Below the pieces are notes generated by a model that worked only from the letters and a program-made list of their open reading frames with translations, was not told the DNA's origin and searched no databases. The position numbers and the translations under genes are program-made. Positions 1 through 64,000 of a stretch of DNA of 64,000 nucleotides are shown one piece after another. Location: assembly GCF_000214665.1 (NCBI RefSeq), contig NC_015572.1, forward strand, positions 2,852,001-2,916,000, written 5' to 3'. This DNA is from Methylomonas methanica MC09 (GTDB lineage: Bacteria; Pseudomonadota; Gammaproteobacteria; Methylococcales; Methylomonadaceae). How positions within the stretch are numbered: position 1 is the first letter of the stretch; every line of letters starts with the position of its first letter.

Positions 1-294
1 GCCGGGCTGAAGTTCGTCAATAGACCTTAAATGCCATAGCCCCAAGCACTTGTAACCCTGATCGTCGACGGTGCAATACGGTACGGCAATGCGCTTGTCG
101 GATGACAGTTGCGTCAGTACAACCGGCAAGGTGCGCACCTCGGAACGGCAATGCAGGTACCAAAGTAGGGTGTGGGCCTTTTGATACCAAGGTTCCGAGA
201 CCACGCGCCGGCAAATTTCGGCGCTTACGGCATCCTTATCCGCTTGGGCGTTGCGCGCGGCATAGGCCAGTCGCCGTTGTTGCTGTTTATCCAT
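1..294 (-). CDS. ygfA: 5-formyltetrahydrofolate cyclo-ligase, C-terminus cut by window edge
   Basis: This is the N-terminal 98 codons of a 5-formyltetrahydrofolate cyclo-ligase, which converts 5-formyl-THF to 5,10-methenyl-THF in the cytosol using ATP. The translation opens MDKQQQRRLAYAARN and contains the family pattern: an Arg-rich first helix, a W-Y-L segment with 'CRSEVRT' (the E-x-x-T substrate/nucleotide region) and 'DKRIAVPYC' (the gk-x-v-x-vP strand). The ATG at 294-292 overlaps the miaA stop codon (ATGGATAA, 8 nt shared), so the gene is translationally coupled as the last visible member of the miaA operon. The ATP-binding C-terminal half lies outside the window. In enterics this gene usually follows the 6S RNA gene ssrS, and no such RNA is seen here. 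Confidence 0.85.
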   Translation of the reverse strand, partial: MDKQQQRRLAYAARNAQADKDAVSAEICRRVVSEPWYQKAHTLLWYLHCRSEVRTLPVVLTQLSSDKRIAVPYCTVDDQGYKCLGLWHLRSIDELQPG

Positions 295-1222
295 GCTGCT
301 CACAATAGCGCAAGGCGGTATCGAGCAAGTCCGGCGCTTCGCTAAGCAAATGTTTGGCATCGTTTTCTTTACGCAACCAGGTAAATTGCCGCTTGGCCAG
401 CTGCCGGGTCGCGACAATGGCTTTTTCCTGCAGGGTTTCCAAGTCGTACTCGCCATTCAGATACGACCAGGCTTGCCGGTAGCCGACGCAGCGGATGGAC
501 GGCATGCCCTCATCCAGGTCGCCGCGCGCGCGCAAGGCTTGGACTTCATCGAGAAATCCCCGGGCCAGCATTGATTTGAAGCGCTCGGCAATTTTGGTAT
601 GCAGATGCTGCCGTTCGGCCGGGGCAATGATCAATTTCAAGTAGCGATACGGTTGGTCGTTTTGTTGGTCGGTTTGAAAAAACTCGGATAACGGCCGGCC
701 GCTAATTTCATACACTTCCAGCGCACGCTGAACGCGTTGCGGGTCGTTGGCATGAATGCGGGCGGCGGCCAGGGGGTCTATTTGCGCCAAACGGGCATGC
801 AAGACTTCCTTGCCCATTTCCAGCAATTCCCGATCGAGACGCTGCCTGATGGCGGCATCGGCTTCCGGTAACTTGGCAAGACCTTGGGTCAAGGCGCTGA
901 AATACAGCATGGTACCGCCAACCAACAACGGCAATTTACCGCGCCGGGTAATATCCGCCATCAATTCCAGCGCCCGACTGCGAAATTGACCGGTGGAGAA
1001 CGCTTCGCGGGGATCGAGTATATCGATTAAGTGATGCGGAACGCCGCCCCGCTCTGCCATGTCGGGTTTGGCGGTACCGATATCCATACCGCTATAGACC
1101 ATCGCCGAATCGACACTGATTATTTCCGCATCCAAGGCTTGCGCCAGGGCTATGGACAGAGCGGTTTTGCCGGAGGCGGTCGGCCCCATCAATAAAATGG
1201 CGCTGGGTTTGTCTGCCGTCAT
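287..1222 (-). CDS. miaA: tRNA dimethylallyltransferase MiaA
   Basis: Transfers a dimethylallyl group from DMAPP to N6 of A37 in tRNAs reading UNN codons, the first step to ms2i6A37. The 311-residue product has the usual length. The P-loop GPTASGKT is at residues 13-20, followed by 'SVDSAMVYSGMDIGTAKP', which holds the conserved catalytic Asp and substrate loop, and by 'HHLIDILDP'. The C-terminal part has 'IRCVGYRQAW', typical of the tRNA-binding region. The start codon abuts the mutL stop codon and the end overlaps the next gene by 8 nt, so it is co-transcribed with mutL. hfq, which often follows miaA in gammaproteobacteria, is replaced by the folate cyclo-ligase. Confidence 0.97.
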   Translation of the reverse strand: MTADKPSAILLMGPTASGKTALSIALAQALDAEIISVDSAMVYSGMDIGTAKPDMAERGGVPHHLIDILDPREAFSTGQFRSRALELMADITRRGKLPLLVGGTMLYFSALTQGLAKLPEADAAIRQRLDRELLEMGKEVLHARLAQIDPLAAARIHANDPQRVQRALEVYEISGRPLSEFFQTDQQNDQPYRYLKLIIAPAERQHLHTKIAERFKSMLARGFLDEVQALRARGDLDEGMPSIRCVGYRQAWSYLNGEYDLETLQEKAIVATRQLAKRQFTWLRKENDAKHLLSEAPDLLDTALRYCEQHG

Positions 1223-3112
1223 TTATTGCCCGCGCATGAAAAAACGATCCAAATCCTGGTGGCTCAGTGCTACCCAGGTCGGCCGGCCGTGATTGCACTG
1301 GCCAATGCGTTCGGTCTGTTCCATATCCCGCAACAAGGCATTCATCTCTTCGATAGTAAGCTTGCGTTTGGCGCGCACCGAACCATGGCAAGCCATGGTC
1401 GCCAAAATGGCGTTGATACTTTCCTCGGCTTTTCGGCTAACGCCATGCACATTCAAGTCGGCCAGAATGTCGCGCAGCAACTGGTCGACATCGGTTTTGG
1501 CCAGCAATGCAGGGACCGCGCGCAAGACCACGGTTTCCGGACCGGAACGGTTTATTTCGAACCCCAGGCCATGGAAAAACGCATGCTGTTGTTCGGCCAA
1601 ATCGGCTTCTGCGGAACTAACTTGAATCTTAATCGGTAGTAACAGGGGTTGAGAGACGATGGCCTGCTTATGATAATGCTGCTTCAGGCGTTCGTAAGTC
1701 ACCCGCTCGTGTGCGGCATGCGCATCCACCAAAATAATGCCGTTCGCGGTTTCCGCCAGTATGTAAATATTGTGGATATGGGCCAGCGCAAAACCCAGCG
1801 GCGGCATGGCCGGATCGGGCGTAAACGCCGCCGCTTGCGGATAAAGTTTGGCATAGGCTTGTATTTGGTCGGCCACTGAAGACGGAGTTTTCGCCGGGCT
1901 GGGGTAAGACACGCTGTGGGACAAATTGCCGGTATTCGGCGTAGGTCGACTAGTCAGGGTATCCGGCTTTGCCGAATTATCCGTGGCATCAGGCAGCTCG
2001 GTTAAACTCATAGGCAGCGATTCCTGCCGGTTCAGCATGGGCCGGGCGGGCGGTTGCGGTTCGGCATCCGGCGGGGTTTGTATATCGATAGGATGCACCG
2101 GCGCATGCCCGGGTCGTTGTTCGGCCAGACTGCGGTGCAGGGCCTGAAACAGAAAATCGTGCACCATGCGCCCTTCCCTGAATCGCACTTCCAGCTTGGT
2201 GGGATGCGCATTCACATCGACTAAGGCCGGATCGAGCGTAAGATACAACACGAACACCGGATGCCGGCCGTGATACAACACATCCTGGTAGGCCTGCTTG
2301 ACGGCATGCGCTACCAGCCTGTCCTTGATCAAGCGGCCGTTGACGTAGAAAAACTGCATGTCCTGCTGGCTGCGGGAAAAGGTAGGCAAGCCTACCCAAC
2401 CCTGCAAATGCAAGCCCGAGGCGGCGTAATCTATTCGGACCGCATTGTCGACAAACGCCGAACCGCAGATGGCGGCAATGCGTTTTTCCTGATCGGTTTC
2501 GGTTGCGGCCGGTTTTAAGTTCAGCACCTCGCGCTGGTTATGCTGTAACAAAAAACCCACGTCGAAACGGCTGAGCGCCAATTTTTGAATCAGGTTTTCG
2601 ATGTGGCCGAACTCGGTTTTTTCGGCTTTCAGAAACTTGCGACGGGCCGGGGTGTTATAAAACAGATCGCGTACCTCCACCGTAGTACCGGGAGGATGCG
2701 GATCGGGTTGCGGGTCGAGGTTCGTCTCGCTACCGTCGGCGCTGACCTGCCAGGCGCAATCGGCAACGGCGGTACGGGAAATCAGGGTCAAGCGGGCCAC
2801 CGAACTGATGCTGGGTAGCGCTTCACCTCTGAAACCCATGCTGACTACATGCTCCAGATCGTCCAGCGAGGCGATTTTGCTGGTGGCATGCCGCGATAAC
2901 GCCAAGGCCAGATCGTCCTTGTCGATGCCGCAACCGTTGTCGCGTATCTTGATTTGCTTGACGCCGCCTTGTTCGACATCGACATAAACTTGAGTGGCGC
3001 CGGCATCGAAACAATTCTCAACCAATTCCTTAACCACGGAAGCAGGCCGTTCGACCACCTCGCCGGCGGCGATTTGATTGATTAATTGCGTCGGTAAAGC
3101 GTGAATCCGCAT
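1223..3112 (-). CDS. mutL: DNA mismatch repair protein MutL (endonuclease-type)
   Basis: Links MutS mismatch recognition to strand incision and UvrD. The N-terminal GHKL ATPase is clear: 'ELVENCFDAGAT' (residues 29-40), 'RDNGCGI' (57-63) and 'GFRGEAL' (93-99), followed by the transducer with 'NAHPTK' (301-306). A Pro/Ser-rich linker spans about 335-430. The C-terminal dimerisation domain has 'DAHAAHERVTYE' from residue 463. This fits the metal-binding motif DQHA-x2-E-x4-E of endonuclease MutLs with Q changed to A. 'QCNHGRPT' lies near the C-terminus. E. coli MutL lacks this motif, so the protein probably nicks DNA itself in a MutH-independent pathway (inference). It sits between amiB and miaA in a classic gammaproteobacterial operon. 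Confidence 0.97.
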   Translation of the reverse strand: MRIHALPTQLINQIAAGEVVERPASVVKELVENCFDAGATQVYVDVEQGGVKQIKIRDNGCGIDKDDLALALSRHATSKIASLDDLEHVVSMGFRGEALPSISSVARLTLISRTAVADCAWQVSADGSETNLDPQPDPHPPGTTVEVRDLFYNTPARRKFLKAEKTEFGHIENLIQKLALSRFDVGFLLQHNQREVLNLKPAATETDQEKRIAAICGSAFVDNAVRIDYAASGLHLQGWVGLPTFSRSQQDMQFFYVNGRLIKDRLVAHAVKQAYQDVLYHGRHPVFVLYLTLDPALVDVNAHPTKLEVRFREGRMVHDFLFQALHRSLAEQRPGHAPVHPIDIQTPPDAEPQPPARPMLNRQESLPMSLTELPDATDNSAKPDTLTSRPTPNTGNLSHSVSYPSPAKTPSSVADQIQAYAKLYPQAAAFTPDPAMPPLGFALAHIHNIYILAETANGIILVDAHAAHERVTYERLKQHYHKQAIVSQPLLLPIKIQVSSAEADLAEQQHAFFHGLGFEINRSGPETVVLRAVPALLAKTDVDQLLRDILADLNVHGVSRKAEESINAILATMACHGSVRAKRKLTIEEMNALLRDMEQTERIGQCNHGRPTWVALSHQDLDRFFMRGQ

Positions 3113-3196
3113 CGGCTGCGCTCATGAAAAAAGCGCGTATTTTAACGGATGACGATGGCCGGCGGTGAAATGATTCACCACCGAAACAGCACGGGA

Positions 3197-4639
3197 CTAA
3201 CTGCTGCGCGGTATTTGCAATACTTGGCCGATCTTGACGTTACCGTCATCCATGCCGTTTACCATGCGTATCTCGCGCATGGATACTCCGTATTGACGGG
3301 CAATGCCGGATAAGGTGTCGCCACGACTAATCACGTGTTGGGTCGCGGAGCTGCCGGCAGCGACCACATCGCTTTTCGGTGTAGCCGCAACTTTGCTGGC
3401 AACCGGCTTGGATTTCTTTCCGGCAGCCGCTACGCGAAGCGCCGATTTGCCGGATTTTTGCAATTGCGCAAACAAGGTGTTGGCTGGTGCATATTGTTTA
3501 AAGTGCGCCATGATGCCGCTAAATACCGCCGATGCCATTTTATCCTGATAAGCCCGGGTATTCAGACGACGCTCTTCTTCCGGATTGGATATGAACGCGG
3601 TTTCCACCAGAATGGAAGGAATCGGCGATTTTAAAACTACAAAGCCGGCTTTTTGCACATTTGAGCGATGCAGATGTCCTGCTGATTTTACGCTTCTTAG
3701 AACCTTGTTACCCACATGCTGGCTGGCTTCCTTGGCGGCTTTATTGGATAAATCCATCAATACCGAAGAAAGTATATCGTCATGCTCTTCGACGCCCCCG
3801 GCCCTATCCGAGGCATTTTCGCTATTAGCCAAGTATTGCGCGATCTGGCTGGAAGCGCCTTTATTCGCCAAGGTATAAACGGAAGCGCCATGCGCACTGG
3901 GATCGTCAAAGGCGTCCGCATGAATGGAGACAAACAGATCGGCTTTAGCGGACTGAGCAATCCGGACCCGCTCGCGTAGCTTTACAAAGTAATCACCGTT
4001 ACGGATCATCACCGCTTTCATGCCGGGCTGCCGGTTCACGGTACTTTCCAGGCGTTTGGCAATGGCCAGCACCACGTCCTTCTCCCGCGTGCCGTTACCC
4101 CCTTGAGCGCCGACGTCTTTACCGCCGTGCCCGGCATCGATGGCAATCACAATATCCCGCCCCTTGGCTCTTACCGCTGTTTTAGCCGGTTTAGAGGTTT
4201 TTTGAGCGACTTCGGCGGCTTTTTTGCCGACATGCGCGACCTTGGGTGTCGGTGCCGAAGTGGCGGACAAATCAAATTGCAGCAGTAAGCGCTGCCCTTT
4301 ATTGAATTCCGCTACATTGGCTGCAGCATCGGCATTCAATTCCAATACCACGCGCACACCGGTTTTATTGCGTACCGCGGAACGCACCCCAACGACTATC
4401 GGATGATCAGCAGGAGGCTGAGCGTTACTCTTAAACGCGGCGGTGTTTTCAAAATCCACCACCAAGCGACTGGGATTTTTTAACGTAAAGTAACGGTAGT
4501 GCGGCGTGGTGTTCAATTCGAACATTACGCGACCACCCGGTTGAAAATTTATGCCTTCGATGTTGGCGGGCGCGGCATGGGCCAGCAACACCTGCAAAGA
4601 CAAACCCATTACCCAGAAAAATTTAACAATCTGTCTCAT
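3197..4639 (-). CDS. amiB: N-acetylmuramoyl-L-alanine amidase (AMIN + Amidase_3 + LysM)
   Basis: Periplasmic zinc amidase that cleaves the stem peptide from MurNAc, splitting septal peptidoglycan during daughter-cell separation. A Sec signal peptide ends near 'LLAHAAP' (cleavage about residue 22). An AMIN domain (about 25-125) starts at 'INFQPGGRVMFEL'. After a basic linker, the Amidase_3 domain carries zinc ligands in 'IDAGHGGKD', 'REKD' and 'SIHADAF', with the catalytic Glu in 'LVETAFISN'. A LysM domain ends the protein ('VISRGDTLSGIARQYGVS'). The layout and position between tsaE and mutL match AmiB of pseudomonads. The regulatory helix typical of EnvC/NlpD-controlled amidases is suggested by the 'GGVEEHDDILSSVLMDL' segment. 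The gap to mutL (3113-3196) holds a small hairpin at 3164-3179. Confidence 0.93.
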   Translation of the reverse strand: MRQIVKFFWVMGLSLQVLLAHAAPANIEGINFQPGGRVMFELNTTPHYRYFTLKNPSRLVVDFENTAAFKSNAQPPADHPIVVGVRSAVRNKTGVRVVLELNADAAANVAEFNKGQRLLLQFDLSATSAPTPKVAHVGKKAAEVAQKTSKPAKTAVRAKGRDIVIAIDAGHGGKDVGAQGGNGTREKDVVLAIAKRLESTVNRQPGMKAVMIRNGDYFVKLRERVRIAQSAKADLFVSIHADAFDDPSAHGASVYTLANKGASSQIAQYLANSENASDRAGGVEEHDDILSSVLMDLSNKAAKEASQHVGNKVLRSVKSAGHLHRSNVQKAGFVVLKSPIPSILVETAFISNPEEERRLNTRAYQDKMASAVFSGIMAHFKQYAPANTLFAQLQKSGKSALRVAAAGKKSKPVASKVAATPKSDVVAAGSSATQHVISRGDTLSGIARQYGVSMREIRMVNGMDDGNVKIGQVLQIPRSS

Positions 4640-4678
4640 AAGCCGGCCAACCGAGTAAAAATTAAAAACGTTCTGAGA

Positions 4679-5149
4679 TTATAGCAGCAGGTCTTTGTTT
4701 TTCCAGTCAATTATCAAGGTATTTTTTAACGATTCGGCTAGTATATTGATTTCTATCAATCTTCCTGTGTTTTGGTACGCCAGCTTGATTTCCAAATCAG
4801 CCGGCGGCAAATGCCCAACCCCCATTTCCGGCCATTCGATGCAAACCAGCGCCTGTTGCTGCAAGTAGTCGTTGATGCCCAGCCATTCCAGCTCTTCCGG
4901 GTCTTTGAGCCGGTATAAATCAAAATGAAATACGCTACGGTCCGCGAAGCGATATTCCTCGACCAAACTGTACGTCGGGCTTTTAACGGCGCCGTTGTGT
5001 CCCATTGCCCGCAACAGCCCACGCATCAAGGTCGTTTTACCGGCTCCCAGGTCGCCGACCAAAAACACTAAACATTTTTTCGGCAAGATTTTGCCTAACA
5101 CAGCGCCTAACAATTCGGTTTCGTCGCTATCGGTTAATTCGATTTTCAT
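4679..5149 (-). CDS. tsaE: tRNA threonylcarbamoyladenosine biosynthesis ATPase TsaE
   Basis: ATPase that drives turnover of the TsaB-TsaD-TsaE complex making t6A37 in ANN-decoding tRNAs. The 156-residue length is typical. The Walker A motif GDLGAGKTT is at residues 32-40, 'SPTYSLVEEY' is the conserved switch segment, 'FHFDLYRL' follows, and 'CIEWPEMG' is the Walker B-like motif. The ATG overlaps the nnr stop codon by one base (TAATG), so translation is coupled to nnr. A gap of 39 bp separates it from amiB. Confidence 0.95.
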   Translation of the reverse strand: MKIELTDSDETELLGAVLGKILPKKCLVFLVGDLGAGKTTLMRGLLRAMGHNGAVKSPTYSLVEEYRFADRSVFHFDLYRLKDPEELEWLGINDYLQQQALVCIEWPEMGVGHLPPADLEIKLAYQNTGRLIEINILAESLKNTLIIDWKNKDLLL

Positions 5150-6609
5150 TAATTTAAAAGCTCCCTGATTTTCGGCAATAAATCGCTGGGCAACATGCCG
5201 CGCTCACCCTGCATTGCCGCGACTGCATCGGCGGCCTCGCCATGGACATAGACGGCCAGCTTTGCTGCATCCACTAGCGTTAAACCCTGCGCCAGCAAGG
5301 CCCCTGTTACCCCCGCCAATATGTCGCCCATGCCGCCGCCGGCCATGCCTGGGTTGCCGGTGGTATTCACCCACAGACCGCTCTCATCCGCAATCAGACT
5401 GCCCGCACCTTTCAGCACGCAAACCCCTGCATATTCTGTCTGCAGTTTTTTGACTGCCGCGAATCGATCGGCGGCGATATCGGCAGTAGTGCATCCCAAC
5501 AGCCGCGCTGCTTCGCCGGGATGCGGGGTTAATATCCAATTTGCATGCCGAGCGGGATGTTGCGCCAACAAATTTAACGCATCGGCGTCGACCACGCAGG
5601 GCTTCGCACTCGCCAAGGTGTAGCGCAGCATATCGTGCGCCCAGCTGTCCTGACTCAAGCCGGGACCTATGACTATGACACTGGCCTTCTCCAACAGGGG
5701 CTGTAAATCGCAGGCCGTTTCCACCGCATGACACATCAATTCGGGCCTGCCGATATTCAATAAATCGATATGCCCGGCCCGGCTGGCGATGCTGACTAAG
5801 CCGGCGCCGCTATATAAGGCCGCTTCGCCGGCTAAACGGATAGCGCCGCTAAACCCCCGGTTACCGCCTATCAACAACACATGACCAAAATGGCCTTTAT
5901 GGGCACTGCGAGGTCGGCGTTGTAAAGCGATTTTACTTAACAAGTGTGCGGTTGCCGGCAATTGCGCCAAAACCGAATCGGGCACATTCAAACTGGAACA
6001 GACTATATCGCCGCAATAATCGCCGGCTTCTCCGGTAAATAATCCGCATTTCAAGGCAATAAAGGTCACGGTGAGGTCGGCTTTGACCGCGTGACCCAGC
6101 GCGCAACCGCTATCGGCGTGCAAACCCGATGGCACATCGATGCTCAATACCGGACGATCGGCATGATTAATATGCGAAATCGCCAGCGCGTAGTCTTCGC
6201 TGACCGGCCGGCACAGACCGGTGCCCAATAATGCATCGACGATAACGCCGGTCGCTTGCGCCCACCCCCCAAACGCCGACACCTGACCGCCGGCCTGAAT
6301 AAAATCCCGGTAAACAGTCACGGCATCGCCCTGCAGCTGCTCGACGGGAACCAGCGTATACACCACGACACCAAAACCCGCGTCTAAGGCCTGCTTGGCC
6401 AGCACATAACCGTCGCCGGCGTTATTTCCGGCGCCGCAAAACACCGTAATGCGGTTCTGCTCAGGCCAGCGTTGCCTTAAGGCGTTAAACGCCGCCATGC
6501 CGGCGCTGCGCATTAATTGCAAGCCCGGCATTTGCAGATTTTGAATGGCAATATGCTCCGCCTCGCGAATCTGCGCGACGCGATACAACGCTTGAGATGA
6601 TGTTTGCAT
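5149..6609 (-). CDS. nnr: Bifunctional NAD(P)HX epimerase / ADP-dependent dehydratase
   Basis: Repairs hydrated NAD(P)H: the N-terminal YjeF domain epimerises R- and S-NAD(P)HX and the C-terminal domain dehydrates S-NADHX using ADP. The epimerase half has 'CGAGNNAGDGYVLA' near residue 60. The dehydratase half has 'LTPHPGEAARLLG', 'LKGAGSLIAD' and 'NPGMAGGGMGDILAG' (the ribokinase-like phosphate-binding loop with catalytic Asp). The start was placed at the ATG at 6609-6607 ('MQTSSQALYRVAQ'). An in-frame start 54 bp further out would run into queG's leader. This is the first gene of the nnr-tsaE-amiB-mutL-miaA operon and is divergent from queG. Confidence 0.95.
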   Translation of the reverse strand: MQTSSQALYRVAQIREAEHIAIQNLQMPGLQLMRSAGMAAFNALRQRWPEQNRITVFCGAGNNAGDGYVLAKQALDAGFGVVVYTLVPVEQLQGDAVTVYRDFIQAGGQVSAFGGWAQATGVIVDALLGTGLCRPVSEDYALAISHINHADRPVLSIDVPSGLHADSGCALGHAVKADLTVTFIALKCGLFTGEAGDYCGDIVCSSLNVPDSVLAQLPATAHLLSKIALQRRPRSAHKGHFGHVLLIGGNRGFSGAIRLAGEAALYSGAGLVSIASRAGHIDLLNIGRPELMCHAVETACDLQPLLEKASVIVIGPGLSQDSWAHDMLRYTLASAKPCVVDADALNLLAQHPARHANWILTPHPGEAARLLGCTTADIAADRFAAVKKLQTEYAGVCVLKGAGSLIADESGLWVNTTGNPGMAGGGMGDILAGVTGALLAQGLTLVDAAKLAVYVHGEAADAVAAMQGERGMLPSDLLPKIRELLN

Positions 6610-6642
6610 AGTGTTGTTGTGTAAAATGACCCGGACAACGCC

Positions 6643-6671
6643 ATTATATTGCAAGCCAGCCATGCACCCAA
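6643..6671 (-). promoter_or_regulatory. Candidate sigma-70 promoter of the nnr operon
   Basis: On the minus strand a perfect TATAAT lies at 6648-6643. The hexamer TTGGGT at 6671-6666 is 17 bp upstream and matches the -35 consensus only weakly. The predicted start is about 27 nt before the nnr ATG. The -35 sits on top of the queG start codon (6662), so transcription in the two directions may interfere. Confidence 0.45.
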
Positions 6672-7738
6672 TCGAAGCGCCGGATTTTCAACAACTCGCC
6701 CAGCAAATCAAGGCCTGGGGCACGGAATTGGGCTTTCAGCAAATCGGTATCAGCGATACCGATTTAAGCGCCGCCGAACATTATTTAGGACAATGGCTGG
6801 CGGAAAACAGACACGGCGACATGCACTACATGGCCGCGCACGGCTTGAAACGCAGCCGCCCGGCTGTATTGCAACCCGGCACCCGCAGCATTATCAGCGC
6901 CCGCATGGACTACCTGCCGGAAAACCCCGCCCACAGCCACGCGTTGCTGGATAATCCTGTCGCGGCTTTCGTGTCACGCTACGCACTGGGCCGCGATTAC
7001 CACAAGCTGCTGCGCAACCGCTTGCAAAAACTGGCCGATAAAATCGCCGCCGAGATCGGTCCTTTCGGTTACCGGGCCTTTGTCGACAGCGCGCCGGTAC
7101 TGGAAAAAGCCATTGCCGAAAAAGCCGGTTTGGGCTGGATAGGCAAACACAGCAATCTGATTAACCGCCGCGCCGGCTCCTGGTTTTTTCTGGGAGAGAT
7201 TTATACCGACCTGCCCTTGCCGAGCTCCACAGCCGCCAGCAATCACTGCGGCCAATGCCGGGCTTGCCTGGATATTTGCCCCACCCAAGCCATTGTGGCG
7301 CCCTATCAAGTCGACGCCCGCCGCTGCGTATCGTATTTGACCATCGAATTGCACGGCAGCATTCCGGAAGACTTGCGCCCACTATTGGGCAACCGTATCT
7401 ACGGTTGTGACGATTGCCAGTTGATCTGCCCTTGGAACCGTTTCGCCAAACTCAGCGCAGAAACGGATTTCAGACCCAGGCATAAATTAGATAACAGTAC
7501 ATTGTTGGAACTATTCAGTTGGACGGAAAGCGAATTTTTGCAAAAGACCGAAGGCTCGGCGATTCGGCGTATCGGCCATCAGCGTTGGCTGCGAAATATC
7601 GCCGTAGCGCTGGGCAATGGCTCGCCGACGGAAGCCAGCCGAACCGCGTTAACGGCCAAACTTCAACATGACAGCGAGCTGGTGCGCGAGCACGCGACTT
7701 GGGCCTTGCAACGGTTAACGTTACCAATAAGCCTGTGA
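6662..7738 (+). CDS. queG: Epoxyqueuosine reductase QueG
   Basis: Cobalamin- and 4Fe-4S-dependent enzyme that reduces epoxyqueuosine to queuosine in tRNA, the last step of Q34 synthesis. The product has 358 residues from the ATG at 6662. 'FVDSAPVLEKAIA' (about 140-152) includes the conserved Asp proposed as proton donor. Two ferredoxin-type clusters follow: C196, C199, C202, C206 in 'CGQCRACLDICPT', then C222 with C249, C252, C256 in 'CDDCQLICPWNRF'. The C-terminus is the HEAT-like tRNA-binding tail. An upstream in-frame start at 6611 was rejected because it adds 17 residues with no family similarity and overlaps the nnr leader. It stands alone, divergent from nnr. Confidence 0.96.
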   Translation: MHPIEAPDFQQLAQQIKAWGTELGFQQIGISDTDLSAAEHYLGQWLAENRHGDMHYMAAHGLKRSRPAVLQPGTRSIISARMDYLPENPAHSHALLDNPVAAFVSRYALGRDYHKLLRNRLQKLADKIAAEIGPFGYRAFVDSAPVLEKAIAEKAGLGWIGKHSNLINRRAGSWFFLGEIYTDLPLPSSTAASNHCGQCRACLDICPTQAIVAPYQVDARRCVSYLTIELHGSIPEDLRPLLGNRIYGCDDCQLICPWNRFAKLSAETDFRPRHKLDNSTLLELFSWTESEFLQKTEGSAIRRIGHQRWLRNIAVALGNGSPTEASRTALTAKLQHDSELVREHATWALQRLTLPISL

Positions 7739-7854
7739 ATGGGCAGCTACAGTTAGATTTTTACCTGTAAAAGCATCCAGGGATGTAAACAATCTATTTC
7801 GTTAAAAGGCCTGCAGAACTATGTTAGGCACACGCCGTTTTTTTGCTTTTCCCG

Positions 7855-7860
7855 TATAAT
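7855..7860 (+). promoter_or_regulatory. Candidate -10 element of the aminotransferase gene
   Basis: A perfect TATAAT lies 36 bp before the ATG at 7897. No convincing -35 hexamer is found 16-18 bp upstream, so activator dependence or a weak promoter is possible. Confidence 0.45.
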
Positions 7861-7896
7861 ATTCCCCAATTTTCAAGCCGACTCCACCGAGGAAAT

Positions 7897-9078
7897 ATGA
7901 GTATCACACTGTCTAACCGCGTCAAAGCCGTCAAACCGTCACCGACTTTAGCCATTACTGCCCGTGCTGCCGCGATGCGCGCTGCCGGAAAGGATATTAT
8001 CGGGTTGGGCGCAGGCGAACCCGACTTCGACACGCCGGATCATATCAAAGCGTCGGCGGTCAAGGCTCTGGATAATGGTTTCACCAAGTACACCGCGGTT
8101 GACGGCATCCCCAGCTTGAAAAAAGCCATTGCGCAAAAATTCAAAAACGACAACGGCTTGGATTACCAGTCCAAGCAAATTTTGGTCTCCAGCGGCGGCA
8201 AACAAAGTTTTTACAATCTGGCGCAAGCGCTGTTAAACCCCGGCGATGAGGTTATCATTCCCGCACCTTACTGGGTTTCCTATCCGGACATGGTGTTATT
8301 GGCGGACGGCGTACCGGTGATTGTGGAAGCCGGCCAATCGCAAAACTTCAAGATCACCCCGGCGCAATTACGTGCGGCGATTACCGACAAGACCCGCTTG
8401 TTCGTCATCAACAGCCCATCCAACCCGACCGGCGCGGCCTACAGCCTGGACGAACTGAAAGCGCTGGGCGAAGTATTGCAGGACTTCCCCGAGGTATTGA
8501 TCGCCACCGACGATATGTACGAACATATCCTGTGGAACAAAGGCGAATTCGTTAACATCCTGAATGCACGTCCGGATTTTTACCCCCGCACCATCGTCTT
8601 GAACGGTGTATCCAAGGCCTATTCCATGACCGGCTGGCGGATCGGCTATTGCGCCGGCCCTGCTAACTTGATTGAAGCCATGTGCATTATTCAGTCGCAA
8701 AGCACTTCCAACCCCACCTCCATCTCGCAAGTCGCCGCTGAAACCGCCCTCACCGGCGATCAAAGCTGTATCGACACCATGATGGTAGAGTTCAAAAAAC
8801 GCCACGACTTCGTGGTGGCGGAATTGAATAACATAGACGGCATAGAATGCCTGGCCACCGACGGCACTTTTTACGTGTTCCCGAACGTGGAAAAGCTGAT
8901 CAACAAATTAGAGGGCATAGACGACGACTTACAGTTTGCGGAATATTTGATCGAAAAAGCCGGTGTCGCACTGGTGCCGGGCTCCGCGTTCGGTTGCCCC
9001 GGCCACATCCGTATTTCCATTGCCACCAGCATGGCTAATCTGGAAAACGCGTTGGCCCGGATAAAACAGGCCGTTTAA
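7897..9078 (+). CDS. Class I/II PLP aminotransferase (aspartate aminotransferase Ib type)
   Basis: Cytosolic PLP enzyme, probably aspartate:2-oxoglutarate transaminase of the AspC/AspB Ib subgroup. The 393-residue sequence opens 'MSITLSNRVKAVKPSPTLAI', typical of this subgroup. 'LGAGEPDFDTP' is the substrate-binding region, 'NSPSNPTGA' (172-180) is the PLP-contacting Asn motif, and the Schiff-base Lys is K240 in 'NGVSKAYSMTGWRIGY', with the downstream Arg. The start at 7897 was chosen because homology begins there and AGGAAAT precedes it. A longer in-frame start at 7843 would include the promoter -10. It is a single-gene unit closed by a terminator. Prephenate aminotransferase activity, known for some Ib enzymes, cannot be excluded. 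Confidence 0.92.
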   Translation: MSITLSNRVKAVKPSPTLAITARAAAMRAAGKDIIGLGAGEPDFDTPDHIKASAVKALDNGFTKYTAVDGIPSLKKAIAQKFKNDNGLDYQSKQILVSSGGKQSFYNLAQALLNPGDEVIIPAPYWVSYPDMVLLADGVPVIVEAGQSQNFKITPAQLRAAITDKTRLFVINSPSNPTGAAYSLDELKALGEVLQDFPEVLIATDDMYEHILWNKGEFVNILNARPDFYPRTIVLNGVSKAYSMTGWRIGYCAGPANLIEAMCIIQSQSTSNPTSISQVAAETALTGDQSCIDTMMVEFKKRHDFVVAELNNIDGIECLATDGTFYVFPNVEKLINKLEGIDDDLQFAEYLIEKAGVALVPGSAFGCPGHIRISIATSMANLENALARIKQAV

Positions 9079-9093
9079 GCCGGCTACTTTACC

Positions 9094-9131
9094 AAAAACC
9101 CGCAAGCGCTACGTTAGCCTCGCGGGTTTTT
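9094..9131. terminator. Rho-independent terminator after the aminotransferase, probably bidirectional
   Basis: Inverted repeat AAAAACCCGC (9094-9103) / GCGGGTTTTT (9122-9131) with an 18-nt loop. The T-run follows the stem on the plus strand, and A-runs give T-runs on the minus strand. It can therefore also end the NYN gene transcript that points towards it. Confidence 0.85.
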
Positions 9132-9158
9132 ATGCCGACTTTACGGTTTTTTTACGCG

Positions 9159-9632
9159 TTAAATCAACAAACCTTCCTCTATCGGCACATAGCGATCGGC
9201 AGCCTGTATCAATGCTTGAGCGGTCAAAGCGGCCACACCATAGACTTCGGAATTGACTTGGTAACGTTCGCGGGCGCGTTCCAGCAACAACTGAAAATCG
9301 CCGTCTCCCGACAATAAAATGACCGTATCGACCTGCTCGGCCATTTCCAGCACATCCAAGGTAATCCCTACATCCCAATCGCCTTTCGCCGATCCGTCGC
9401 TGCGCTGGATGTAAGGTTTGAGCTTGACCTGAAAACCGATGTCCTTGAGGATTTGTTGAAAACCGCGCTGCCTGGTATCGCCTCTTTCAATCGCATAGGC
9501 ATAAGCGGCTACAACTTGGCGACCGGCAGTGGCTTGTTGCCAAAAAGCACTATAGTTAAAATGTTTTTGGTAGCGATGCCTGCAGGTGTAATAGATATTT
9601 TGCACATCGGCAAAAATCGCTACCTTTTGCAT
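9159..9632 (-). CDS. NYN-domain (LabA/DUF88-type) putative RNase
   Basis: A 157-residue NYN domain of the LabA-like subgroup, a PIN-like fold with acidic metal-binding residues expected to act on RNA. 'VAIFADVQNIYY' carries the first Asp and the N-x-Y signature, 'KGDWDVGITLDV' the middle acidic cluster, and 'DTVILLSGDGDFQLLL' the S-G-D-x-D-F motif. All acidic positions expected for catalysis are visible. The ATG at 9632 was chosen because an upstream extension would run through ppnP. The start lies 5 nt after the ppnP stop, so the two are coupled. The natural substrate of LabA-like NYN proteins is not established. Confidence 0.85.
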   Translation of the reverse strand: MQKVAIFADVQNIYYTCRHRYQKHFNYSAFWQQATAGRQVVAAYAYAIERGDTRQRGFQQILKDIGFQVKLKPYIQRSDGSAKGDWDVGITLDVLEMAEQVDTVILLSGDGDFQLLLERARERYQVNSEVYGVAALTAQALIQAADRYVPIEEGLLI

Positions 9633-9637
9633 AGCGG

Positions 9638-9949
9638 TTATTTCAAAAACGAGCAGCAGTAATCGCTGGGGGTTTTGACCTTCATCGTGAATGCCGCATT
9701 TCCCGGAACATTGAACGCTTCGCCACCTTTTACGGTTTGCCAGTCGCAACCGGGTAATTGCACATCCAGCTCGCCAGCCAGGATTTCCATCAACTCCGGA
9801 TCCGCGGTATTGAAGGTATATTCGCCGGGCTGCATGAATCCCAGGGTTTTTTTGGTACCGTCGGCAAACATAATGGTACGGCTGTTTACTTTGCCGTCGA
9901 AATATACGTTGGCTTGTTTGACGATGGTGACGTTTTGAAATTCTGACAT
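9638..9949 (-). CDS. ppnP: Pyrimidine/purine nucleoside phosphorylase PpnP
   Basis: Small cupin-fold nucleoside phosphorylase (formerly DUF1255) releasing bases and (deoxy)ribose-1-phosphate from a wide range of nucleosides. The full-length 103-residue product shows the family pattern '[11 protein letters not shown]', '[14 protein letters not shown]' and '[13 protein letters not shown]', with '[12 protein letters not shown]' near the end. It is followed 5 nt downstream by the NYN nuclease gene, an arrangement that could tie RNA decay products to nucleoside salvage (inference). Confidence 0.95.
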
Positions 9950-9991
9950 TACGCGTATCTGCTGTTAAAAAATGTCGCGCATCATAACAGA

Positions 9992-10567
9992 TCAGTTGAT
10001 TTTTTTGATCACAAAAAGCCGCGGCGCGTGCGCTTGATGATGTTGGCTGAATACGGTTTCCACGGAATAATCAGCGGAATCGAGCTGCTGGAGCCAGTGA
10101 GTCAAATAGTGGGTTTCTTCATCGCCGCCCGCGTGGCCGGGATAGGCCGTTACCGTAATGACACCTTGCGCACCCAATAGTCGGCATGCGGCGCCAACCG
10201 CTTGCAATGTCGATTGAGTTTGGGTGATCACGCTTTTATCCGCACCCGGCAGATAGCCCAAATTGAACATGATGGCCTGTATGCACCCGTGAAATTGTTG
10301 CGGAATATGTTGCGCCATATCGGCATGACTGGCATGAAACAGCGTTACCCGAGCATCTAACCCCAGCTGCCGGATGCGTTGCCGGGTCACCTGTATGGCT
10401 TGGGGCTGCACATCAAAACCAAAGACCTTTCCCCCGCGGCCCACGTTTTCCGCTAAAAACACCGTATCGTGACCGTTACCGACGGTAGCGTCGACAACGA
10501 TATCGCCACTTTGCAGCGTTTGGCCGATAGTGTCGTGGGCAATTTCAGCGAGGGAAATGCGTTTCAT
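9992..10567 (-). CDS. SAM-dependent methyltransferase of the YtqB/MnmM family
   Basis: A class I Rossmann methyltransferase of 191 residues. 'VVDATVGNGHDTVFLA' is motif I with the N-G-x-D-T signature of the rRNA_methylase Pfam family. 'VFGFDVQPQAI' is motif II, and 'AIMFNLGYLPGADK' is the motif IV region with the N-L-G-Y-L-P signature. The B. subtilis member YtqB (MnmM) methylates nm5U34 to mnm5U34 in tRNA. The start overlaps the preceding flavoprotein gene by 23 nt. That neighbour resembles the oxidoreductase part of MnmC, so a split MnmC-like function is a reasonable inference. A generic methyltransferase role is the alternative. Confidence 0.8.
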   Translation of the reverse strand: MKRISLAEIAHDTIGQTLQSGDIVVDATVGNGHDTVFLAENVGRGGKVFGFDVQPQAIQVTRQRIRQLGLDARVTLFHASHADMAQHIPQQFHGCIQAIMFNLGYLPGADKSVITQTQSTLQAVGAACRLLGAQGVITVTAYPGHAGGDEETHYLTHWLQQLDSADYSVETVFSQHHQAHAPRLFVIKKIN

Positions 10568-11600
10568 AATAACGTTGGATGTTAACGGATGACGATATTA
10601 ATAGCTGCTGCTGCAAAGCTGCCGAAAATTGTTGCGCATGCCAGGGTATCGCCAAACTGCCCTTAGCGCCGAAACCGTTAAAAATATGCAGATTAGCGTA
10701 TCGCGGGTGCGAACCGATAAACGGCTGTTTATCTAAGGTGGTGGGCCTGACCCCGGCTTGCTGCATCGTCACTTCGATGGGCTTTAAATCCGGTATAACC
10801 GTGCTTATCCCGGCCAACAAGGTTTGCCTGGCAGCTTCCGTTGGCCGGGTATCGGTTGTTCCGGGCTGAAAGGTAGCACCGAGTTTAAACTGTTGCCCTT
10901 CGATTGGGATCAACCAATGGCCGTAATTGATTATCTGCTCCGGACATGTTGCCGTGCTGCGGCAGCTCAATATTTCGCCTTTTGCCGGCTGGAACGGCAG
11001 ACCGCCAAACCAGGGATTCTGCTGAGCCTGATACCCTTCGCAAAATACGATATGCCGGGGTAGCAATTCCCGCCAGCTTAGCCTGGGGTATAGAACAAAC
11101 TCGTTATAATCAAATTGAGCTTTCCGGTAACTGGCTTTAGCGATCAGAAAATTCCGCAGATGCGATAACAATAAGCCGGTTTTCAAATATCCGGTCTGGG
11201 CTTGTAACAAGACGCCGTGCGGTGCTTGCATGGCATCCGCTTCGGCAGAATAAGCCGCCAAAAACGCTTGATAAGCGGGCTGATGTAAACGCTGTTCTGC
11301 GACACACTGCTCCCGGGCATTTTTTAAAATCCGCAGCATCGGCAATGCGACAAAAAAATGCTGTTGGAATGCTTCGGATAGCTGGCGGTAACAACGCATT
11401 GCCGCAGGCAATAGCACATTAATATCCGCACTTTTAACCAAGCGTTGCCCGGTAACCGGGTTTATCAGCCCAGCCGCTACCTGCGAGGCGTTCTGGCAGC
11501 CGTTGTCGACCACAATGACTCGCATTTCCCGGCGGATCAGTTCCCAAGCCAGTAAACTGCCGGCCAATCCCTGGCCGATAATCAAAACGTCAATCGGCAT
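10545..11600 (-). CDS. DAO-type FAD-dependent oxidoreductase (possible MnmC(o)-like)
   Basis: A 351-residue flavoprotein. The N-terminal dinucleotide fold is 'VLIIGQGLAGSLLAWEL' with acidic end 'VIVVDN'. 'ASQVAAGLINPVTGQR' is the FAD-contacting loop typical of DAO/glycine oxidase-like enzymes and of the C-terminal half of MnmC. 'QQAGVRPTTLDKQPFIG' and 'LHIFNGFGAKG' form the C-terminal FAD-binding motif. The substrate is not certain. MnmC(o) removes the carboxymethyl group from cmnm5U34, and the next gene encodes a YtqB/MnmM-like methyltransferase. Together the two would replace fused MnmC (inference). It overlaps hopJ by 11 nt upstream and the methyltransferase by 23 nt downstream. Confidence 0.8.
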   Translation of the reverse strand: MPIDVLIIGQGLAGSLLAWELIRREMRVIVVDNGCQNASQVAAGLINPVTGQRLVKSADINVLLPAAMRCYRQLSEAFQQHFFVALPMLRILKNAREQCVAEQRLHQPAYQAFLAAYSAEADAMQAPHGVLLQAQTGYLKTGLLLSHLRNFLIAKASYRKAQFDYNEFVLYPRLSWRELLPRHIVFCEGYQAQQNPWFGGLPFQPAKGEILSCRSTATCPEQIINYGHWLIPIEGQQFKLGATFQPGTTDTRPTEAARQTLLAGISTVIPDLKPIEVTMQQAGVRPTTLDKQPFIGSHPRYANLHIFNGFGAKGSLAIPWHAQQFSAALQQQLLISSSVNIQRYYETHFPR

Positions 11601-11949
11601 GTTTGGGTGTCAAAGCCTCGCCGCTAAATACTATGCCTTCCCATCCGTCGCGCAGAAAATTGCGGATATTTTGATGATCGCTACCGCTGGGGTTTTCCAG
11701 TACATCTTTTCGATAGTAATCGCCGAACAATGCCAAGGTTTGCGCTTGATTTAAGCCGTTTAATCTAGCGAATGCGAAGATCTTGCAGGACCCTTCATTT
11801 TGTCCGGCGGCATTGACCAGCGGCTGTTGAATACCGTTGCTGAATTGGCAGGGTTTATAATCGTAATGCGCCGAGATAACAGCCATAGCATCTTTAAAAT
11901 CAACGTCTTTGCCCGACTCGATCAGGGCAATAAAGTCTTTCAATTTCAT
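11590..11949 (-). CDS. HopJ-family protein of unknown function
   Basis: A 119-residue protein starting 'MKLKDFIALIESG', with 'VISAHYDYKPCQFSNG', 'NEGSCKIFAFARLN' and 'FGDYYRKDVLENPSGSDHQNIRNF', all characteristic of the HopJ family. The name comes from a Pseudomonas type III effector, but the family is widespread in free-living Proteobacteria, and no secretion signal or type III genes are visible here. The start at 11949 excludes a 14-residue extension that would run into the promoter area. It is the first gene of a three-gene overlapping operon with the flavoprotein and methyltransferase, which suggests a housekeeping role. Confidence 0.85.
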   Translation of the reverse strand: MKLKDFIALIESGKDVDFKDAMAVISAHYDYKPCQFSNGIQQPLVNAAGQNEGSCKIFAFARLNGLNQAQTLALFGDYYRKDVLENPSGSDHQNIRNFLRDGWEGIVFSGEALTPKHAD

Positions 11950-11968
11950 TAAAATACACCTAATGTTT

Positions 11969-12000
11969 TTGATAATTAAGTTCCGTGTCATATAATGACA
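11969..12000 (+). promoter_or_regulatory. Strong sigma-70 promoter of the exopolysaccharide cluster with palindrome over the -10
   Basis: TTGATA (11969-11974, 5/6 match) and TATAAT (11991-11996, 6/6) are 16 bp apart. A perfect 15-bp inverted repeat, TGTCATATAATGACA (11986-12000), covers the whole -10 and is a natural operator for a dimeric repressor. The transcript would start near 12003 and carry a leader of about 168 nt. The leader contains a possible hairpin, AATCAGT (12008-12014) / ACTGATT (12034-12040). Confidence 0.75.
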
Positions 12001-12170
12001 GTGTAAAAATCAGTTCATTTTTTGGAAAGAAGCACTGATTATAAAACCCGCAGGCAACTGCAACAGCTTTAAAAATACTGTTACATTTCGTCTATACACT
12101 ATGGGTTTTTCTATGCCGTATTGTAAAGACCGTACGGATTACAACCTCACTGCTCATAAAGGAATACGTT

Positions 12171-12830
12171 TTGAAACAGCAACTTATATTTTTTTTAATT
12201 TTTGCATTTGTTGCCTGTAAAAGTTTTGCTCAAACAGAATTTCCGCTTACTCCCACCAACCTCCCGCAAGCCCAAACCGAAACGTCATCTCCGGAATCCG
12301 CTACAAAAACCGACATCGTCATTCTTAAAGACCCTGAAATTCTCGCCACGTACCTGCTTGCCCCAGGCGATGCCATTGAAGTGACGGTCTGGAAGGAAGA
12401 AGGCCTGCAACAGCAGCAATTTCTGATCGGTCCCGACGGAAATATCGTTTACCCGCTGATCGGCACCATTACCGCGGCGGGCCGAACCATCAACGATCTT
12501 AAGGAACTGTTGAGCATCAAGCTGGCGGATTATATCGCCGACCCTTCCGTTAGCGTTAAATTACTGAATAATCAGGGTAATGCCATTTTCGTAATCGGCA
12601 AAGTCAACAAACCCGGCCAAGTATTCGCAGGCAGACGTATCGACGTGCTGCAGGCACTCAGTTTGGCGGGCGGTCTGACCGTGTTCGCCAATGAAAGCAA
12701 TATCAATATTCAACGCCGCATCGGCAATGAAATCAAAGTATTTCCGTTTGATTACGGCAATGTCATTGACGGAGAAGATTTGGAACAAAACATTCTGCTG
12801 GAACCGGGAGACACCATCACCGTACCTTAA
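12171..12830 (+). CDS. XrtA/PEP-CTERM-type exopolysaccharide export protein (Wza-like)
   Basis: Outer-membrane polysaccharide export protein of 219 residues. A hydrophobic signal segment ends near 'VACKSFAQ'. A Poly_export domain begins at 'YLLAPGDAIEVTVWKEEGL' and continues with 'LIGPDGNIVYPLIG'. It is followed by a SLBB domain ('IFVIGKVNKPGQVFAGRRIDVLQALSLAGG') and a closing 'LLEPGDTITVP'. The start is TTG at 12171, selected because AAAGGAA lies 7 nt upstream and no ATG or GTG fits. 'FVACKS' resembles a lipobox, so the protein may be lipid-anchored. It is the first gene of a four-gene export cluster with no glycosyltransferase genes in the window. Confidence 0.9.
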   Translation: MKQQLIFFLIFAFVACKSFAQTEFPLTPTNLPQAQTETSSPESATKTDIVILKDPEILATYLLAPGDAIEVTVWKEEGLQQQQFLIGPDGNIVYPLIGTITAAGRTINDLKELLSIKLADYIADPSVSVKLLNNQGNAIFVIGKVNKPGQVFAGRRIDVLQALSLAGGLTVFANESNINIQRRIGNEIKVFPFDYGNVIDGEDLEQNILLEPGDTITVP

Positions 12831-12856
12831 GGATAAGGTAGACAGAGCTTGTATTC

Positions 12857-14155
12857 ATGAAATTCAAGACGAAGCAATTGCTTCCCGTGCTGTTTGTGTT
12901 TAGTCATAATTGTCAAGCATTCGACTGGCTATTCGAGCCGGATTTCGGCGCAAAAGAGCGCTATACGGATAATTTGCGCATGCAGATCAATCCGAGGCGC
13001 GACAATTTTGTTACGACGCTGTCACCGGGCGTAATGTTGGGCTATATGGCTGAAAACCACGGATTAAACGCCAGCTTTACATGGAACGAACTGATCTATC
13101 ACGGCGAATCGGATCTAAACTTTTCGGAAAAAATCGCCAGCATTAACCAGAACTATAACGGCGAACGGTTTAAGGCCGGCATTTCGGCCCGATATGCGGA
13201 ACAATCCACTATCAACACGCAGCTTGACATAGACGGCACGGGTAATTTGCAAATCCAAATTCCCAAAACAACGCGCTCAATATCGCCGAATTTTACTTAT
13301 AATTTAACCGAAAGAGATAGTCTGCAGCTGAGTTACAACTATACCGATGTCGGTTTTACAAAGCAGCCGGGATTAAATGCCAGCAGAACCTTTTCCGATT
13401 ACAGCAATCAACAATACGCCTCAACCTTAACGCATAGCTTTTCGGAGCGTTTTTCGCTGAATCTAAGCGGTTCCTATTCCCTGTTCAGCTCCTCGAGCGA
13501 AAACCCGCCCGGTCTATTTCTAAATACTTTTCCGGTCGCTTCGGGTTTTAGCCAAAAAGCCACCACCTTTAATTATCAAGCCGGTTTTCAGTATACTTAC
13601 GATGAACGAACACGACTATCCTTGTCTGCCGGTATCAGAGACACCACGACCGATATCAGCTCGTTTCAGAATATCGATTTTCAGGGGGCACCGATAAGCG
13701 TTCTTTTCCCCTCTCAACCTACCGTTACCAGCCGATCGACCAAAACCAGCGGCAACGTCTTTTCCGCAAACCTCGACCGTAAATTCGATTGGGGCAGCCT
13801 GAATGTGAATGCCGGTAGGCAATTAACGCCGGCCAGTACGGGCGGACAGAGAAACACCACTAATTTTTCCGCAAATTTGCGATACAACCTGACCGAACGC
13901 TGGTCGACAGGTGTTACCGCCACTTATTTACTGTCGGAATCCTCTACGACAAATACGTCAAGCACTGTCAGCAATAACCGGACTTACATTACGCTTTCGC
14001 CCAACATCCGCTGGAAATGGACTCCGGAAATCAATCTTGAGCTTTCCTACAGTTATCGCCAACAGCAATACGAATCATTGAATCAAACCGCGGTAGGCAA
14101 TAACTTGCAACTACAATTCTCTTACCAACCACAAATCAATCGCCAGGTGAAATAA
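12857..14155 (+). CDS. PEP-CTERM-system associated outer-membrane beta-barrel protein
   Basis: A 432-residue exported protein rich in alternating amphipathic strands. A short signal peptide ends near 'SHNCQAFDW'. It is followed by 'PDFGAKERYTDNLRM' and many repeats of the 'YNLTERDSLQLSYNYTDV' kind, ending in 'LELSYSYRQQQYES' and 'LQLQFSYQ'. This matches the outer-membrane protein family regularly found between the export protein and chain-length regulator of exosortase-linked polysaccharide loci (TIGR03016-like). It probably forms the outer-membrane conduit. There is no C-terminal aromatic residue; the last residues are 'INRQVK'. It lies 26 bp after the export gene. Confidence 0.85.
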   Translation: MKFKTKQLLPVLFVFSHNCQAFDWLFEPDFGAKERYTDNLRMQINPRRDNFVTTLSPGVMLGYMAENHGLNASFTWNELIYHGESDLNFSEKIASINQNYNGERFKAGISARYAEQSTINTQLDIDGTGNLQIQIPKTTRSISPNFTYNLTERDSLQLSYNYTDVGFTKQPGLNASRTFSDYSNQQYASTLTHSFSERFSLNLSGSYSLFSSSSENPPGLFLNTFPVASGFSQKATTFNYQAGFQYTYDERTRLSLSAGIRDTTTDISSFQNIDFQGAPISVLFPSQPTVTSRSTKTSGNVFSANLDRKFDWGSLNVNAGRQLTPASTGGQRNTTNFSANLRYNLTERWSTGVTATYLLSESSTTNTSSTVSNNRTYITLSPNIRWKWTPEINLELSYSYRQQQYESLNQTAVGNNLQLQFSYQPQINRQVK

Positions 14156-14156
14156 C

Positions 14157-15902
14157 GTGGAAAATCAAACGCCCGACATTAAAGATTATCTGAAGATCGT
14201 TAAAAAACGCCGCAGATATTTAATCATTCCACTGGCGGTCATTCTACTGATTAGCATTATACTGGCTGTGGCACTGCCGTCCGTATTCCGGTCATCGGCG
14301 ACTATTTTGATCGAAGAGCAGGAAATCCCTTCCGAATTGGTTAAATCGACGGTTACCACGTTTGCCGACCAGCGTATTCAGATTATCAGCCAGCGTATCA
14401 TGTCGCGCTCCAATCTAGTCGAAGTCATAAAAAAATACGATTTATATGCCGACGACCGCAAATCCAAAACAGAAGAAGTTATTTTGGAGAAAATGCGTAA
14501 CAGTATTAAAGTCGAAACGATCAGCGCCGACGTTATCGACCCCAGAAGCGGTCACCCCACTCAAGCGACCATTGCCTTCTCGCTGGCATTCGACAACGAA
14601 TCAGCGACACTCGCGCAGAAGGTGGCCAATGAATTAACCTCCTTATTTCTTAAAGAAAACATCAAATCCAGAACCGAGTCGGCGGAAAATGCGGCATTAT
14701 TCCTGAGTGAAGAGGCGCGTCGTCTGAAAGTAAAAATTCAGGAGCTGCAAGCCAAGCTGGCCAGTTTTAAAGAACAAAACCTGCAACAGTTACCGGAAGC
14801 CAATCAATTAAACCAGCAAGAACTGACATCCTTAACCAACCAACTGATGAGTCTGGACACACAGGAACGCAATGCCTTGGATCGGCGCTTTTATCTGGAA
14901 GGCCAGCTGGCGCAAATCGACCCGAATGCCATGGCTACCAATGCGGCAGGCAATCGGGTATTCGATATGAAAGACCGTTTAAAGGAATTACAGTCCCAAT
15001 ATCCTTCCCTGCTGGCACGTTATTCCGATAATCATCCGGATGTAATAAAAACCAAGCGGGAAATCGAGTCATTACAAAAAGAAATCGGTTCCAATACCGA
15101 CTTGAATAAAATGAATGCCGAATTGACCGAGAAAAAGACCGAATTGGCGTTATTGTTGAAGCAATACTCCGACAAGCATCCCGATGTAGTCAAGCTGCAA
15201 AAACAAATTTCAGCCCTGCAACAAGCACTGATCGAGGCCAGTCAAAACAATTATTCCAACGTTGACTTGGAACCGGATAACCCCGCTTACATTACCCTTA
15301 AGTCTCAATTGGACGCAGCCAATTCGGATATCAGATCGATAGAGATTACCCGCGGAAAAATCAGAAGCCGTATCGAAGAATTACGAGATAACCTGATGCG
15401 CTCGCCCTTGGTGGAAAAAGATTACATGGACTTGGTACAAGAACTGAATAACACCAATCAACGCTACCAGGAAGTCAGCGTCCGGGAAATGGAAGCCCAA
15501 ATATCGCAACAACTGGAAATCGAAAAGAAAGGCGAACGCTTCACCTTGATCGACCCGCCGCAAGAACCGCTGGAACCGGTCAGTCCCAACCGCATGGCCA
15601 TTTTATTCCTGGGTTTTGTGTTGGCGATCGCGGGAGGTTTCGGCACCGTGGCCTTAGTCGAGATGATGGATGCCAGCATACACAGCGAGAAAACGATCAC
15701 CAATATATTGGGTGTGGCACCGCTGGCGACTATCCCCTACCTCGAAAACAGGATTGAAAAACAAAAATATCAAACCCATCGTCGGGCGCTTATGCTGGGC
15801 GCCTTGATTACGGCCCTTGCCGCCGCGTTGATTTTCCACTTCCTGTTCATGCCGCTGGATGTATTTTGGTACAAACTACTCCGCGTGGCAGGCGGCTTAT
15901 AA
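14157..15902 (+). CDS. Wzz/GNVR-type polysaccharide chain-length determinant
   Basis: Inner-membrane polysaccharide co-polymerase of 581 residues. The Wzz domain covers residues 1-130 with a first membrane helix at about 21-42. A long periplasmic coiled coil (170-465) is followed by the GNVR-like 'PPQEPLEPVSPNR' and a second helix (479-500). A further helix at about 545-566 and a short basic C-terminus follow. An internal duplication is visible: residues 282-311 and 331-360 both read [L/A]-x-YSD[N/K]HPDV-K, then a heptad segment. The start is GTG at 14157, directly after the preceding stop, with AGGTGA 6 nt upstream. No kinase domain is fused; the kinase-like protein is the next gene. Confidence 0.9.
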   Translation: MENQTPDIKDYLKIVKKRRRYLIIPLAVILLISIILAVALPSVFRSSATILIEEQEIPSELVKSTVTTFADQRIQIISQRIMSRSNLVEVIKKYDLYADDRKSKTEEVILEKMRNSIKVETISADVIDPRSGHPTQATIAFSLAFDNESATLAQKVANELTSLFLKENIKSRTESAENAALFLSEEARRLKVKIQELQAKLASFKEQNLQQLPEANQLNQQELTSLTNQLMSLDTQERNALDRRFYLEGQLAQIDPNAMATNAAGNRVFDMKDRLKELQSQYPSLLARYSDNHPDVIKTKREIESLQKEIGSNTDLNKMNAELTEKKTELALLLKQYSDKHPDVVKLQKQISALQQALIEASQNNYSNVDLEPDNPAYITLKSQLDAANSDIRSIEITRGKIRSRIEELRDNLMRSPLVEKDYMDLVQELNNTNQRYQEVSVREMEAQISQQLEIEKKGERFTLIDPPQEPLEPVSPNRMAILFLGFVLAIAGGFGTVALVEMMDASIHSEKTITNILGVAPLATIPYLENRIEKQKYQTHRRALMLGALITALAAALIFHFLFMPLDVFWYKLLRVAGGL

Positions 15903-15918
15903 CTAATCGAGATCAGCC

Positions 15919-16698
15919 ATGAATTCCATTCAAACATTAGCAGATAAAAACCAACCATCGAATGCCGGATCCGGCGACGCCCATCAAGACGGCATTAATG
16001 TCGCTTACAGCCAAACCCGGGTGCACACGCCCAACCCGCAGCTACTCAAGGAAAACCGGATAATTTCGGCTTTTACGCCCGGCCCCTGGCTGGAAGCCTA
16101 TCGCATGTTGCGCACCCGCTGCTTGCAAAGCATGGACGCCATGGAGTGGAAAACCCTGGCCATTACCAGCACTAGCGACAAAACCGGCACTAGTTTAACC
16201 GCTGCCAATTTGGCTATCAGCATTGCCATGGAACTGGATAGAACGGCGTTATTGGTCGACGCCAATTTTTTGAATCCGGCCATTGCCAATTTATTCGGCA
16301 TCCAAACCGATACCGGCCTCAGCGATTATCTGCTGCACGACCAGGAAATCAGCTCTATGCTGATCAATCCCGGCATTGACCGCTTGGTGGTTCTACCGGC
16401 CGGTAAGCCTCTGTTTAATTCGACTGAGATGCTGCGGTCGCCGAAAATGGTGCGTTTGGTCAATGAACTGAAAAGCCGCTATCCCTCCCGCATCATTATT
16501 TTCGACATGCCCCCTATCTTGTCGCACGACGATACTCTGGGCTTTTCGCCCTATGTGGACAGCGTATTACTGGTGGTTGAGGAAGGTAAAACCAAAAGCG
16601 ACGAATTAAAACACGCCGCCAGTTTGTTGAAAGACATTAACGTACTGGGCACGGTATTCAATAAATCAACCGACCATAAAATCTCGTTTCAGGATTAG
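15919..16698 (+). CDS. BY-kinase-like ATPase of the exopolysaccharide cluster, degenerate Walker motifs
   Basis: A 259-residue protein with the fold of the tyrosine autokinase partner of Wzz proteins (CpsD/TIGR03018-like). 'WKTLAITSTSDKTGTSLTAA' (77-96) aligns with the Walker A strand and loop, but the essential Lys of G-x-G-K-[ST] is Thr91. Walker A' reads 'LLVDANFLNP' (111-120), with the second Asp changed to Asn and the usual Arg missing. Walker B 'IIIFDMPP' is intact. The C-terminus ends 'HKISFQD' without the tyrosine cluster that is normally autophosphorylated. It lies 16 bp after the Wzz gene. It is probably a pseudokinase or regulatory partner rather than an active kinase (inference). 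Confidence 0.85.
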   Translation: MNSIQTLADKNQPSNAGSGDAHQDGINVAYSQTRVHTPNPQLLKENRIISAFTPGPWLEAYRMLRTRCLQSMDAMEWKTLAITSTSDKTGTSLTAANLAISIAMELDRTALLVDANFLNPAIANLFGIQTDTGLSDYLLHDQEISSMLINPGIDRLVVLPAGKPLFNSTEMLRSPKMVRLVNELKSRYPSRIIIFDMPPILSHDDTLGFSPYVDSVLLVVEEGKTKSDELKHAASLLKDINVLGTVFNKSTDHKISFQD

Positions 16699-16705
16699 TC
16701 GGTTA

Positions 16706-16740
16706 TTCATGGTTTGTAGCTTGCGACGGCAAACCATGAA
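16706..16740 (+). terminator. Hairpin at the end of the exopolysaccharide operon
   Basis: A perfect 11-bp inverted repeat TTCATGGTTTG (16706-16716) / CAAACCATGAA (16730-16740) with a 13-nt loop lies just after the kinase-like gene. Only a short CTTTC tract follows, so it may be a weak terminator or a 3'-end-stabilising structure. Confidence 0.5.
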
Positions 16741-16748
16741 CTTTCAGT

Positions 16749-16781
16749 AAAAAACCGGGTTGCCGCAACAGCGGCAACCCG
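16749..16781 (-). terminator. Rho-independent terminator of prsT
   Basis: Hairpin CGGGTTGCCGC (16756-16766) / GCGGCAACCCG (16771-16781) with an AACA loop and a run of six T on the minus strand (complement of 16749-16754). It sits 11 bp after the prsT stop codon. Confidence 0.9.
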
Positions 16782-16792
16782 TGGAATCAAAA

Positions 16793-19198
16793 TTAAGCGC
16801 CCTGTTTAATTTTTTCCAACGCTTGTTTCGCCTCTTCCATGCCGTCAAACTTGGCTTTCGAATCCAGCGCTTTTTGTAAATGTTGTTCGGCTTTAACCGT
16901 GTCGTTTTGTTTCACATACAGCATGCCGATATGGAAATTGGTAATCGGCGCGTCTGGTGCAGCCTGCAAGGCCTTGGACAGCAGGTCGGCAGCCAATTCC
17001 AATTTACCCTGCTTATAAGCAATCCAACCTACCGTATCCAGAAAACTGGCATTATTGGATTTCGCCAACGGTTCCGCTATTTGCGCGGCACGCTCCAGAT
17101 TCTCCGGACTATCCGCATAGTCGGACAAATAGCTGGCCAGATTATTGACGGCCAAGGCGGACTGCGGAAACCGTTTATACGAATCTTCGTATAAAGCCAA
17201 GGTTTTATCATGCTCGCCAGCGGAATGATACAGTCTGGCCAAATCTTCCACCAACTCCATGGCGCCTTTAGTTTTTTCTATCCCTGTCGTATAAATTTTG
17301 ATGGCTTCCGCTTTGTTTTTTTGCATTAACTCGGACAAGGCCAGATTGCGATAAGGGCTGAACCATTCGGGTTTGATTTGCAAGGCTTTATTAAACGCGG
17401 TTTTGGCGTCGGCGAACTTCTGCTCGCTGAGGTAAACGCCGCCCAACAGGTTATAGGCAATAAAATGGTCGGGATATTTTTTTATCACTTGCTGCAGCTC
17501 GGCAACTGCCTTGGCCGGCTGTTTTTGCGCCATATAGGTTTTGACCAATTCAGTCAAGGGTTCTATAGCATCCGGTTTTTTCAGCAGCGCTTGTTTAAAG
17601 GCCTCGATACTTGAATCCAGCTTGCCTTCAGCCTGATAACCCAAGCCGGACATATAAAAACCGGCCGCGTCGTCGGGAAAGGTTTGTTGAACCTGCTTGG
17701 CAACTTCCTGGGCTTTATCCCATTGTTTTTTGGCGATATCCAATTTGAACAGGCTCTCCAAGCCTTTATGGCTTTTCGGATTGGCTTTCAAAAGTTCGGC
17801 GATTTGCTGTCTGGCTAAATCCTCCTTACCGGCCTGCAGATGCAGACTGGCCAGATCCAAGCGCGCGGTTTCGTCACCCGGCGCTATAGCCACCACTTTT
17901 TCCATATTTTCCTTGGCTAGCTCAGGCTCTTTATTGCGCAAATGCGCCGCCGCCAATAGTTTTAACACATTGACATTGTTGGGCTGATCAACCAATACCG
18001 AACGAAAATCGCCGATCGCATCGTCGATTTTATTTTCCGCCAAGGCAAACTGACCACGCAAGGTTAACGCCTCGCCATCCCGTGGATTAGCGTCCAGCAC
18101 CTCTTTATTCAATGCCTTGGCTTCGTCAACGCGTTTGCCGGCGGCATAGAAGGAGGCGAGTTTGTTGCGGGCGGATAGGCCATTCGGGCCTAGTTTGTCG
18201 GCTTCTATGATTTGTTTTAGGGTTTCTTCGGCTTTATCCGGGTGTTTATCGGCCAATTGCAACGAAGCCAATTTAAACTTCAGCACATAATCGTCGGGTT
18301 TTTGTTCAACAAAGGGCAACAACTCGGCAATCGCCACGTCCAAACTGCGTTTTTCAACCAGAAAGTCGATCAAATTGGTTTTGGCACTATCGTTTTCCGG
18401 CAGCTTTGCCACCGCATCGCGTAACGTGGCTTCCGCTTTATCCAGCTGCTTGGTGCCTACCTGGAACAAGGCCAGATTTTTGTAATGTTGCACTTCATTC
18501 GGTTGAATCTTGACGATGGATTCCAATAGCTCTTCCGCTTCGGGAATCTGCTTGTTACGCGCGTAGATACCCACCAGCATGGTTCGTAGCGGCACGCTAT
18601 CGGGTTGTTTCTCTATGGCTTGTTTTAACAGCGTTACCGCATCATCGAGTTGATTGCTTTTAACCTTGATGGACGCCGACATCAAAATTGCCGAAGCATC
18701 TTCCGGATTTTTTTGCAGGGCTTTTTCGACGGAAGCAATCGCGGCATCGCTATTGTTTTTGGCCATTTGTACGCCGGCGTTCAGCACCAATGCCTCGACA
18801 TTGTCGGGTTCCTTGGCTAACGCCTCATTGGCCATTTTTTCGGCCTCATCGACCGCCCGGTTCAATAATAATAACTGCCCTACCCTCACCCGGGCCATAA
18901 CATGATTTTCATCATTGGCCACCACGGTATTGTATTCTTTAAAGGCCTTTTCGATTTTGCCTTGCTTACTCAGCGTTTCGGCCATCTGAAAACGGCTTTC
19001 CCAATTTTTGGGATCGATTTGCAGCACATTTTTATACGCCAGCTGGGCTTTTTCGTAATCACCGGCTTGATACAGTTGGCTGCCTTCTTCCATGTATTTG
19101 GCTTTACGTTCATCGGCACCATCGCAGGCCACCAGTCCAGTACTCAATACAGCAATACCTAGATTTTTCAGAATAGTTTTTTTACTTGTCATGTACAT
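16793..19198 (-). CDS. prsT: PEP-CTERM system TPR-repeat lipoprotein PrsT
   Basis: An 801-residue lipoprotein made almost wholly of tetratricopeptide repeats. The signal peptide ends in the lipobox 'LVAC' with Cys25 as the lipidated residue. About twenty TPR units follow, for example 'GDYEKAQLAYKNVLQIDPKN' and 'GKLDSSIEAFKQALLKKP'. PrsT accompanies exosortase/PEP-CTERM polysaccharide loci and is thought to be an envelope scaffold for export. Here it faces the four-gene export cluster and is transcribed separately, with its own terminator. M1 and M3 are both possible starts. The 219 bp upstream (19199-19417) is shared with dhaL and contains no obvious gene. Confidence 0.9.
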   Translation of the reverse strand: MYMTSKKTILKNLGIAVLSTGLVACDGADERKAKYMEEGSQLYQAGDYEKAQLAYKNVLQIDPKNWESRFQMAETLSKQGKIEKAFKEYNTVVANDENHVMARVRVGQLLLLNRAVDEAEKMANEALAKEPDNVEALVLNAGVQMAKNNSDAAIASVEKALQKNPEDASAILMSASIKVKSNQLDDAVTLLKQAIEKQPDSVPLRTMLVGIYARNKQIPEAEELLESIVKIQPNEVQHYKNLALFQVGTKQLDKAEATLRDAVAKLPENDSAKTNLIDFLVEKRSLDVAIAELLPFVEQKPDDYVLKFKLASLQLADKHPDKAEETLKQIIEADKLGPNGLSARNKLASFYAAGKRVDEAKALNKEVLDANPRDGEALTLRGQFALAENKIDDAIGDFRSVLVDQPNNVNVLKLLAAAHLRNKEPELAKENMEKVVAIAPGDETARLDLASLHLQAGKEDLARQQIAELLKANPKSHKGLESLFKLDIAKKQWDKAQEVAKQVQQTFPDDAAGFYMSGLGYQAEGKLDSSIEAFKQALLKKPDAIEPLTELVKTYMAQKQPAKAVAELQQVIKKYPDHFIAYNLLGGVYLSEQKFADAKTAFNKALQIKPEWFSPYRNLALSELMQKNKAEAIKIYTTGIEKTKGAMELVEDLARLYHSAGEHDKTLALYEDSYKRFPQSALAVNNLASYLSDYADSPENLERAAQIAEPLAKSNNASFLDTVGWIAYKQGKLELAADLLSKALQAAPDAPITNFHIGMLYVKQNDTVKAEQHLQKALDSKAKFDGMEEAKQALEKIKQGA

Positions 19199-19417
19199 CT
19201 CGATTCCATTTGCTACGGGTTCTTGGATTTAATCCGGGATAACGTTACTGCTTGTTTAATTTTAACTGATTTAGCATTTCGGATTGGGTGGATTTGCCGC
19301 AAATGACGGCGAAGTGGTGCGGCAAGTTGACGCAGCCGCTGCGTTAAAGCGTCTGGACAGCCGGTTTGGCAAGCGCTATTCTCATCGTCCCATAGAACCC
19401 GTCAGCCAGGAATCCGC

Positions 19418-20053
19418 ATGCCGCTATCACCCGCAAAATTCCCCGATTTAATCGAAGCGATATCCGCTACTCTCAACGAACATGCCGATGCCATTACCCA
19501 ATTGGACCAAGCCATAGGCGATGGCGATCATGTGTTTAACTTGCAGCGCGGCGTGGAGGCCTTACAGAGCCATGCCACGGAAATCGCCGACCTGGATTGG
19601 CCGGCAGCTTGGCAAAAAATCGGTATGACGGTGATGGCCGCAATCGGCGGCGCCTCGGGCTCGCTGTACGCGACCTTATTCATCAGTCTAAACAAGAACA
19701 CCAAAGACAAGCCGGTCAGCATACAGACATTTGCCGAAGCCTTTCAGTTGGCGGTTGCAGCCGTAAAGCAACGCGGCAAAGCGGACGTGGGCGAAAAAAC
19801 CATGCTGGATGTTTGGGTGCCGGTCGCCGAAACCTTAAAACGGGCTGTATCCGAAGGCCAGCAGTTAAACGTTATTTTGGATCAGGTCTGTGCTGCGGCC
19901 GAAGCCGGTGTGGAAAGCACCCGCGATATGCTGGCCACCAAAGGCCGCGCGTCGTTTTTAGGCGAACGCAGCAAAGGGCATATCGACGCAGGCGCCAAGA
20001 CCGCGCAATTGATGATAGAGGCGATTGCCCGGCAAATCAGATCCGCGGCGTAA
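19418..20053 (+). CDS. dhaL: Dihydroxyacetone kinase ADP-binding subunit DhaL
   Basis: A 211-residue all-alpha barrel subunit that carries the nucleotide in dihydroxyacetone kinases. 'LDQAIGDGDHVFNLQRG' (29-45) holds the three Asp that bind Mg-ADP. The residue after the His is Val rather than the common Gly. 'AAIGGASGSLYATLF' is the phosphate-binding loop and 'KADVGEKTMLDVWVP' the D-x-x-x-P region. AGGAA lies 7 nt before the ATG. Its partner dhaK is on the opposite strand, tail to tail with a 31-bp gap. Most bacteria place dhaK and dhaL in one operon, so this arrangement is unusual. Confidence 0.93.
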   Translation: MPLSPAKFPDLIEAISATLNEHADAITQLDQAIGDGDHVFNLQRGVEALQSHATEIADLDWPAAWQKIGMTVMAAIGGASGSLYATLFISLNKNTKDKPVSIQTFAEAFQLAVAAVKQRGKADVGEKTMLDVWVPVAETLKRAVSEGQQLNVILDQVCAAAEAGVESTRDMLATKGRASFLGERSKGHIDAGAKTAQLMIEAIARQIRSAA

Positions 20054-20084
20054 CCTAGACAGGTGAAAATCGTCTTCCGCCCGC

Positions 20085-21071
20085 TTAACCCCCCCAGCGC
20101 AGGGCCGCTGTGTTAACAGGTGCGTCCCATAAACGCAGCATTTCCTCATCCAACAAGGTCAGGGTCAGCGAACAACCGGCCATGTCCAGCGATGTGGTGA
20201 AATTGCCCACCAAGGAACGCTGGATATTCAAACCGCGTTTTTGCCAATACCGCCAAGCCAACTCATAGACCAAGTGCAATTCCACCAACGGTGTAGCACC
20301 GAATCCGTTCACGTGCAATAAAGCCGCCTGACCGGCGCTCGGGTTCAATTCGGCCTGAATATGCCCGGCGATTGTTTCTATCATTTCACTGGCGGATACC
20401 AGTTTGCCGGTTTCCCTGCCTCTTTCGCCGTGAATGCCCACCCCTATTTCGATTTCATCCTCTGCAATTTCAAAGGTCGGATGGCCCAAGGCGGGCACGG
20501 TACAACTGGTCAGGGCGATACCCATGGAAGCGGTAGCCTGCACCACGCGCTCTCCCAGAGATTTACAGGCCGCTAAATCGTAACCTTGCTCGGCCGCCGC
20601 GCCGACGATTTTTTCCACGATTGCCGTGCCGGCCACGCCCCGCCGGCCTATGGGATGATCCTTGGGCAGGGAAACGTCATCATTCACCAAGACGCTGGCA
20701 TTCGGACTCTCGAGCATTTCGGCGGCCATTTCAAAATTCATCACGTCGCCGGCGTAATTTTTGACGATAAACAACACGCCGGCTCCGCCGTCAACCGCTG
20801 TAGCCGCCGCCAACATTTGGTCGGGCGTGGGCGATGTAAAAATTTGCCCGGGACATGCGGCATCCAACATGCCTTGACCGACAAACCCCGCATGTAACGG
20901 TTCATGCCCCGAGCCGCCGCCGGAAATCAAAGCCACTTTGCCGGTTTTTCGCTGTTTACGGCAGACAAAGTTCGGTTCGGTATGCAATTCCACGATGTCG
21001 GCATGCGCCTTACTAAAACCTTGCAAACTGGTGTCTAATAAAGTTACGGGGTTATCGATAAACTTTTTCAT
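20085..21071 (-). CDS. dhaK: Dihydroxyacetone kinase substrate-binding subunit DhaK
   Basis: A 328-residue subunit that binds dihydroxyacetone covalently as a hemiaminal. '[17 protein letters not shown]' (49-65) contains the conserved GGGSGHEP motif. '[15 protein letters not shown]' and '[20 protein letters not shown]' are family signatures. 'GIHGERG' (212-218) gives the substrate-linking His214. AAAGGAG precedes the start. No DhaM phosphotransferase subunit is seen in the window, so the source of phosphate is either ATP in a divergent type of enzyme or a PTS protein encoded elsewhere. It lies 16 bp after the HAD phosphatase gene and is convergent with dhaL. Confidence 0.93.
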
Positions 21072-21087
21072 GAGTCTCTCCTTTTTA

Positions 21088-21891
21088 TTATTGGCGCAAG
21101 GCTTCAGTCAATTCCTGTATATCCTGCATCACCCACGTCGGGCCATAGTCCAGCGCTTGCATATCGCTTTCGCGCGAAATACCCGACAAAACCAACACGC
21201 TGCGGATACCCGTTTGCACCGCGCCCAGAATATCGGTATCCAGTCTATCGCCAATTGCAATCACTCGATCGGCGGGCACCGATAGCAATGTTAGAGCCTG
21301 CTGATAAATAATAGGCGCGGGTTTGCCGATCGTGGTGGGCGTAACCCCCGTGGCGGCGGCAAGGGCTGCCAAAGTTGCGCCATTGCCGGGTAAAAAACCG
21401 CGTTCGCTGGGCAGCGTGACATCGCCGTTACTGCCGTAAAACCCTGCGCCCGCCTGAATATGCAGCGCGGCCATACATAACTTTTCCCAAGTCAGGGTTT
21501 TATCCAAACCGCTGACTACCAGTTGTACGGCTTCCTCATCATGTTCGCTCGCCAATATAAAGCCCTTGTCCAGTAACGGCTGTCTCAAGCCGGCGCTGCC
21601 GATTACATAAACCCGCGTCTCGGAGGGACTATAGCGTTCCGACAGATATATAGCCGTGGCCATGCCGGACGTCAACACTTCCTGAATGCCGATGTCTACC
21701 TGCATATTCGCTAATTTTGCGACATATTGCTCGGCGGTAATACTGGCATTGTTGGTGGCCAATACAAACGGCAGTTTCAATTCTCTTAGCGTAGCGAAAA
21801 ATGCCGTCAGTCCCGGCAGGGCCTGATCGCCGTGCCACAGTACGCCATCCATGTCGATAATGAGGCCGCCAATATCGTTAAAACCTTGCAT
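21088..21891 (-). CDS. HAD-IIA family sugar/polyol phosphatase (NagD/PGP-like)
   Basis: A HAD hydrolase of 267 residues. Motif I is 'LIIDMDGVLWHGD', motif II 'VLATNNAS', and motif IV is 'IAIGDRLDTDILGAVQTGI', with the C2a cap between them that defines the NagD/phosphoglycolate/glycerol-1-phosphatase group. 'GKPAPIIYQQAL' carries the motif III Lys. The start at 21891 was chosen because homology begins there; an extra 25 residues to 21966 show no family signal. The gene leads into dhaK with a 16-bp gap. This suggests a triose or glycerol phosphate as substrate (inference from context). Confidence 0.88.
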   Translation of the reverse strand: MQGFNDIGGLIIDMDGVLWHGDQALPGLTAFFATLRELKLPFVLATNNASITAEQYVAKLANMQVDIGIQEVLTSGMATAIYLSERYSPSETRVYVIGSAGLRQPLLDKGFILASEHDEEAVQLVVSGLDKTLTWEKLCMAALHIQAGAGFYGSNGDVTLPSERGFLPGNGATLAALAAATGVTPTTIGKPAPIIYQQALTLLSVPADRVIAIGDRLDTDILGAVQTGIRSVLVLSGISRESDMQALDYGPTWVMQDIQELTEALRQ

Positions 21892-22069
21892 GATGATTCT
21901 TAGTAAACATTTATGTGGGCTAAACAGAATTGCATAAACACCCTGGCCTGTCCAGCCAACCGGCACCCGCTCGAGGGAAACGACGGCGTTAAAGATTGAT
22001 TTGACGAGGTTTTTGCTTAAATCAACGCAACGGCAACGACAAAGCCGCGCTGCCTGAGGTCTTTTGTAG

Positions 22070-22098
22070 TTGACTAAACGGCAATAACCCTGTTTAAT
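22070..22098 (+). promoter_or_regulatory. tRNA-Phe promoter
   Basis: TTGACT (22070-22075) and TTTAAT (22093-22098) are spaced by 17 bp, each a 5/6 consensus match. A GC-rich discriminator (GCGCGG) follows, as expected for a stringently controlled stable RNA gene. Transcription would start about 10 nt before the tRNA. Confidence 0.85.
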
Positions 22099-22114
22099 GC
22101 GCGGCTCTTGACGA

Positions 22115-22190
<76 letters not shown>

Positions 22191-22523
22191 CCTTAAAAAC
22201 CTTCCCAAGCGCTTCTCTTCGTTAGCTAAATTGCCACTATCCCGCTTAGTTACTATGCCGATTGACTAATTGGCGGCAAAATTAAGCACCTACAAGCCCT
22301 ATCTATATTTCTGGCGCCATTAGATATATCAAGACTGTCAAAAACAACGCGTTTAATGGCAAACAATATGTCCGCACAGTTTAAATTTTTGCTGTATTGA
22401 CACGCTGCAAATTAAACACCCAACCTAGTAACTAATTTTTTGTGATGTACGTAGCAAATTAACCGATAGCGACTACACTGTATTGCAGTTGTTTTAATTG
22501 GCATTCTTCAATGGGGGGCAGTC
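22191..22523. other. Intergenic region between tRNA-Phe and autotransporter gene
   Basis: These 333 bp are AT-rich and hold no credible ORF, RNA or strong terminator. A GGGGGG ribosome-binding site lies 6 nt before the next gene's ATG. Possible promoter hexamers near 22457-22485 are too weak to call. Confidence 0.6.
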
Positions 22524-23795
22524 ATGAATGGAGGCTTAAAACAAAAAAACACTCTGCGAAATGGAACCGCTAGAGACAAACGGCTTTCATCGCGAATCGA
22601 TAAAGTTTCTTTTACTTCATTTGCCGTTCTTGCCACGGCTTTGATGGGCCAGACTGTTGAGGCTCAGACTTTTAGTGAAGCGAGCACTGCAGAACTTAAT
22701 CGTATTTGTCGGCAAGATTTTACTTATAACTCTACTGACCAACTTGGCGTAATTTGCGGACAGTTACAAGCAGGCGGCGTTACTGCAGGATCGGGTATCG
22801 GCAGTCAGTCGCAGCCTAGTTCATTGCTTATCTCTCAACAACAATTAAAAGACGAACAAACCAAAAAAGAACGAAAAAAAAGACCGCCGGCGTCGGCCGA
22901 CGTGATTGCCGCACAATGGGGCAAATTCAGCACTTTTTTAACGGCCGGAGCCACGACGCTACGCCATTATCAAAACCCCTTTGAAGACGGTTATAACGCA
23001 TCCATCCCGGCGGTAACGGTAGGTGGCGGTTATTCCGTGTTAAATAATCTGGAAGTGGGGTTAGCCTTTAATTACGCTAATGCAATGGGTAATTACAATG
23101 CCGGCGGCGGATTCGATAGTAATTCATACACGCCGCTGCTGTATGTCAACTATCTGCCTTTTGACGGGGCTTTTGCCAACCTCGCTCTGAGTTATACCCG
23201 GCGGAATCAATCCATAGACCGATTCGCTGTTGCTGGAACAAACGGCTTAACCAATAACACAACGGTTATTTCAAGGCTTACTACCGGAAACTTCAACGCC
23301 AATCAATATACGGTTAATTTTTTAAGCGGCTACGACTTTGCGATTGACAATATCACGTTTGGTCCACGGGTGGGTGTCGATGTCCGGCAATGGGAAATAA
23401 ACAGTTATCACGAATCCTCAAGTACCGGCTTGGAGTTGCGCTATAACGATCAGCACCAAACCTCCTTACAAACTACCCTTGGTGTGTTCGCCTCATCCGC
23501 CCATAGTTTTTCTTTCGGCGTCTTAATTCCGCAAATCAACGTTGCCTGGGTTCATGAACATGCTAATGATTCGCGCATCATTAATGCGCATTTCATTCAG
23601 GCGACCGACTCAACGACTGGCCCAGGATTTTTCTTTCAAACCGAAAACCCAGCCCGCGACTGGGCTTTGATCGATGTAGGGACCTCACTACTGGTGCAAA
23701 ATGGCATACAGGCATTTGCCAACTTTACCACCGTACAGGGCAACAGCAACTTTGAAAGCTATGGCGGCAATGTGGGTGTAAGATTGGAGTGGTAA
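22524..23795 (+). CDS. Autotransporter-type outer-membrane beta-barrel protein with short passenger
   Basis: A 423-residue exported protein. After a 30-residue basic leader, a hydrophobic segment ends near 'MGQTVEAQT', giving an unusually long signal peptide as in many autotransporters. The passenger is only about 100 residues, with two Cys ('RICRQDFTY', 'LGVICGQL') and a charged linker 'DEQTKKERKKRP'. From 'WGKFSTFLTAGATTL' onwards there are about twelve amphipathic strands ending in the C-terminal aromatic signature 'GGNVGVRLEW'. It is likely to sit in the outer membrane. The role is unknown; the passenger is too short for a classic adhesin or protease. Confidence 0.8.
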   Translation: MNGGLKQKNTLRNGTARDKRLSSRIDKVSFTSFAVLATALMGQTVEAQTFSEASTAELNRICRQDFTYNSTDQLGVICGQLQAGGVTAGSGIGSQSQPSSLLISQQQLKDEQTKKERKKRPPASADVIAAQWGKFSTFLTAGATTLRHYQNPFEDGYNASIPAVTVGGGYSVLNNLEVGLAFNYANAMGNYNAGGGFDSNSYTPLLYVNYLPFDGAFANLALSYTRRNQSIDRFAVAGTNGLTNNTTVISRLTTGNFNANQYTVNFLSGYDFAIDNITFGPRVGVDVRQWEINSYHESSSTGLELRYNDQHQTSLQTTLGVFASSAHSFSFGVLIPQINVAWVHEHANDSRIINAHFIQATDSTTGPGFFFQTENPARDWALIDVGTSLLVQNGIQAFANFTTVQGNSNFESYGGNVGVRLEW

Positions 23796-23849
23796 AAATC
23801 AGCTTTTGGATAGCGATGCGGCTGCCATTTTTGTTGGCAATAGTAAAAC

Positions 23850-24707
23850 TTATTCGCCCACATCGTCCAAAATGTTTGCCCATAGCCGTTCCCAACAACA
23901 TACATGATCGTAATCGTCTATAACGATCAAATTGGAACCTAGCTGTTTGGCTGCATTCACCATCAATGCCGGCGGCACGATGTCGTCCTTGCCGCCGGCA
24001 AAATGGTACTGCTTGATCGAAGGATCCAGTGCCGGCAGCTCCGCCGGATTGAGCGAAGCGTTCAGATCATCGTTTTCGGTATAAGCAGCCCAGGCTGACA
24101 GATCGAGGTTTGCCGCGACGGTCACCACAGCAACCGTTTCCGGTAAACGCGAAGCAAGCAGCACGGCCAACGTCCCGCCACCACTGTGGCCAATCAAGGC
24201 TATACGCCGATAACGCCCGCTGCGAAGCAAGTGTTTAATCACTTCGGCCAAGCTGACCACCACCGCCTCGCCGTATCGATGGCTTAACCAAAAACGACTG
24301 GCGCAAGCATCCGTCGAGTGCATGCCGTGATAACACGGTCTCCCCACATAAGCCGAGGAAGCAGGGTCTAAACTCATCAGCTTTAATAGCAAAGCATTGC
24401 GCGGCGTAGGATCATCCGTTGGTCTACCGGCAATCCAAGGTGTCCCGTCGCCGTCGATGTAAACGTGCAGGGTTGCCGATGAATTGCCCGATTTGCGATA
24501 CACCACGTGTTGAAAGTTGCTGCCGCGCATGACTTCACGTTCTAAGTTCAGCAACTTGGCTTGACGGGCGAAGTCTTCCGCTACCGTGCTGCATCCCGTC
24601 CCCAAAAATACCGCGAAAAAACCAATAGCCAGGCTTTTCCGGAAAAAGCATCGGCGGCATAAGAACATCTTCAACGGAAAAAAGCCGTTGTAAACCATCG
24701 GCCGCAT
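23850..24707 (-). CDS. Exported alpha/beta hydrolase, probable lipoprotein
   Basis: A 285-residue alpha/beta hydrolase behind a hydrophobic segment that ends in the lipobox-like 'FLGTGCS' (Cys39). The nucleophile elbow is 'GHSGGG' with Ser175. Asp241/242 in 'GGKDDIVPP' and His268 in 'YDHVCCW' complete a plausible triad. 'YIDGDGTPW' (83-91) probably forms the oxyanion loop. The ATG at 24707 directly abuts the stop codon of the nSTAND gene, so the two are coupled; M14 is an alternative start. Position as third gene behind SIR2-TIR and nSTAND genes suggests a part in the same system, either as effector or as an envelope component (inference). The substrate cannot be told. Confidence 0.85.
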   Translation of the reverse strand: MRPMVYNGFFPLKMFLCRRCFFRKSLAIGFFAVFLGTGCSTVAEDFARQAKLLNLEREVMRGSNFQHVVYRKSGNSSATLHVYIDGDGTPWIAGRPTDDPTPRNALLLKLMSLDPASSAYVGRPCYHGMHSTDACASRFWLSHRYGEAVVVSLAEVIKHLLRSGRYRRIALIGHSGGGTLAVLLASRLPETVAVVTVAANLDLSAWAAYTENDDLNASLNPAELPALDPSIKQYHFAGGKDDIVPPALMVNAAKQLGSNLIVIDDYDHVCCWERLWANILDDVGE

Positions 24708-27700
24708 TTAAGGCGACTCTCCGGTGGGGTCGGCCATTCGCCATTCAGCACAGGTTAGATAAGGCGGATTGCGTCCCAGATAATCGCGCAGCTCATCGGC
24801 CGTTAAGTTGCGCCCGTCTTTACGACAAAGCTCAGCAAACGCCTGTGCCGGGTCAGCGGCGTGCAATTGCACCTGGCCGTTAGCCAACGCGGACGCCAAC
24901 AGCGAGGGTTCGCCCGGGCTGAACGCCACGCCCCACACTTCGGCCGCATGCGTTATCCGATCTATCTCCACGCTGGTCGAAGTCTGAATGATTCTGCTTA
25001 TGCCATCCATGCCGGCAGTGGCCAAAAATTTGCCATTGGCACTAAAAGCAACACTAGTCACCTCGCCACCTTGTTTTACCACGGCGACTAAATCGACTGA
25101 GTCGAGGTTGGTCAATTTTGCAGTATTGTCCATGCTACCGGTCGCCAACAGTTTGCCGTCCGGACTGAAAGCCACGCTAAGTACGCTGCCGGCATGCACA
25201 ATCCGGGACTTTTCTGCTCCGGAAACTAAATCAAACAGTCTTGCCGTTCCGTCTTCGCTGGCGGCAGCCAAATAACGCCCATCCGGGCTAAAGGCGACTT
25301 GCGTAGCCGCTGCGGCGAGTGTGATGGTCTGCGATAATTGCCACGTGCGGGTATCAAATACGGATACCGTGCCATCCTTTCCGGCAACCGCCAATTGTTG
25401 GCCGTCAAAGCTAAACGCCACAAACCTGATTTCATCGACACCGTCGATTGTCTTTTCCACGCGCCCGGTAGCGGTATTCAAGACCCTGGCGGTTTTGTCC
25501 AGGCTGGCGGTCGCTAACCATCGACTATCCGGACTGAATGCGATGCCCCTAACCTCGTCCGCGTGATGCACAGCGGCGATTTCCTCACCCTTTGAAAAAT
25601 CGATCAGTTTGGCAGTATGGTCTTTGCTAAACGTCGCCATCAAGCGCCCGTCCGAACTGAAGGCCACGCCATACACGGTATCTGCATGTCGGAACGCCGA
25701 CAGTTGTTGGCCTGTTCGGACATCATAAACCGTCGCGGTGCGGTCCTGGCTTGCTGTCGCCAAATAACGCCCCTCCGGGTGAAATGCCAGGCCCATAACA
25801 CTGCGTTGCTGACGGATTCTTATATCGTCAGGGAATTGTTCGGTTTCGAACAGACGTACAGACTTGTCCATGCCAACAGTCGCCAGGAATCGGCTGTCCG
25901 GGGTGAAGACGATATTCCAAACCGCCCCAGCATGCGGGAGTTTCGTTATTGGCTGCCAAGTGGCCGTTTCTATCAGGCGGACGTTCCCATCCAAACTGGA
26001 AAAAGCCAGTAAGCGCGGGTTTGGGCTAAATCTGACGCTATATACATCGTCTCTACCGGTTAAGCGGGCGACTTCTTTACCTGAGGAAATTTCGGTGATT
26101 TTCACGGTGTCGTCGTCGCTGCCGGTCGCCAGCCAGCGGCTATCGGCACTGATATCCAGACTGTTCACGGCTTCGATATGCTCGATTCTTTGCAGTTCGT
26201 CGCCGGTCTCCGCATCGATAACATGCGCGAAATTATCCCGACTAACCGTTGCCAGGAATCGTCCATCTGCGCTGAAAATCACATGAGTCGCCTCTGCACC
26301 GTGTTTTACCCGAAATACTTCCCGGCCTGACGAGACGTCTATCAATCTGACGGATTTATCTGCACTGGCGACGGCCAGACGGCTACCGTCCGGGCTGAAG
26401 GCAATATTTGCAACCGGTCCGACCAGTTTAAACTGTCGCAGAGTCCGGCCGGTTGAAACGTCAATCAACTGAACGGTAGGGTCTGCCCCGGCTGCCGCCA
26501 GATAACGACCGTCCGGGCTAAACGCCACTGCAGTTACAGCGCCGTTCAGGATAGACGAAAATAAGATGTCATGACACGCGGTATCGATGACCCTGATCTG
26601 ATTGTCGTTTGAGCCGGTGGCGATAAACCGCTCATCGGGGCTAAAGGCTATAGCGTTGATCCAGCCGTCATGTTTCACGGTAAACAACGCGTTACCGGTT
26701 ACCGTGTTAAACACGCGTAATGTGCTGCCCTCGCCTCCGGCTGCCAGTAAGCCGCCTTTCGGACTGACACCGATGGCGCGGATAGGCTCTTTAAACGGTA
26801 TGCGATAATCAGGCAACATCCGCAGCAATTGATACGCCACCGAGGCAGCCGCTGCGTTTGCTTGAATACGCCACGACTCAATCGCCAACGCCGCCGCCCG
26901 TTCCACGATACTGTCGTTGGCTGCGGTATTGGCCAACAAGGCAGCCTGAGCCGCAAGTTTGCCGGACTGGGTAATATCGCGCGAACGCTTGGCATCCCAC
27001 CAATTCCACCACCCCCAGGCCGTCGTCAATAAAAATATCATCGCCAGTGCCAGGAAAACGGCGGTCCGGCGATTGGCCGCCTGCGCTCTAAGCTCCGCCT
27101 GCTTGCGCGCCTGCTCGTCCTGTCGTTGTTTCTCCAATACCTGACGTTGCTCCCGGTTCTTTCGCACCACGCCGGTCAGTACATCGTGGATCAGCTCAAC
27201 CCGCTTGCCGCCGTCTTGTTGCTCCCTGCGTAACACCAATAACCGTCGCTGTACCAGGACATCCAAGGCTTGCTTGGTAACCCCGGGCGTTTGCAGCGCG
27301 TTGTCATACGCTTCGCTATTGCGATACCCTGAAACGGTCAGCAACCTGTCTTCGACGAACTGGCGTAATTCCTCGGATTGATCTTGCAGGCAGCGCTGGT
27401 AGAACGCCTCCAGTATCAGATCCCGATTACTGTCGACCAGCTGCGACTCGATACGCGGCTGGCTGTTCTTGATTCGGAGTTCGTTCAATTCACGGCACAG
27501 CAGACTTAACAAGGCCGGCTCAATTTGCAACGCATCCAGCGCCTGCTGCATATCGCTGCCCGGCTTGCCGGCCACCAAACGGACGATGCTTTCCGCCACC
27601 TCGCGTTTGACTAAGCGGCCCTGCGTCTGATCAACCACGGCCAGAGCTTGCGTCCCGTTCATGGGTCGCAAACGCATGCGGTTAAAGATAACCGATGGCA

Positions 27701-28391
27701 TCCGCGGTCGCAGCTCTTCCAGGTTTGCCAGATAGTCTTCCCTTACGCTCAAAATTAGCTTAAAACGATGGTGACTAAAATCAAATTGTTTAGCCAATCC
27801 GGAATCGGTCTCCAAACGCACTTTCACCGAGTCGGGACAACGGCCCTCAATCAGATCCGCTAACTCGGTTATAAACTGTTCCGATTCGTTCAACCGTTTT
27901 AGGCTTTCGCGGCCCAGCGTAAAAATTTCCTCAAATTGATCGAAACACAGCAACGGCATGATGATGCGATTCTGGGTGTCCCAAAATTCAGCCTGTTTGC
28001 GGTGGAAATATTCCCAGAGCGTGTCGCTGTCGGTTGGCACCGACTCCTCTATGGCATGCGCTTTTACCTGTTTCATCAAGGCTGCGAATACCTGCTCACG
28101 AAGCGTCAAGGCGTCATCTGAAAAATTCAGCCGGATAGCGACGGGAAGTACTTGATTCTGGCGTATCAGCGGAAACAAACCCGCTTGTAACAAGGAACTT
28201 TTGCCCAAACCCGAAACGCCAAACAGTACGGTGAGCCGCTCGCGGTTGACCAATCGATAAAGTCGGCTTATGTCCTCGCTCCGCCCCTTGAAAAACTGCG
28301 CCTCCTGCTCCCTGAATGCAGCCAGACCAGGCCAGGGACGCTCTGTATCAACAAGGAAAATTTCCGGCAGGATATCGGCTGAGGTTTGCAT
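24708..28391 (-). CDS. nSTAND1-type NTPase with one membrane helix and 16 WD40 repeats
   Basis: A 1227-residue signal-transduction NTPase. The N-terminus has the nSTAND1 entry motif 'RPWPGLAAFREQEAQFFKGR' (18-37). Walker A GVSGLGKS is at 58-65, Walker B 'PLLCFDQFEE' at 145-154, a sensor 'LILSVREDYL' at 212-221, and a winged-helix 'ELIHDVL' at 399-405. A basic, charged coil (410-442) precedes a single hydrophobic helix (about 443-462). A helical bridge and about 16 WD40 repeats of the 'VAFSPDGRYLA' type then fill 534-1190, enough for two beta propellers. The ATG at 28391 was chosen because homology starts there. The extended ORF to 28679 overlaps the upstream gene and has no family match. It starts 5 nt after the SIR2-TIR gene. 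Proteins of this class sense a trigger and activate partner effectors. Confidence 0.88.
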   Translation of the reverse strand: MQTSADILPEIFLVDTERPWPGLAAFREQEAQFFKGRSEDISRLYRLVNRERLTVLFGVSGLGKSSLLQAGLFPLIRQNQVLPVAIRLNFSDDALTLREQVFAALMKQVKAHAIEESVPTDSDTLWEYFHRKQAEFWDTQNRIIMPLLCFDQFEEIFTLGRESLKRLNESEQFITELADLIEGRCPDSVKVRLETDSGLAKQFDFSHHRFKLILSVREDYLANLEELRPRMPSVIFNRMRLRPMNGTQALAVVDQTQGRLVKREVAESIVRLVAGKPGSDMQQALDALQIEPALLSLLCRELNELRIKNSQPRIESQLVDSNRDLILEAFYQRCLQDQSEELRQFVEDRLLTVSGYRNSEAYDNALQTPGVTKQALDVLVQRRLLVLRREQQDGGKRVELIHDVLTGVVRKNREQRQVLEKQRQDEQARKQAELRAQAANRRTAVFLALAMIFLLTTAWGWWNWWDAKRSRDITQSGKLAAQAALLANTAANDSIVERAAALAIESWRIQANAAAASVAYQLLRMLPDYRIPFKEPIRAIGVSPKGGLLAAGGEGSTLRVFNTVTGNALFTVKHDGWINAIAFSPDERFIATGSNDNQIRVIDTACHDILFSSILNGAVTAVAFSPDGRYLAAAGADPTVQLIDVSTGRTLRQFKLVGPVANIAFSPDGSRLAVASADKSVRLIDVSSGREVFRVKHGAEATHVIFSADGRFLATVSRDNFAHVIDAETGDELQRIEHIEAVNSLDISADSRWLATGSDDDTVKITEISSGKEVARLTGRDDVYSVRFSPNPRLLAFSSLDGNVRLIETATWQPITKLPHAGAVWNIVFTPDSRFLATVGMDKSVRLFETEQFPDDIRIRQQRSVMGLAFHPEGRYLATASQDRTATVYDVRTGQQLSAFRHADTVYGVAFSSDGRLMATFSKDHTAKLIDFSKGEEIAAVHHADEVRGIAFSPDSRWLATASLDKTARVLNTATGRVEKTIDGVDEIRFVAFSFDGQQLAVAGKDGTVSVFDTRTWQLSQTITLAAAATQVAFSPDGRYLAAASEDGTARLFDLVSGAEKSRIVHAGSVLSVAFSPDGKLLATGSMDNTAKLTNLDSVDLVAVVKQGGEVTSVAFSANGKFLATAGMDGISRIIQTSTSVEIDRITHAAEVWGVAFSPGEPSLLASALANGQVQLHAADPAQAFAELCRKDGRNLTADELRDYLGRNPPYLTCAEWRMADPTGESP

Positions 28392-28396
28392 ATCGG

Positions 28397-29836
28397 CTAT
28401 TCCATGCTGCGCCGGTAAGCCCGCTGCAGGTGCTTGATCTCTGTCAAAAACGCCGCACTGCATTGGCCGTTTTGCAGTCGCTCCCAATGCAATTCGCGAA
28501 TATATTCGTCGAGATTCGGATCGTCCGGCGGCGTATCGTCTATGACTAACGGTATGATGAATCGCCGGCTGTCCGGATAAAAATCCGCACACTCTTCTGC
28601 GTACTTCCATTCGAACCTGAAAAACCGCCGTTCTTGCGTCAACGTATTCCGGGAAATAATCGGCACAAATAGCGAACATTGCTCGATGTTGGTTTTGATA
28701 CGGCTTTTAAATTTATCGCCAACCCGAAGCGCTCCGGAATCTTTATCAAACCAGACTTCGATACCGGCTTTTTCGAAGGCATTCTTGATGGACGATACTG
28801 CCGACTCGTCTTCGTGCGCGTAACTCAGAAATACCGCGCCGCTGCGCATCCGCTCGCTCCCGCCGTCATCGACAGCGTCCTGATCCGGTTTCGTGTGGTT
28901 GTCGCTGGACGGTATAGCTTCAACCACCGACTGGGCAGGCTCGGGACAGTTGGCGTCGCCGGGGTGCTTGGCCGTCCACCTTCGATACAACTCATCGACA
29001 AATTCGACCGCTTGCAACGGAAAAATTTTTGTGCGGGTACTGAAATGCAGCAGAAACTCGGCCAAGTTTATTTCTTTGCTGACTTGGTCGCCGACCAAAA
29101 AATCGGTTTTTTCCTTGGATATGATCAAGCGGTGCCGGTTACCGATACGCACGAAAAAGCGCCCCAACCAATCGTACAATTGGCAACCGACCATCATCAG
29201 GTCTTGCTTGACTAAGACATCGAACAATAGCTTAGGACGGGTATGCTCCGATTGCAGTTCGTGCATGAACTCCAGAATATCTTCATCGGTAACCGCGTAG
29301 TCGGGCGCGGCCGTTAGCTTCCCGAATAGATGGAACACCGTAGTACCCGATAATTGATCCACCTCGTCGGGCAGGTCTTTGGTTGATCCGGGATAAAACT
29401 CGATAACCTCCGTGTTACTCTTTCCCGCATAGCGTACTTGGTTTAGCGTCTTAACCAAATAAGGATCAAAACAGGTCGTCACAAATAACTTTAATGGTCT
29501 GATTTTGGCGAGCTTAACCAACGTTTCCGGCATTTTATCCAGCGATAAATCAGTCAGAACCAGCTTTACGGTCGGATAGAGGTCTTCCCGCTGCCCGCCC
29601 TGAGCAAGATAACGGCAGGCGACGGTATTCAATGTGTCAGCAGGCTTGGCATCGATTCCCAGGCGTTTTGCCAGCTGCTCCGCCAAATACATATACAAAG
29701 AAACCGGCCTGCCGCCGATTTCGACCACTACTAATTCCGGGCCGATCACGGGAATAACCCGACCTTCCTCTATGAAAACAATGAGCTGCTCCCAAAGGCG
29801 CTCAATATGTACTTCTGTCATCCGCAAGCCCGTCAT
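28397..29836 (-). CDS. SIR2-like and TIR domain protein, predicted NADase effector
   Basis: A 479-residue two-domain protein. Residues 10-285 follow the SIR2-like pattern seen in bacterial defence proteins: 'VIPVIGPELV' (loop 32-35), 'LKLFVTTCFDPYL' (115-127), 'VFHLFGKL' with catalytic-type His169, and 'LLFDVLVKQDLMMVGCQLYD' near the end. The Asn normally found in the T-x-N-x-D motif is Cys122. A polar linker (290-332) leads to a TIR domain (333-479) with 'VFLSYAHEDE', 'IEVWFDKDSGALRVGD' and 'FRFEWKYAEECADF', where Glu409 occupies the catalytic NADase position. It is first in an operon with the nSTAND protein. M1 or M6 (29821) could be the start. Predicted to act in the cytosol on NAD+. Confidence 0.85.
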   Translation of the reverse strand: MTGLRMTEVHIERLWEQLIVFIEEGRVIPVIGPELVVVEIGGRPVSLYMYLAEQLAKRLGIDAKPADTLNTVACRYLAQGGQREDLYPTVKLVLTDLSLDKMPETLVKLAKIRPLKLFVTTCFDPYLVKTLNQVRYAGKSNTEVIEFYPGSTKDLPDEVDQLSGTTVFHLFGKLTAAPDYAVTDEDILEFMHELQSEHTRPKLLFDVLVKQDLMMVGCQLYDWLGRFFVRIGNRHRLIISKEKTDFLVGDQVSKEINLAEFLLHFSTRTKIFPLQAVEFVDELYRRWTAKHPGDANCPEPAQSVVEAIPSSDNHTKPDQDAVDDGGSERMRSGAVFLSYAHEDESAVSSIKNAFEKAGIEVWFDKDSGALRVGDKFKSRIKTNIEQCSLFVPIISRNTLTQERRFFRFEWKYAEECADFYPDSRRFIIPLVIDDTPPDDPNLDEYIRELHWERLQNGQCSAAFLTEIKHLQRAYRRSME

Positions 29837-29865
29837 GTCAGGTTAAACGCAGGAATACTCAGCCC

Positions 29866-29895
29866 TTATAGTAGCCCCATGACGCCACTAATCAA
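29866..29895 (-). promoter_or_regulatory. Candidate promoter of the SIR2-TIR/nSTAND operon
   Basis: On the minus strand TTGATT (29895-29890) is followed 18 bp later by CTATAA (29871-29866), about 30 nt upstream of the first ATG. The match is moderate. The operon is otherwise separated from the Nudix gene by 120 bp without a clear terminator. Confidence 0.35.
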
Positions 29896-29956
29896 GCCAT
29901 TAATAGCGCTTCGGAACACCGGAATAGTGGCGAAAAGACGATCCGAGCCTGCCGGG

Positions 29957-30394
29957 TTATAGTCGCAACGGCGTCACCCGGCCGCTAGCCAGAAATTCTT
30001 GATAATCTGCCAACACCTGCGCATGGTCGAAAGCCAAGGTCGCCGGCAAAGTGTCGAAAGTAAACAAACCGGCGTTTTTGGCATCATCCGCAGCTTGCGG
30101 CATGCCGTGCGCTTGCCCGGCATACACGGCCGTAACGGTATGATTGCGCGGGTCGCGGGCGGGATTGGAATAAATTCCCAACAACGCCGTTAGTTCAACA
30201 TCCAGCCCGGTTTCCTCTTTGGCTTCACGAATAGCCGCGTGTTCCACGGTTTCGCCAACGTCGACGAAACCGCCCGGCACCGCCCACCCGTAGGGAGGAA
30301 AAGCGCGTTCTATCAATACGAAAGGGTGTTCCGGCACATCGATCAATTGAATCAAGATATCGGCGGCGAGCAACGGCGTAATTGGCTTGGCCAT
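29957..30394 (-). CDS. Nudix hydrolase (ADP-ribose pyrophosphatase-like)
   Basis: A 145-residue Nudix enzyme with the box '[20 protein letters not shown]' followed by 'ETGLDV' (42-67), all catalytic Glu present. The flanks '[14 protein letters not shown]', '[11 protein letters not shown]' and '[17 protein letters not shown]' match a common group often annotated as ADP-ribose pyrophosphatase or 8-oxo-dGTPase. It lies 120 bp upstream of the SIR2-TIR gene on the same strand. ADP-ribose is a typical product of SIR2 and TIR NADases, so a functional link is possible. The group also occurs widely as a housekeeping gene. Confidence 0.88.
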
Positions 30395-30436
30395 GTTGGT
30401 CCTTGGTAGAGTTAAAAACTGGGTTTGGCGATGGGC

Positions 30437-30477
30437 TTGATTTTACCTCAGCCTTGCCTCATAACAGATATTGTTAT
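30437..30477 (+). promoter_or_regulatory. Promoter/operator candidate of the deacetylase gene
   Basis: TTGATT (30437-30442) and CATAAC (30460-30465) are 17 bp apart. An inverted repeat, ATAACA (30461-30466) / TGTTAT (30472-30477) with a 5-bp centre, overlaps the -10 and could bind a repressor. The ATG is 22 bp further on. Confidence 0.4.
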
Positions 30478-30498
30478 CAGGATTTTAGAGGGCCCCTT

Positions 30499-31428
30499 AT
30501 GACTATGCTCTATTACAGCCACGCCGATTTTCTGGCGCACGACACAGGCCCTGGACACCCGGAAAGCCCTGCCCGCCTGCTGGCTATCGAAACGGCATTA
30601 AAAGCCGCCAAGTTTCAGAGTATACGGCACGTTTCGGCACCGCTGCCGGACGATATCGAAACCAAGCTGGCTCTGATCCATACCCCCGCCATGATCGCAC
30701 GCGTTTTGACAGGCATACCGACTGAAGGATTGAGCCATTTCGACGCGGACACAGTCGCTTCACCGGGTTCGAAATCAGCCGCGCTACGCGCAGTCGGCGC
30801 GGTCTGCGATGCAGTGGATACTCTCTGTACGGATCGAGCCCAACAAGCGTTTTGCGCCGTGCGTCCACCGGGACACCACGCCATGCCAGGCTATCCCATG
30901 GGTTTTTGCCTGTTCAACAACATCGCCATTGCCGCGGAATATGCCCGTAGCCAATACGGTTTGGAACGTATCGCTATTGTGGATTTTGACGTGCACCACG
31001 GTAACGGTACCCAGGCAGCGTTTTACAGCCAACCGCAGGTACTGTACGCCTCCAGTCATCAATGGCCGCACTATCCCGGCAGCGGCCATCCCTCGGAAAA
31101 CGGAGTGGGAAATATTATCAACGTTCCGCTGCCGACCGGCACCGACGGCAAAACGTTCCGGGCCAAATACACGGACATTATTTTACCGGCCGTAAGGAAA
31201 TTCAACCCACAACTCCTGCTGATTTCCGCCGGATTCGACGCACATAAAGACGACCCCTTGGCCTCATTACGGCTAGTGGAGGACGATTATGCTTGGGTAA
31301 CGCGGCAGTTAAGGGACATAGCCGATGCCACGTGCAATGGTCGGATTATTTCGGCTTTGGAGGGGGGCTATAATATCCCGGCATTATCAGCCAGCGTCGC
31401 AGCCCACGTCGGCAGCTTGTTCCAATAG
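30499..31428 (+). CDS. Histone deacetylase family (class II HDAC/AcuC-like) protein
   Basis: A 309-residue zinc-dependent amidohydrolase. Motifs in order: 'HPESPARLLAIE', the charge-relay 'RPPGHHAMPGYPMGFCLFNN', the zinc ligands in 'VDFDVHHGNGTQ' and 'SAGFDAHKDDPL', and the C-terminal 'EGGYN'. All zinc-binding and catalytic His/Asp are present. Relatives deacetylate acetyl-lysine, polyamines or small amides. The substrate here is not indicated by the neighbours. The start at 30499 is where homology begins; a longer frame opens within the Nudix gene's leader and was rejected. Confidence 0.92.
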   Translation: MTMLYYSHADFLAHDTGPGHPESPARLLAIETALKAAKFQSIRHVSAPLPDDIETKLALIHTPAMIARVLTGIPTEGLSHFDADTVASPGSKSAALRAVGAVCDAVDTLCTDRAQQAFCAVRPPGHHAMPGYPMGFCLFNNIAIAAEYARSQYGLERIAIVDFDVHHGNGTQAAFYSQPQVLYASSHQWPHYPGSGHPSENGVGNIINVPLPTGTDGKTFRAKYTDIILPAVRKFNPQLLLISAGFDAHKDDPLASLRLVEDDYAWVTRQLRDIADATCNGRIISALEGGYNIPALSASVAAHVGSLFQ

Positions 31429-31473
31429 GCGCTGCCGGGTTGAATGGGGGCGATTGGAACGCCCCCTGATGGA

Positions 31474-31962
31474 TTATTGCAAAACGGGCACAGTGTAGAC
31501 GTAATCGTTATCTTTCATCGGCGTGTGGCAAGCAAAGCAGGTCGCGGATTTTTCTTTATCGTTCATTACCAGCTTGTCGCCTTCCCAATGTCCAAAACCC
31601 CAACCGCCGGTTTCAGCAAATTTCTTGCTGTCTTTGACCATGGCTTCCGCACCGGCAAATTCGCCCGGCACTACGGCTTGCGGCCAGTTAGGGTGAGTTT
31701 TTTCCTTCCAACCCACTTTAGCGAAGATAGTGCCGTCCGGCCACGGATTGGTATTGCCGGCGCGAGCCGCTTTAATAGCGACATCGTTACCGAGAATGCT
31801 ACGCACCAGATGTTTATCCAACCGGTGAGACACGCTCAGGGTCAACCAATCTTTATATTCGCCATGTACAGGTTTGGCGGCTTTGGTTTCGGCATTCAGC
31901 GTCGTGGCAGTGGTAAAAGCCGCAGCTGCAAGCAGCAATGCAGCGGTAGAAGTGTTCTTCAT
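31474..31962 (-). CDS. Cytochrome P460
   Basis: A periplasmic c-type haem protein of 162 residues. A signal peptide ends near 'TTLNAET'. 'TNPWPDGTIFAKVGWKEK' (71-88) is the conserved P460 core with Lys82, Lys86 and Lys88 as candidates for the Lys-haem cross-link. 'GGWGFGHWEGD' follows, and the haem-binding 'CFACH' is at 142-146. P460 proteins of methanotrophs and ammonia oxidisers oxidise hydroxylamine or nitric oxide, which builds up during ammonia co-oxidation. The start was set at the second ATG (31962) because GGAGG lies exactly 6 nt upstream of it, while it touches the first ATG (31968). A cytochrome c'-beta of the same fold is the alternative. Confidence 0.9.
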   Translation of the reverse strand: MKNTSTAALLLAAAAFTTATTLNAETKAAKPVHGEYKDWLTLSVSHRLDKHLVRSILGNDVAIKAARAGNTNPWPDGTIFAKVGWKEKTHPNWPQAVVPGEFAGAEAMVKDSKKFAETGGWGFGHWEGDKLVMNDKEKSATCFACHTPMKDNDYVYTVPVLQ

Positions 31963-32211
31963 GGTCATCCTCCGTAATTAGCAGTCGTGTATGTGAGTCT
32001 AGCGCCCAAGATTCTAACCATTTGCCCGCCGGGCCGCCAACTATATCGCCCAAAAAACGGCAAACATTTCCGCACCCTGACTTTTCGTAAATGGAATTCT
32101 TCATGAATCTGTCACTTACGCCGAGCATAATTCGGCTATCATGGTAGCGGGTTGAAAGAGCAAGGCTCTATTTCCCGTCTCCTTTTCACACCTCAAAATC
32201 AATACTAAATT

Positions 32212-32562
32212 ATGAATATTCTCAAAATCACCCTGCTGGCTTTTTCCTTAATCCTGTCCGCGGGCGTCACCAGCAGCATGGCTTATGCCGAAGAAACCGC
32301 CAGCGATTCATCGTCCAACATTAGCGAAGCCATTGCCCATATCGAACAAGCCATCGCCGAAATCCAAAAAAGCGATTTCAATACCGCTCGGGTACATTTG
32401 AAAGCCGCCCGCGCTTCCGCTGAAAAAATCTCGGGACACGAAGACGTGGTTAAAAAAGCCAACGGCCTGGTCATTCAAGGTCAAATTAAAACCAAAAAAG
32501 GCGACATTAAAAACTCTTCCGCAGATTTGACTCAAGCCTTGGAATTGTATAAATCGCTGTAA
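32212..32562 (+). CDS. Small periplasmic helical protein, SmbP-like
   Basis: A 116-residue exported protein. The signal peptide ends near 'SMAYAEE' (about residue 26). The mature part is predicted all-helical with short repeats: 'ISEAIAHIEQAIAEI', 'DFNTARVHLKAARASAEKI' and 'DIKNSSADLTQALELYKSL'. This resembles the small metal-binding protein SmbP of nitrifiers, a four-helix bundle, but only three His are present, far fewer than in SmbP, so metal binding is doubtful. It is divergent from the cytochrome P460 gene across a 249-bp region (31963-32211) that holds no other gene. Confidence 0.65.
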   Translation: MNILKITLLAFSLILSAGVTSSMAYAEETASDSSSNISEAIAHIEQAIAEIQKSDFNTARVHLKAARASAEKISGHEDVVKKANGLVIQGQIKTKKGDIKNSSADLTQALELYKSL

Positions 32563-32576
32563 TTTGTCAGTCAATT

Positions 32577-32602
32577 AAATGGGTGCCCGAAGGCGCCCAT
32601 TT
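32577..32602 (+). terminator. Terminator-like hairpin after the SmbP-like gene
   Basis: Stem AAATGGGTGCC (32577-32587) / GGCGCCCATTT (32592-32602) with a CGAA loop, 14 bp after the stop codon. The tail is only ATTTC, so termination may be partial. Confidence 0.65.
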
Positions 32603-32609
32603 CACCGGC

Positions 32610-32648
32610 CTTACCGGCAAGGTTATATTCTGTAACTTAGCCGGTAAG
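32610..32648. repeat. Long imperfect inverted repeat upstream of cstA
   Basis: CTTACCGGC (32610-32618) pairs with GCCGGTAAG (32640-32648), and the stem can extend inward through GGTTA / TAACT with one mismatch. It lies 78 bp before the cstA start. It could be a second terminator, a leader hairpin or an operator. Confidence 0.6.
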
Positions 32649-32726
32649 ACCCACCTACTCCCCCGCTCGTGCTACCATTTGCGCAATTTTTAACGCAGCA
32701 AATTGCATTACACGAAGGAACCCGCC

Positions 32727-34808
32727 ATGTCCGGCATAAATAACCGCATACCCTATACCCTTGTTTGGATTTGTATTGCCGTGGCCGGAGCGATTGCCGT
32801 CGCCGGGATTGCTTTACAACGCGGCGAAACCATCAACAGCATGTGGCTGGTCGTGGCCGCGGTATGCGTCTATGCGTTGGGGTATCGTTTTTACAGCGCC
32901 TTTATCGCCGCCAAGGTTTTAATGCTGGATGCCGGCCGCGCCACACCTGCCGAGCGTTTTAACGACGGCAGAGACTTTATGCCCACGCACAAATGGGTGG
33001 TATTCGGCCACCATTTTGCAGCCATCGCCGGTCCCGGCCCTCTGATTGGTCCAACCCTGGCCGCGCAATTCGGTTATTTGCCGGGCACGTTGTGGATTTT
33101 AACCGGAGCAGTATTGGGCGGGTGCGTGCAGGATTTCGTCACGCTGTTTTTCTCGGTGCGCCGCGATGGTCGCTCGCTGGGGCAAATGGCCAAGGACGAA
33201 CTCGGCCCAATCGGCGGTGCCGCCGCCATGCTGGGCGTGATGATGATCATGATTATTCTGATCGCGGTACTGGGCTTGGTAGTGGTAAACGCCATGAAGC
33301 ACAGCCCTTGGGCAACCGCTACCGTGGCGGCCACCATACCGATCGCGGTACTGATGGGAATCTATTTGCATCAGTTGCGCCCGGGCCGGGTGTTGGAAGC
33401 CACCCTGATCGGCGTATCGTTGTTGATTTTTGCGGTATTGGGCGGCGGCTGGATAGACGAGAACCCGGTTCTGCGAAGCTGGTTCGATTACGACGCGCAA
33501 CAGCTGGCCGTCATGGTGATTTTATATGGTTTTGCCTCGGCGGTGCTGCCGGTATGGTTGCTGCTGGCCCCACGCGATTATCTATCCACCTTTATGAAGC
33601 TGGGTACCATTGCCGCCCTGGCAATTGCCATCGTGGTATTACACCCGGAACTGAAAATGCCGGCCTTAACCCAGTTCATCGACGGCAGCGGGCCGATATT
33701 CGGCGGCAAACTATTCCCATTTGTGTTTATTACGATCGCCTGCGGTGCCATTTCCGGTTTTCACGCCCTGATTTCTTCGGGCACCACTCCAAAATTATTG
33801 GCCAACGAACAGGATGCGCGCTTCATCGGCTACGGTGCCATGATGATGGAGTCTTTTGTGGCGATCATGGCCATGATCGCCGCCAGCGTGTTGGAGCCGG
33901 GGGTATTTTTCGCCATCAACAGTCCGGCGGGCGTTGTCGGCAAGGAAGCCGTGGATGCGGTGGCTAAAATCAGCGCGTGGGGGTTTCCGGTTAGCGTCGA
34001 AAAGATGCAAACGCTGGCGCAAACCATGGGCGAATCGACGCTGTTCGCCCGCACGGGCGGCGCGCCGTCTTTGGCGGTTGGCATGGCCAGCCTGTTTGCC
34101 CAGGTATTCGGCGCGCATTTACTGGCCGCTTGGTATCACTTTGCGATCATGTTCGAAGCGCTGTTTATTTTGACCACCCTGGACGCGGGCACCCGCGTGG
34201 CCCGGTTTATGCTGCAGGACATGCTGGGTAATTTTAACTTGGGCCTGGGTAAAAAGAACGGCTATCCCAGTATTTTGTTGACCAGCGGCTTGGTTGTCGG
34301 TGCCTGGGGGTATTTTCTGTACATGGGCACCATAGACCCGCTGGGCGGTATTAACAGCCTGTGGCCCTTGTTCGGCATCGCCAATCAAATGCTGGCGGCA
34401 ATTGCCTTGTGCGTCGGCACGACAATACTGGTTAAATCGGCCAAATTAAAATATGTCTGGGTTACCGCCCTACCTTTGTCCTGGCTGATTATCATTACCA
34501 CCAGTGCGGCCTGGGAGAAGCTGTTTTCAAGCGATTTACGGGTGGGTTTTCTGGCGCACGCCGGCGATTTGTCCGACAGGTTGGCAAACGGACTGCTCGC
34601 GGAAGACCTTGTCGCCAAAGCACCACACCTGATCTTTAACGATTATCTGAATGCCGGCTTGACCGCTACCTTTATGTTGATCACTTGGTTACTGCTGGGC
34701 GATACCTTGCGCATTATTTACTGTGTAATTAGCGGCAAAAGTTATCCTCAATCCAGCGAATCGGCACACATTCCCAGCCGGCTGGTCGAAGACTGGGTGC
34801 GAGATTAA
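32727..34808 (+). CDS. cstA: Carbon starvation protein CstA (peptide/pyruvate transporter family)
   Basis: An inner-membrane transporter of about 693 residues with some 16 hydrophobic helices. Family signatures are 'NDGRDFMPTHKWVVFGHHFA', 'IAGPGPLIGPTLAAQFGYLPG', 'GCVQDFVTLFFSVRRDGRS' and 'ISSGTTPKLLANE'. CstA proteins take up peptides or pyruvate when carbon is scarce. AAGGA lies 7 nt before the ATG at 32727, so the ATG at 32703 was rejected. No BtsSR-type two-component genes lie next to it. It is preceded by a hairpin-rich leader. Confidence 0.93.
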   Translation: MSGINNRIPYTLVWICIAVAGAIAVAGIALQRGETINSMWLVVAAVCVYALGYRFYSAFIAAKVLMLDAGRATPAERFNDGRDFMPTHKWVVFGHHFAAIAGPGPLIGPTLAAQFGYLPGTLWILTGAVLGGCVQDFVTLFFSVRRDGRSLGQMAKDELGPIGGAAAMLGVMMIMIILIAVLGLVVVNAMKHSPWATATVAATIPIAVLMGIYLHQLRPGRVLEATLIGVSLLIFAVLGGGWIDENPVLRSWFDYDAQQLAVMVILYGFASAVLPVWLLLAPRDYLSTFMKLGTIAALAIAIVVLHPELKMPALTQFIDGSGPIFGGKLFPFVFITIACGAISGFHALISSGTTPKLLANEQDARFIGYGAMMMESFVAIMAMIAASVLEPGVFFAINSPAGVVGKEAVDAVAKISAWGFPVSVEKMQTLAQTMGESTLFARTGGAPSLAVGMASLFAQVFGAHLLAAWYHFAIMFEALFILTTLDAGTRVARFMLQDMLGNFNLGLGKKNGYPSILLTSGLVVGAWGYFLYMGTIDPLGGINSLWPLFGIANQMLAAIALCVGTTILVKSAKLKYVWVTALPLSWLIIITTSAAWEKLFSSDLRVGFLAHAGDLSDRLANGLLAEDLVAKAPHLIFNDYLNAGLTATFMLITWLLLGDTLRIIYCVISGKSYPQSSESAHIPSRLVEDWVRD

Positions 34809-34830
34809 TAACCGTTAGCGCTGAACACGG

Positions 34831-35544
34831 TTATAGACTGAAGCTTCCGGATTTTTGACTGTACCCACTGTCCTTGGTTAGCTGATCGGCCCGCGTAGGC
34901 TCGGATTCCGTATTATCGAACAGCAGTCCTATCTCCAAAAACAACTGGTTTAGTAATGCTTCCGCCTGCGCTAGCTTTGGCTGCAACGAAGGCTGCTTTT
35001 CCTTAAACGCCGTTTCCAGCTCGGACAGTATTTTTACAAGCGCGTAATGCGCAACAGATTGTACGCTGCCTAATAATTTATGAATCATGTTAGCGGCATT
35101 TTCAAAATCCTCCGCCTGATAATAACTTTGAATTTGCGCCCAGTCCCGGCTATGCCGGTCCCGGAACAACCTCAGCAACTTACGGTACACAACCAAATTA
35201 TTACCCGTCAGCAGTTGCGCTTGCCGGCTATCCACGCCCGTCAGTTGAGGAAAGCCCGAATCGTCATGATTTATCACGATATCTGCGGGCTGAATATCAG
35301 CACCTTCATCAGGTTTAATCCAGCGCGCCAGCACTTGAAACAGTTGCGTCCACTCGACGGGTTTTCCGACATGGTCGTTCATGCCGCTATCCAGGCAACG
35401 CTGCCGATCGGAGGTCATTACATTGGCGGTCATGGCAATGATGGGTAAATCGGCATAGAGGGGATTGGCGCGGATGGCGCGTGTCGCCGCATAGCCATCC
35501 ATCTCAGGCATCAGACAATCCATCAGAATGGCCGAATAGGTTTG
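34831..35544 (-). pseudogene. C-terminal remnant of a hybrid histidine kinase (partial REC + HPt)
   Basis: The frame keeps the second part of a receiver domain, starting at 'VEKQTYSAILMDCLMPEMDG' and including the phospho-acceptor Asp, 'IIAMTANVM' and 'GMNDHVGKPVEW'. An HPt domain follows with His in 'MIHKLLGSVQSVAHYALVKI'. The first strands of the receiver and the whole sensor-kinase part are missing. Upstream of about 35545 the frame enters IS-derived DNA. The remnant could still be translated from chance starts in the IS relic, but a functional product is unlikely. Confidence 0.8.
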
Positions 35545-35778
35545 TTTCTCAACGCAAGTTGGCCACGCTAACCCAGGACAGTAGCGAAGAAGCCCGGCAA
35601 TTGCGCGAAGTGGATCGCGAACTGGCCCCGACCGCCGGGCCAAAATTGAGCACGCGTTTCGAGACATTAAAGTCCGTTTTGGTTACGCCAAAATCGCTAT
35701 CGCGGTTTAGCGAAAAACGCCGCTCGTTTAACCTTTTTGACCGCGATTGCCACTGCGCTGCGCGGTGACGCATATTAA
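35545..35778 (+). pseudogene. IS5-type transposase C-terminal relic with frameshifts
   Basis: Three reading frames must be joined to see the family. 'RQLREVDRELAPTAGPK' is in the first, 'IEHAFRDIKVRFGYAKI' in the second (from 35645), and 'RYRGLAKNAARLTFLTAIAT' in the third (from 35695), ending at the TAA at 35776-35778. This is the typical end of IS5-group transposases (VEHPFR-x-IK-x-x-FGY ... YRGLAKN). At least two frameshifts make it inactive. It marks the breakpoint of the histidine kinase remnant. Confidence 0.8.
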
Positions 35779-36495
35779 CGGCGCTGCCTCATTGCGTCTG
35801 AAATTTGAAGATAGGCCGAAAAAAAGGCTTGGTTTCGAGAAAAACCTGTTGTCTTGATGAAAAAAGGGTCGATTATTGAAATTTTTGACCAATCTTGAAA
35901 ATTACTGTCGCTCAAAACGGCAGTTTTTCAGAGACTCTTTGAGGGCATTGGAAAACCGCTTTCGTCGAGGAAAAACAAACTCAATTGGCCAGCTTCATCG
36001 GCTTTTTGAAAGTACTTTTTCCTGTGCGGCTTCGAATCGTTCAGGATCGAATTCTTTTCAATGACAAGCGCGCTCAGATAAAAACGAGGCCTTGCTGCTT
36101 CAAGTGCCTGGATAGCGAGTCGAGACTGAATGGCCGGGCATCCCGATGGATTTCTCGCAACTGGCGGTCGATTTCGGCCAAGGTAAATGCTCGGCTAACT
36201 CATGGAAAGTAATGCATTCTGCTTCGTTAAATATAAATGGTGGCAACTGGTCGGCCAAGATAAGCTATAAACAACCTCAACTTAGCCTAGGCTTTTAAAT
36301 TAGTTATATGTTATTACGTAGATCTATGTGGTTTTTTATATATCACATCTAAATATCCATTTTGATCTATCTAAACAACTGAAAACGCAACATATATAAT
36401 GGAAAATCAATAAAAATTTCATTTCATCTCCATAATGTGCAAGACTATGCTAAACAGCATAAATATAAAAATAATTCAGCTAGAAACGAAAAGCC
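35779..36495. other. Non-coding scar between IS relic and AT-rich transporter gene
   Basis: About 700 bp without a credible gene. The first 450 bp has the base composition of the host and probably continues the decayed IS. From about 36290 the DNA becomes strongly AT-rich and merges with the leader of the transporter gene. Short ORFs here (35876-36064, 35985-36212) show no recognisable domains. Confidence 0.6.
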
Positions 36496-37764
36496 ATGGC
36501 AAAAGCATTCATTAAAACAAACAAAGAACTATTTATATTATCATGGGGTTATGCTGGCAGCATATCCCTAGCAGCTACAGCTATAAACTTAATATTATTT
36601 AAATATTATGGGTATACCGAAGCAGAGCTATCAATTATATTGAATGTATATGTACTTGCATTCACCATTGGAACCACATATACAAACCTCCATGTAAGCA
36701 AAAGGCTTTCTTATGTGCATGCAATCATATTTTTATTAAGCGGATCAAGCATAGTATACACACTACACACAATAATAATAGAGACAAATCTGCCGCACTA
36801 TTTTTATATATTAAATAGATTCATGGAAGGATTATTTAACGGTGGAATAATTAGCATAACCTCACACATACTAAAAACGAAAACAATATTTAATACAAAC
36901 AATGGGTTTATACATAGCATAAACTCATCAGCTCATTTTTTTATAAAATTATCTATTCCACTGGCATCCACTACCTTACTTATTATACCGGGCTTCGAGG
37001 CATCCATATATCTATTCACCTCTAGCATTTTAATACTATTAGCGCTTTATTTTTATAAATCAAAGAATTTATTCAGTAACAAATATCAAAAATATATGTT
37101 AATAGCCAAGAAAAGACAAAAACTTACAAATCAGTCAATCAAGGAAAGCTTTGTGAGCATATTAATAAACTTATTAAACGGAGACAATAAAACATATAAA
37201 TCCCATTATATATTATCAAACTTATTCCATAACTCATTAAGACCATTTTTTGATTTATACTTAGGGCTATTAATGATTTCAGTTTATAATTATAACTTAG
37301 TAGAAACCACTTTTTTTGCGTCATGCGTAGCACTTGGACAGTCAATGCAGCTATTCAGTGGAAAAATAGCGGATCGCTATTTTCTATACTATTATAACTT
37401 AGCATTGATAAGTTTATTTTCATTATTCTTTTACACTCTTGCATTTGAAAAACAATTATTTGAGACCCCAGGAATTGCAACAATATTGTTTTTTATATTG
37501 GGCATTGGGAGAAGCTTGTACGCTAACTATGCATACAAAATTACAAATAACCTTATAAAACTTGGCATGCCGGTAAACCATACATCATTTTTAAGCTTCT
37601 TGCTAGCAGGATTTTCAAATTACTTTGCATATTTAATGCTTTCATGGTTATTATATAATGGATTTAGTTTGAACGACCTAGTGTATATACCTATACTAAT
37701 TATTATAGGTATAATAATACTATCAATATCAATTGATAGAGTTTGTTTTAAGAAAAACATTTAA
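36496..37764 (+). CDS. MFS-like 12-helix transporter, horizontally acquired
   Basis: A 422-residue integral membrane protein with about 12 hydrophobic segments. A short basic stretch follows the first half ('YKSKNLFSNKYQKYMLIAKK'), as in MFS proteins with a 6+6 layout. No sharp MFS signature motif is visible, so the substrate is unknown. The codon choice is strikingly different from all neighbours: Ile is mostly ATA, Leu mostly TTA, and G+C is near 30% by eye against about 50% around it. The gene is bracketed by transposase relics on both sides. It is intact, with ATG start and normal stop, so it may be functional. Confidence 0.75.
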   Translation: MAKAFIKTNKELFILSWGYAGSISLAATAINLILFKYYGYTEAELSIILNVYVLAFTIGTTYTNLHVSKRLSYVHAIIFLLSGSSIVYTLHTIIIETNLPHYFYILNRFMEGLFNGGIISITSHILKTKTIFNTNNGFIHSINSSAHFFIKLSIPLASTTLLIIPGFEASIYLFTSSILILLALYFYKSKNLFSNKYQKYMLIAKKRQKLTNQSIKESFVSILINLLNGDNKTYKSHYILSNLFHNSLRPFFDLYLGLLMISVYNYNLVETTFFASCVALGQSMQLFSGKIADRYFLYYYNLALISLFSLFFYTLAFEKQLFETPGIATILFFILGIGRSLYANYAYKITNNLIKLGMPVNHTSFLSFLLAGFSNYFAYLMLSWLLYNGFSLNDLVYIPILIIIGIIILSISIDRVCFKKNI

Positions 37765-37854
37765 TTTGAAATCCATTCGTAAATTGACCCTTAATCCGTA
37801 TTCCTGCGATACAATTTCTCTATAATATATAGATAAATAAAGGATAACGATTAA

Positions 37855-38081
37855 TTGAATACCCCCCACACCGAACATCAGTCACTTCAAACTGAAAGCT
37901 TCCAAAAGGAATTCACCTCGTATGCCGGGCTGGCCTTGGTTGGGCAATGCCTGGAGTTCCTCAATATTGAAGTGGTTGTCGATGGACGGATACCGGTTTC
38001 TCAGGGCATTAAAACGTCCGACGTGGTGAAATCGGTGACAGACCCGCTCAGCATCGGCCAGAGTGACTTCGAGGCGTTTGA
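37855..38081 (+). pseudogene. IS1380-type transposase N-terminal fragment
   Basis: A TTG-started frame reads 'FTSYAGLALVGQCLEFLN' and 'IKTSDVVKSVTDPLSIGQ', then 'SDFEAFD'. This matches the beginning of IS1380-family transposases (T-S-Y-x-G-L ... D-V-x-K ... G-x-S-D-F-x-A). Similarity stops after 'FEAFD', where a different element joins. No catalytic residues remain. Confidence 0.65.
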
Positions 38082-38309
38082 CACACCGACGACCCGGTGG
38101 AAATCATGGCTTGGCACCTGAAAACCCGCGAAGGCAAGGCCCGCTATGCCAAGCGCAAATGTACGGTGGAATCCGTATTCGGGATCATCAAGCAGGTACT
38201 TGGCTTTCGCCAGTTCTCGCTACGCGGGCTGGACGCGGTGACCAGGGAATGGAAGCTGGTGGCTATGGCATTTAATCTGAAACGAATGTATGCGCTGGCC
38301 GGAGCATAG
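38082..38309 (+). pseudogene. IS1182/IS5-type transposase C-terminal fragment
   Basis: The frame reads 'MAWHLKTREGKARYAKRK', 'TVESVFGIIKQVLGFRQFSL' and 'EWKLVAMAFNLKRMYAL', the DDE-domain end of IS1182-type transposases with the catalytic-region Glu (VE-x-V-F-G-x-I-K). It is fused in a different frame to the IS1380 fragment upstream, so the locus is a chimera of two elements rather than one broken gene. Confidence 0.75.
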
Positions 38310-38368
38310 CTCCGCCGAACCCAACGATAGGGCTGCATATCGAACAACCAAGCGGGATCGCTTCTGCA

Positions 38369-39376
38369 TCAATCCTCAAGATCGGCTGAGCAACTGAATC
38401 GATAGCTTGAGGGCTTAGATAATTTGGCTGACGCTGGGTTTTCGGTTTGAAAAAAACTTAAGCCCGACAGGCTCCTAGCGCCCTGCAATCCGCCCGTATG
38501 CACAGCAACAATACGCTGCCCAGGCTTGAAATAGCCTTTTTGCAGCAAATCAAATACGGCAAAAAGCAGCTTCCCGGTATACACCGACTCTAAGGTTATA
38601 CGGTGTGACGCGTAAAATTGTCGCATAAATTGCCTTAATTCGGGGGGGGATTTGGCAAACCCGCCAAAATGATAGTCTAGGACGATTTGCCAATTAGTAT
38701 AGATCTGATTTTGAGGCAATAACTGTTTAACTTCATCGTTTAGAAAAGCCGCCCCCTTCAAGGCTGCAACACCTGTAACTCGGCAATGAGCGGGGACTGC
38801 AGAAATCAACCCGGCCAGAGTGGTGCCGGTACCGCACGCTACTAACAGATGGTCGAAATCAATCGCCATCTCGGCGGCAATTTCAGCCACGCCTTTTAAT
38901 GCCAAGGAATTCGCGCCACCTTCCGGCACCCAATACTGACTTGCGGACAAGCCCGGCAAATCATTGTTTTTATAGGCGCGCAGCTCTCGATAAGCGCTGC
39001 GAGGCACAAAGTGTAAGGTCATACCCCATTTTTTTAAGTCCTGCAAAGTCGGATTGAAAATTTCAGGCGGTTCGCCGCGTACATAACCTATGGTTTTCAA
39101 CCCCAAGTATTTTCCGGCAAAAGCCAACGCGTGCAGATGATTGGAATAGGCTCCACCCATGCTTACCAAGGTGTCAGCGCCGTTAACAAGTGCCTCGTTC
39201 AGCAGGTATTTCAACTTGCGCCATTTGTTACCGGAGATGACCGGGTGTAACAAATCGTCCCGTTTAATCCATAACTGTATCTGCCTACTGGATAAAGCAG
39301 GATCGATAATGGGCGATAAAGTCGACAGACCAAAACTACTTTCCAACGCACGTAAGCGGGGGTGTAAAGTAGTCAC
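38369..39376 (-). CDS. PLP-dependent D-cysteine desulfhydrase / ACC deaminase family enzyme
   Basis: A beta-family PLP enzyme of about 335 residues. 'IKRDDLLHPVISGNKWRKLKY' holds the Schiff-base Lys in the S-G-N-K-x-R-K motif. 'MGGAYSNHLHALA' is the substrate-binding S-N-H motif, 'ACGTGTTLAG' binds the PLP phosphate, and 'IVAVHTGGLQG' lies near the end. The family includes D-cysteine desulfhydrase and ACC deaminase, which cannot be separated by eye. The start is uncertain. GTG at 39376, just after the folP stop, was chosen; TTG at 39400 overlapping folP is the alternative. It is translated right after folP. The C-terminal 35 residues are rich in Ser and look unconserved, close to the IS scar. 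Confidence 0.85.
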   Translation of the reverse strand: MTTLHPRLRALESSFGLSTLSPIIDPALSSRQIQLWIKRDDLLHPVISGNKWRKLKYLLNEALVNGADTLVSMGGAYSNHLHALAFAGKYLGLKTIGYVRGEPPEIFNPTLQDLKKWGMTLHFVPRSAYRELRAYKNNDLPGLSASQYWVPEGGANSLALKGVAEIAAEMAIDFDHLLVACGTGTTLAGLISAVPAHCRVTGVAALKGAAFLNDEVKQLLPQNQIYTNWQIVLDYHFGGFAKSPPELRQFMRQFYASHRITLESVYTGKLLFAVFDLLQKGYFKPGQRIVAVHTGGLQGARSLSGLSFFQTENPASAKLSKPSSYRFSCSADLED

Positions 39377-39378
39377 GC

Positions 39379-40194
39379 CTACGCTTGTTTGATTGCCCAA
39401 GCAATGTCGGCCGCCTGCCGGTTGGCTTTGATATCGTGCACCCTGAACAACGTTACACCCGCCATGACACCCAATGCCGTCGTTACCGCGGTCGCAGTCA
39501 CCAACTCATCCGGCTCGGAAACGTGACAAATACTACCCATAAAGCGCTTGCGGCTGGTACCCAACAATACCGGAAATCCCAAATCAACGAACTGATTTAG
39601 ACTCGCTAACAAAGCGATATTGTCCTGTTTACGTTTACCGAAACCAATACCAGGATCGACGGCAATCCGCTCGGCTTTGATACCGGCAGCCAGCGCAGCT
39701 TCAATGCGTTGCTGTAAATGGGCTTTGACTTCAAACACCACATCGCAATATTTCGGGTTATCCTGCATGGTTTTAGGTGAACCTTGCTTATGCATCAGGA
39801 TAATCGGGCAAGCGTGGGCGGCTGCGATTACCAACATGTATTCATCGTCCAGACCTGCGGAAATATCGTTTATTACAACCGCACCAGCCTGCAAACCAGC
39901 CACCGCCACCTTGCTCAGCGTAGTATCGATACTGATAGCCAGGGCGGGAAAGTTGGCGTGTATGGCTTTGATGACCGGTACCACTCGCCGAATTTGTTCC
40001 TCCGCCGATACCGGTTCCGAACCGGGACGCGTCGACTCCCCGCCCACATCGACTATATCCACCCCCTCCTGCAGCATCAAATCAACCTGCTGCAGCGCTG
40101 CATCAAGCGTGTTATAGCGGCCGCCGTCGGAAAAACTGTCCGGGGTTACATTGAGTATGCCCATGAGTTTAGGCGGTGTATTTAAGTTGAACAT
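39379..40194 (-). CDS. folP: Dihydropteroate synthase
   Basis: Condenses p-aminobenzoate with 6-hydroxymethyl-dihydropterin pyrophosphate in folate synthesis. The 271-residue TIM-barrel enzyme has 'LMGILNVTPDSFSDGG' and 'IVDVGGESTRPGS', the two DHPS signatures, followed by 'DPGIGFGKRKQDN' and 'LLGTSRKRFMG', where sulfonamides compete. The start at 40194 is placed so that the first strand directly precedes the signature. The usual downstream partner glmM is replaced by the PLP enzyme gene. Confidence 0.95.
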   Translation of the reverse strand: MFNLNTPPKLMGILNVTPDSFSDGGRYNTLDAALQQVDLMLQEGVDIVDVGGESTRPGSEPVSAEEQIRRVVPVIKAIHANFPALAISIDTTLSKVAVAGLQAGAVVINDISAGLDDEYMLVIAAAHACPIILMHKQGSPKTMQDNPKYCDVVFEVKAHLQQRIEAALAAGIKAERIAVDPGIGFGKRKQDNIALLASLNQFVDLGFPVLLGTSRKRFMGSICHVSEPDELVTATAVTTALGVMAGVTLFRVHDIKANRQAADIAWAIKQA

Positions 40195-40259
40195 TGAAAA
40201 CGGTAACCGAGCGTGATGTGCGTTAGAAAATAAGCCGACAATGCCGATGAGCTTCAAAA

Positions 40260-40280
40260 ATCAGCTAAGCTTAGGCTGAT
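40260..40280. repeat. Short inverted repeat before the HerA gene
   Basis: ATCAGC (40260-40265) / GCTGAT (40275-40280) with a 9-nt centre lies 24 bp before the ATG of the HerA-like gene and next to a -10-like GATAAT (40278-40283). It could be an operator or a leader hairpin. Confidence 0.4.
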
Positions 40281-40304
40281 AATTTTATCTCAGGCAGGAC
40301 TACG

Positions 40305-41963
40305 ATGGCAGAAAATGAACGCATTCTGATTGGTCACTTGGTGGAAGTACGCGGCAACGGTATGGAAGCTCGTATCATCGAAGAGCACTCGACGGCTGCG
40401 CCGATTATCAAAGTAGGTGACGAAGAAATTTTAGCCGGTAACTTAGGTTCCTATGTCATGATTCGGCAATCCGACATTGGTGTGTTAGCGTTGGTCTTTA
40501 AGATGTGGGAACGCGACCGCTTCGACAGTTTGGGTAACCGGTCATCCGACCGCTTCATTTCCTTGATACCGGTTGGCGAACTCAGCGATAACAACACCTT
40601 TGTACGCGGCGTGCGCCATTACCCTACCCCTGGCGCAAACGTTTATGCTGTCGGCCTCAACGAAATCAATGCCATTTTTGTAAAATTTCGCGAGTATCAG
40701 TTTTTCATCGGCCAGCTGGCTTCGCATAAGGACTACCATTTAAGCTTGGACCCGCGTGCTTTGTTCGGCCGCCACTTTGCCATTCTCGGCCAATCCGGCT
40801 CCGGTAAATCCTGGACCGTAACCAGTTTAATTCAGCATACTATCCAGGCCATGCCGAAAACGCATTTAGTGATGCTGGATTTACACGGCGAATATTGCTG
40901 GAAAAATGATAATGGCCAAATCGAATCCGCATTTCCACGCGAAATGGTGAATTATGTCGATGCCTTGGAACTGGAAATGCCGTATTGGATGATGTCTTAT
41001 GCCGAGTTAGTGGATCTGTTCATCGACAAGGATGACCGTGGCGCCTCCATGCAAATGGCTTTCATGCGCGAGGTGTTGCAACAATTAAAACGTAAGGAAG
41101 CCAAGGAAATCGGTTTGGGTGCGGTATCCATCGATACGCCGATTTATTTTTCGCTGGCGGAAATGTATATGCAATTCAAAGCCGCCAACGAAGAGCGCAA
41201 GGATTTCGGCAAGACTCACGGCGCCTTGTTCGGCCAGTTCGATCAGTTTCTGGTGAGAATGCAAAGTCGTTTCAACGACGTCCGTTACGACTTTTTGCTA
41301 AAACCCAAAAAACGCACCAGTTCGGCCAGCATGGCGGATTTATTGAGGCAATTCATCGGTTTGGGCAAGCAGAAATCCAATATTACCGTGGTTGATTTAA
41401 GCTCGGTACCCACCGACGTCAGGCCAGCCGTGTCGGCGCAGGTAGGCCGGTTAGCCTACGAATTTAACTATTGGAATCCAAAGCGGCGCGAATTCCCCAT
41501 TACACTGATCTGCGAGGAAGCGCACGCCTATATTCCACGCGAAAAAGGCGGTCAGTTCGAGGGCACCAAAAAAATGATGGAACGGATTGCCAAGGAAGGC
41601 CGTAAATACGGTGTATCCATTGGTGTCGTGAGTCAAAGGCCGACCGAGTTATCGGAAACCATGTTGGCGCAATGCAGTACATTCATCTGCCTTAGAACCA
41701 CCAACCCGGACGACCAGGAGTATATCCGTGGCTTGGTTCCCGAAGCCGAAGGCGACTTAACCGACATTCTGACATCTTTAGGGCGTGGTGAGGCATTGGT
41801 ATTAGGCGAAGCGGCACCACTACCCACTCGGGTGCAAATCTATCGTCCCAATCCGGAACCAAAAAGTAACGATGTGGATTATTTTACCGGCTGGCGGGAA
41901 GGCCCGGATGACCTGGATGTGGAAGGCATCGTCAACAACTGGCGCACGCAAACCCGCCAGTAA
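40305..41963 (+). CDS. HerA-like DNA translocase/helicase ATPase, orphan
   Basis: A 552-residue hexameric-type ATPase of the HerA/FtsK group. An N-terminal HAS-barrel (about 5-140) precedes the P-loop 'LGQSGSGKSWTV' (161-172). 'HLVMLDLHGEYCW' follows. The Walker B region is 'ITLICEEAHAYIPREKGG', and 'GVSIGVVSQRPTELSETMLA' is the sensor/arginine-finger part with the Q-R-P motif typical of HerA. HerA usually works with NurA nuclease or, in defence loci, with SIR2 or DUF4297 partners, but none is adjacent: folP is divergent and nqrM convergent. It may act in end resection or as a lone translocase (inference). Confidence 0.9.
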   Translation: MAENERILIGHLVEVRGNGMEARIIEEHSTAAPIIKVGDEEILAGNLGSYVMIRQSDIGVLALVFKMWERDRFDSLGNRSSDRFISLIPVGELSDNNTFVRGVRHYPTPGANVYAVGLNEINAIFVKFREYQFFIGQLASHKDYHLSLDPRALFGRHFAILGQSGSGKSWTVTSLIQHTIQAMPKTHLVMLDLHGEYCWKNDNGQIESAFPREMVNYVDALELEMPYWMMSYAELVDLFIDKDDRGASMQMAFMREVLQQLKRKEAKEIGLGAVSIDTPIYFSLAEMYMQFKAANEERKDFGKTHGALFGQFDQFLVRMQSRFNDVRYDFLLKPKKRTSSASMADLLRQFIGLGKQKSNITVVDLSSVPTDVRPAVSAQVGRLAYEFNYWNPKRREFPITLICEEAHAYIPREKGGQFEGTKKMMERIAKEGRKYGVSIGVVSQRPTELSETMLAQCSTFICLRTTNPDDQEYIRGLVPEAEGDLTDILTSLGRGEALVLGEAAPLPTRVQIYRPNPEPKSNDVDYFTGWREGPDDLDVEGIVNNWRTQTRQ

Positions 41964-42027
41964 CCGGGACGATACCCTCATCAAATCCGCATGGGACAAT
42001 GAGTTGAACCCTGCAGTGGTAACTGTT

Positions 42028-42237
42028 CTAAATTTTTATTTTGCTATCTAAAACGATAGTTTGTTCGGACTGCTGTTCCGCTTCTAATTTTTTACGCTTG
42101 TCGCATTTTTCCTCGCAAACGCAATTACCCGTGCCTCCGCACGAACCTTTGATGGCATTTCGGCCGAAGATAACCCCTACGGCCATGATAGCAATCACTA
42201 CCAACATAAATAAAAAAGTCGCTATAAAGTAACCCAT
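42028..42237 (-). CDS. nqrM: Na+-NQR maturation protein NqrM
   Basis: A 69-residue membrane protein needed for iron delivery to the NqrD/NqrE Fe site. One N-terminal helix ('IATFLFMLVVIAIMAVGV') is followed by 'GRNAIKGSCGGTGNCVCEEKC', which carries four Cys. The start at 42237 is set by the ribosome site AGGAAG 6 nt upstream; it overlaps an earlier ATG at 42243. It follows nqrF but is separated by a clear terminator, so its expression is partly or fully independent. Confidence 0.9.
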   Translation of the reverse strand: MGYFIATFLFMLVVIAIMAVGVIFGRNAIKGSCGGTGNCVCEEKCDKRKKLEAEQQSEQTIVLDSKIKI

Positions 42238-42271
42238 ACTCATCTTCCTATTTTTCAATCGCTCTGAAAAT

Positions 42272-42307
42272 AAAAAACGAGGAGAAATCGTTAGATCGCT
42301 CCTCGTT
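42272..42307 (-). terminator. Rho-independent terminator between nqrF and nqrM
   Basis: AACGAGGAG (minus, from 42307) pairs with CTCCTCGTT (ending 42276) around a 14-nt loop, followed on the minus strand by TTTTTATTTTC. It lies directly after nqrF. Confidence 0.85.
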
Positions 42308-42328
42308 CCTTGTCAGCGAAAAGTGAAT

Positions 42329-43549
42329 TTAGCCGCCGAAATCGTCCAACATGATATTTTCAGGATCGACACCATTAGCTAAAAGCATGTTAATCACCGA
42401 TGAGTTCATGATTGGAGGTCCGCACATGTAGTACTCACAGTCTTCCGGATTCGGGTGGTTTTTCAGAAACTCTTCGAACAAGACGTTGTGAATAAAACCG
42501 GTATAACCTTTCCAGTTGTCTTCCGGCAACGCATCCGACAATGCCACGTGCCATTCGAAATTATCATTTTCCTTGGCCAGCATATCGAAATCTTCTACAT
42601 AGAACATTTCTCGTTTGCTACGTGCGCCATACCAGAAGGTCATTTTACGCTTGGACTTCAGTCTGCGTAATTGATCAAAGATGTGCGAACGCATCGGCGC
42701 CATACCGGCACCGCCGCCGATAAAGACCATTTCCGCGTCGGTGTCTTTAGCAAAGAATTCCCCGTATGGGCCTGAGACAAAGACTTTATCGCCAGGTTTC
42801 AAATTAAAAATAAAAGATGACATAACGCCTGGCGGAATGCCGTCCGGCGCGCCCGGAGGCGGCGTGGCGATACGCACGTTCAGCATGATTTCTTTCTCTT
42901 CAGGATAGGAAGCCATGGAATAAGCACGCAAAGCAGGTTCTTTTACCTCGGAGACATAACGCCACAGATTGAATTTATCCCAATCGGGACGATATTCTTC
43001 CGCAACGTCCATATCCGCATATTTCGACACGTGCGGTGGGCATTCGATTTGAATATAACCGCCGGCACGATAGTCAATGGATTCGCCTTCAGGCAATTCC
43101 AATACCAGTTCTTTAATGAACGTGGCTACGTTATCGTTGGATTTAACGGTACATTCCCATTTTTTAACCCCGAATACGCTGTCTTCAACCTCAATATCCA
43201 TGTCGTGTTTGACCGATACTTGGCAAGCCAGACGTTCGCCTTCCGCAGCCTCGCGTTTGGTGATGTGCGACATTTCGGTGGGCAGAATATCTCCGCCACC
43301 GCTATGTACTTTGACTTTGCACTGACCGCAAGTACCGCCGCCGCCACAGGCAGAGGATACGAACAATTGATTGTCGGCGAGAGCTGTTAAAAGTTTGGAG
43401 CCTACCGGAACATGGATTTTCTTCTCATCATTGATCAGAATTTCCACATCCCCAGAGGCTACCAGCTTGCTTTTCGCGCCGATGATCAAAAACACCAGCG
43501 CAATCACGATAACCGTGAAGAAAATAACACCTAATGCAATTTCCAGCAT
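42329..43549 (-). CDS. nqrF: Na+-translocating NADH:quinone reductase subunit F
   Basis: Entry subunit for electrons: oxidises NADH and passes electrons through FAD to a 2Fe-2S centre. The 406-residue protein has one N-terminal helix (5-24), then the ferredoxin domain with Cys68, Cys74, Cys77 ('[12 protein letters not shown]') and Cys109. The FAD-binding 'RAYSMASYP' and the NADH-binding '[14 protein letters not shown]' and '[10 protein letters not shown]' follow. It is last of the six structural genes, 10 bp after nqrE. Confidence 0.98.
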
Positions 43550-43559
43550 TACGATACCC

Positions 43560-44168
43560 TTATAATTGAATTCCAGAGAAAGCCATGAAGCCTAGAGACA
43601 TCAAGCCGGCTGTGATGAAAGTGATACCCAAACCTTGTAATGCCGCGGGAATATCACTGTATTTAAGTTTCTCGCGCACACCTGCCAATACTGTGATTGC
43701 CAGTGCCCAACCGAAACCGCTACCAATACCGTAGACTACGCTTTCGCTAAAGTTGTAGTCGCGCTCTATCATGAACAAGCTACCGGCCAAAATGGCGCAG
43801 TTCACGGTAATCAAGGGTAAAAAGATACCCAGAGCGTGATACAAAGCTGGAAAATACTTATCCAGCGTCATTTCCAGAATCTGCACCAGAGCGGCAATCA
43901 TACCGATACAACTCAACAGACTCAAAAAGCTCAAATCGACACCGGTGATGCCCAACCAAGCCAGAGCATCTTCTTTCAGCAGTGTTTGGTAAATGAAGTT
44001 ATTGGCCGGCACAGTCAAAGTCTGTACCACCATAACTGCAATACCCAAGCCCATGGCCGTGGAAATTTTCTTGGAAACCGCCAAAAAGGTACACATCCCC
44101 AAAAAGAACGACAGCGCCAGGTTTTCAATGAAAACCGCTTTAATAAATAAGCTGATATAAGCTTCCAT
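43560..44168 (-). CDS. nqrE: Na+-translocating NADH:quinone reductase subunit E
   Basis: Six-helix membrane subunit (202 residues) that shares an intramembrane iron centre with NqrD. '[20 protein letters not shown]' is the N-terminal signature with the iron-ligand Cys, and '[19 protein letters not shown]' carries the second. The start overlaps the nqrD stop (TAATG). Confidence 0.97.
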
Positions 44169-44836
44169 TAGTGGTGCCCTCCTTCACCATGCGCAATCGA
44201 CATGATTTTGAACTCGTTATGCTCAACTTGTTTGGGTTTCCAGGTACGAAACGCCCAAATAATCAAGCCGATGATAAAAAACGCACTTGGAGGTAACAGC
44301 ATCATGCCGTTAGGCACGTACCATCCGCCATCCTGGACCAAAGGCAGTACCTCAAATCCCAATAACTTACCGGAACCCAAGGTTTCTCTGAATAAGGCGA
44401 CCAAGACCAAAATCAAGCTATAGCCCAAACCATTACCGACACCATCGATAAAGCTTTGCAACGGTGGGTTTTTCATCGCATAGGCTTCGGCGCGCCCCAT
44501 GACGATACAGTTGGTAATAATCAAACCAACGAAAACCGACAGTTTTTTGCTGATTTCAAAAGCAAAGGCTTTCAGCACCTGATCGACCACGATTACCAAT
44601 GAGGCGATGATGATCATTTGCACGATAATCCGGATACTGCCAGGCGTGTGCTTGCGCACCGCGCTGATGGCCGCACTGGAGCAGGCAGTAACGGAGGTCA
44701 ATGCCAGCGCCATGATTAGCGATGTAGACATTTGCGAAGTTACCGCCAGCGCAGAACACACCCCGAGCACCTGCAAGGTAATCGGGTTGTTGTCGACCAA
44801 CGGTTCGAATAATACTTTTTTAGTTTCTTTATCCAT
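44168..44836 (-). CDS. nqrD: Na+-translocating NADH:quinone reductase subunit D
   Basis: Membrane subunit homologous to RnfE with six helices (222 residues from the ATG at 44836). '[18 protein letters not shown]' and '[20 protein letters not shown]' hold the Cys that form the shared iron site with NqrE. An in-frame TTG 6 nt upstream was rejected because the ATG has a GGGG site at proper distance. The gap to nqrC is 11 bp. Confidence 0.97.
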
Positions 44837-44847
44837 GATCAAGCCCC

Positions 44848-45708
44848 TTAACCGTTATTTCTAATCTTGTTCAGATAAGCAGCGAAACCTTCATCCCCCA
44901 TCCAATATTGGATCAGGTTGCTGACACCCCGACTGGTCAAGGTTGCACCGGCCAAGCCGTCAACTTTGTAGACTGAATCAGCACGACTGGTATCGACAGT
45001 GCCCTTAACCAAGGTTAACGCCACTTCGCCGCTCTCGTTATAAACCTTTTTACCTTTCCACAACGCGCGCCAATTAGGGTTTACTACCTCACCACCCAAG
45101 CCCGGCGTTTCGCCTTGGTCATAAAGATTGATGCTTTGAACGGTTTGCCCATCGGCTTCCAAAGCCAAAAATCCGTACATAGTGGACCACAAGCCATAAC
45201 CGTTAACAGGTAAAATAATGGATTGCAACTGATCGCCGTTTTTAACCAAAAAGACTTTGGCGACCTTGGCTTTTACGCGGATGCTGGCAATATCCTTTTC
45301 TACCGGAATCACTTCGTTTTGCGCAGGATCCTTGGCGGCTTTGCGCTGATCGTATTCATCGACGTTGCCGTCAACATATTCGCCAGTCGCCAAGTCTACC
45401 AATTTGGCTTCGATGCGCTCTTTGAACGCTTGGTCAATATCCGTTCCGTCATCCAACAACCCGGCAACATCAAGAATATTTTTCTTCATGTCCAAGGCTT
45501 TGTTGTAGTTTTGTAACGGTCTTAGAGCTACTGTGGCAAGCGATACTAATACTGCGCAAACCAGACACAATGCCAAGGCAACTGCTACGGTTTTTTCCAG
45601 ACTGTCGTTGTTTAACGCCAGAACCTTGTCGCGATAAACTTTAAACTGTTCGTAATATTTGCAGAGCTGCTCGTTATACTTGCAGGTTTTTTTCTCGGCA
45701 TTAAGCAT
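44848..45708 (-). CDS. nqrC: Na+-translocating NADH:quinone reductase subunit C
   Basis: Subunit with a covalent FMN facing the periplasm. The product has 286 residues from the ATG at 45708, which overlaps the nqrB stop. The single helix is '[20 protein letters not shown]'. The flavinylation motif is 'LAGATLTS', with Thr258 as the FMN-linked residue. Before the helix there is a cytosolic segment of about 40 residues with two Cys ('[15 protein letters not shown]'), longer than in Vibrio NqrC. An in-frame start at 45747 would extend into nqrB and is less likely. Confidence 0.95.
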
Positions 45709-46900
45709 GGCGTTTGATCCTTCTTCTAATATTTGCTTGGACAACAAAGTAATCTATCAATGGTGCAAACATGTTGGAGAAAAGGATGGCCAGCATCATG
45801 CCCTCGGGGAATGCAGGATTGACAACCCGGATCAGCACAACCATAAAACCGATCATTACACCGTATATCCAGCGGCCTGTATCGGTCACGGCGGCGGACA
45901 CCGGATCGGTCGCCATATAAACCATGCCGAAGGCGAAACCGCCCATCACCAAATGCCAATACCAGGGGGTAGCAAACATATGATTGGTGCTGCTGCCCAC
46001 CACATTTAACAATGTAGACATGGCGATCATGCCGATCATAACTCCACCCATGATGCGATATGACGCTACACGGGTATACAGCAAAAATGCCGCGCCCAAC
46101 AGACAGGCCAGAGTAGATGTTTCACCCATGGAACCGGGGATGAACCCCAAAAACGCCTGAAACCAACCGAACGTGGCTTGTATGTTCTCCACGCCACCCG
46201 CAGCACCTAATGACAATGCGGTAGCGCCGCTGAAGCCATCGGCCGCAACCCATACCGCATCGCCGGAAATCGATGCCGGATACGCAAAGAATAGAAAGGC
46301 ACGACCGGTCAGTGCCGGATTCAAAAAGTTCTTGCCGGTACCACCGAACACTTCCTTGCCCAATACGATACCGAACGAGATACCCAGGGCGACTTGCCAC
46401 AACGGCATGTCAGGCGGCAGGATCAGCGTGTACAGCATCGAAGACACCAAAAAGCCTTCGTTAACCTCGTGTTTACGCACAGTGGCAAACAACACTTCCC
46501 AAATACCGCCTACCGCCAGGGTGGTAAAGTAAATCGGGAAGAAATACAGCATGCCGTGAACCAGGCATGACAGTGGGTTGTAAGGATTGTAGCCAAACAA
46601 TACCATCGGGATACGGCGCCAGTTATCGATGGACTCTTTACCCATGGCCTCCAAGGCCAGATTGGCTTGATAACCGGTGTTATACCAAGCCATCAAAACA
46701 CAGAATGCCGTGGCGATAACCACAAAAGTCATGGTGCGCTTCAGGTCGTTGCCGTCGCGAACATGGGTTTTACCGCGCGTTACATCGGTCGGTGTATAGA
46801 TGAAAGTATCCACCATCTCATAGAGACCGTAATACTTTTCAAGCTTACCGCCCTTTGTAAAATGCGGCTCTATGCTATCTAAAATATCTCTAGCCGACAT
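45701..46900 (-). CDS. nqrB: Na+-translocating NADH:quinone reductase subunit B
   Basis: Core membrane subunit that carries Na+ and binds quinone, with covalent FMN and riboflavin. The 399-residue sequence has about ten helices. The FMN site is '[10 protein letters not shown]' with Thr227. '[20 protein letters not shown]' is a family signature. The ATG abuts the nqrA stop codon. Confidence 0.98.
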
Positions 46901-48319
<1,419 letters not shown>

Positions 48320-48339
48320 TCAAGACATAAAACCGCGAC

Positions 48340-48368
48340 ATTACATCACAAGTTACAGGCCGACTCAA
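48340..48368 (-). promoter_or_regulatory. Candidate promoter of the nqr operon
   Basis: TTGAGT (48368-48363) and TGTAAT (48345-48340) on the minus strand are separated by 17 bp. The leader to nqrA would be about 85 nt. Confidence 0.5.
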
Positions 48369-48422
48369 CGTCAAATAGCCCGCGCAGACCATAATTAGCC
48401 AAGACTAATACCCTGTATCAAC

Positions 48423-49151
48423 TCAGATATCCACCACCTTATTAATGTCAAAAGCTTCCACGACTCTGCGCCCGATGTAACCGCGCGTATTACTCAAAAT
48501 TCGCGCATCGGCAATGCGATAATCCCCCATGTTATGCACATGACCGTGAAACCACGCCGCAATTTCGTACTCATGAAACAACGCTTTTAAATCATTGCAA
48601 TAAGCCATTTTCTTTAAGGCGTTGGGTGTTTCAATCCAGCTCCATTCGGTCGGTGCATGATGGGTAACAACCACTGTTCGACCCTTGAAAGGCTCCGCCA
48701 AGCGCTCTTCCAGCCACGCTTTTGCCTCCTCATGCAAAGCTGAAAAATGCCTCTGGTTAAACGATTCGTCCCTAAAGCGGATCTTACGAAAGTCGTTTAA
48801 GGTTTTCCCGATAGCCTCGGCCTTGTCTTCGCCATCGATCAAAAGGTCCGCCCATAACGTGCACCCCAGAAAACGTACGTCGTTGATAATATGTTGATCT
48901 TTTTCCAAAAACTGAATATTGGTACCCGCACATTCCTGCCGCAGCATACTCAAAACCGCATGGTATTCGCTGTTATAAAACTCGTGATTTCCAGCCACAT
49001 AAATCACAGGCTTACCGATGGATTTTAACCACGACACACCTTGACTAAACACGCCGATATCGCCGGCCGCCACTACCACATCCGCATCCGTTGCCGGCAA
49101 ACATTGTTCGCCGAATTCAAGATGTACATCAGAAAAATAATTTATCCGCAC
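48423..49151 (-). CDS. Calcineurin-like metallophosphoesterase
   Basis: A 242-residue dinuclear metallophosphoesterase. All five motifs are present: 'SDVHLEF', 'VVAAGDIGVF', 'YVAGNHEFY', 'VTHHAP' and 'WFHGHVHN'. There is no signal peptide, so it is cytosolic. The substrate is not indicated. The 175 bp between it and nqrA contain only the nqr promoter. Confidence 0.9.
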   Translation of the reverse strand: MRINYFSDVHLEFGEQCLPATDADVVVAAGDIGVFSQGVSWLKSIGKPVIYVAGNHEFYNSEYHAVLSMLRQECAGTNIQFLEKDQHIINDVRFLGCTLWADLLIDGEDKAEAIGKTLNDFRKIRFRDESFNQRHFSALHEEAKAWLEERLAEPFKGRTVVVTHHAPTEWSWIETPNALKKMAYCNDLKALFHEYEIAAWFHGHVHNMGDYRIADARILSNTRGYIGRRVVEAFDINKVVDI

Positions 49152-49182
49152 AATTTGCTCTTTCGTCTTCCAGCTTAGGGGG

Positions 49183-49215
49183 TATAATTCGTATTACCTA
49201 AGTAATTTACTTGGT
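49183..49215 (+). promoter_or_regulatory. -10 element and downstream palindrome before ispG
   Basis: A perfect TATAAT (49183-49188) lacks a clear -35. Eight bp further lies an imperfect palindrome, ACC-T-AAGTAA-T-TTACTT-GGT (49196-49215), covering the likely transcription start. Its A/T flanks and ACC...GGT edges recall Rrf2/IscR-type sites. That would suit an Fe-S enzyme gene but is only a suggestion. Confidence 0.45.
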
Positions 49216-49254
49216 ATTTTCAGATAACTTTGATTTTTTGCAAACATTAATTCT

Positions 49255-50475
49255 ATGTCGATTAGCCCCAGAAAACACACTCAACAAGTATCGGTCGGAA
49301 ACATTAAAGTCGGCGGAGGCGCGCCGATTGTGGTGCAATCCATGACCAATACGGATACCGCTGATGTTGCAGGAAGCGTTCAACAGATTATGGAATTATC
49401 CACGGCCGGCTCTGAAATGGTTCGCATCACAGTCAATACCGAAGAGGCCGCCAAAGCTGTACCCGAAATAGTCAATCAACTGGCACAAAAAGGCTTTTCA
49501 GTGCCCATTATCGGCGACTTTCATTTCAACGGCCACAAGTTATTGGAAAAATACCCCGACTGTGCGCAAGCTCTGGCGAAATACCGCATCAATCCCGGCA
49601 ACGTCGGCAAGGGCAAGGCCCGCGACCCGCAATTCCAACAAATGATCGAATTCGCCTGCAAATACGACAAACCGGTGCGTATCGGCGTCAACGGCGGTAG
49701 CTTGGATCAGGCTGTGTTAACCCGCCTGTTAGACGAAAACAGATTGTTGGCCGACCCAAAGGAATTGCCCGCCATTACCCGGGAAGCGATTGTATTGTCC
49801 GCACTGGAAAGCGCTGCTAAAGCTCAAGAACTCGGCTTGGGCAAAGACAAGATCATTCTGTCCTGCAAGATCAGCAATGTTCAGGAATTGATCAGTATCT
49901 ACGAAGACCTGTCCAACCGTTGCGATTACGCTTTACATCTTGGTTTGACCGAGGCCGGCATGGGTTCAAAAGGTATCGTCGCTTCGTCTGCCGCGTTAGG
50001 CGTTTTGATGCAACAAGGCATAGGCGACACCATCCGTATTTCGTTGACTCCCGAACCCGGCGCAGCACGCACCAAGGAAGTCATCGTTGCGCAGGAAATT
50101 CTGCAAACCATGGGCTTCCGCTCGTTCACACCGATGGTAATCGCCTGCCCCGGCTGCGGACGCACTACCAGCGATTATTTCCAAAGACTGGCCCAGGATA
50201 TCCAAGCCTATCTTCGCGACCAAATGCCGATATGGAAAGATAAATACAAAGGCGTTGAAACCATGGAAGTCGCGGTCATGGGTTGCGTGGTCAATGGACC
50301 GGGCGAAAGCAAGAATGCCAACATCGGCATCAGCCTGCCCGGCAGCGGCGAATCACCGGTTGCACCGGTTTACGAAGACGGCGAGAAAACCGTTACCTTG
50401 AAAGGCGATCATATTGCCGAAGAGTTCCAAGCTTTGGTGGAACGTTACATCGAATCGCATTACAGCGCACACTGA
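49255..50475 (+). CDS. ispG: 4-hydroxy-3-methylbut-2-en-1-yl diphosphate synthase
   Basis: Fe-S enzyme of the MEP isoprenoid pathway that reduces MEcPP to HMBPP. The 406-residue bacterial two-domain form has the TIM barrel starting '[15 protein letters not shown]'. The C-terminal reductase part holds the 4Fe-4S Cys in '[15 protein letters not shown]' and '[17 protein letters not shown]', plus the catalytic Glu in the latter motif. Transcribed alone with a promoter/palindrome upstream and a terminator downstream. Confidence 0.98.
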
Positions 50476-50495
50476 AATAGCTTTAACATCCCTGT

Positions 50496-50520
50496 AAAGG
50501 CGGCAAGGGCCGCCTTTTTT
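50496..50520. terminator. Rho-independent terminator after ispG
   Basis: AAAGGCGGC (50496-50504), loop AAGG, GCCGCC (50509-50514) followed by TTTTTT. It also faces the end of nnrS on the other strand and may serve both. Confidence 0.9.
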
Positions 50521-50533
50521 ATAGACGTAAAAG

Positions 50534-51709
50534 CTAGCCAGTCTGACCATCGGCGCGTGGCGAACTCAAAATGGGCAGAAATTGATAGGCGAACAACGAA
50601 AAAGCCGCCAGCCAACAATAACTTGAGGCCAATACAAAACCACCGTACCACGCAGGCAAAAGCGCCGGAAACAACACTCGCGTCAAAGCAGCCAGATTAA
50701 TCAGCATGAAGGCAAGCGCCATTGCATTTGACGCTTTTAGCGCCCTGCCGGTATGCCCTAAAGATACCCGCGCCATCATGCCCAAGGTCAAGATACCGAT
50801 ACCGCCGACGGTAAAGGCATGCAATGCCAAGGCCGGCAACACCCATCCGTACGCCGATAAAGCCACCAAACCGAAACCGAGAATAACCCAGCCGTAACCC
50901 ACGTATAACACCCACAGCAAGGGCACAAACCAAATCCGACTGTTATACCAAGCGGAAACCCGTATCGCATTCAATGCCACCGCAGCTATCGCAATTAACA
51001 ACAAAAGCAAACCGGAAACGCCCAACATCAGCAATATAAAAACACCCAGACTCACTAAGATGGTCGCGACGTCCAGGCCTGGATTGCGGATACAGATCAC
51101 TCCGGACAAACCGCGCTCGGTAAAGAATGGAAACACTCGCCCGGCAATCACCAAAATCATCATCACGATCAGAGTTACCACCAAATTCATACCCAGCATG
51201 GCGCTGGTTTCGCTATAGCCTAATATTTGAGCATGCATCAAAGCGTTACCGGCCGCCATTAATAGCAACAAAGCGGTAAAGATCAGATTTTTAAAATTAC
51301 CCGTCTTCAACATGGGCTTACTGACAAAAAAGGCCAATGCCGGCAAAAACGCAAAATCGACGGCGGCAATCAACAGATCCGGAACCAGCTCGGAATAAAA
51401 AGGCAACACCCGGCCGTATATCCATAAAAAACACAGCGCAGCCAGTTGATCGGGACTGGTCGTTTCCGTGTCGGTCCAATTCCGGACCGCCGTTAACAAA
51501 AATCCAGCTATTACTGCCGTCGAATAGCCCAACAACATCTCATGAGCATGCCAATAGGCGGACGGAAAATAGTTGTCGATATGCAAGGTGCCATTGGATA
51601 AGGAATTCCAAACCGCGATCAACGCCAGTGCCGACAATCCGGCCAAGGCAAAAAACGCTCTAAACCCCATGGCAAACAGCGGGTAATCAAAAACCGGTTT
51701 ATTCCTCAT
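50534..51709 (-). CDS. nnrS: NnrS family membrane protein
   Basis: A 391-residue integral membrane protein with about 12 helices. Family features are the opening 'YPLFAMGFRAFFALAGLSAL', 'SAYWHAHEMLLGYSTAVIAG' with conserved His, 'TLIVMMILVIAGRVFPFFTE' and 'HAFTVGGIGILTLGMMARVS'. NnrS is a haem/copper-associated protein that protects against nitric oxide. Together with the cytochrome P460 gene of this window it points to handling of nitrogen oxides. The start overlaps the stop of the DUF455 gene by 11 nt. Confidence 0.93.
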   Translation of the reverse strand: MRNKPVFDYPLFAMGFRAFFALAGLSALALIAVWNSLSNGTLHIDNYFPSAYWHAHEMLLGYSTAVIAGFLLTAVRNWTDTETTSPDQLAALCFLWIYGRVLPFYSELVPDLLIAAVDFAFLPALAFFVSKPMLKTGNFKNLIFTALLLLMAAGNALMHAQILGYSETSAMLGMNLVVTLIVMMILVIAGRVFPFFTERGLSGVICIRNPGLDVATILVSLGVFILLMLGVSGLLLLLIAIAAVALNAIRVSAWYNSRIWFVPLLWVLYVGYGWVILGFGLVALSAYGWVLPALALHAFTVGGIGILTLGMMARVSLGHTGRALKASNAMALAFMLINLAALTRVLFPALLPAWYGGFVLASSYCWLAAFSLFAYQFLPILSSPRADGQTG

Positions 51710-52505
51710 GCAACCTTTCCTCCAGCCAGTCGATTTCGTTATGCGTGAAGCCGGCGATTATACGCACTTCTCGGTTAAACGGCCCTTTGGGTTTACCTTG
51801 GTAACAGGCCAGAATCTTTTCCTTATAGGTTTGCTCGGGATCCAAGCCAAACTGTGCAGCAAAATAGTTAAACCAATAAGAGCCGCGTTCGACGTGCCCT
51901 ACCTCGTCCTGATAAATTCGCGTCAAAATCGCCACACCGACGTCGTCGCCCAGTATTTTCAGTTTATCGATCATGGCCGGCGTCACATCCAATCCCCGCG
52001 CTTCCATGCAACGCGGCACTACTGCCAATCGGGCCATAATATCATCAGCCGTATCCTCGGCATGCGACCACAAGCCCTTGTGAGCCGGCAAATCGCCGTA
52101 CTCGACCGAGAAGCTCGACATGTGCTGTCTCAGCAACTCGAAATGCAACGCCTCTTCAGCGGCAATTTTGAGCCAATCCCGGTAAAACGCTTCCGGCAAG
52201 CCGCGAAACCGGTAAATAATATCCCAGGCCAGATATATCGCCATAAACTCGATATGCGCCAGCGCATGAAAAAAAGCCGCCTTGCCTTCCATGGTGTCCA
52301 ACCTCCGGCGCGGCATGTCGCGCGGCATTAATAAGCGCGGCTTATCGGGAAACAGCGTGTCGACAATCGGCTTGACCGGAGCGGCGGGTTCGAACGACAA
52401 CTGACCCGTCTGCGCCAATTGCTGAGCTTGATGGGTTGTTTCCAACTTGCGCGCAATGTCGTCGTCGAATAAGCAGCATTCGGCGAAATCGAAAATCGTA
52501 TTCAA
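51699..52505 (-). CDS. DUF455 ferritin-like domain protein
   Basis: A helical diiron-type protein. 'LLHALAHIEF'-like 'FFHALAHIEFMAIYLAWDII' has the Glu/His pair, 'WLKIAAEEALHFELLRQHM' the E-E-x-x-H motif, and 'YQDEVGHVERG' the second E-x-x-H. The fold resembles tRNA-modifying MiaE, but the function of DUF455 is not established. The start is uncertain. TTG at 52505 is preceded by AGGGGAG and gives the usual family N-terminus ('LNTIFDFAECCLFDDD'). An ATG at 52616 adds 37 residues without family likeness. It overlaps nnrS, so the two are co-transcribed. Confidence 0.85.
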   Translation of the reverse strand: MNTIFDFAECCLFDDDIARKLETTHQAQQLAQTGQLSFEPAAPVKPIVDTLFPDKPRLLMPRDMPRRRLDTMEGKAAFFHALAHIEFMAIYLAWDIIYRFRGLPEAFYRDWLKIAAEEALHFELLRQHMSSFSVEYGDLPAHKGLWSHAEDTADDIMARLAVVPRCMEARGLDVTPAMIDKLKILGDDVGVAILTRIYQDEVGHVERGSYWFNYFAAQFGLDPEQTYKEKILACYQGKPKGPFNREVRIIAGFTHNEIDWLEERLHEE

Positions 52506-52616
52506 GCGCTCCCCTGAATTGTTATAAATAGTTAACCCAGCTTTAGGACGGACACATTCCAGGTTCGCATTAACCGTACCGGTATCAGCATCCGTCGCAT
52601 CCACAATCCATGACAT

Positions 52617-52954
52617 AGTGTGAATATCATAACCGCCTTCCGGCTGATTTAAGGCAAACCAACGACAACGGGAATGCCAAGAATTGCAATCTACTTCAAC
52701 CTTGCATTTAGTCGGCGGATAAATTAAGTTAGCCCTGTTTTTTCAAATATCCGGCAAAGCCCTTATGAATCCAACACCTCACCCCGGCAGGATTTATGCG
52801 CGCTCCAAACTCAAAACGAATCCGAACACTCCATTTACTAGCTGTTTTATCGAGCCTCGGCCCATCATTGAGACATGCGCAACCGAAATATGACAGCCTG
52901 AGTTCCCGCGACAATCAAAACTTTTTGAGCATATAAAAATAGAGAAAACCACCC
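52617..52954. other. Intergenic region before the M48 protease gene
   Basis: About 340 bp separating divergent genes. A 61-codon frame on the minus strand (52729-52914) shows no domain or ribosome site and is not called. No clear promoter or terminator is seen. Confidence 0.5.
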
Positions 52955-54652
52955 ATGATGTCTACCCTACACAGAGATTTGTTCAAGATCATCCTATCGG
53001 CTTTGATGGCGCTGTTTTTTATACCGCTAATTGCGTGGTTCTTTGTAGATTACGCCTTACCCCCGGGCCGGGAAATCATGCCAGCAGAGCCTTTCACGCC
53101 TTTGTGGCAGTTTAAGACTACCGCCACGGTCTCCGGAGCAGCATTGCTGGCCGGTGTTGTTATGCTAATGACAATCTGTGCGCTGGGTGCCGCCGCCTTT
53201 ATTAATCGCCGCGCACAGTACCTTAGCTTCGTCACCGGCTGGCGGCTGTTGACATTATTTTGCGCAGTCGAAGTCGTGGTGCAAGGTGCATTACTGGTTT
53301 GGCTGGCCTTCTGGCTTACCGCGTTCTTCTTTCAGGTCTATTACATAAAACTAATCGGTATAGCCGCCATCCTCGCCGCCATGGGCGTGTTTTACGCCGT
53401 TACGTGTATTTTTAAACGCGTACCGCAAACCACAACCGTAGAAGGCGAATTGATCGACGAAAGCAACTCTCCCGCACTCTGGGCCCATATTCGCAAATTG
53501 GCCGCGGAAGCAGGCACCGCACCGCCGGATCAGATCGTTGGCGGCATCGATACGAATTTCTTTGTTACCGAATCCCCTTTGAGCATTAACGAACAGACGT
53601 TTAACGGCCGATCCTTGTTTGTGAGCCTGCCGCTGCTACGTCTGCTGGACCGTACCGAGGCTGATGCGGTACTCATGCATGAGCTGGCGCACTTTCGTGG
53701 TGGAGATACCGCCAGTAGCGCCGCACTCGGACCGAAACTGGTTCAGTACGATTTCTATAATGCCATGATGCAGTCGGCCGGCGTCACTTTCCTGGTGTTC
53801 TATGTACTTCGCCTGTATCGGGTAATTTTCGAATTTGCACTCAAGCGCGACAGCCGTGCGCGCGAGTTTATGGCCGACAAAATTGCCGCAGCCTTGGTTT
53901 CGGGGCGGGGCATAATCCACGCCTTAATCAAAATCGGCGCCTATGCTCGTTATCGCGCCGAAATCGAGCAGAGCTTATTTGCGGAACGAGAACAACACGA
54001 CGCCCGTATCGGGATTGCCGACCGTGTGGCCGCCGGTCTGGTGCCATATGCCAAATCGGGACATTTCCTGGACGCGATGCAAGCGATCGGCGTACCGCAC
54101 CCTTTCGATTCGCACCCCGCCCTCGCTGAACGCATGCGTAACGTAGATTATGAAGTACGTAAACCCGACTACAGTCGAATAGTTACCGAACAGGTCGACG
54201 CCACCTGGATACCCGATATAAACAATGCCGACGCAATCGAATCTGCCTTATGGGCAGCCTACGAGAACCGCTTCGCAACCGCCCACGAGCAGCAACTCGC
54301 CTATCTTTACCGTCCCCATACCGAGGCAGAGCGCAAAATCGTAGTCAAATACTTTCCACGGCTGGAGTTTGCCTTGCGTAGCGGCCAACGCATTGTAGTC
54401 AGCTATGAAGGTCTACTGTTACCAAAGGAAAACCACTTTCTCTCCTGGGACAACATTAGCAATATAAAATACGAGGATGCCTTCGGTAGCGACATTCTCC
54501 GGATCACTCACCCTGAAAAAGGCCGGTTCGGCGCAAAAACCACCAAGGTGAAACTACCGGGAATCAGAAAAAAACGCAAACAACTAAAAGCCGCCCTCGG
54601 GCAATACTGGCAGCGGCACCAGATTATGCTAAGCAACTCGATGCCCCCCTAA
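52955..54652 (+). CDS. Membrane-bound M48 family metalloprotease
   Basis: A 565-residue protein with three or four N-terminal membrane helices (about 12-30, 50-75, 95-145). A peptidase M48 domain follows with the zinc site 'AVLMHELAHFRGGD' (H-E-x-x-H) and the third-ligand region 'RAREFMADKIAA' (E-x-x-A-D). A C-terminal domain of about 150 residues resembles a PH-like module ('RSGQRIVVSYEGLLLPKE'). It is likely an inner-membrane protease with its active site in the cytosol, HtpX-like in type, but the long C-terminal domain is unusual. M2 may be the true start. Transcribed alone. Confidence 0.88.
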   Translation: MMSTLHRDLFKIILSALMALFFIPLIAWFFVDYALPPGREIMPAEPFTPLWQFKTTATVSGAALLAGVVMLMTICALGAAAFINRRAQYLSFVTGWRLLTLFCAVEVVVQGALLVWLAFWLTAFFFQVYYIKLIGIAAILAAMGVFYAVTCIFKRVPQTTTVEGELIDESNSPALWAHIRKLAAEAGTAPPDQIVGGIDTNFFVTESPLSINEQTFNGRSLFVSLPLLRLLDRTEADAVLMHELAHFRGGDTASSAALGPKLVQYDFYNAMMQSAGVTFLVFYVLRLYRVIFEFALKRDSRAREFMADKIAAALVSGRGIIHALIKIGAYARYRAEIEQSLFAEREQHDARIGIADRVAAGLVPYAKSGHFLDAMQAIGVPHPFDSHPALAERMRNVDYEVRKPDYSRIVTEQVDATWIPDINNADAIESALWAAYENRFATAHEQQLAYLYRPHTEAERKIVVKYFPRLEFALRSGQRIVVSYEGLLLPKENHFLSWDNISNIKYEDAFGSDILRITHPEKGRFGAKTTKVKLPGIRKKRKQLKAALGQYWQRHQIMLSNSMPP

Positions 54653-54713
54653 CGAAATCCGGCTCAACTTGAATAGTGGGGACTGGCTTTAACATTTTCT
54701 TCCGCACTTGAAA

Positions 54714-54741
54714 TTGACTTCGTCATGGTACGGACTATAGT
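54714..54741 (+). promoter_or_regulatory. Sigma-70 promoter of the SPOR protein gene
   Basis: TTGACT (54714-54719) and TATAGT (54736-54741) with a 16-bp spacer, each 5/6 to consensus. The -10 lies in the perfect 10-bp palindrome GACTATAGTC (54733-54742). The leader to the ATG at 54828 is about 80 nt. Confidence 0.75.
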
Positions 54742-54827
54742 CAAGCAGACTATTCGCGGGCTAGTAACGGTTCATACGTTAATCCCATTTGTCGCCAAAT
54801 ATTTATGTATATTGGCGGGAGGAAATC

Positions 54828-55514
54828 ATGAACACCACCTTGAGCGACCGGCAGCGCTTTCTATTTGCAGGCTTGGGCGGCATTATGCCGACCTTACTGA
54901 ATTTAATCGTGATCGATCTGGAAACTTTGCTGCTCAGTGTCACCGCTTTGTCGATATTGTCCTATCTGATCCGGGTTTTGGCTTTATTCGCCATTGGTGG
55001 CGTGGTGGGTTGGCTAAACCGTAGCGAACGCGACCCGATCAAGCTTTTCCAGCTCGGTATTGCCGCGCCGGCCTTGATCACGGCAGCCATGAACGGTGGC
55101 CGGGTTTCGCTACCGGAGGCACCGTCGGCCCCGAACCAGCAGGTTTCCTGGCACATATTATCCGAAGCTTACGCGCAAACGAGTACGGCTACCCTAAAGC
55201 ATTTCACCATGCCTGAAGAAACCTCCGTGCAACAGATTTACCGCGGTTTTTTCGGTGCCTTGCCAAAGAATGTCTGGTTTGTCGTCGCGGGTTCGCATAC
55301 AACCCAGGAAGCGGCTGAAAAACAGGTCCGGCAAATTCGCAATAACTATCGCAACTTTACCGCCGAAGTATACGCACCTTACGACGGCAATCCTTATTAT
55401 GCCGTCGTCATAGGTGCTCAATTGACGATTCAGGATGCCAGGCAGCTGCAGCAACAAGCCATCTCCGCCGGCTTCCCAAAGGATACCTACTTATGGACTT
55501 TCCCGCAGCGCTAG
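54828..55514 (+). CDS. Inner-membrane protein with C-terminal SPOR-like domain
   Basis: A 228-residue protein. Three hydrophobic segments (about 10-30, 33-65 and 78-90) are followed by a linker. A C-terminal SPOR-like domain starts at 'VWFVVAGSHTTQEAAEKQVR' and ends 'AGFPKDTYLWTFPQ'. SPOR domains bind glycan strands lacking stem peptides at division sites; whether this divergent copy does so is not known. GGAGG lies 6 nt before the ATG at 54828, which decides against the earlier ATG at 54789. It is convergent with dnaE, only 17 bp apart. Confidence 0.75.
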   Translation: MNTTLSDRQRFLFAGLGGIMPTLLNLIVIDLETLLLSVTALSILSYLIRVLALFAIGGVVGWLNRSERDPIKLFQLGIAAPALITAAMNGGRVSLPEAPSAPNQQVSWHILSEAYAQTSTATLKHFTMPEETSVQQIYRGFFGALPKNVWFVVAGSHTTQEAAEKQVRQIRNNYRNFTAEVYAPYDGNPYYAVVIGAQLTIQDARQLQQQAISAGFPKDTYLWTFPQR

Positions 55515-55531
55515 ACCGCGGGCTGTTCCAA

Positions 55532-58500
55532 TCAATTTCTATACTTGACCGACACGGCCTCCAGCGATAATAACCTGCGGAGGCGGATCAACAATTCGTC
55601 ACTCGGCCGCACCCGCCATTCGTCGCCCAGTTGTACGGTCGACTTGGCGGTTGCCGCGACATATTCAATGGCGACAGGACATTCGCCGCCACGGAACGGC
55701 ATTAATATTTGCTTCAGTTCCTCTACAAACGCTCGCGACCGAGGCCATTGCGAGACATCCCAATCCAACACGATACCGCGGGCAAACATTTCCCTCGCCT
55801 CTTCCATACTGTAAAGCTTTTCCGCCGTCATGCGCAGGCTGTTGGTATAGTCATCCATGCTTAACGAGCCTTCCGCCACTAACAAGGTGTCCTTGGACAG
55901 TAAATCCCGGTATTTATCGTAAATACCGCTGAAAGCGGCTACTTCCAAACGGCCGGTGCGGTCGTCCAGCGTGGCAAACCCCATCATTTTGCCTTGTTTA
56001 GTCTGCCGGGTACGCATTTCCACGATCAGACCGGCCACTCGTGCTTCCATTTTGCCTTTGATGCGTCCGGCATCTGCTTCCAGACTACCCAAGGTGCCAT
56101 GGGTAATGTGTTTCAATTCCGGCAGATATTCCGCGATGGGATGACCGGTCAGAAACAGGCCCAGGGTCTGTTTTTCCGCTTCCAGCTTTTCTTTTTCCGT
56201 CCAAGGCTCAACCAGGTTGGCATAGGCTTCCGCTTCACCGTCATCGGTTTCGGCCGCGCCCAAACCAAACAAGTCGTTCTGACCCGCCAGCGCCATCTTG
56301 CCGTGCTGCTCGGCCACCCGCAGCGCGGTAGTCAATTCAGCTAAATGCGCGGCTCGGTTGGGCTCGATAGCATCCAAGGCTCCGGCCCTGATCAACGCTT
56401 CCAATACCCGCCGGTTTACCTTGCGCAAATCCACCCGTTTGCACAAATCGTACAGGCCGGCATACGGTCCATTGGCGTTGCGCTCTTTGATTAAATCGTC
56501 AATCGCGTTCTCGCCGACCCCCTTGATGGCGCCGATGCCGTAAACGATTTGACCTTTGTCGTTGACGGTAAATTGATAATTGGAGACGTTGATGTCCGGC
56601 GGACATATCTCCAACTTCATTTCCCGGCATTCGTCGATCAACACCACCACCTTGTCGGTGTTATCCATATCCGACGACATCACCGCCGCCATAAAAGCCG
56701 CCGGGTAATGTGCTTTCAGCCACGCGGTTTGGTAGGCCACCAGCGCATAAGCCGCCGAATGCGATTTGTTGAACCCGTAACCGGCAAACTTTTCCATCAA
56801 GTCGAATACGTAGGTGGCGATACCTTCGTCAATCTGGTTAGCCACCGAACCCGACATGAATTTTTCCCGTTCCTTGGCCATTTCCTCCGGCTTTTTCTTA
56901 CCCATGGCCCGTCGCAGCATATCGGCGCCACCCAGGGTATACATCGCCAATTCACGGGCAATCTGCATCACCTGTTCCTGATACAGGATAACGCCGTTGG
57001 TCGGTTTCAGTATAGGTTCCAGCAGCGGATGGGCATATTCGGCCTTGGCGCCGTGCTTGACGTTGATGTAATCGTCCACCATGCCCGATTCCAACGGCCC
57101 GGGCCGAAACAAAGCCACCAACGCGATGATATCGTCGAAACAGTCCGGCTTAAGCTTTTTGATCAACTCCTTCATGCCGCGCGATTCAAGCTGGAAAACG
57201 GCAGTGGTTTGGGCGTTCTTCAGCAATTCGTAACTGGGCAGGTCGTCGCGCGGAATCTGGCTGATGTCTATCGGCGATTCGCCCCGTTGCGCGCGCTGGC
57301 GGTTGATGGTTTGCAGAGCCCAGTCGATAATGGTCAGCGTCCGCAAGCCTAAAAAGTCGAACTTGACCAAGCCGACCGCTTCCACGTCGTCCTTGTCGAA
57401 TTGAGTGACCAGATTACCGCCGCCCGCCTCGCAGTAAAGTGGCGCGAAATCGGTCAACTTGGTCGGCGAAATCACCACGCCGCCGGCGTGTTTGCCGGCG
57501 TTACGGGAAATGCCTTCCAGGGAACGCGCCATGTCGATCAGGGCTTTAACCTCTTCCTCCGTATCGTACAAGGCCTTGAGCTCGGGACTTTCCTTCAGGG
57601 CCTTTTCCAGCGTCATGCCAATCTCAAACGGAATCAGCTTAGCCAACCGATCGACGAAACCGTAGGCGTGACCCATCACCCGGCCCACATCGCGAATGAC
57701 CGCCTTGGCGGCCATGGAACCGTAGGTGATGATCTGCGAGACGTGATCGCGGCCGTAATGGCCCGCCACATAATCGATCACCTCGTCGCGGCGCTCCATG
57801 CAAAAGTCGATATCGAAATCCGGCATCGAAACCCGCTCCGGATTTAGAAACCGCTCGAACAACAAATCGAATTCGATCGGGTCCAAGTCGGTAATTTTCA
57901 ATGCGTATGCCACCAGGGAGCCTGCCCCGGAGCCCCGCCCAGGCCCCACCGGAATGGCATTGTTTTTAGCCCATTGAATAAAATCCGCCACGATCATGAA
58001 ATAGCCGGGAAAACCCATCTGCACAATCACGCCCAGCTCGACTTCCAGACGCTCATCGTAAACCTTGCGGTTTTCCTCGAAACTACCGGCGCCAACCGGC
58101 GCATGTTGCAACAAGCGTTCTTCCAGACCTTGTCGCGAGGCGTGTTTAAAATAATCGTCCAGCGTCATCCCAGCGGGCACCGGGAAGTCCGGCAGGTAGT
58201 TTTCACCCAAGGTCAGTTCGACATTACAACGCTGGGCGATGGCGACGGAATTTTCCAATGCCTCAGGAATATCGGCAAACAGTTCGGCCATTTCTTCGGC
58301 CGTACGCAAATATTGCTGGTTGGTGTAATTTTTTGGCCGCCGGCTATCGTCCAATACCCGACCTTGGTGAATGCAAACCCTGACTTCATGGGCATCGAAA
58401 TCGGTTTTGCTGATAAAACGCACATCGTTAGTGGCCACCACCGGCAAGTCAAATTCCGTCGCCAGCTCAACCGCCAGTTTGATGTAACGCTCTTCCTCCG

Positions 58501-59023
58501 CTTTACCAACTCGTTGCAGTTCCAGATAAAAGCTGTCGGGAAATAAATCCCGCCAATATTCGGCACACCGGTTTGCCTGCTGAGTGTTTTCGGCCAACAA
58601 TGCCTGACCGATGTCGCCTTCCATAGCCCCCGACAGCACAATCAAACCTTGGCGGTTTTGCTCCAGCCAGTCTTTTTGCAGCATGGGAACGCCTTGATGC
58701 TGACCTTGCTGATAACCTTGGGAGATCAATTCGGTCAGCGTGACGTAACCGAGTTTGTTGCGGGCCAATAAAGTCAGGCGGTGCGGTGCGGCCGGCTCAT
58801 CCGGGTTAAGCACCCAGACATCCGCGCCTATCAAAGGTTTGATGCCGGCACCTTGGGCGGCTTTATAAAATTTGACTAGCGAAAACAGATTACTTTGTTC
58901 GGTAATAGCCGCTGCCGGCATCGCATATTCGGCCAGTTTTTTGATCAACGGTTTAATTCTGACAATACCGTCGACCAACGAAAATTCGCTATGTATCCTG
59001 AGATGGATGAAACCGGGGTTCAT
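55532..59023 (-). CDS. dnaE: DNA polymerase III subunit alpha
   Basis: Replicative polymerase of 1163 residues, the standard length. The N-terminal PHP domain begins '[19 protein letters not shown]'. The catalytic Asp residues are in '[20 protein letters not shown]'. '[16 protein letters not shown]' and '[20 protein letters not shown]' are family signatures. A tandem HhH region, a beta-clamp motif and a C-terminal OB fold ('[20 protein letters not shown]') follow. The start overlaps the rnhB stop by 4 nt (ATGA), as part of the envelope/replication cluster. Confidence 0.98.
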
Positions 59024-59619
59024 GCCCGTCCCCGCAGGATTTTTTTAATAGGCGCAAAGCTGGCTCGGTGCTGAGGTGTAACGCCGTGCTGTCGCAGAGC
59101 CGCTAAATGCTGTTGGGTCGGATAACCTTTATGCGCGGAAAAATAGTAGCCAGGATACAACCGATCCAACGCCTGCATTTCTTCATCTCTAGCCACCTTT
59201 GCCAATATCGACGCGGCCGAAATTTCGGCTACCAACAAATCGCCCTGCACGATTGCTTGTGCGGGACAAGGCAGCTTAGGCAAGCGGTTACCGTCCACTT
59301 TGGCAAACACGGGAATGGGTTCCAGCATGGAGAAAGCGCGTTGCATGGCTACCAGTGTGGCCTGAAGAATATTGATGTTATCGATTTCGCTGGCTTCCGC
59401 CCGCCCTACGGCCCAGCAAATGGCCGAAGCTTTGATTTGCACAGCCAAATCCCGGCGTTTCTTTTCGGTGAGTTTTTTGGAATCCGTCAATCCCGCAATG
59501 GGTTTCTCTGGATTCAGGATCACAGCGGCGGTAATGACCGGCCCGACTATGCAGCCGCGACCTACTTCATCAAGACCGGCAATCAGAATGGATTTATCTA
59601 AGGATGCCGCGGGTAACAT
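59020..59619 (-). CDS. rnhB: Ribonuclease HII
   Basis: Removes RNA from RNA-DNA hybrids, including single ribonucleotides. The 199-residue enzyme has '[16 protein letters not shown]' with the D-E pair, '[12 protein letters not shown]' and '[17 protein letters not shown]'. The start overlaps the lpxA stop by 26 nt and the stop overlaps dnaE. Confidence 0.97.
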
Positions 59620-60364
59620 TACGCAGAAAACTGACCATATTGGAAAGCTCGTTGCTTTCGCCGGCCATGCCTTCCATTTCTTCGATAGCGTCCTCGAGAC
59701 GCAAGTTGTTTTTGTATAGAATTTTATAAGCCTGCCGGATTTGCCGAATCACCTCGGGCGACTTGCCGTTACGTTCCATGCCCACGGAATTGATACCGTG
59801 CGGCCGGGTCGGCCGCCCGCCCACCATCACAAACGGCGGGATGTCCTGGGTGATGGCGCTGCCCATGGCGGAGAAGCTGTACTCGCCGATTTGGGTAAAC
59901 TGATGCACCAGGGTAAACCCACCCAAAATGGCATGATCCCCAACATGCACATGGCCGGCAATCGAGGCTCCATTAGCCATGATCACGTGATCGCCTATCA
60001 TGCAATCGTGCGCGACGTGGGTGTATGCCATGAACAAATTGTCGTCGCCGATTTTGGTCAAACCCTGATCCTGTAAAGTACCGCGATGCATGGTACAAAA
60101 TTCGCGGATGACGTTGCGGTCGCCGATTTCCAAACGAGTCACTTCGTCGGCGTATTTTTTGTCCTGCGGATCTTCGCCGATCGAGGTAAATTGATAAATC
60201 TGATTATCCTTGCCGATCGAAGTGGGTCCCTTGATGACTACATGCGGGCCTATTTCGGTGCCGGCATCGATTTGCACATCCGGCCCGATAATGGAGAAGG
60301 GGCCGACTGTGACATCTTCGGCCAACTCGGCCTTGGGATTTATAACGGCGCGCGCATCTATCAT
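59594..60364 (-). CDS. lpxA: UDP-N-acetylglucosamine acyltransferase
   Basis: First enzyme of lipid A synthesis. The 256-residue left-handed beta-helix shows hexapeptide repeats such as '[20 protein letters not shown]'. '[20 protein letters not shown]' includes the catalytic His. The helical C-terminus reads '[20 protein letters not shown]'. It abuts fabZ upstream and overlaps rnhB downstream. lpxB, which usually follows, is not present. Confidence 0.97.
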
Positions 60365-60820
60365 TTAATTTACCGAGGCGGCGCACATGATTTGCGCGCT
60401 GGCGGCCAATTCGCCTTCAACTTCGGCGCGGCAATCGAATGACCAGATGTTGCGTCGGTGCTTGACATAACGGATATCCAGCATTAACTGGTCGCCCGGC
60501 ACTACTTTGCGCTTAAAGCGGGCATTATCGATACCGGCCAGATAATAGACGGTACCTTGGGTAATCGATTCGTCCGATTGAGAAGTCAGCAGCGCGGTGG
60601 CTTGCGCCAATGCTTCCATGATCAATACACCCGGAAATATCGGCAAATTCGGAAAGTGTCCTTGAAAAAACGGCTCGTTAAAGGTGACGTTTTTAACACC
60701 CAGCAAGCGCACGCCCGGTTCGCACTCCAAAACCTTGTCAACCAACAGAAAAGGATAACGGTGCGGGAGTAATGCCTGAATTTGTTGTATATCGAGTTTG
60801 ACAGTCATGTTTGTTCGCAT
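60365..60820 (-). CDS. fabZ: 3-hydroxyacyl-ACP dehydratase FabZ
   Basis: Hot-dog-fold dehydratase of fatty acid synthesis (151 residues). 'LLPHRYPFLLVDKV' holds the catalytic His and 'FFQGHFPNLPIFPGVLIMEA' the second signature with the Glu. M1 (60820) and M5 (60808) are both possible starts; neither has a good ribosome site. A stable hairpin lies between it and skp. Confidence 0.96.
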   Translation of the reverse strand: MRTNMTVKLDIQQIQALLPHRYPFLLVDKVLECEPGVRLLGVKNVTFNEPFFQGHFPNLPIFPGVLIMEALAQATALLTSQSDESITQGTVYYLAGIDNARFKRKVVPGDQLMLDIRYVKHRRNIWSFDCRAEVEGELAASAQIMCAASVN

Positions 60821-60830
60821 GAAGAGAGAA

Positions 60831-60855
60831 GGATGTCAGCCGCCGGCTGACATCC
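60831..60855 (-). terminator. Hairpin between skp and fabZ
   Basis: A perfect 11-bp stem, GGATGTCAGCC (60831-60841) / GGCTGACATCC (60845-60855), with a 3-nt loop. On the minus strand it is followed by TTCTCTCTTC, a weak U-rich tail. It may attenuate read-through from bamA-skp into fabZ. Confidence 0.6.
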
Positions 60856-60892
60856 GAACAAATGTGCAGCGTTCGAAAACGCAGCGTAAAAC

Positions 60893-61390
60893 TTATTGAA
60901 AGGTTTCCAGTTTTTGCTGAACGCGGCTGGTGACATCGATATCGTCGTTGGCGTAAATAACACCGTCGGTCAGTAACAGGTCGAACGACTCTTCCTTGGC
61001 TAATGCTCTAACCGCTTCAACGATGCGCTTTTGCAGATTGCCCAGCTCTTCGTTTCTGCGCATATTGAAGTCTTCGCTAAATTCCTGTTGCGCGCGCATG
61101 GCGTCTCTTTTTTTGTCAACAATGTCTTTTTCCAGTCTGCGGCGCTCTTCTTCGCCCATGACCGCTGCGTCTCTACTCAAACGGTCTTCCAGGCTTTTAA
61201 TTTCTTTTTGTTGCGATACCAACGCCGTATCGCGTGGTTTAAATTCTGTTTCCAACCGGGATTTGGCTTTAGCGGCTTGCGGGGCTTTTTCCAAAACCTT
61301 GGCGACGTTGACAAAACCGATTTTAAGATCTGCTTGGCTCACGCCGGCAACCAACATCAGCATTAAAAACAACGAAATTCTATTTTTCAT
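60893..61390 (-). CDS. skp: OmpH/Skp-family periplasmic chaperone
   Basis: Holds unfolded outer-membrane proteins on their way to BamA. The signal peptide ends near 'AGVSQADLK'. The mature protein begins with 'IGFVNVAKVLEKAPQ', then has a long charged coiled coil ('RLETEFKPRDTALVSQQKEI' onwards) typical of the Skp tentacles, and ends 'DVTSRVQQKLETFQ'. The start at 61390 was preferred to an in-frame ATG 12 nt upstream that abuts the GGAG site. It lies 90 bp after bamA. Confidence 0.93.
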   Translation of the reverse strand: MKNRISLFLMLMLVAGVSQADLKIGFVNVAKVLEKAPQAAKAKSRLETEFKPRDTALVSQQKEIKSLEDRLSRDAAVMGEEERRRLEKDIVDKKRDAMRAQQEFSEDFNMRRNEELGNLQKRIVEAVRALAKEESFDLLLTDGVIYANDDIDVTSRVQQKLETFQ

Positions 61391-61480
61391 GAGTACAACC
61401 ATCTCCGGGTTAGATTTTTTTTGAGGGGTTTAAAACAAAACACACTGCGGAATTATAAGGCATAAACGGGGTAGCCCAAA

Positions 61481-63775
61481 CTAAAATCCTGAGCCAAAGT
61501 TAAATTGGAAGCTTTGCACGTTATCTGTGCTGCTGGAATTAAAGGGTTGGGCGACACTGACCGAGATGGCACCAAACGGCGATAGCCATTCGCCGGACAA
61601 ACCGGCCGAGTAGCGCATGTCGTTAATTTGCCAACCTTTGCTGACGGTACCCGCGTCCAGGAAGGTGCCTATGCGCACCGACTTAACGTCGCTCAAGAAC
61701 GGTACCGGGAAAAACAATTCCGCCGAGCCGTATATTTTGGAGGAACCACCAAAAGGTCGGGAAATCTGACCACTACCCGCCTGCGGCGTATCTCTGGGAC
61801 CGAGAGTGTTTTGCCTGAAACCGCGCACCGACCCGGGGCCGCCGCCGAAGTAATTTTCGAAAAACGGTAACTCGTTGGTGCTGCCGTAACCGTCGCCGTA
61901 GGCCACTTCGCCCAACACCCGAAAGGTAAAATCACTGGAAAGCGGAAAATAATGTTGTTGCTTGTATCCGACTTTAAAATACTGCAAATCGCTGCCGGGT
62001 ACGGTTGCCAACAAGGAGACCCGCTGCTGTCCGCCATCGGTAGCGAAAACCGCTCGATTCATGGTGTCGTGGGTCCAGCCGACGCCCCCTGACAAGGTCA
62101 AAAAGCTGTCGCCGTTATTCCTGATGAAATCGACGACTTCCTGCGGCGAAAAACTGGTGTCGGAGATTTGGGTTTGTTTGAAGTCGACGTCAAAACCCAA
62201 ATTATCGAACTCGTTCAACGGAATCCCGAAGTTAAATCCGGCGTTGGCGACGTTGGTGTTGTAGCGCGAGATATTGGCTTGAAAGCCGTTACGTTTGGTA
62301 TACCCCAAATCCCAGCCCATGCTGACGCCGTCCAGCGTGAAATAGGGGTCGCGAAATCCCAGGTTATAACGCGTCAATATATTACTGTTGTTAAAAGCAA
62401 AATTAACCCGCTTACCGGTACCGAAAATATTGTCCTGCGAAACATTGGCGTTGAAGATGACGCCCTGCACCTGCGAATAACCCACACCGGCCTGTAAATT
62501 ACCGGAGGCCTTTTCCTTGATTGAGTAATTAACGTCGATCTGATCGGCGGTACCGACCACGGGCGGCGTCTCCACGCCTACTTCTTCAAAATAACCCAAG
62601 CGATCCAAACGGGTTTTCGACCGCTCGATTTTGCTGCTGGACGCCCAGCTGGATTCCATCTGCCGCATTTCGCGGCGCATGACTTCGTCGCGGGTCTTGG
62701 TATTGCCTTTAAAATTAATTCGCCGCACGTATACGCGTTTACCGGGATCGACGAAAAACGTCATAACCACGGTTTTGTTAGCTTCATTGATTTCCGGCAC
62801 CATGTTGACGTTGGCAAAGGTATAACCTTCATCGCCCAACCGATCGGAAATCGCTTTAGAGGTTTCCGTGGCATTTTTGCGGGAAAAAATTTCGCCCGGC
62901 CCCACCTTCACCAGCTTGACCAGCTCTTCGGGCTCCACCACCAACTCGCCGGACAATTTGACTTTTTCCAGGGTATAAACATCGCCTTCCTTGACGTTAA
63001 TGGTGATATAAATTTCTCGTTTATCGGCGGTAATATCCACTTGGGTGGATTCGATGGAAAAGTTTATGTAGCCCCTGTCCAGATAGTAAGAGCGCAATTT
63101 TTCCAAATCGGCCGATAATTTTTGTTTGGAATATTGGTCGTCCTTGGAGTAGAACGACAAAAAGTTGGTGGTACTGAGTTCAAAATCCTTTTTCAAGGCT
63201 TCGTTGCTGAAGGCCCGACTACCGACGATATTGATCTGCTTGATCTTGGCGACTTTGCCTTCGGCAATGTCGATATGAATTCCCACCCGGTTGCGGGTCA
63301 GTTCCGTCACTTCGGTTTTTATTTTCAGCCCGTACTTACCGTGGCTAAAGTATTGCCGGCGCAGCTCTTGTTCGACTTTATCGAGGATTTGCTTGTTGTA
63401 GACCTTGCCTTCCGCCAAGCCGATCTTTTTCAGCGCCTCCGCCAAGTCTTCCTTTTTAATGTCTTTGTTGCCCTCGATAACAATTTTCGCTACCGATGGC
63501 CGCTCAACGACATTAACCACCAGCGTTCCGCCTTCGCGTTCCAGGATGATGTCTTTGAAAAAACCGGTGTTGAACAAGGCTCGAATGGCGGCGCCTTGCT
63601 TATCTTCGGAAAAAGTTTCCCCTACGGTAACCGGCAAATAGTTAAATACGGTACCCGCGGAAATCCGTTGCAAGCCTCTCACTTGGATATCTTCAACTAC
63701 AAAACTGCTGGCATGAGCAGCTTTACCGGCCAACACGCCCAGCAAAAGTATTTGAATCAGCGGATTTTTCTTCAC
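61481..63775 (-). CDS. bamA: Outer membrane protein assembly factor BamA
   Basis: Central subunit of the BAM complex. The 764-residue protein has a signal peptide ending 'AGKAAHASS'. Five POTRA domains follow (about 25-420), opening 'FVVEDIQVRGLQRISAGTVF'. The 16-stranded barrel has 'GGPGSVRGFRQNTLGPRD', the conserved loop 6 V/I-R-G-F motif, and ends 'FQFNFGSGF' with the C-terminal Phe. The start is GTG at 63775, the only plausible codon before the signal peptide. It heads the skp-fabZ-lpxA-rnhB-dnaE cluster; lpxD, usually between skp and fabZ, is missing. Confidence 0.98.
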   Translation of the reverse strand: MKKNPLIQILLLGVLAGKAAHASSFVVEDIQVRGLQRISAGTVFNYLPVTVGETFSEDKQGAAIRALFNTGFFKDIILEREGGTLVVNVVERPSVAKIVIEGNKDIKKEDLAEALKKIGLAEGKVYNKQILDKVEQELRRQYFSHGKYGLKIKTEVTELTRNRVGIHIDIAEGKVAKIKQINIVGSRAFSNEALKKDFELSTTNFLSFYSKDDQYSKQKLSADLEKLRSYYLDRGYINFSIESTQVDITADKREIYITINVKEGDVYTLEKVKLSGELVVEPEELVKLVKVGPGEIFSRKNATETSKAISDRLGDEGYTFANVNMVPEINEANKTVVMTFFVDPGKRVYVRRINFKGNTKTRDEVMRREMRQMESSWASSSKIERSKTRLDRLGYFEEVGVETPPVVGTADQIDVNYSIKEKASGNLQAGVGYSQVQGVIFNANVSQDNIFGTGKRVNFAFNNSNILTRYNLGFRDPYFTLDGVSMGWDLGYTKRNGFQANISRYNTNVANAGFNFGIPLNEFDNLGFDVDFKQTQISDTSFSPQEVVDFIRNNGDSFLTLSGGVGWTHDTMNRAVFATDGGQQRVSLLATVPGSDLQYFKVGYKQQHYFPLSSDFTFRVLGEVAYGDGYGSTNELPFFENYFGGGPGSVRGFRQNTLGPRDTPQAGSGQISRPFGGSSKIYGSAELFFPVPFLSDVKSVRIGTFLDAGTVSKGWQINDMRYSAGLSGEWLSPFGAISVSVAQPFNSSSTDNVQSFQFNFGSGF

Positions 63776-64000
63776 TCAGTCAACCAGAAAATATAAACAG
63801 CGGGGATTGTATCATGGGGTTTTAGGTTTCCAGACCATTGAATCTGCAAATGCCCGGGAATTACGCACGATCATTGCGTTTCTTTTTTAGTTTCAATTGC
63901 AAACAAGCACAACTAAAACCCGTTAGAAAGACAATTCAATAAACCCTTGATAACAAGAAGATTATTTTCAATAAACACTTATCGAAAGGAATTGTTCACC
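63776..64000. other. Intergenic region upstream of bamA
   Basis: 225 bp to the window edge without a recognisable gene, although rseP usually precedes bamA. A TACAAT hexamer on the minus strand about 30-40 bp before the GTG could be a -10, but no -35 is evident. Confidence 0.4.

Follow-up and report, generated by a model that had tools for sequence, protein, structure and literature searches.

A four-gene cassette in Methylomonas methanica MC09 combining SIR2-TIR and nSTAND-WD40 genes with genes for a predicted lipoprotein hydrolase and an outer-membrane barrel

A 64,000-nucleotide stretch of the genome of the methanotroph Methylomonas methanica MC09 (contig NC_015572.1, positions 2,852,001 to 2,916,000; hereafter the window) contains a cassette of four genes. 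The initial annotation described a unit of three packed genes, for SIR2-TIR, nSTAND-WD40 and hydrolase proteins; all three are present with intact ORFs and agreeing Pfam domains, and a fourth gene, encoding an autotransporter barrel, had been missed. The features are listed by position in the window:

21967..29956, no strand, variable interval between a HAD-type gene (21088-21966) and a Nudix gene (29957-30394), occupied in the Methylomonas window by the four cassette genes
22524..23795, + strand, gene for an autotransporter beta-domain outer-membrane protein (423 aa; PF03797, 4.4e-42), the fourth cassette member
23850..24707, - strand, P0003, alpha/beta hydrolase (predicted lipoprotein) gene, intact ORF of 285 aa, possible start at 24668
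24708..28391, - strand, P0002, gene for an nSTAND1 NTPase, predicted transmembrane (TM) segment and WD40 sensor, intact ORF of 1227 aa
27009..27065, - strand, predicted transmembrane segment (P0002 residues 443-461, from hydropathy only), between NTPase and WD40
28197..28220, - strand, Walker A motif GVSGLGKS (residues 58-65, read from the P0002 sequence)
28397..29836, - strand, P0001, probable pseudo-SIR2-TIR effector gene, intact ORF of 479 aa
28466..28834, - strand, TIR domain (P0001 residues 335-457), with Glu409 in 32/32 aligned rows
28967..29794, - strand, SIR2-like domain (P0001 residues ~15-290), catalytic residues missing, the Asn position being occupied by C122 and the His position by F171

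The P0001 and P0002 genes are separated by 5 nt, as annotated. The annotated spacing of 0 nt between P0002 and P0003 is obtained only if P0003 starts at its most upstream ATG; the P0003 signal sequence, however, seems to begin near the second in-frame Met (codon 14), and the actual gap may be ~39 nt. The barrel gene and the hydrolase gene are convergent, and thus do not belong to one transcript.

P0001 matches TIR_2 (1.8e-19) and, barely above the cut-off of 24.5 bits, SIR2_2 (1.5e-5, 25.5 bits). The motifs of active SIR2 domains are the Asn of TTNxD and a His (or Asn) preceding Gly, according to an excerpt of PMC12931631. These positions were located in P0001 by alignment to the KomC-type chains 9v0g/9v12, and were followed through an alignment of 32 SIR2-TIR rows (L064, L068, L069, L084 and L088, for which no single ORF was picked, are left out). 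The catalytic Asn and His occur in 0/32 rows, the former position being T, S or C and the latter F, L or Y throughout, and the SIR2 half is therefore likely a pseudoenzyme. The TIR domain is the probable NADase of P0001, with Glu409 taken as its catalytic Glu by motif and alignment. Of the two domains annotated as NAD+-consuming effectors, TIR thus remains a probable one, and the assignment is unsupported for SIR2, whose candidacy as an active enzyme was rejected. His169, earlier put forward as a catalytic residue for mutation, does not align with the sirtuin His, is Y or Q in 24/32 rows, and was likewise dropped. That the SIR2 half might be active through an unusual motif, with both domains consuming NAD+, is very improbable: Avs5 accepts NG at the HG position (PMC12931631, excerpt), but the Asn that is essential in Avs5 is replaced in every row, and neither His nor Asn is found at the HG position.

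Residues of the SIR2 fold are retained, including Gly32 (31/31 rows having the position), Gly172 and Asp186 (both 32/32). The best fold matches of the predicted P0001 model are to ThsA, and its SIR2 half also resembles the folds of KomC, Avs5 and DSR2. Both observations would suit a role in which the TIR domain makes a nucleotide signal, rather than merely depleting NAD+, and the dead SIR2 binds NAD+ or the product as a regulator, since ThsA is an effector under the control of TIR products (PMC11204291, excerpt). We consider this rather unlikely, because Pfam reveals neither SLOG nor macro domain in P0001 and no SLOG or other receptor domain in the cassette, which also contains no second effector to take up the signal.

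P0002 carries the marks of a STAND NTPase of the nSTAND1 type, namely the domain itself (PF20703, 3.9e-31), Walker A and Walker B (LLCFDQFE) motifs, and a C-terminal sensor of WD40 repeats. The hydrophobic segment behind the NTPase is of modest hydropathy (1.81), and a corresponding segment is present in 12/12 homologous nSTAND ORFs checked. As annotated, P0002 probably spans the membrane; the charges flanking the segment do not decide its orientation, and the segment argues for a periplasmic sensor.

P0003 is a serine alpha/beta hydrolase (Abhydrolase_1, 4.9e-8) and a predicted lipoprotein, with the triad Ser175/Asp241/His268 and the lipobox Cys39 invariant (31/31). Foldseek searches with its predicted model (pLDDT 91) return esterases and acyl-peptidases of generic type, which point to no particular substrate. 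An apparently broken copy in G008 was discounted, because the TGA precedes the gene's own start and a 277-aa ORF is open. The family has a match in 105/301 genomes of the order and is widespread without the SIR2-TIR/nSTAND pair. In 29/35 order genomes a C14 caspase gene is found no more than 5 kb from a relative of the hydrolase (0.16 expected), and in 18/35 an autotransporter gene (0.22 expected), tying the family to other likely cell-death parts; this count leaves out 7 of the 42 genomes with retrieved hydrolase regions (G029, G041, G047, G052, G055, G110 and G158) and includes G000 through its second hydrolase copy only, not the window copy. In 40 other rows, the hydrolase relatives have neither a STAND nor a SIR2-TIR gene up to 8 kb away (the neighbourhood comparison yielded no hydrolase ORF for L154, L155 or L156). 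In some genomes the related hydrolase/caspase loci adjoin genes for a Ser/Thr kinase and TssK/TssM/FHA-like proteins.

The pair of SIR2-TIR and nSTAND genes is recurrent. In a search made without reference to nSTAND, the nSTAND gene directly follows SIR2-TIR at 31/31 loci with room for it, from Methylomonas to Prevotella (L073, where the contig stops 169 bp past the match, is outside this count), and the two are separate ORFs at 27/27 loci with both called, with 0 fusions. The pair recurs across Pseudomonadota, a Bryobacterales MAG and Bacteroidales, and some more distant copies adjoin patatin, TPR-S and FGE genes. No match was found among phages, and plasmids gave a single distant one (29.6%, on a 2.56 Mb Paraburkholderia replicon).

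The complete cassette is rarer. The hydrolase at >=64% identity occurs in 3/301 order genomes and the barrel at >=62% in the same three (among the matches listed, best by E-value), and in all three the four genes share one arrangement, with hydrolase and barrel beside the pair. Two of these three known cassettes occupy orthologous places in one genus. In the two other genomes arrangement and open frames are kept at 59-82% identity, and dN/dS against the nearest genome, G008, is well below 1 for all four genes (0.09-0.21), so that the arrangement is more than chance. At L062, whose cassette is flanked by other gene families, just the four cassette genes have matches among the 53 window ORFs, and the four have therefore moved as a unit. 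The cassette is accordingly one of four genes, and the earlier linkage of the hydrolase to the pair is borne out in these three genomes.

A close SIR2-TIR is found in 5/301 order genomes (four at >=63% identity, G195 at 55-60%), and the hydrolase in 3 of these 5, so that of the proposed three-gene co-occurrence the pair is constant and the hydrolase is not. The two genomes without hydrolase and barrel have a different WD40 region (30-33% identity), indicating that the presence of hydrolase and barrel goes with the type of sensor. The hydrolase was rejected as a fixed gene of the place, since the same flanks in G026, G027 and G015 (Nudix side) enclose other cargo, without hydrolase and barrel; the G015 interval carries type I R-M genes.

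These distributions bear on an alternative in which the system is the pseudo-SIR2-TIR/membrane nSTAND pair alone, with hydrolase and barrel as a separate, hitch-hiking envelope pair. Hydrolase and barrel are missing from the DNA around 30/32 SIR2-TIR loci (several contigs end early) and from two of the five closest order copies, the hydrolase family is common without the pair, and the barrel gene lies on the opposite strand. We nevertheless consider this alternative unlikely, at somewhat above one chance in five, because the four genes occur together in two unrelated chromosomal contexts, are the sole window genes in common with L062, and vary together with the WD40 type, and because the window interval holds no further standalone gene of >=150 aa.

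PADLOC (2023) has no model covering the SIR2-TIR/nSTAND pair. It matches P0001 in the TIR part only, to ThsB models, and P0002 in the WD40 region and weakly in the NTPase region, with nothing matched for P0003; among ten other window proteins the matches were limited to an isolated HerA helicase and a cross-match to TPR. A search of open-access PMC literature recognised no paper describing the four-gene set.

The cassette appears to be a variant form of the STAND/TIR conflict systems. Thoeris (ThsA/ThsB) likewise combines SIR2 and TIR domains, in two proteins and with an active SIR2. The cassette differs in having a STAND protein, and contains no separate ThsB; by Pfam, its P0001 lacks the SLOG or macro domain that accompanies SIR2 in ThsA (SIR2-SLOG in an excerpt of PMC11204291). 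Avs5 (AVAST type 5; SIR2-STAND) shares the STAND NTPase and the SIR2-fold effector, with which the P0001 SIR2 half matches in fold. Avs5 is a single protein of nSTAND3, repeat sensor and active SIR2 (PMC12931631, excerpt), whereas the cassette has effector and sensor in separate genes, in the window and at the 27 loci above, so the single-polypeptide character of Avs (AVAST) is absent; its NTPase is nSTAND1 and probably membrane-spanning, and it has lost the SIR2 motifs but kept TIR. Avs sensors recognise a phage protein in the cytoplasm; the hydrophobic segment of P0002 would put its sensor in the periplasm. A TIR-like NADase is also found in Swarozyc and the TEP1 and APAF-1-like DUF4062 proteins, and in eukaryotic relatives lies beside a NACHT ATPase, in several with WD40 (PMC13174449, excerpt). 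Bacterial Swarozyc is activated by phage portal, and the excerpted text does not mention an nSTAND1 partner, membrane segment or hydrolase; DUF4062 is absent from the Pfam matches of P0001, which are TIR_2 and SIR2_2 only.

The conflict systems of Kaur et al. 2020 also include nSTAND1, TIR and caspase with an alpha/beta-hydrolase as constant neighbour (excerpts of PMC7159879 and PMC8195603), the hydrolase gene being reported as always beside caspase-type VMAP systems (PMC7159879, excerpt). The TPR-S-patatin and FGE genes adjoining other copies of the pair add to the likeness. The cassette hydrolase differs in being a predicted lipoprotein accompanied by an outer-membrane barrel; MoxR, vWA and VMAP, which make up the VMAP ternary systems, and EAD are not among the Pfam matches of the four cassette proteins (for P0002, the best 25 of 62). 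SIR2 is mentioned 0 times in PMC7159879 and once in PMC8195603, where it is named as an effector domain.

The best reading of the cassette is an envelope-monitoring, NAD+-depleting module resembling a self-sacrifice alarm. The soluble effector would consist of a catalytically dead SIR2-like domain, as scaffold, binding or regulatory part, carrying an active TIR NADase, and the STAND NTPase would sit in the inner membrane with a cytosolic NTPase domain and a periplasmic WD40 sensor. The lipoprotein hydrolase and outer-membrane barrel may present a cue from the envelope to the window-type WD40, or modify or relay it; the cue could be envelope damage or the adsorption or injection of a phage. The triggered STAND protein would bind ATP and oligomerise, bringing TIR domains together to consume NAD+, with cell death or arrest as the outcome. 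We give roughly even confidence to this conflict cassette of four genes, in which envelope hydrolase and barrel feed a membrane STAND/TIR death switch.

The same components could instead serve envelope-stress or kin/competitor sensing, killing or arresting the cell on outer-membrane breach by toxins, predators or failed assembly, rather than phage defence. Sensor and both partners are predicted in the envelope, the kinase and TssK/TssM/FHA-like genes near related loci form a signalling setting, and PADLOC found little else among the ten other window proteins scanned. However, TIR and STAND components are characteristic of antiphage defence, the cassette is patchy and its interval holds R-M genes in G015, and some distant copies adjoin patatin, TPR-S and FGE genes, which together make this use of the cassette improbable, though it deserves about the same weight as the pair alone.

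To our knowledge, characterised STAND defence proteins all sense phage parts inside the cell. If the predicted topology holds, the envelope-monitoring cassette would represent a STAND immune receptor that senses on the outer side of the cytoplasmic membrane, either ahead of DNA entry or while it takes place, with a defined partner set of hydrolase and barrel. In the recurrent pair, absent from the PADLOC 2023 models, the gene for a separate effector with a probably dead SIR2 scaffold immediately precedes a putative membrane nSTAND gene. The Methylococcales caspase lipoprotein/Ser-Thr kinase/hydrolase/autotransporter loci contain the same hydrolase and barrel families, with a caspase, and often a kinase, where the cassette has SIR2-TIR and nSTAND. 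A hydrolase-plus-barrel envelope module coupled in Methylomonas to STAND/TIR instead of caspase is the best reading of this correspondence, and would mean that caspase-type and TIR-type cell death in bacteria are linked by common envelope components. More tentatively, at about one chance in three, the two families may constitute an exchangeable outer-membrane front end that signals attack on the envelope to executioners of different kinds. In most of the Methylococcales examined this would be an exported caspase, often with a Ser/Thr kinase, and here a cytosolic TIR NADase reached via a membrane-spanning STAND protein with periplasmic WD40. The mostly caspase partnership of the hydrolase family elsewhere had not figured in the initial annotation.

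The three ORFs of the initial annotation, with their strands and gaps, are borne out by an ORF check in the window, itself positions 2852001-2916000 of a single-contig genome of 5.05 Mb. A fourth gene lies on the opposite strand, 54 bp beyond the end of the hydrolase gene.

28397-29836, minus strand: SIR2-TIR protein (P0001)
24708-28391, minus strand: nSTAND1-WD40 protein (P0002)
23850-24707, minus strand: alpha/beta hydrolase (P0003)
22524-23795, plus strand: autotransporter beta-domain protein, 423 aa (PF03797; the barrel)

In Pfam searches, P0001 contains TIR_2 and SIR2_2 (the latter a weak match at 25.5 bits), P0002 contains WD40 repeats and nSTAND1, and P0003 is an alpha/beta hydrolase. 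The furthest-upstream ATG of P0003 directly abuts the stop of P0002, and its signal sequence has an apparent start at about codon 14. PADLOC 2023 gives matches to the TIR part of P0001, and to the WD40 region and (weakly) the NTPase region of P0002, and none to P0003. No published description of this gene set was recognised in an open-access literature search. By membership tests the cassette falls outside Thoeris, Swarozyc and Avs, although it may well work similarly to the last, and we class it as a variant form of STAND/TIR conflict systems. For VMAP systems, the Pfam matches listed for the four cassette proteins (the best 25 of 62 for P0002) include no MoxR, vWA or VMAP domain.

The association of SIR2-TIR with nSTAND is widespread. 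A single profile scan of genome contigs, queried with six aligned SIR2-TIR proteins, yielded 32 loci. At all 31 loci with 300 bp or more of sequence downstream, an nSTAND match begins no further than 600 bp after the SIR2-TIR match, and the two are separate ORFs in all 27 loci where both were called (fused in none). Hosts of the pair on the Pseudomonadota side include Methylococcales, Rubrivivax, Thauera, Paraburkholderia and Nitrosomonas, and further hosts are a Bryobacterales MAG, a Verrucomicrobia MAG, Bacteroides and Prevotella; some loci are near-copies (e.g. L067/L068 and L083/L085), so independent events are fewer than loci. The hydrolase and barrel are present at 2/32 loci (L061 and L062), several contigs ending early. 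Co-occurrence of the three annotated genes is mixed: it holds for the pair at these loci, and the hydrolase is present in three of the five Methylococcales genomes with a close SIR2-TIR (below).

The gene behind the pair varies in eight distant copies: it is FGE-sulfatase-like after nSTAND in two Bacteroidales copies (L080, L083), TPR-S plus patatin in two (L074, L044), without family in three, and has a sub-cut-off DUF4309 match alone in one. TPR-S and patatin domains occur in conflict systems. The occurrence of FGE domains in such systems is described in a passage of PMC10907252. The host genome also carries a second, diverged SIR2-TIR/nSTAND-WD40 pair (L046, 1724001-1744000) with patatin and TPR-S genes downstream. 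At L059 (genome G007, 4903-9750), a transposase ORF (6787-7875) interrupts the nSTAND gene that comes after a SIR2-like gene.

Among 301 genomes of the order Methylococcales, close SIR2-TIR copies occur in five: the host (G000), G008 (also Methylomonas, locus L061; 76%), G084 (a Methylococcaceae MAG, locus L062; 67%), G232 (locus L063; 63%) and G195 (two partial matches of 60% and 58%; 55% overall by blastp), with the next at 40%. The WD40 sensors of G000, G008 and G084 are about 60% identical or more, and all three genomes have hydrolase and barrel; in G232 and G195 the WD40 sensor is just 30-33% identical, and neither hydrolase nor barrel is present in the sequence examined. In this small sample of five genomes, the sequences are suggestive of an envelope pair (hydrolase and barrel) that follows the sensor rather than the effector. 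At L064, outside the 301 genomes, a SIR2-TIR copy at 55% accompanies an nSTAND ORF without WD40 match, and hydrolase and barrel are absent behind it.

The envelope pair is tied to the SIR2-TIR/nSTAND pair by shared genomes, kept order and an isolated match in G084. Among the 301 genomes, the hydrolase is found at 64% identity or above only in G000, G008 and G084 (next best 47%), as is the barrel at 62% or above (next best 37% among the matches listed). All three have the same arrangement of SIR2-TIR, nSTAND-WD40, hydrolase and convergent barrel. In G084, 4 of the 53 window ORFs have a match longer than 60 residues, and these are the four cassette genes only; there the cassette is flanked on one side by haem-peroxidase, DyP-, catalase-like and LuxR-type genes and on the other by DnaJ-type and MerR-type genes, and in the window by Nudix, histone-deacetylase-like and HAD genes. 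G008 has the Nudix and deacetylase-like neighbours on the SIR2-TIR side and a penicillin amidase gene beyond the barrel, its HAD gene being on a separate contig. Pairwise dN/dS between the window and G008 is 0.116 (SIR2-TIR), 0.172 (nSTAND), 0.210 (hydrolase) and 0.089 (barrel), and internal stops are absent from the 12 cassette genes compared. For this genome pair, dS is 1.13-1.34 in the four cassette genes and 0.62-0.87 in three flanking control genes, showing that the cassette has diverged further than the DNA around it; in the comparison of the window with L062, synonymous sites are nearly or fully saturated.

In Methylomonas, the interval holding the cassette (21967-29956) is an insertion site of variable content, bordered by two genes.

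29957-30394: Nudix gene
21088-21966: HAD-type gene

Its cargo differs in every relative examined (loci L188, L189 and L191). In G026, collinear with the window on both sides, a histidine kinase and two further ORFs take the place of the four cassette genes, and G027 has hypF, hypD and neighbouring ORFs (its Nudix gene matched at 83% and is covered by an other-frame ORF in the ORF table). In G015 the Nudix gene is followed by ArsA-type, low-molecular-weight-phosphatase-type and type I restriction genes, with the HAD gene on a separate contig.

The SIR2 domain had been read as an NAD+-consuming effector with His169 as a catalytic residue, and alignment supports neither reading. In a profile alignment, the Asn and His of chain 9v0g fall at P0001 positions 122 (Cys) and 171 (Phe). 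Chain 9v12, titled as a KomBC mutant, has Ala at precisely those positions in the printed stretch; by our own count, chain His159 corresponds to KomC His146, and a KomC H146N entry is among the fold matches of P0001. In an alignment of 32 rows, N and H are absent throughout from positions 122 (T, S or C) and 171 (F, L or Y); residue 169 varies (8 H, 19 Y, 5 Q), and Glu409 is invariant (32/32). These alignments point to a SIR2 domain that is probably catalytically dead, beside a conserved TIR. A passage of the Avs5 paper gives the sirtuin motifs as GAGXS, TTNXD and HG, with NG able to replace HG and the Asn of TTN essential in Avs5 (PMC12931631); P0001 lacks both. The AlphaFold model of P0001 (pLDDT 83, pTM 0.63) best matches ThsA, KomC, Avs5 and DSR2, and its TIR half has sequence matches to solved bacterial TIR proteins and SARM1.

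Hydropathy analysis gives at least one hydrophobic segment in all 12 nSTAND ORFs tested (L061 and L062 included), the first beginning at residue 410-515 (ORF starts uncurated); L064 has three and P0002 one (residues 443-461). Given one membrane segment, the NTPase would lie inside and the WD40 domain outside. A periplasmic setting would fit the cysteine pair C1189 and C1214 near the P0002 C-terminus and the hydrolase's invariant C125/C135; charges flanking the P0002 segment are not decisive for orientation. In STAND proteins, ligand binding leads to ATP-driven oligomerization and effector clustering. By analogy, a ligand would bind WD40, an ATP-driven STAND oligomer would cluster the TIR domains, and NAD+ loss would lead to arrest or death. 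Least certain is what the hydrolase and barrel do; sensing or relay is favoured because both follow sensor type.

The hydrolase family extends beyond the cassette, with matches in 105 of the 301 genomes. All 31 aligned hydrolases have Cys39 and the S175/D241/H268 triad, and the predicted structure of P0003 is a generic esterase-type fold. Window-type hydrolases form a single clade (100/99) in a 31-row unrooted tree. Of 42 hydrolase regions fetched, three gave no hydrolase ORF and the other 39 give 40 rows (L136 has two different hydrolases). Within 8 kb of the hydrolase, 32 rows have a C14 caspase, 20 a Ser/Thr kinase and 18 an autotransporter, and none has nSTAND or SIR2-TIR. By Pfam models on whole genomes, a caspase lies within 5 kb of the hydrolase in 29/35 genomes versus 0.16 expected from caspases per genome (the exceptions being G027, G254, G195, G149, G199 and G172), and an autotransporter in 18/35 versus 0.22 expected; Methylomonas contributes 16 of the 35, so the cases are not all independent. 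The hydrolase aside, an autotransporter lies within 8 kb of 33/78 caspases versus 0.78 expected. A passage of Kaur et al. 2020 (PMC7159879) describes an alpha/beta-hydrolase gene, possibly of the P0003 family, as always adjoining caspase-type VMAP systems.

The host genome has a caspase-type hydrolase copy at 3815297. There, at L047 (3806001-3826000), a caspase (C14) Sel1 lipoprotein, hydrolase, Ser/Thr kinase, autotransporter and TssK/TssM/FHA-like genes stand together; the content of the stretch suggests a module for envelope signalling or death. Parts of this combination recur throughout the order, and an open-access literature search found no published description of such a gene set.

Elsewhere in the window, a HerA-type helicase gene (40305-41963; PADLOC HerA 1.7e-135, DUF87) is immediately preceded by two genes, for pterin-binding and PLP-enzyme proteins, and neither a NurA nor a SIR2 partner was seen at that place. 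Positions 36001-38000, containing an MFS transporter gene, have 33% GC versus 46-56% elsewhere in the window, and were possibly acquired.
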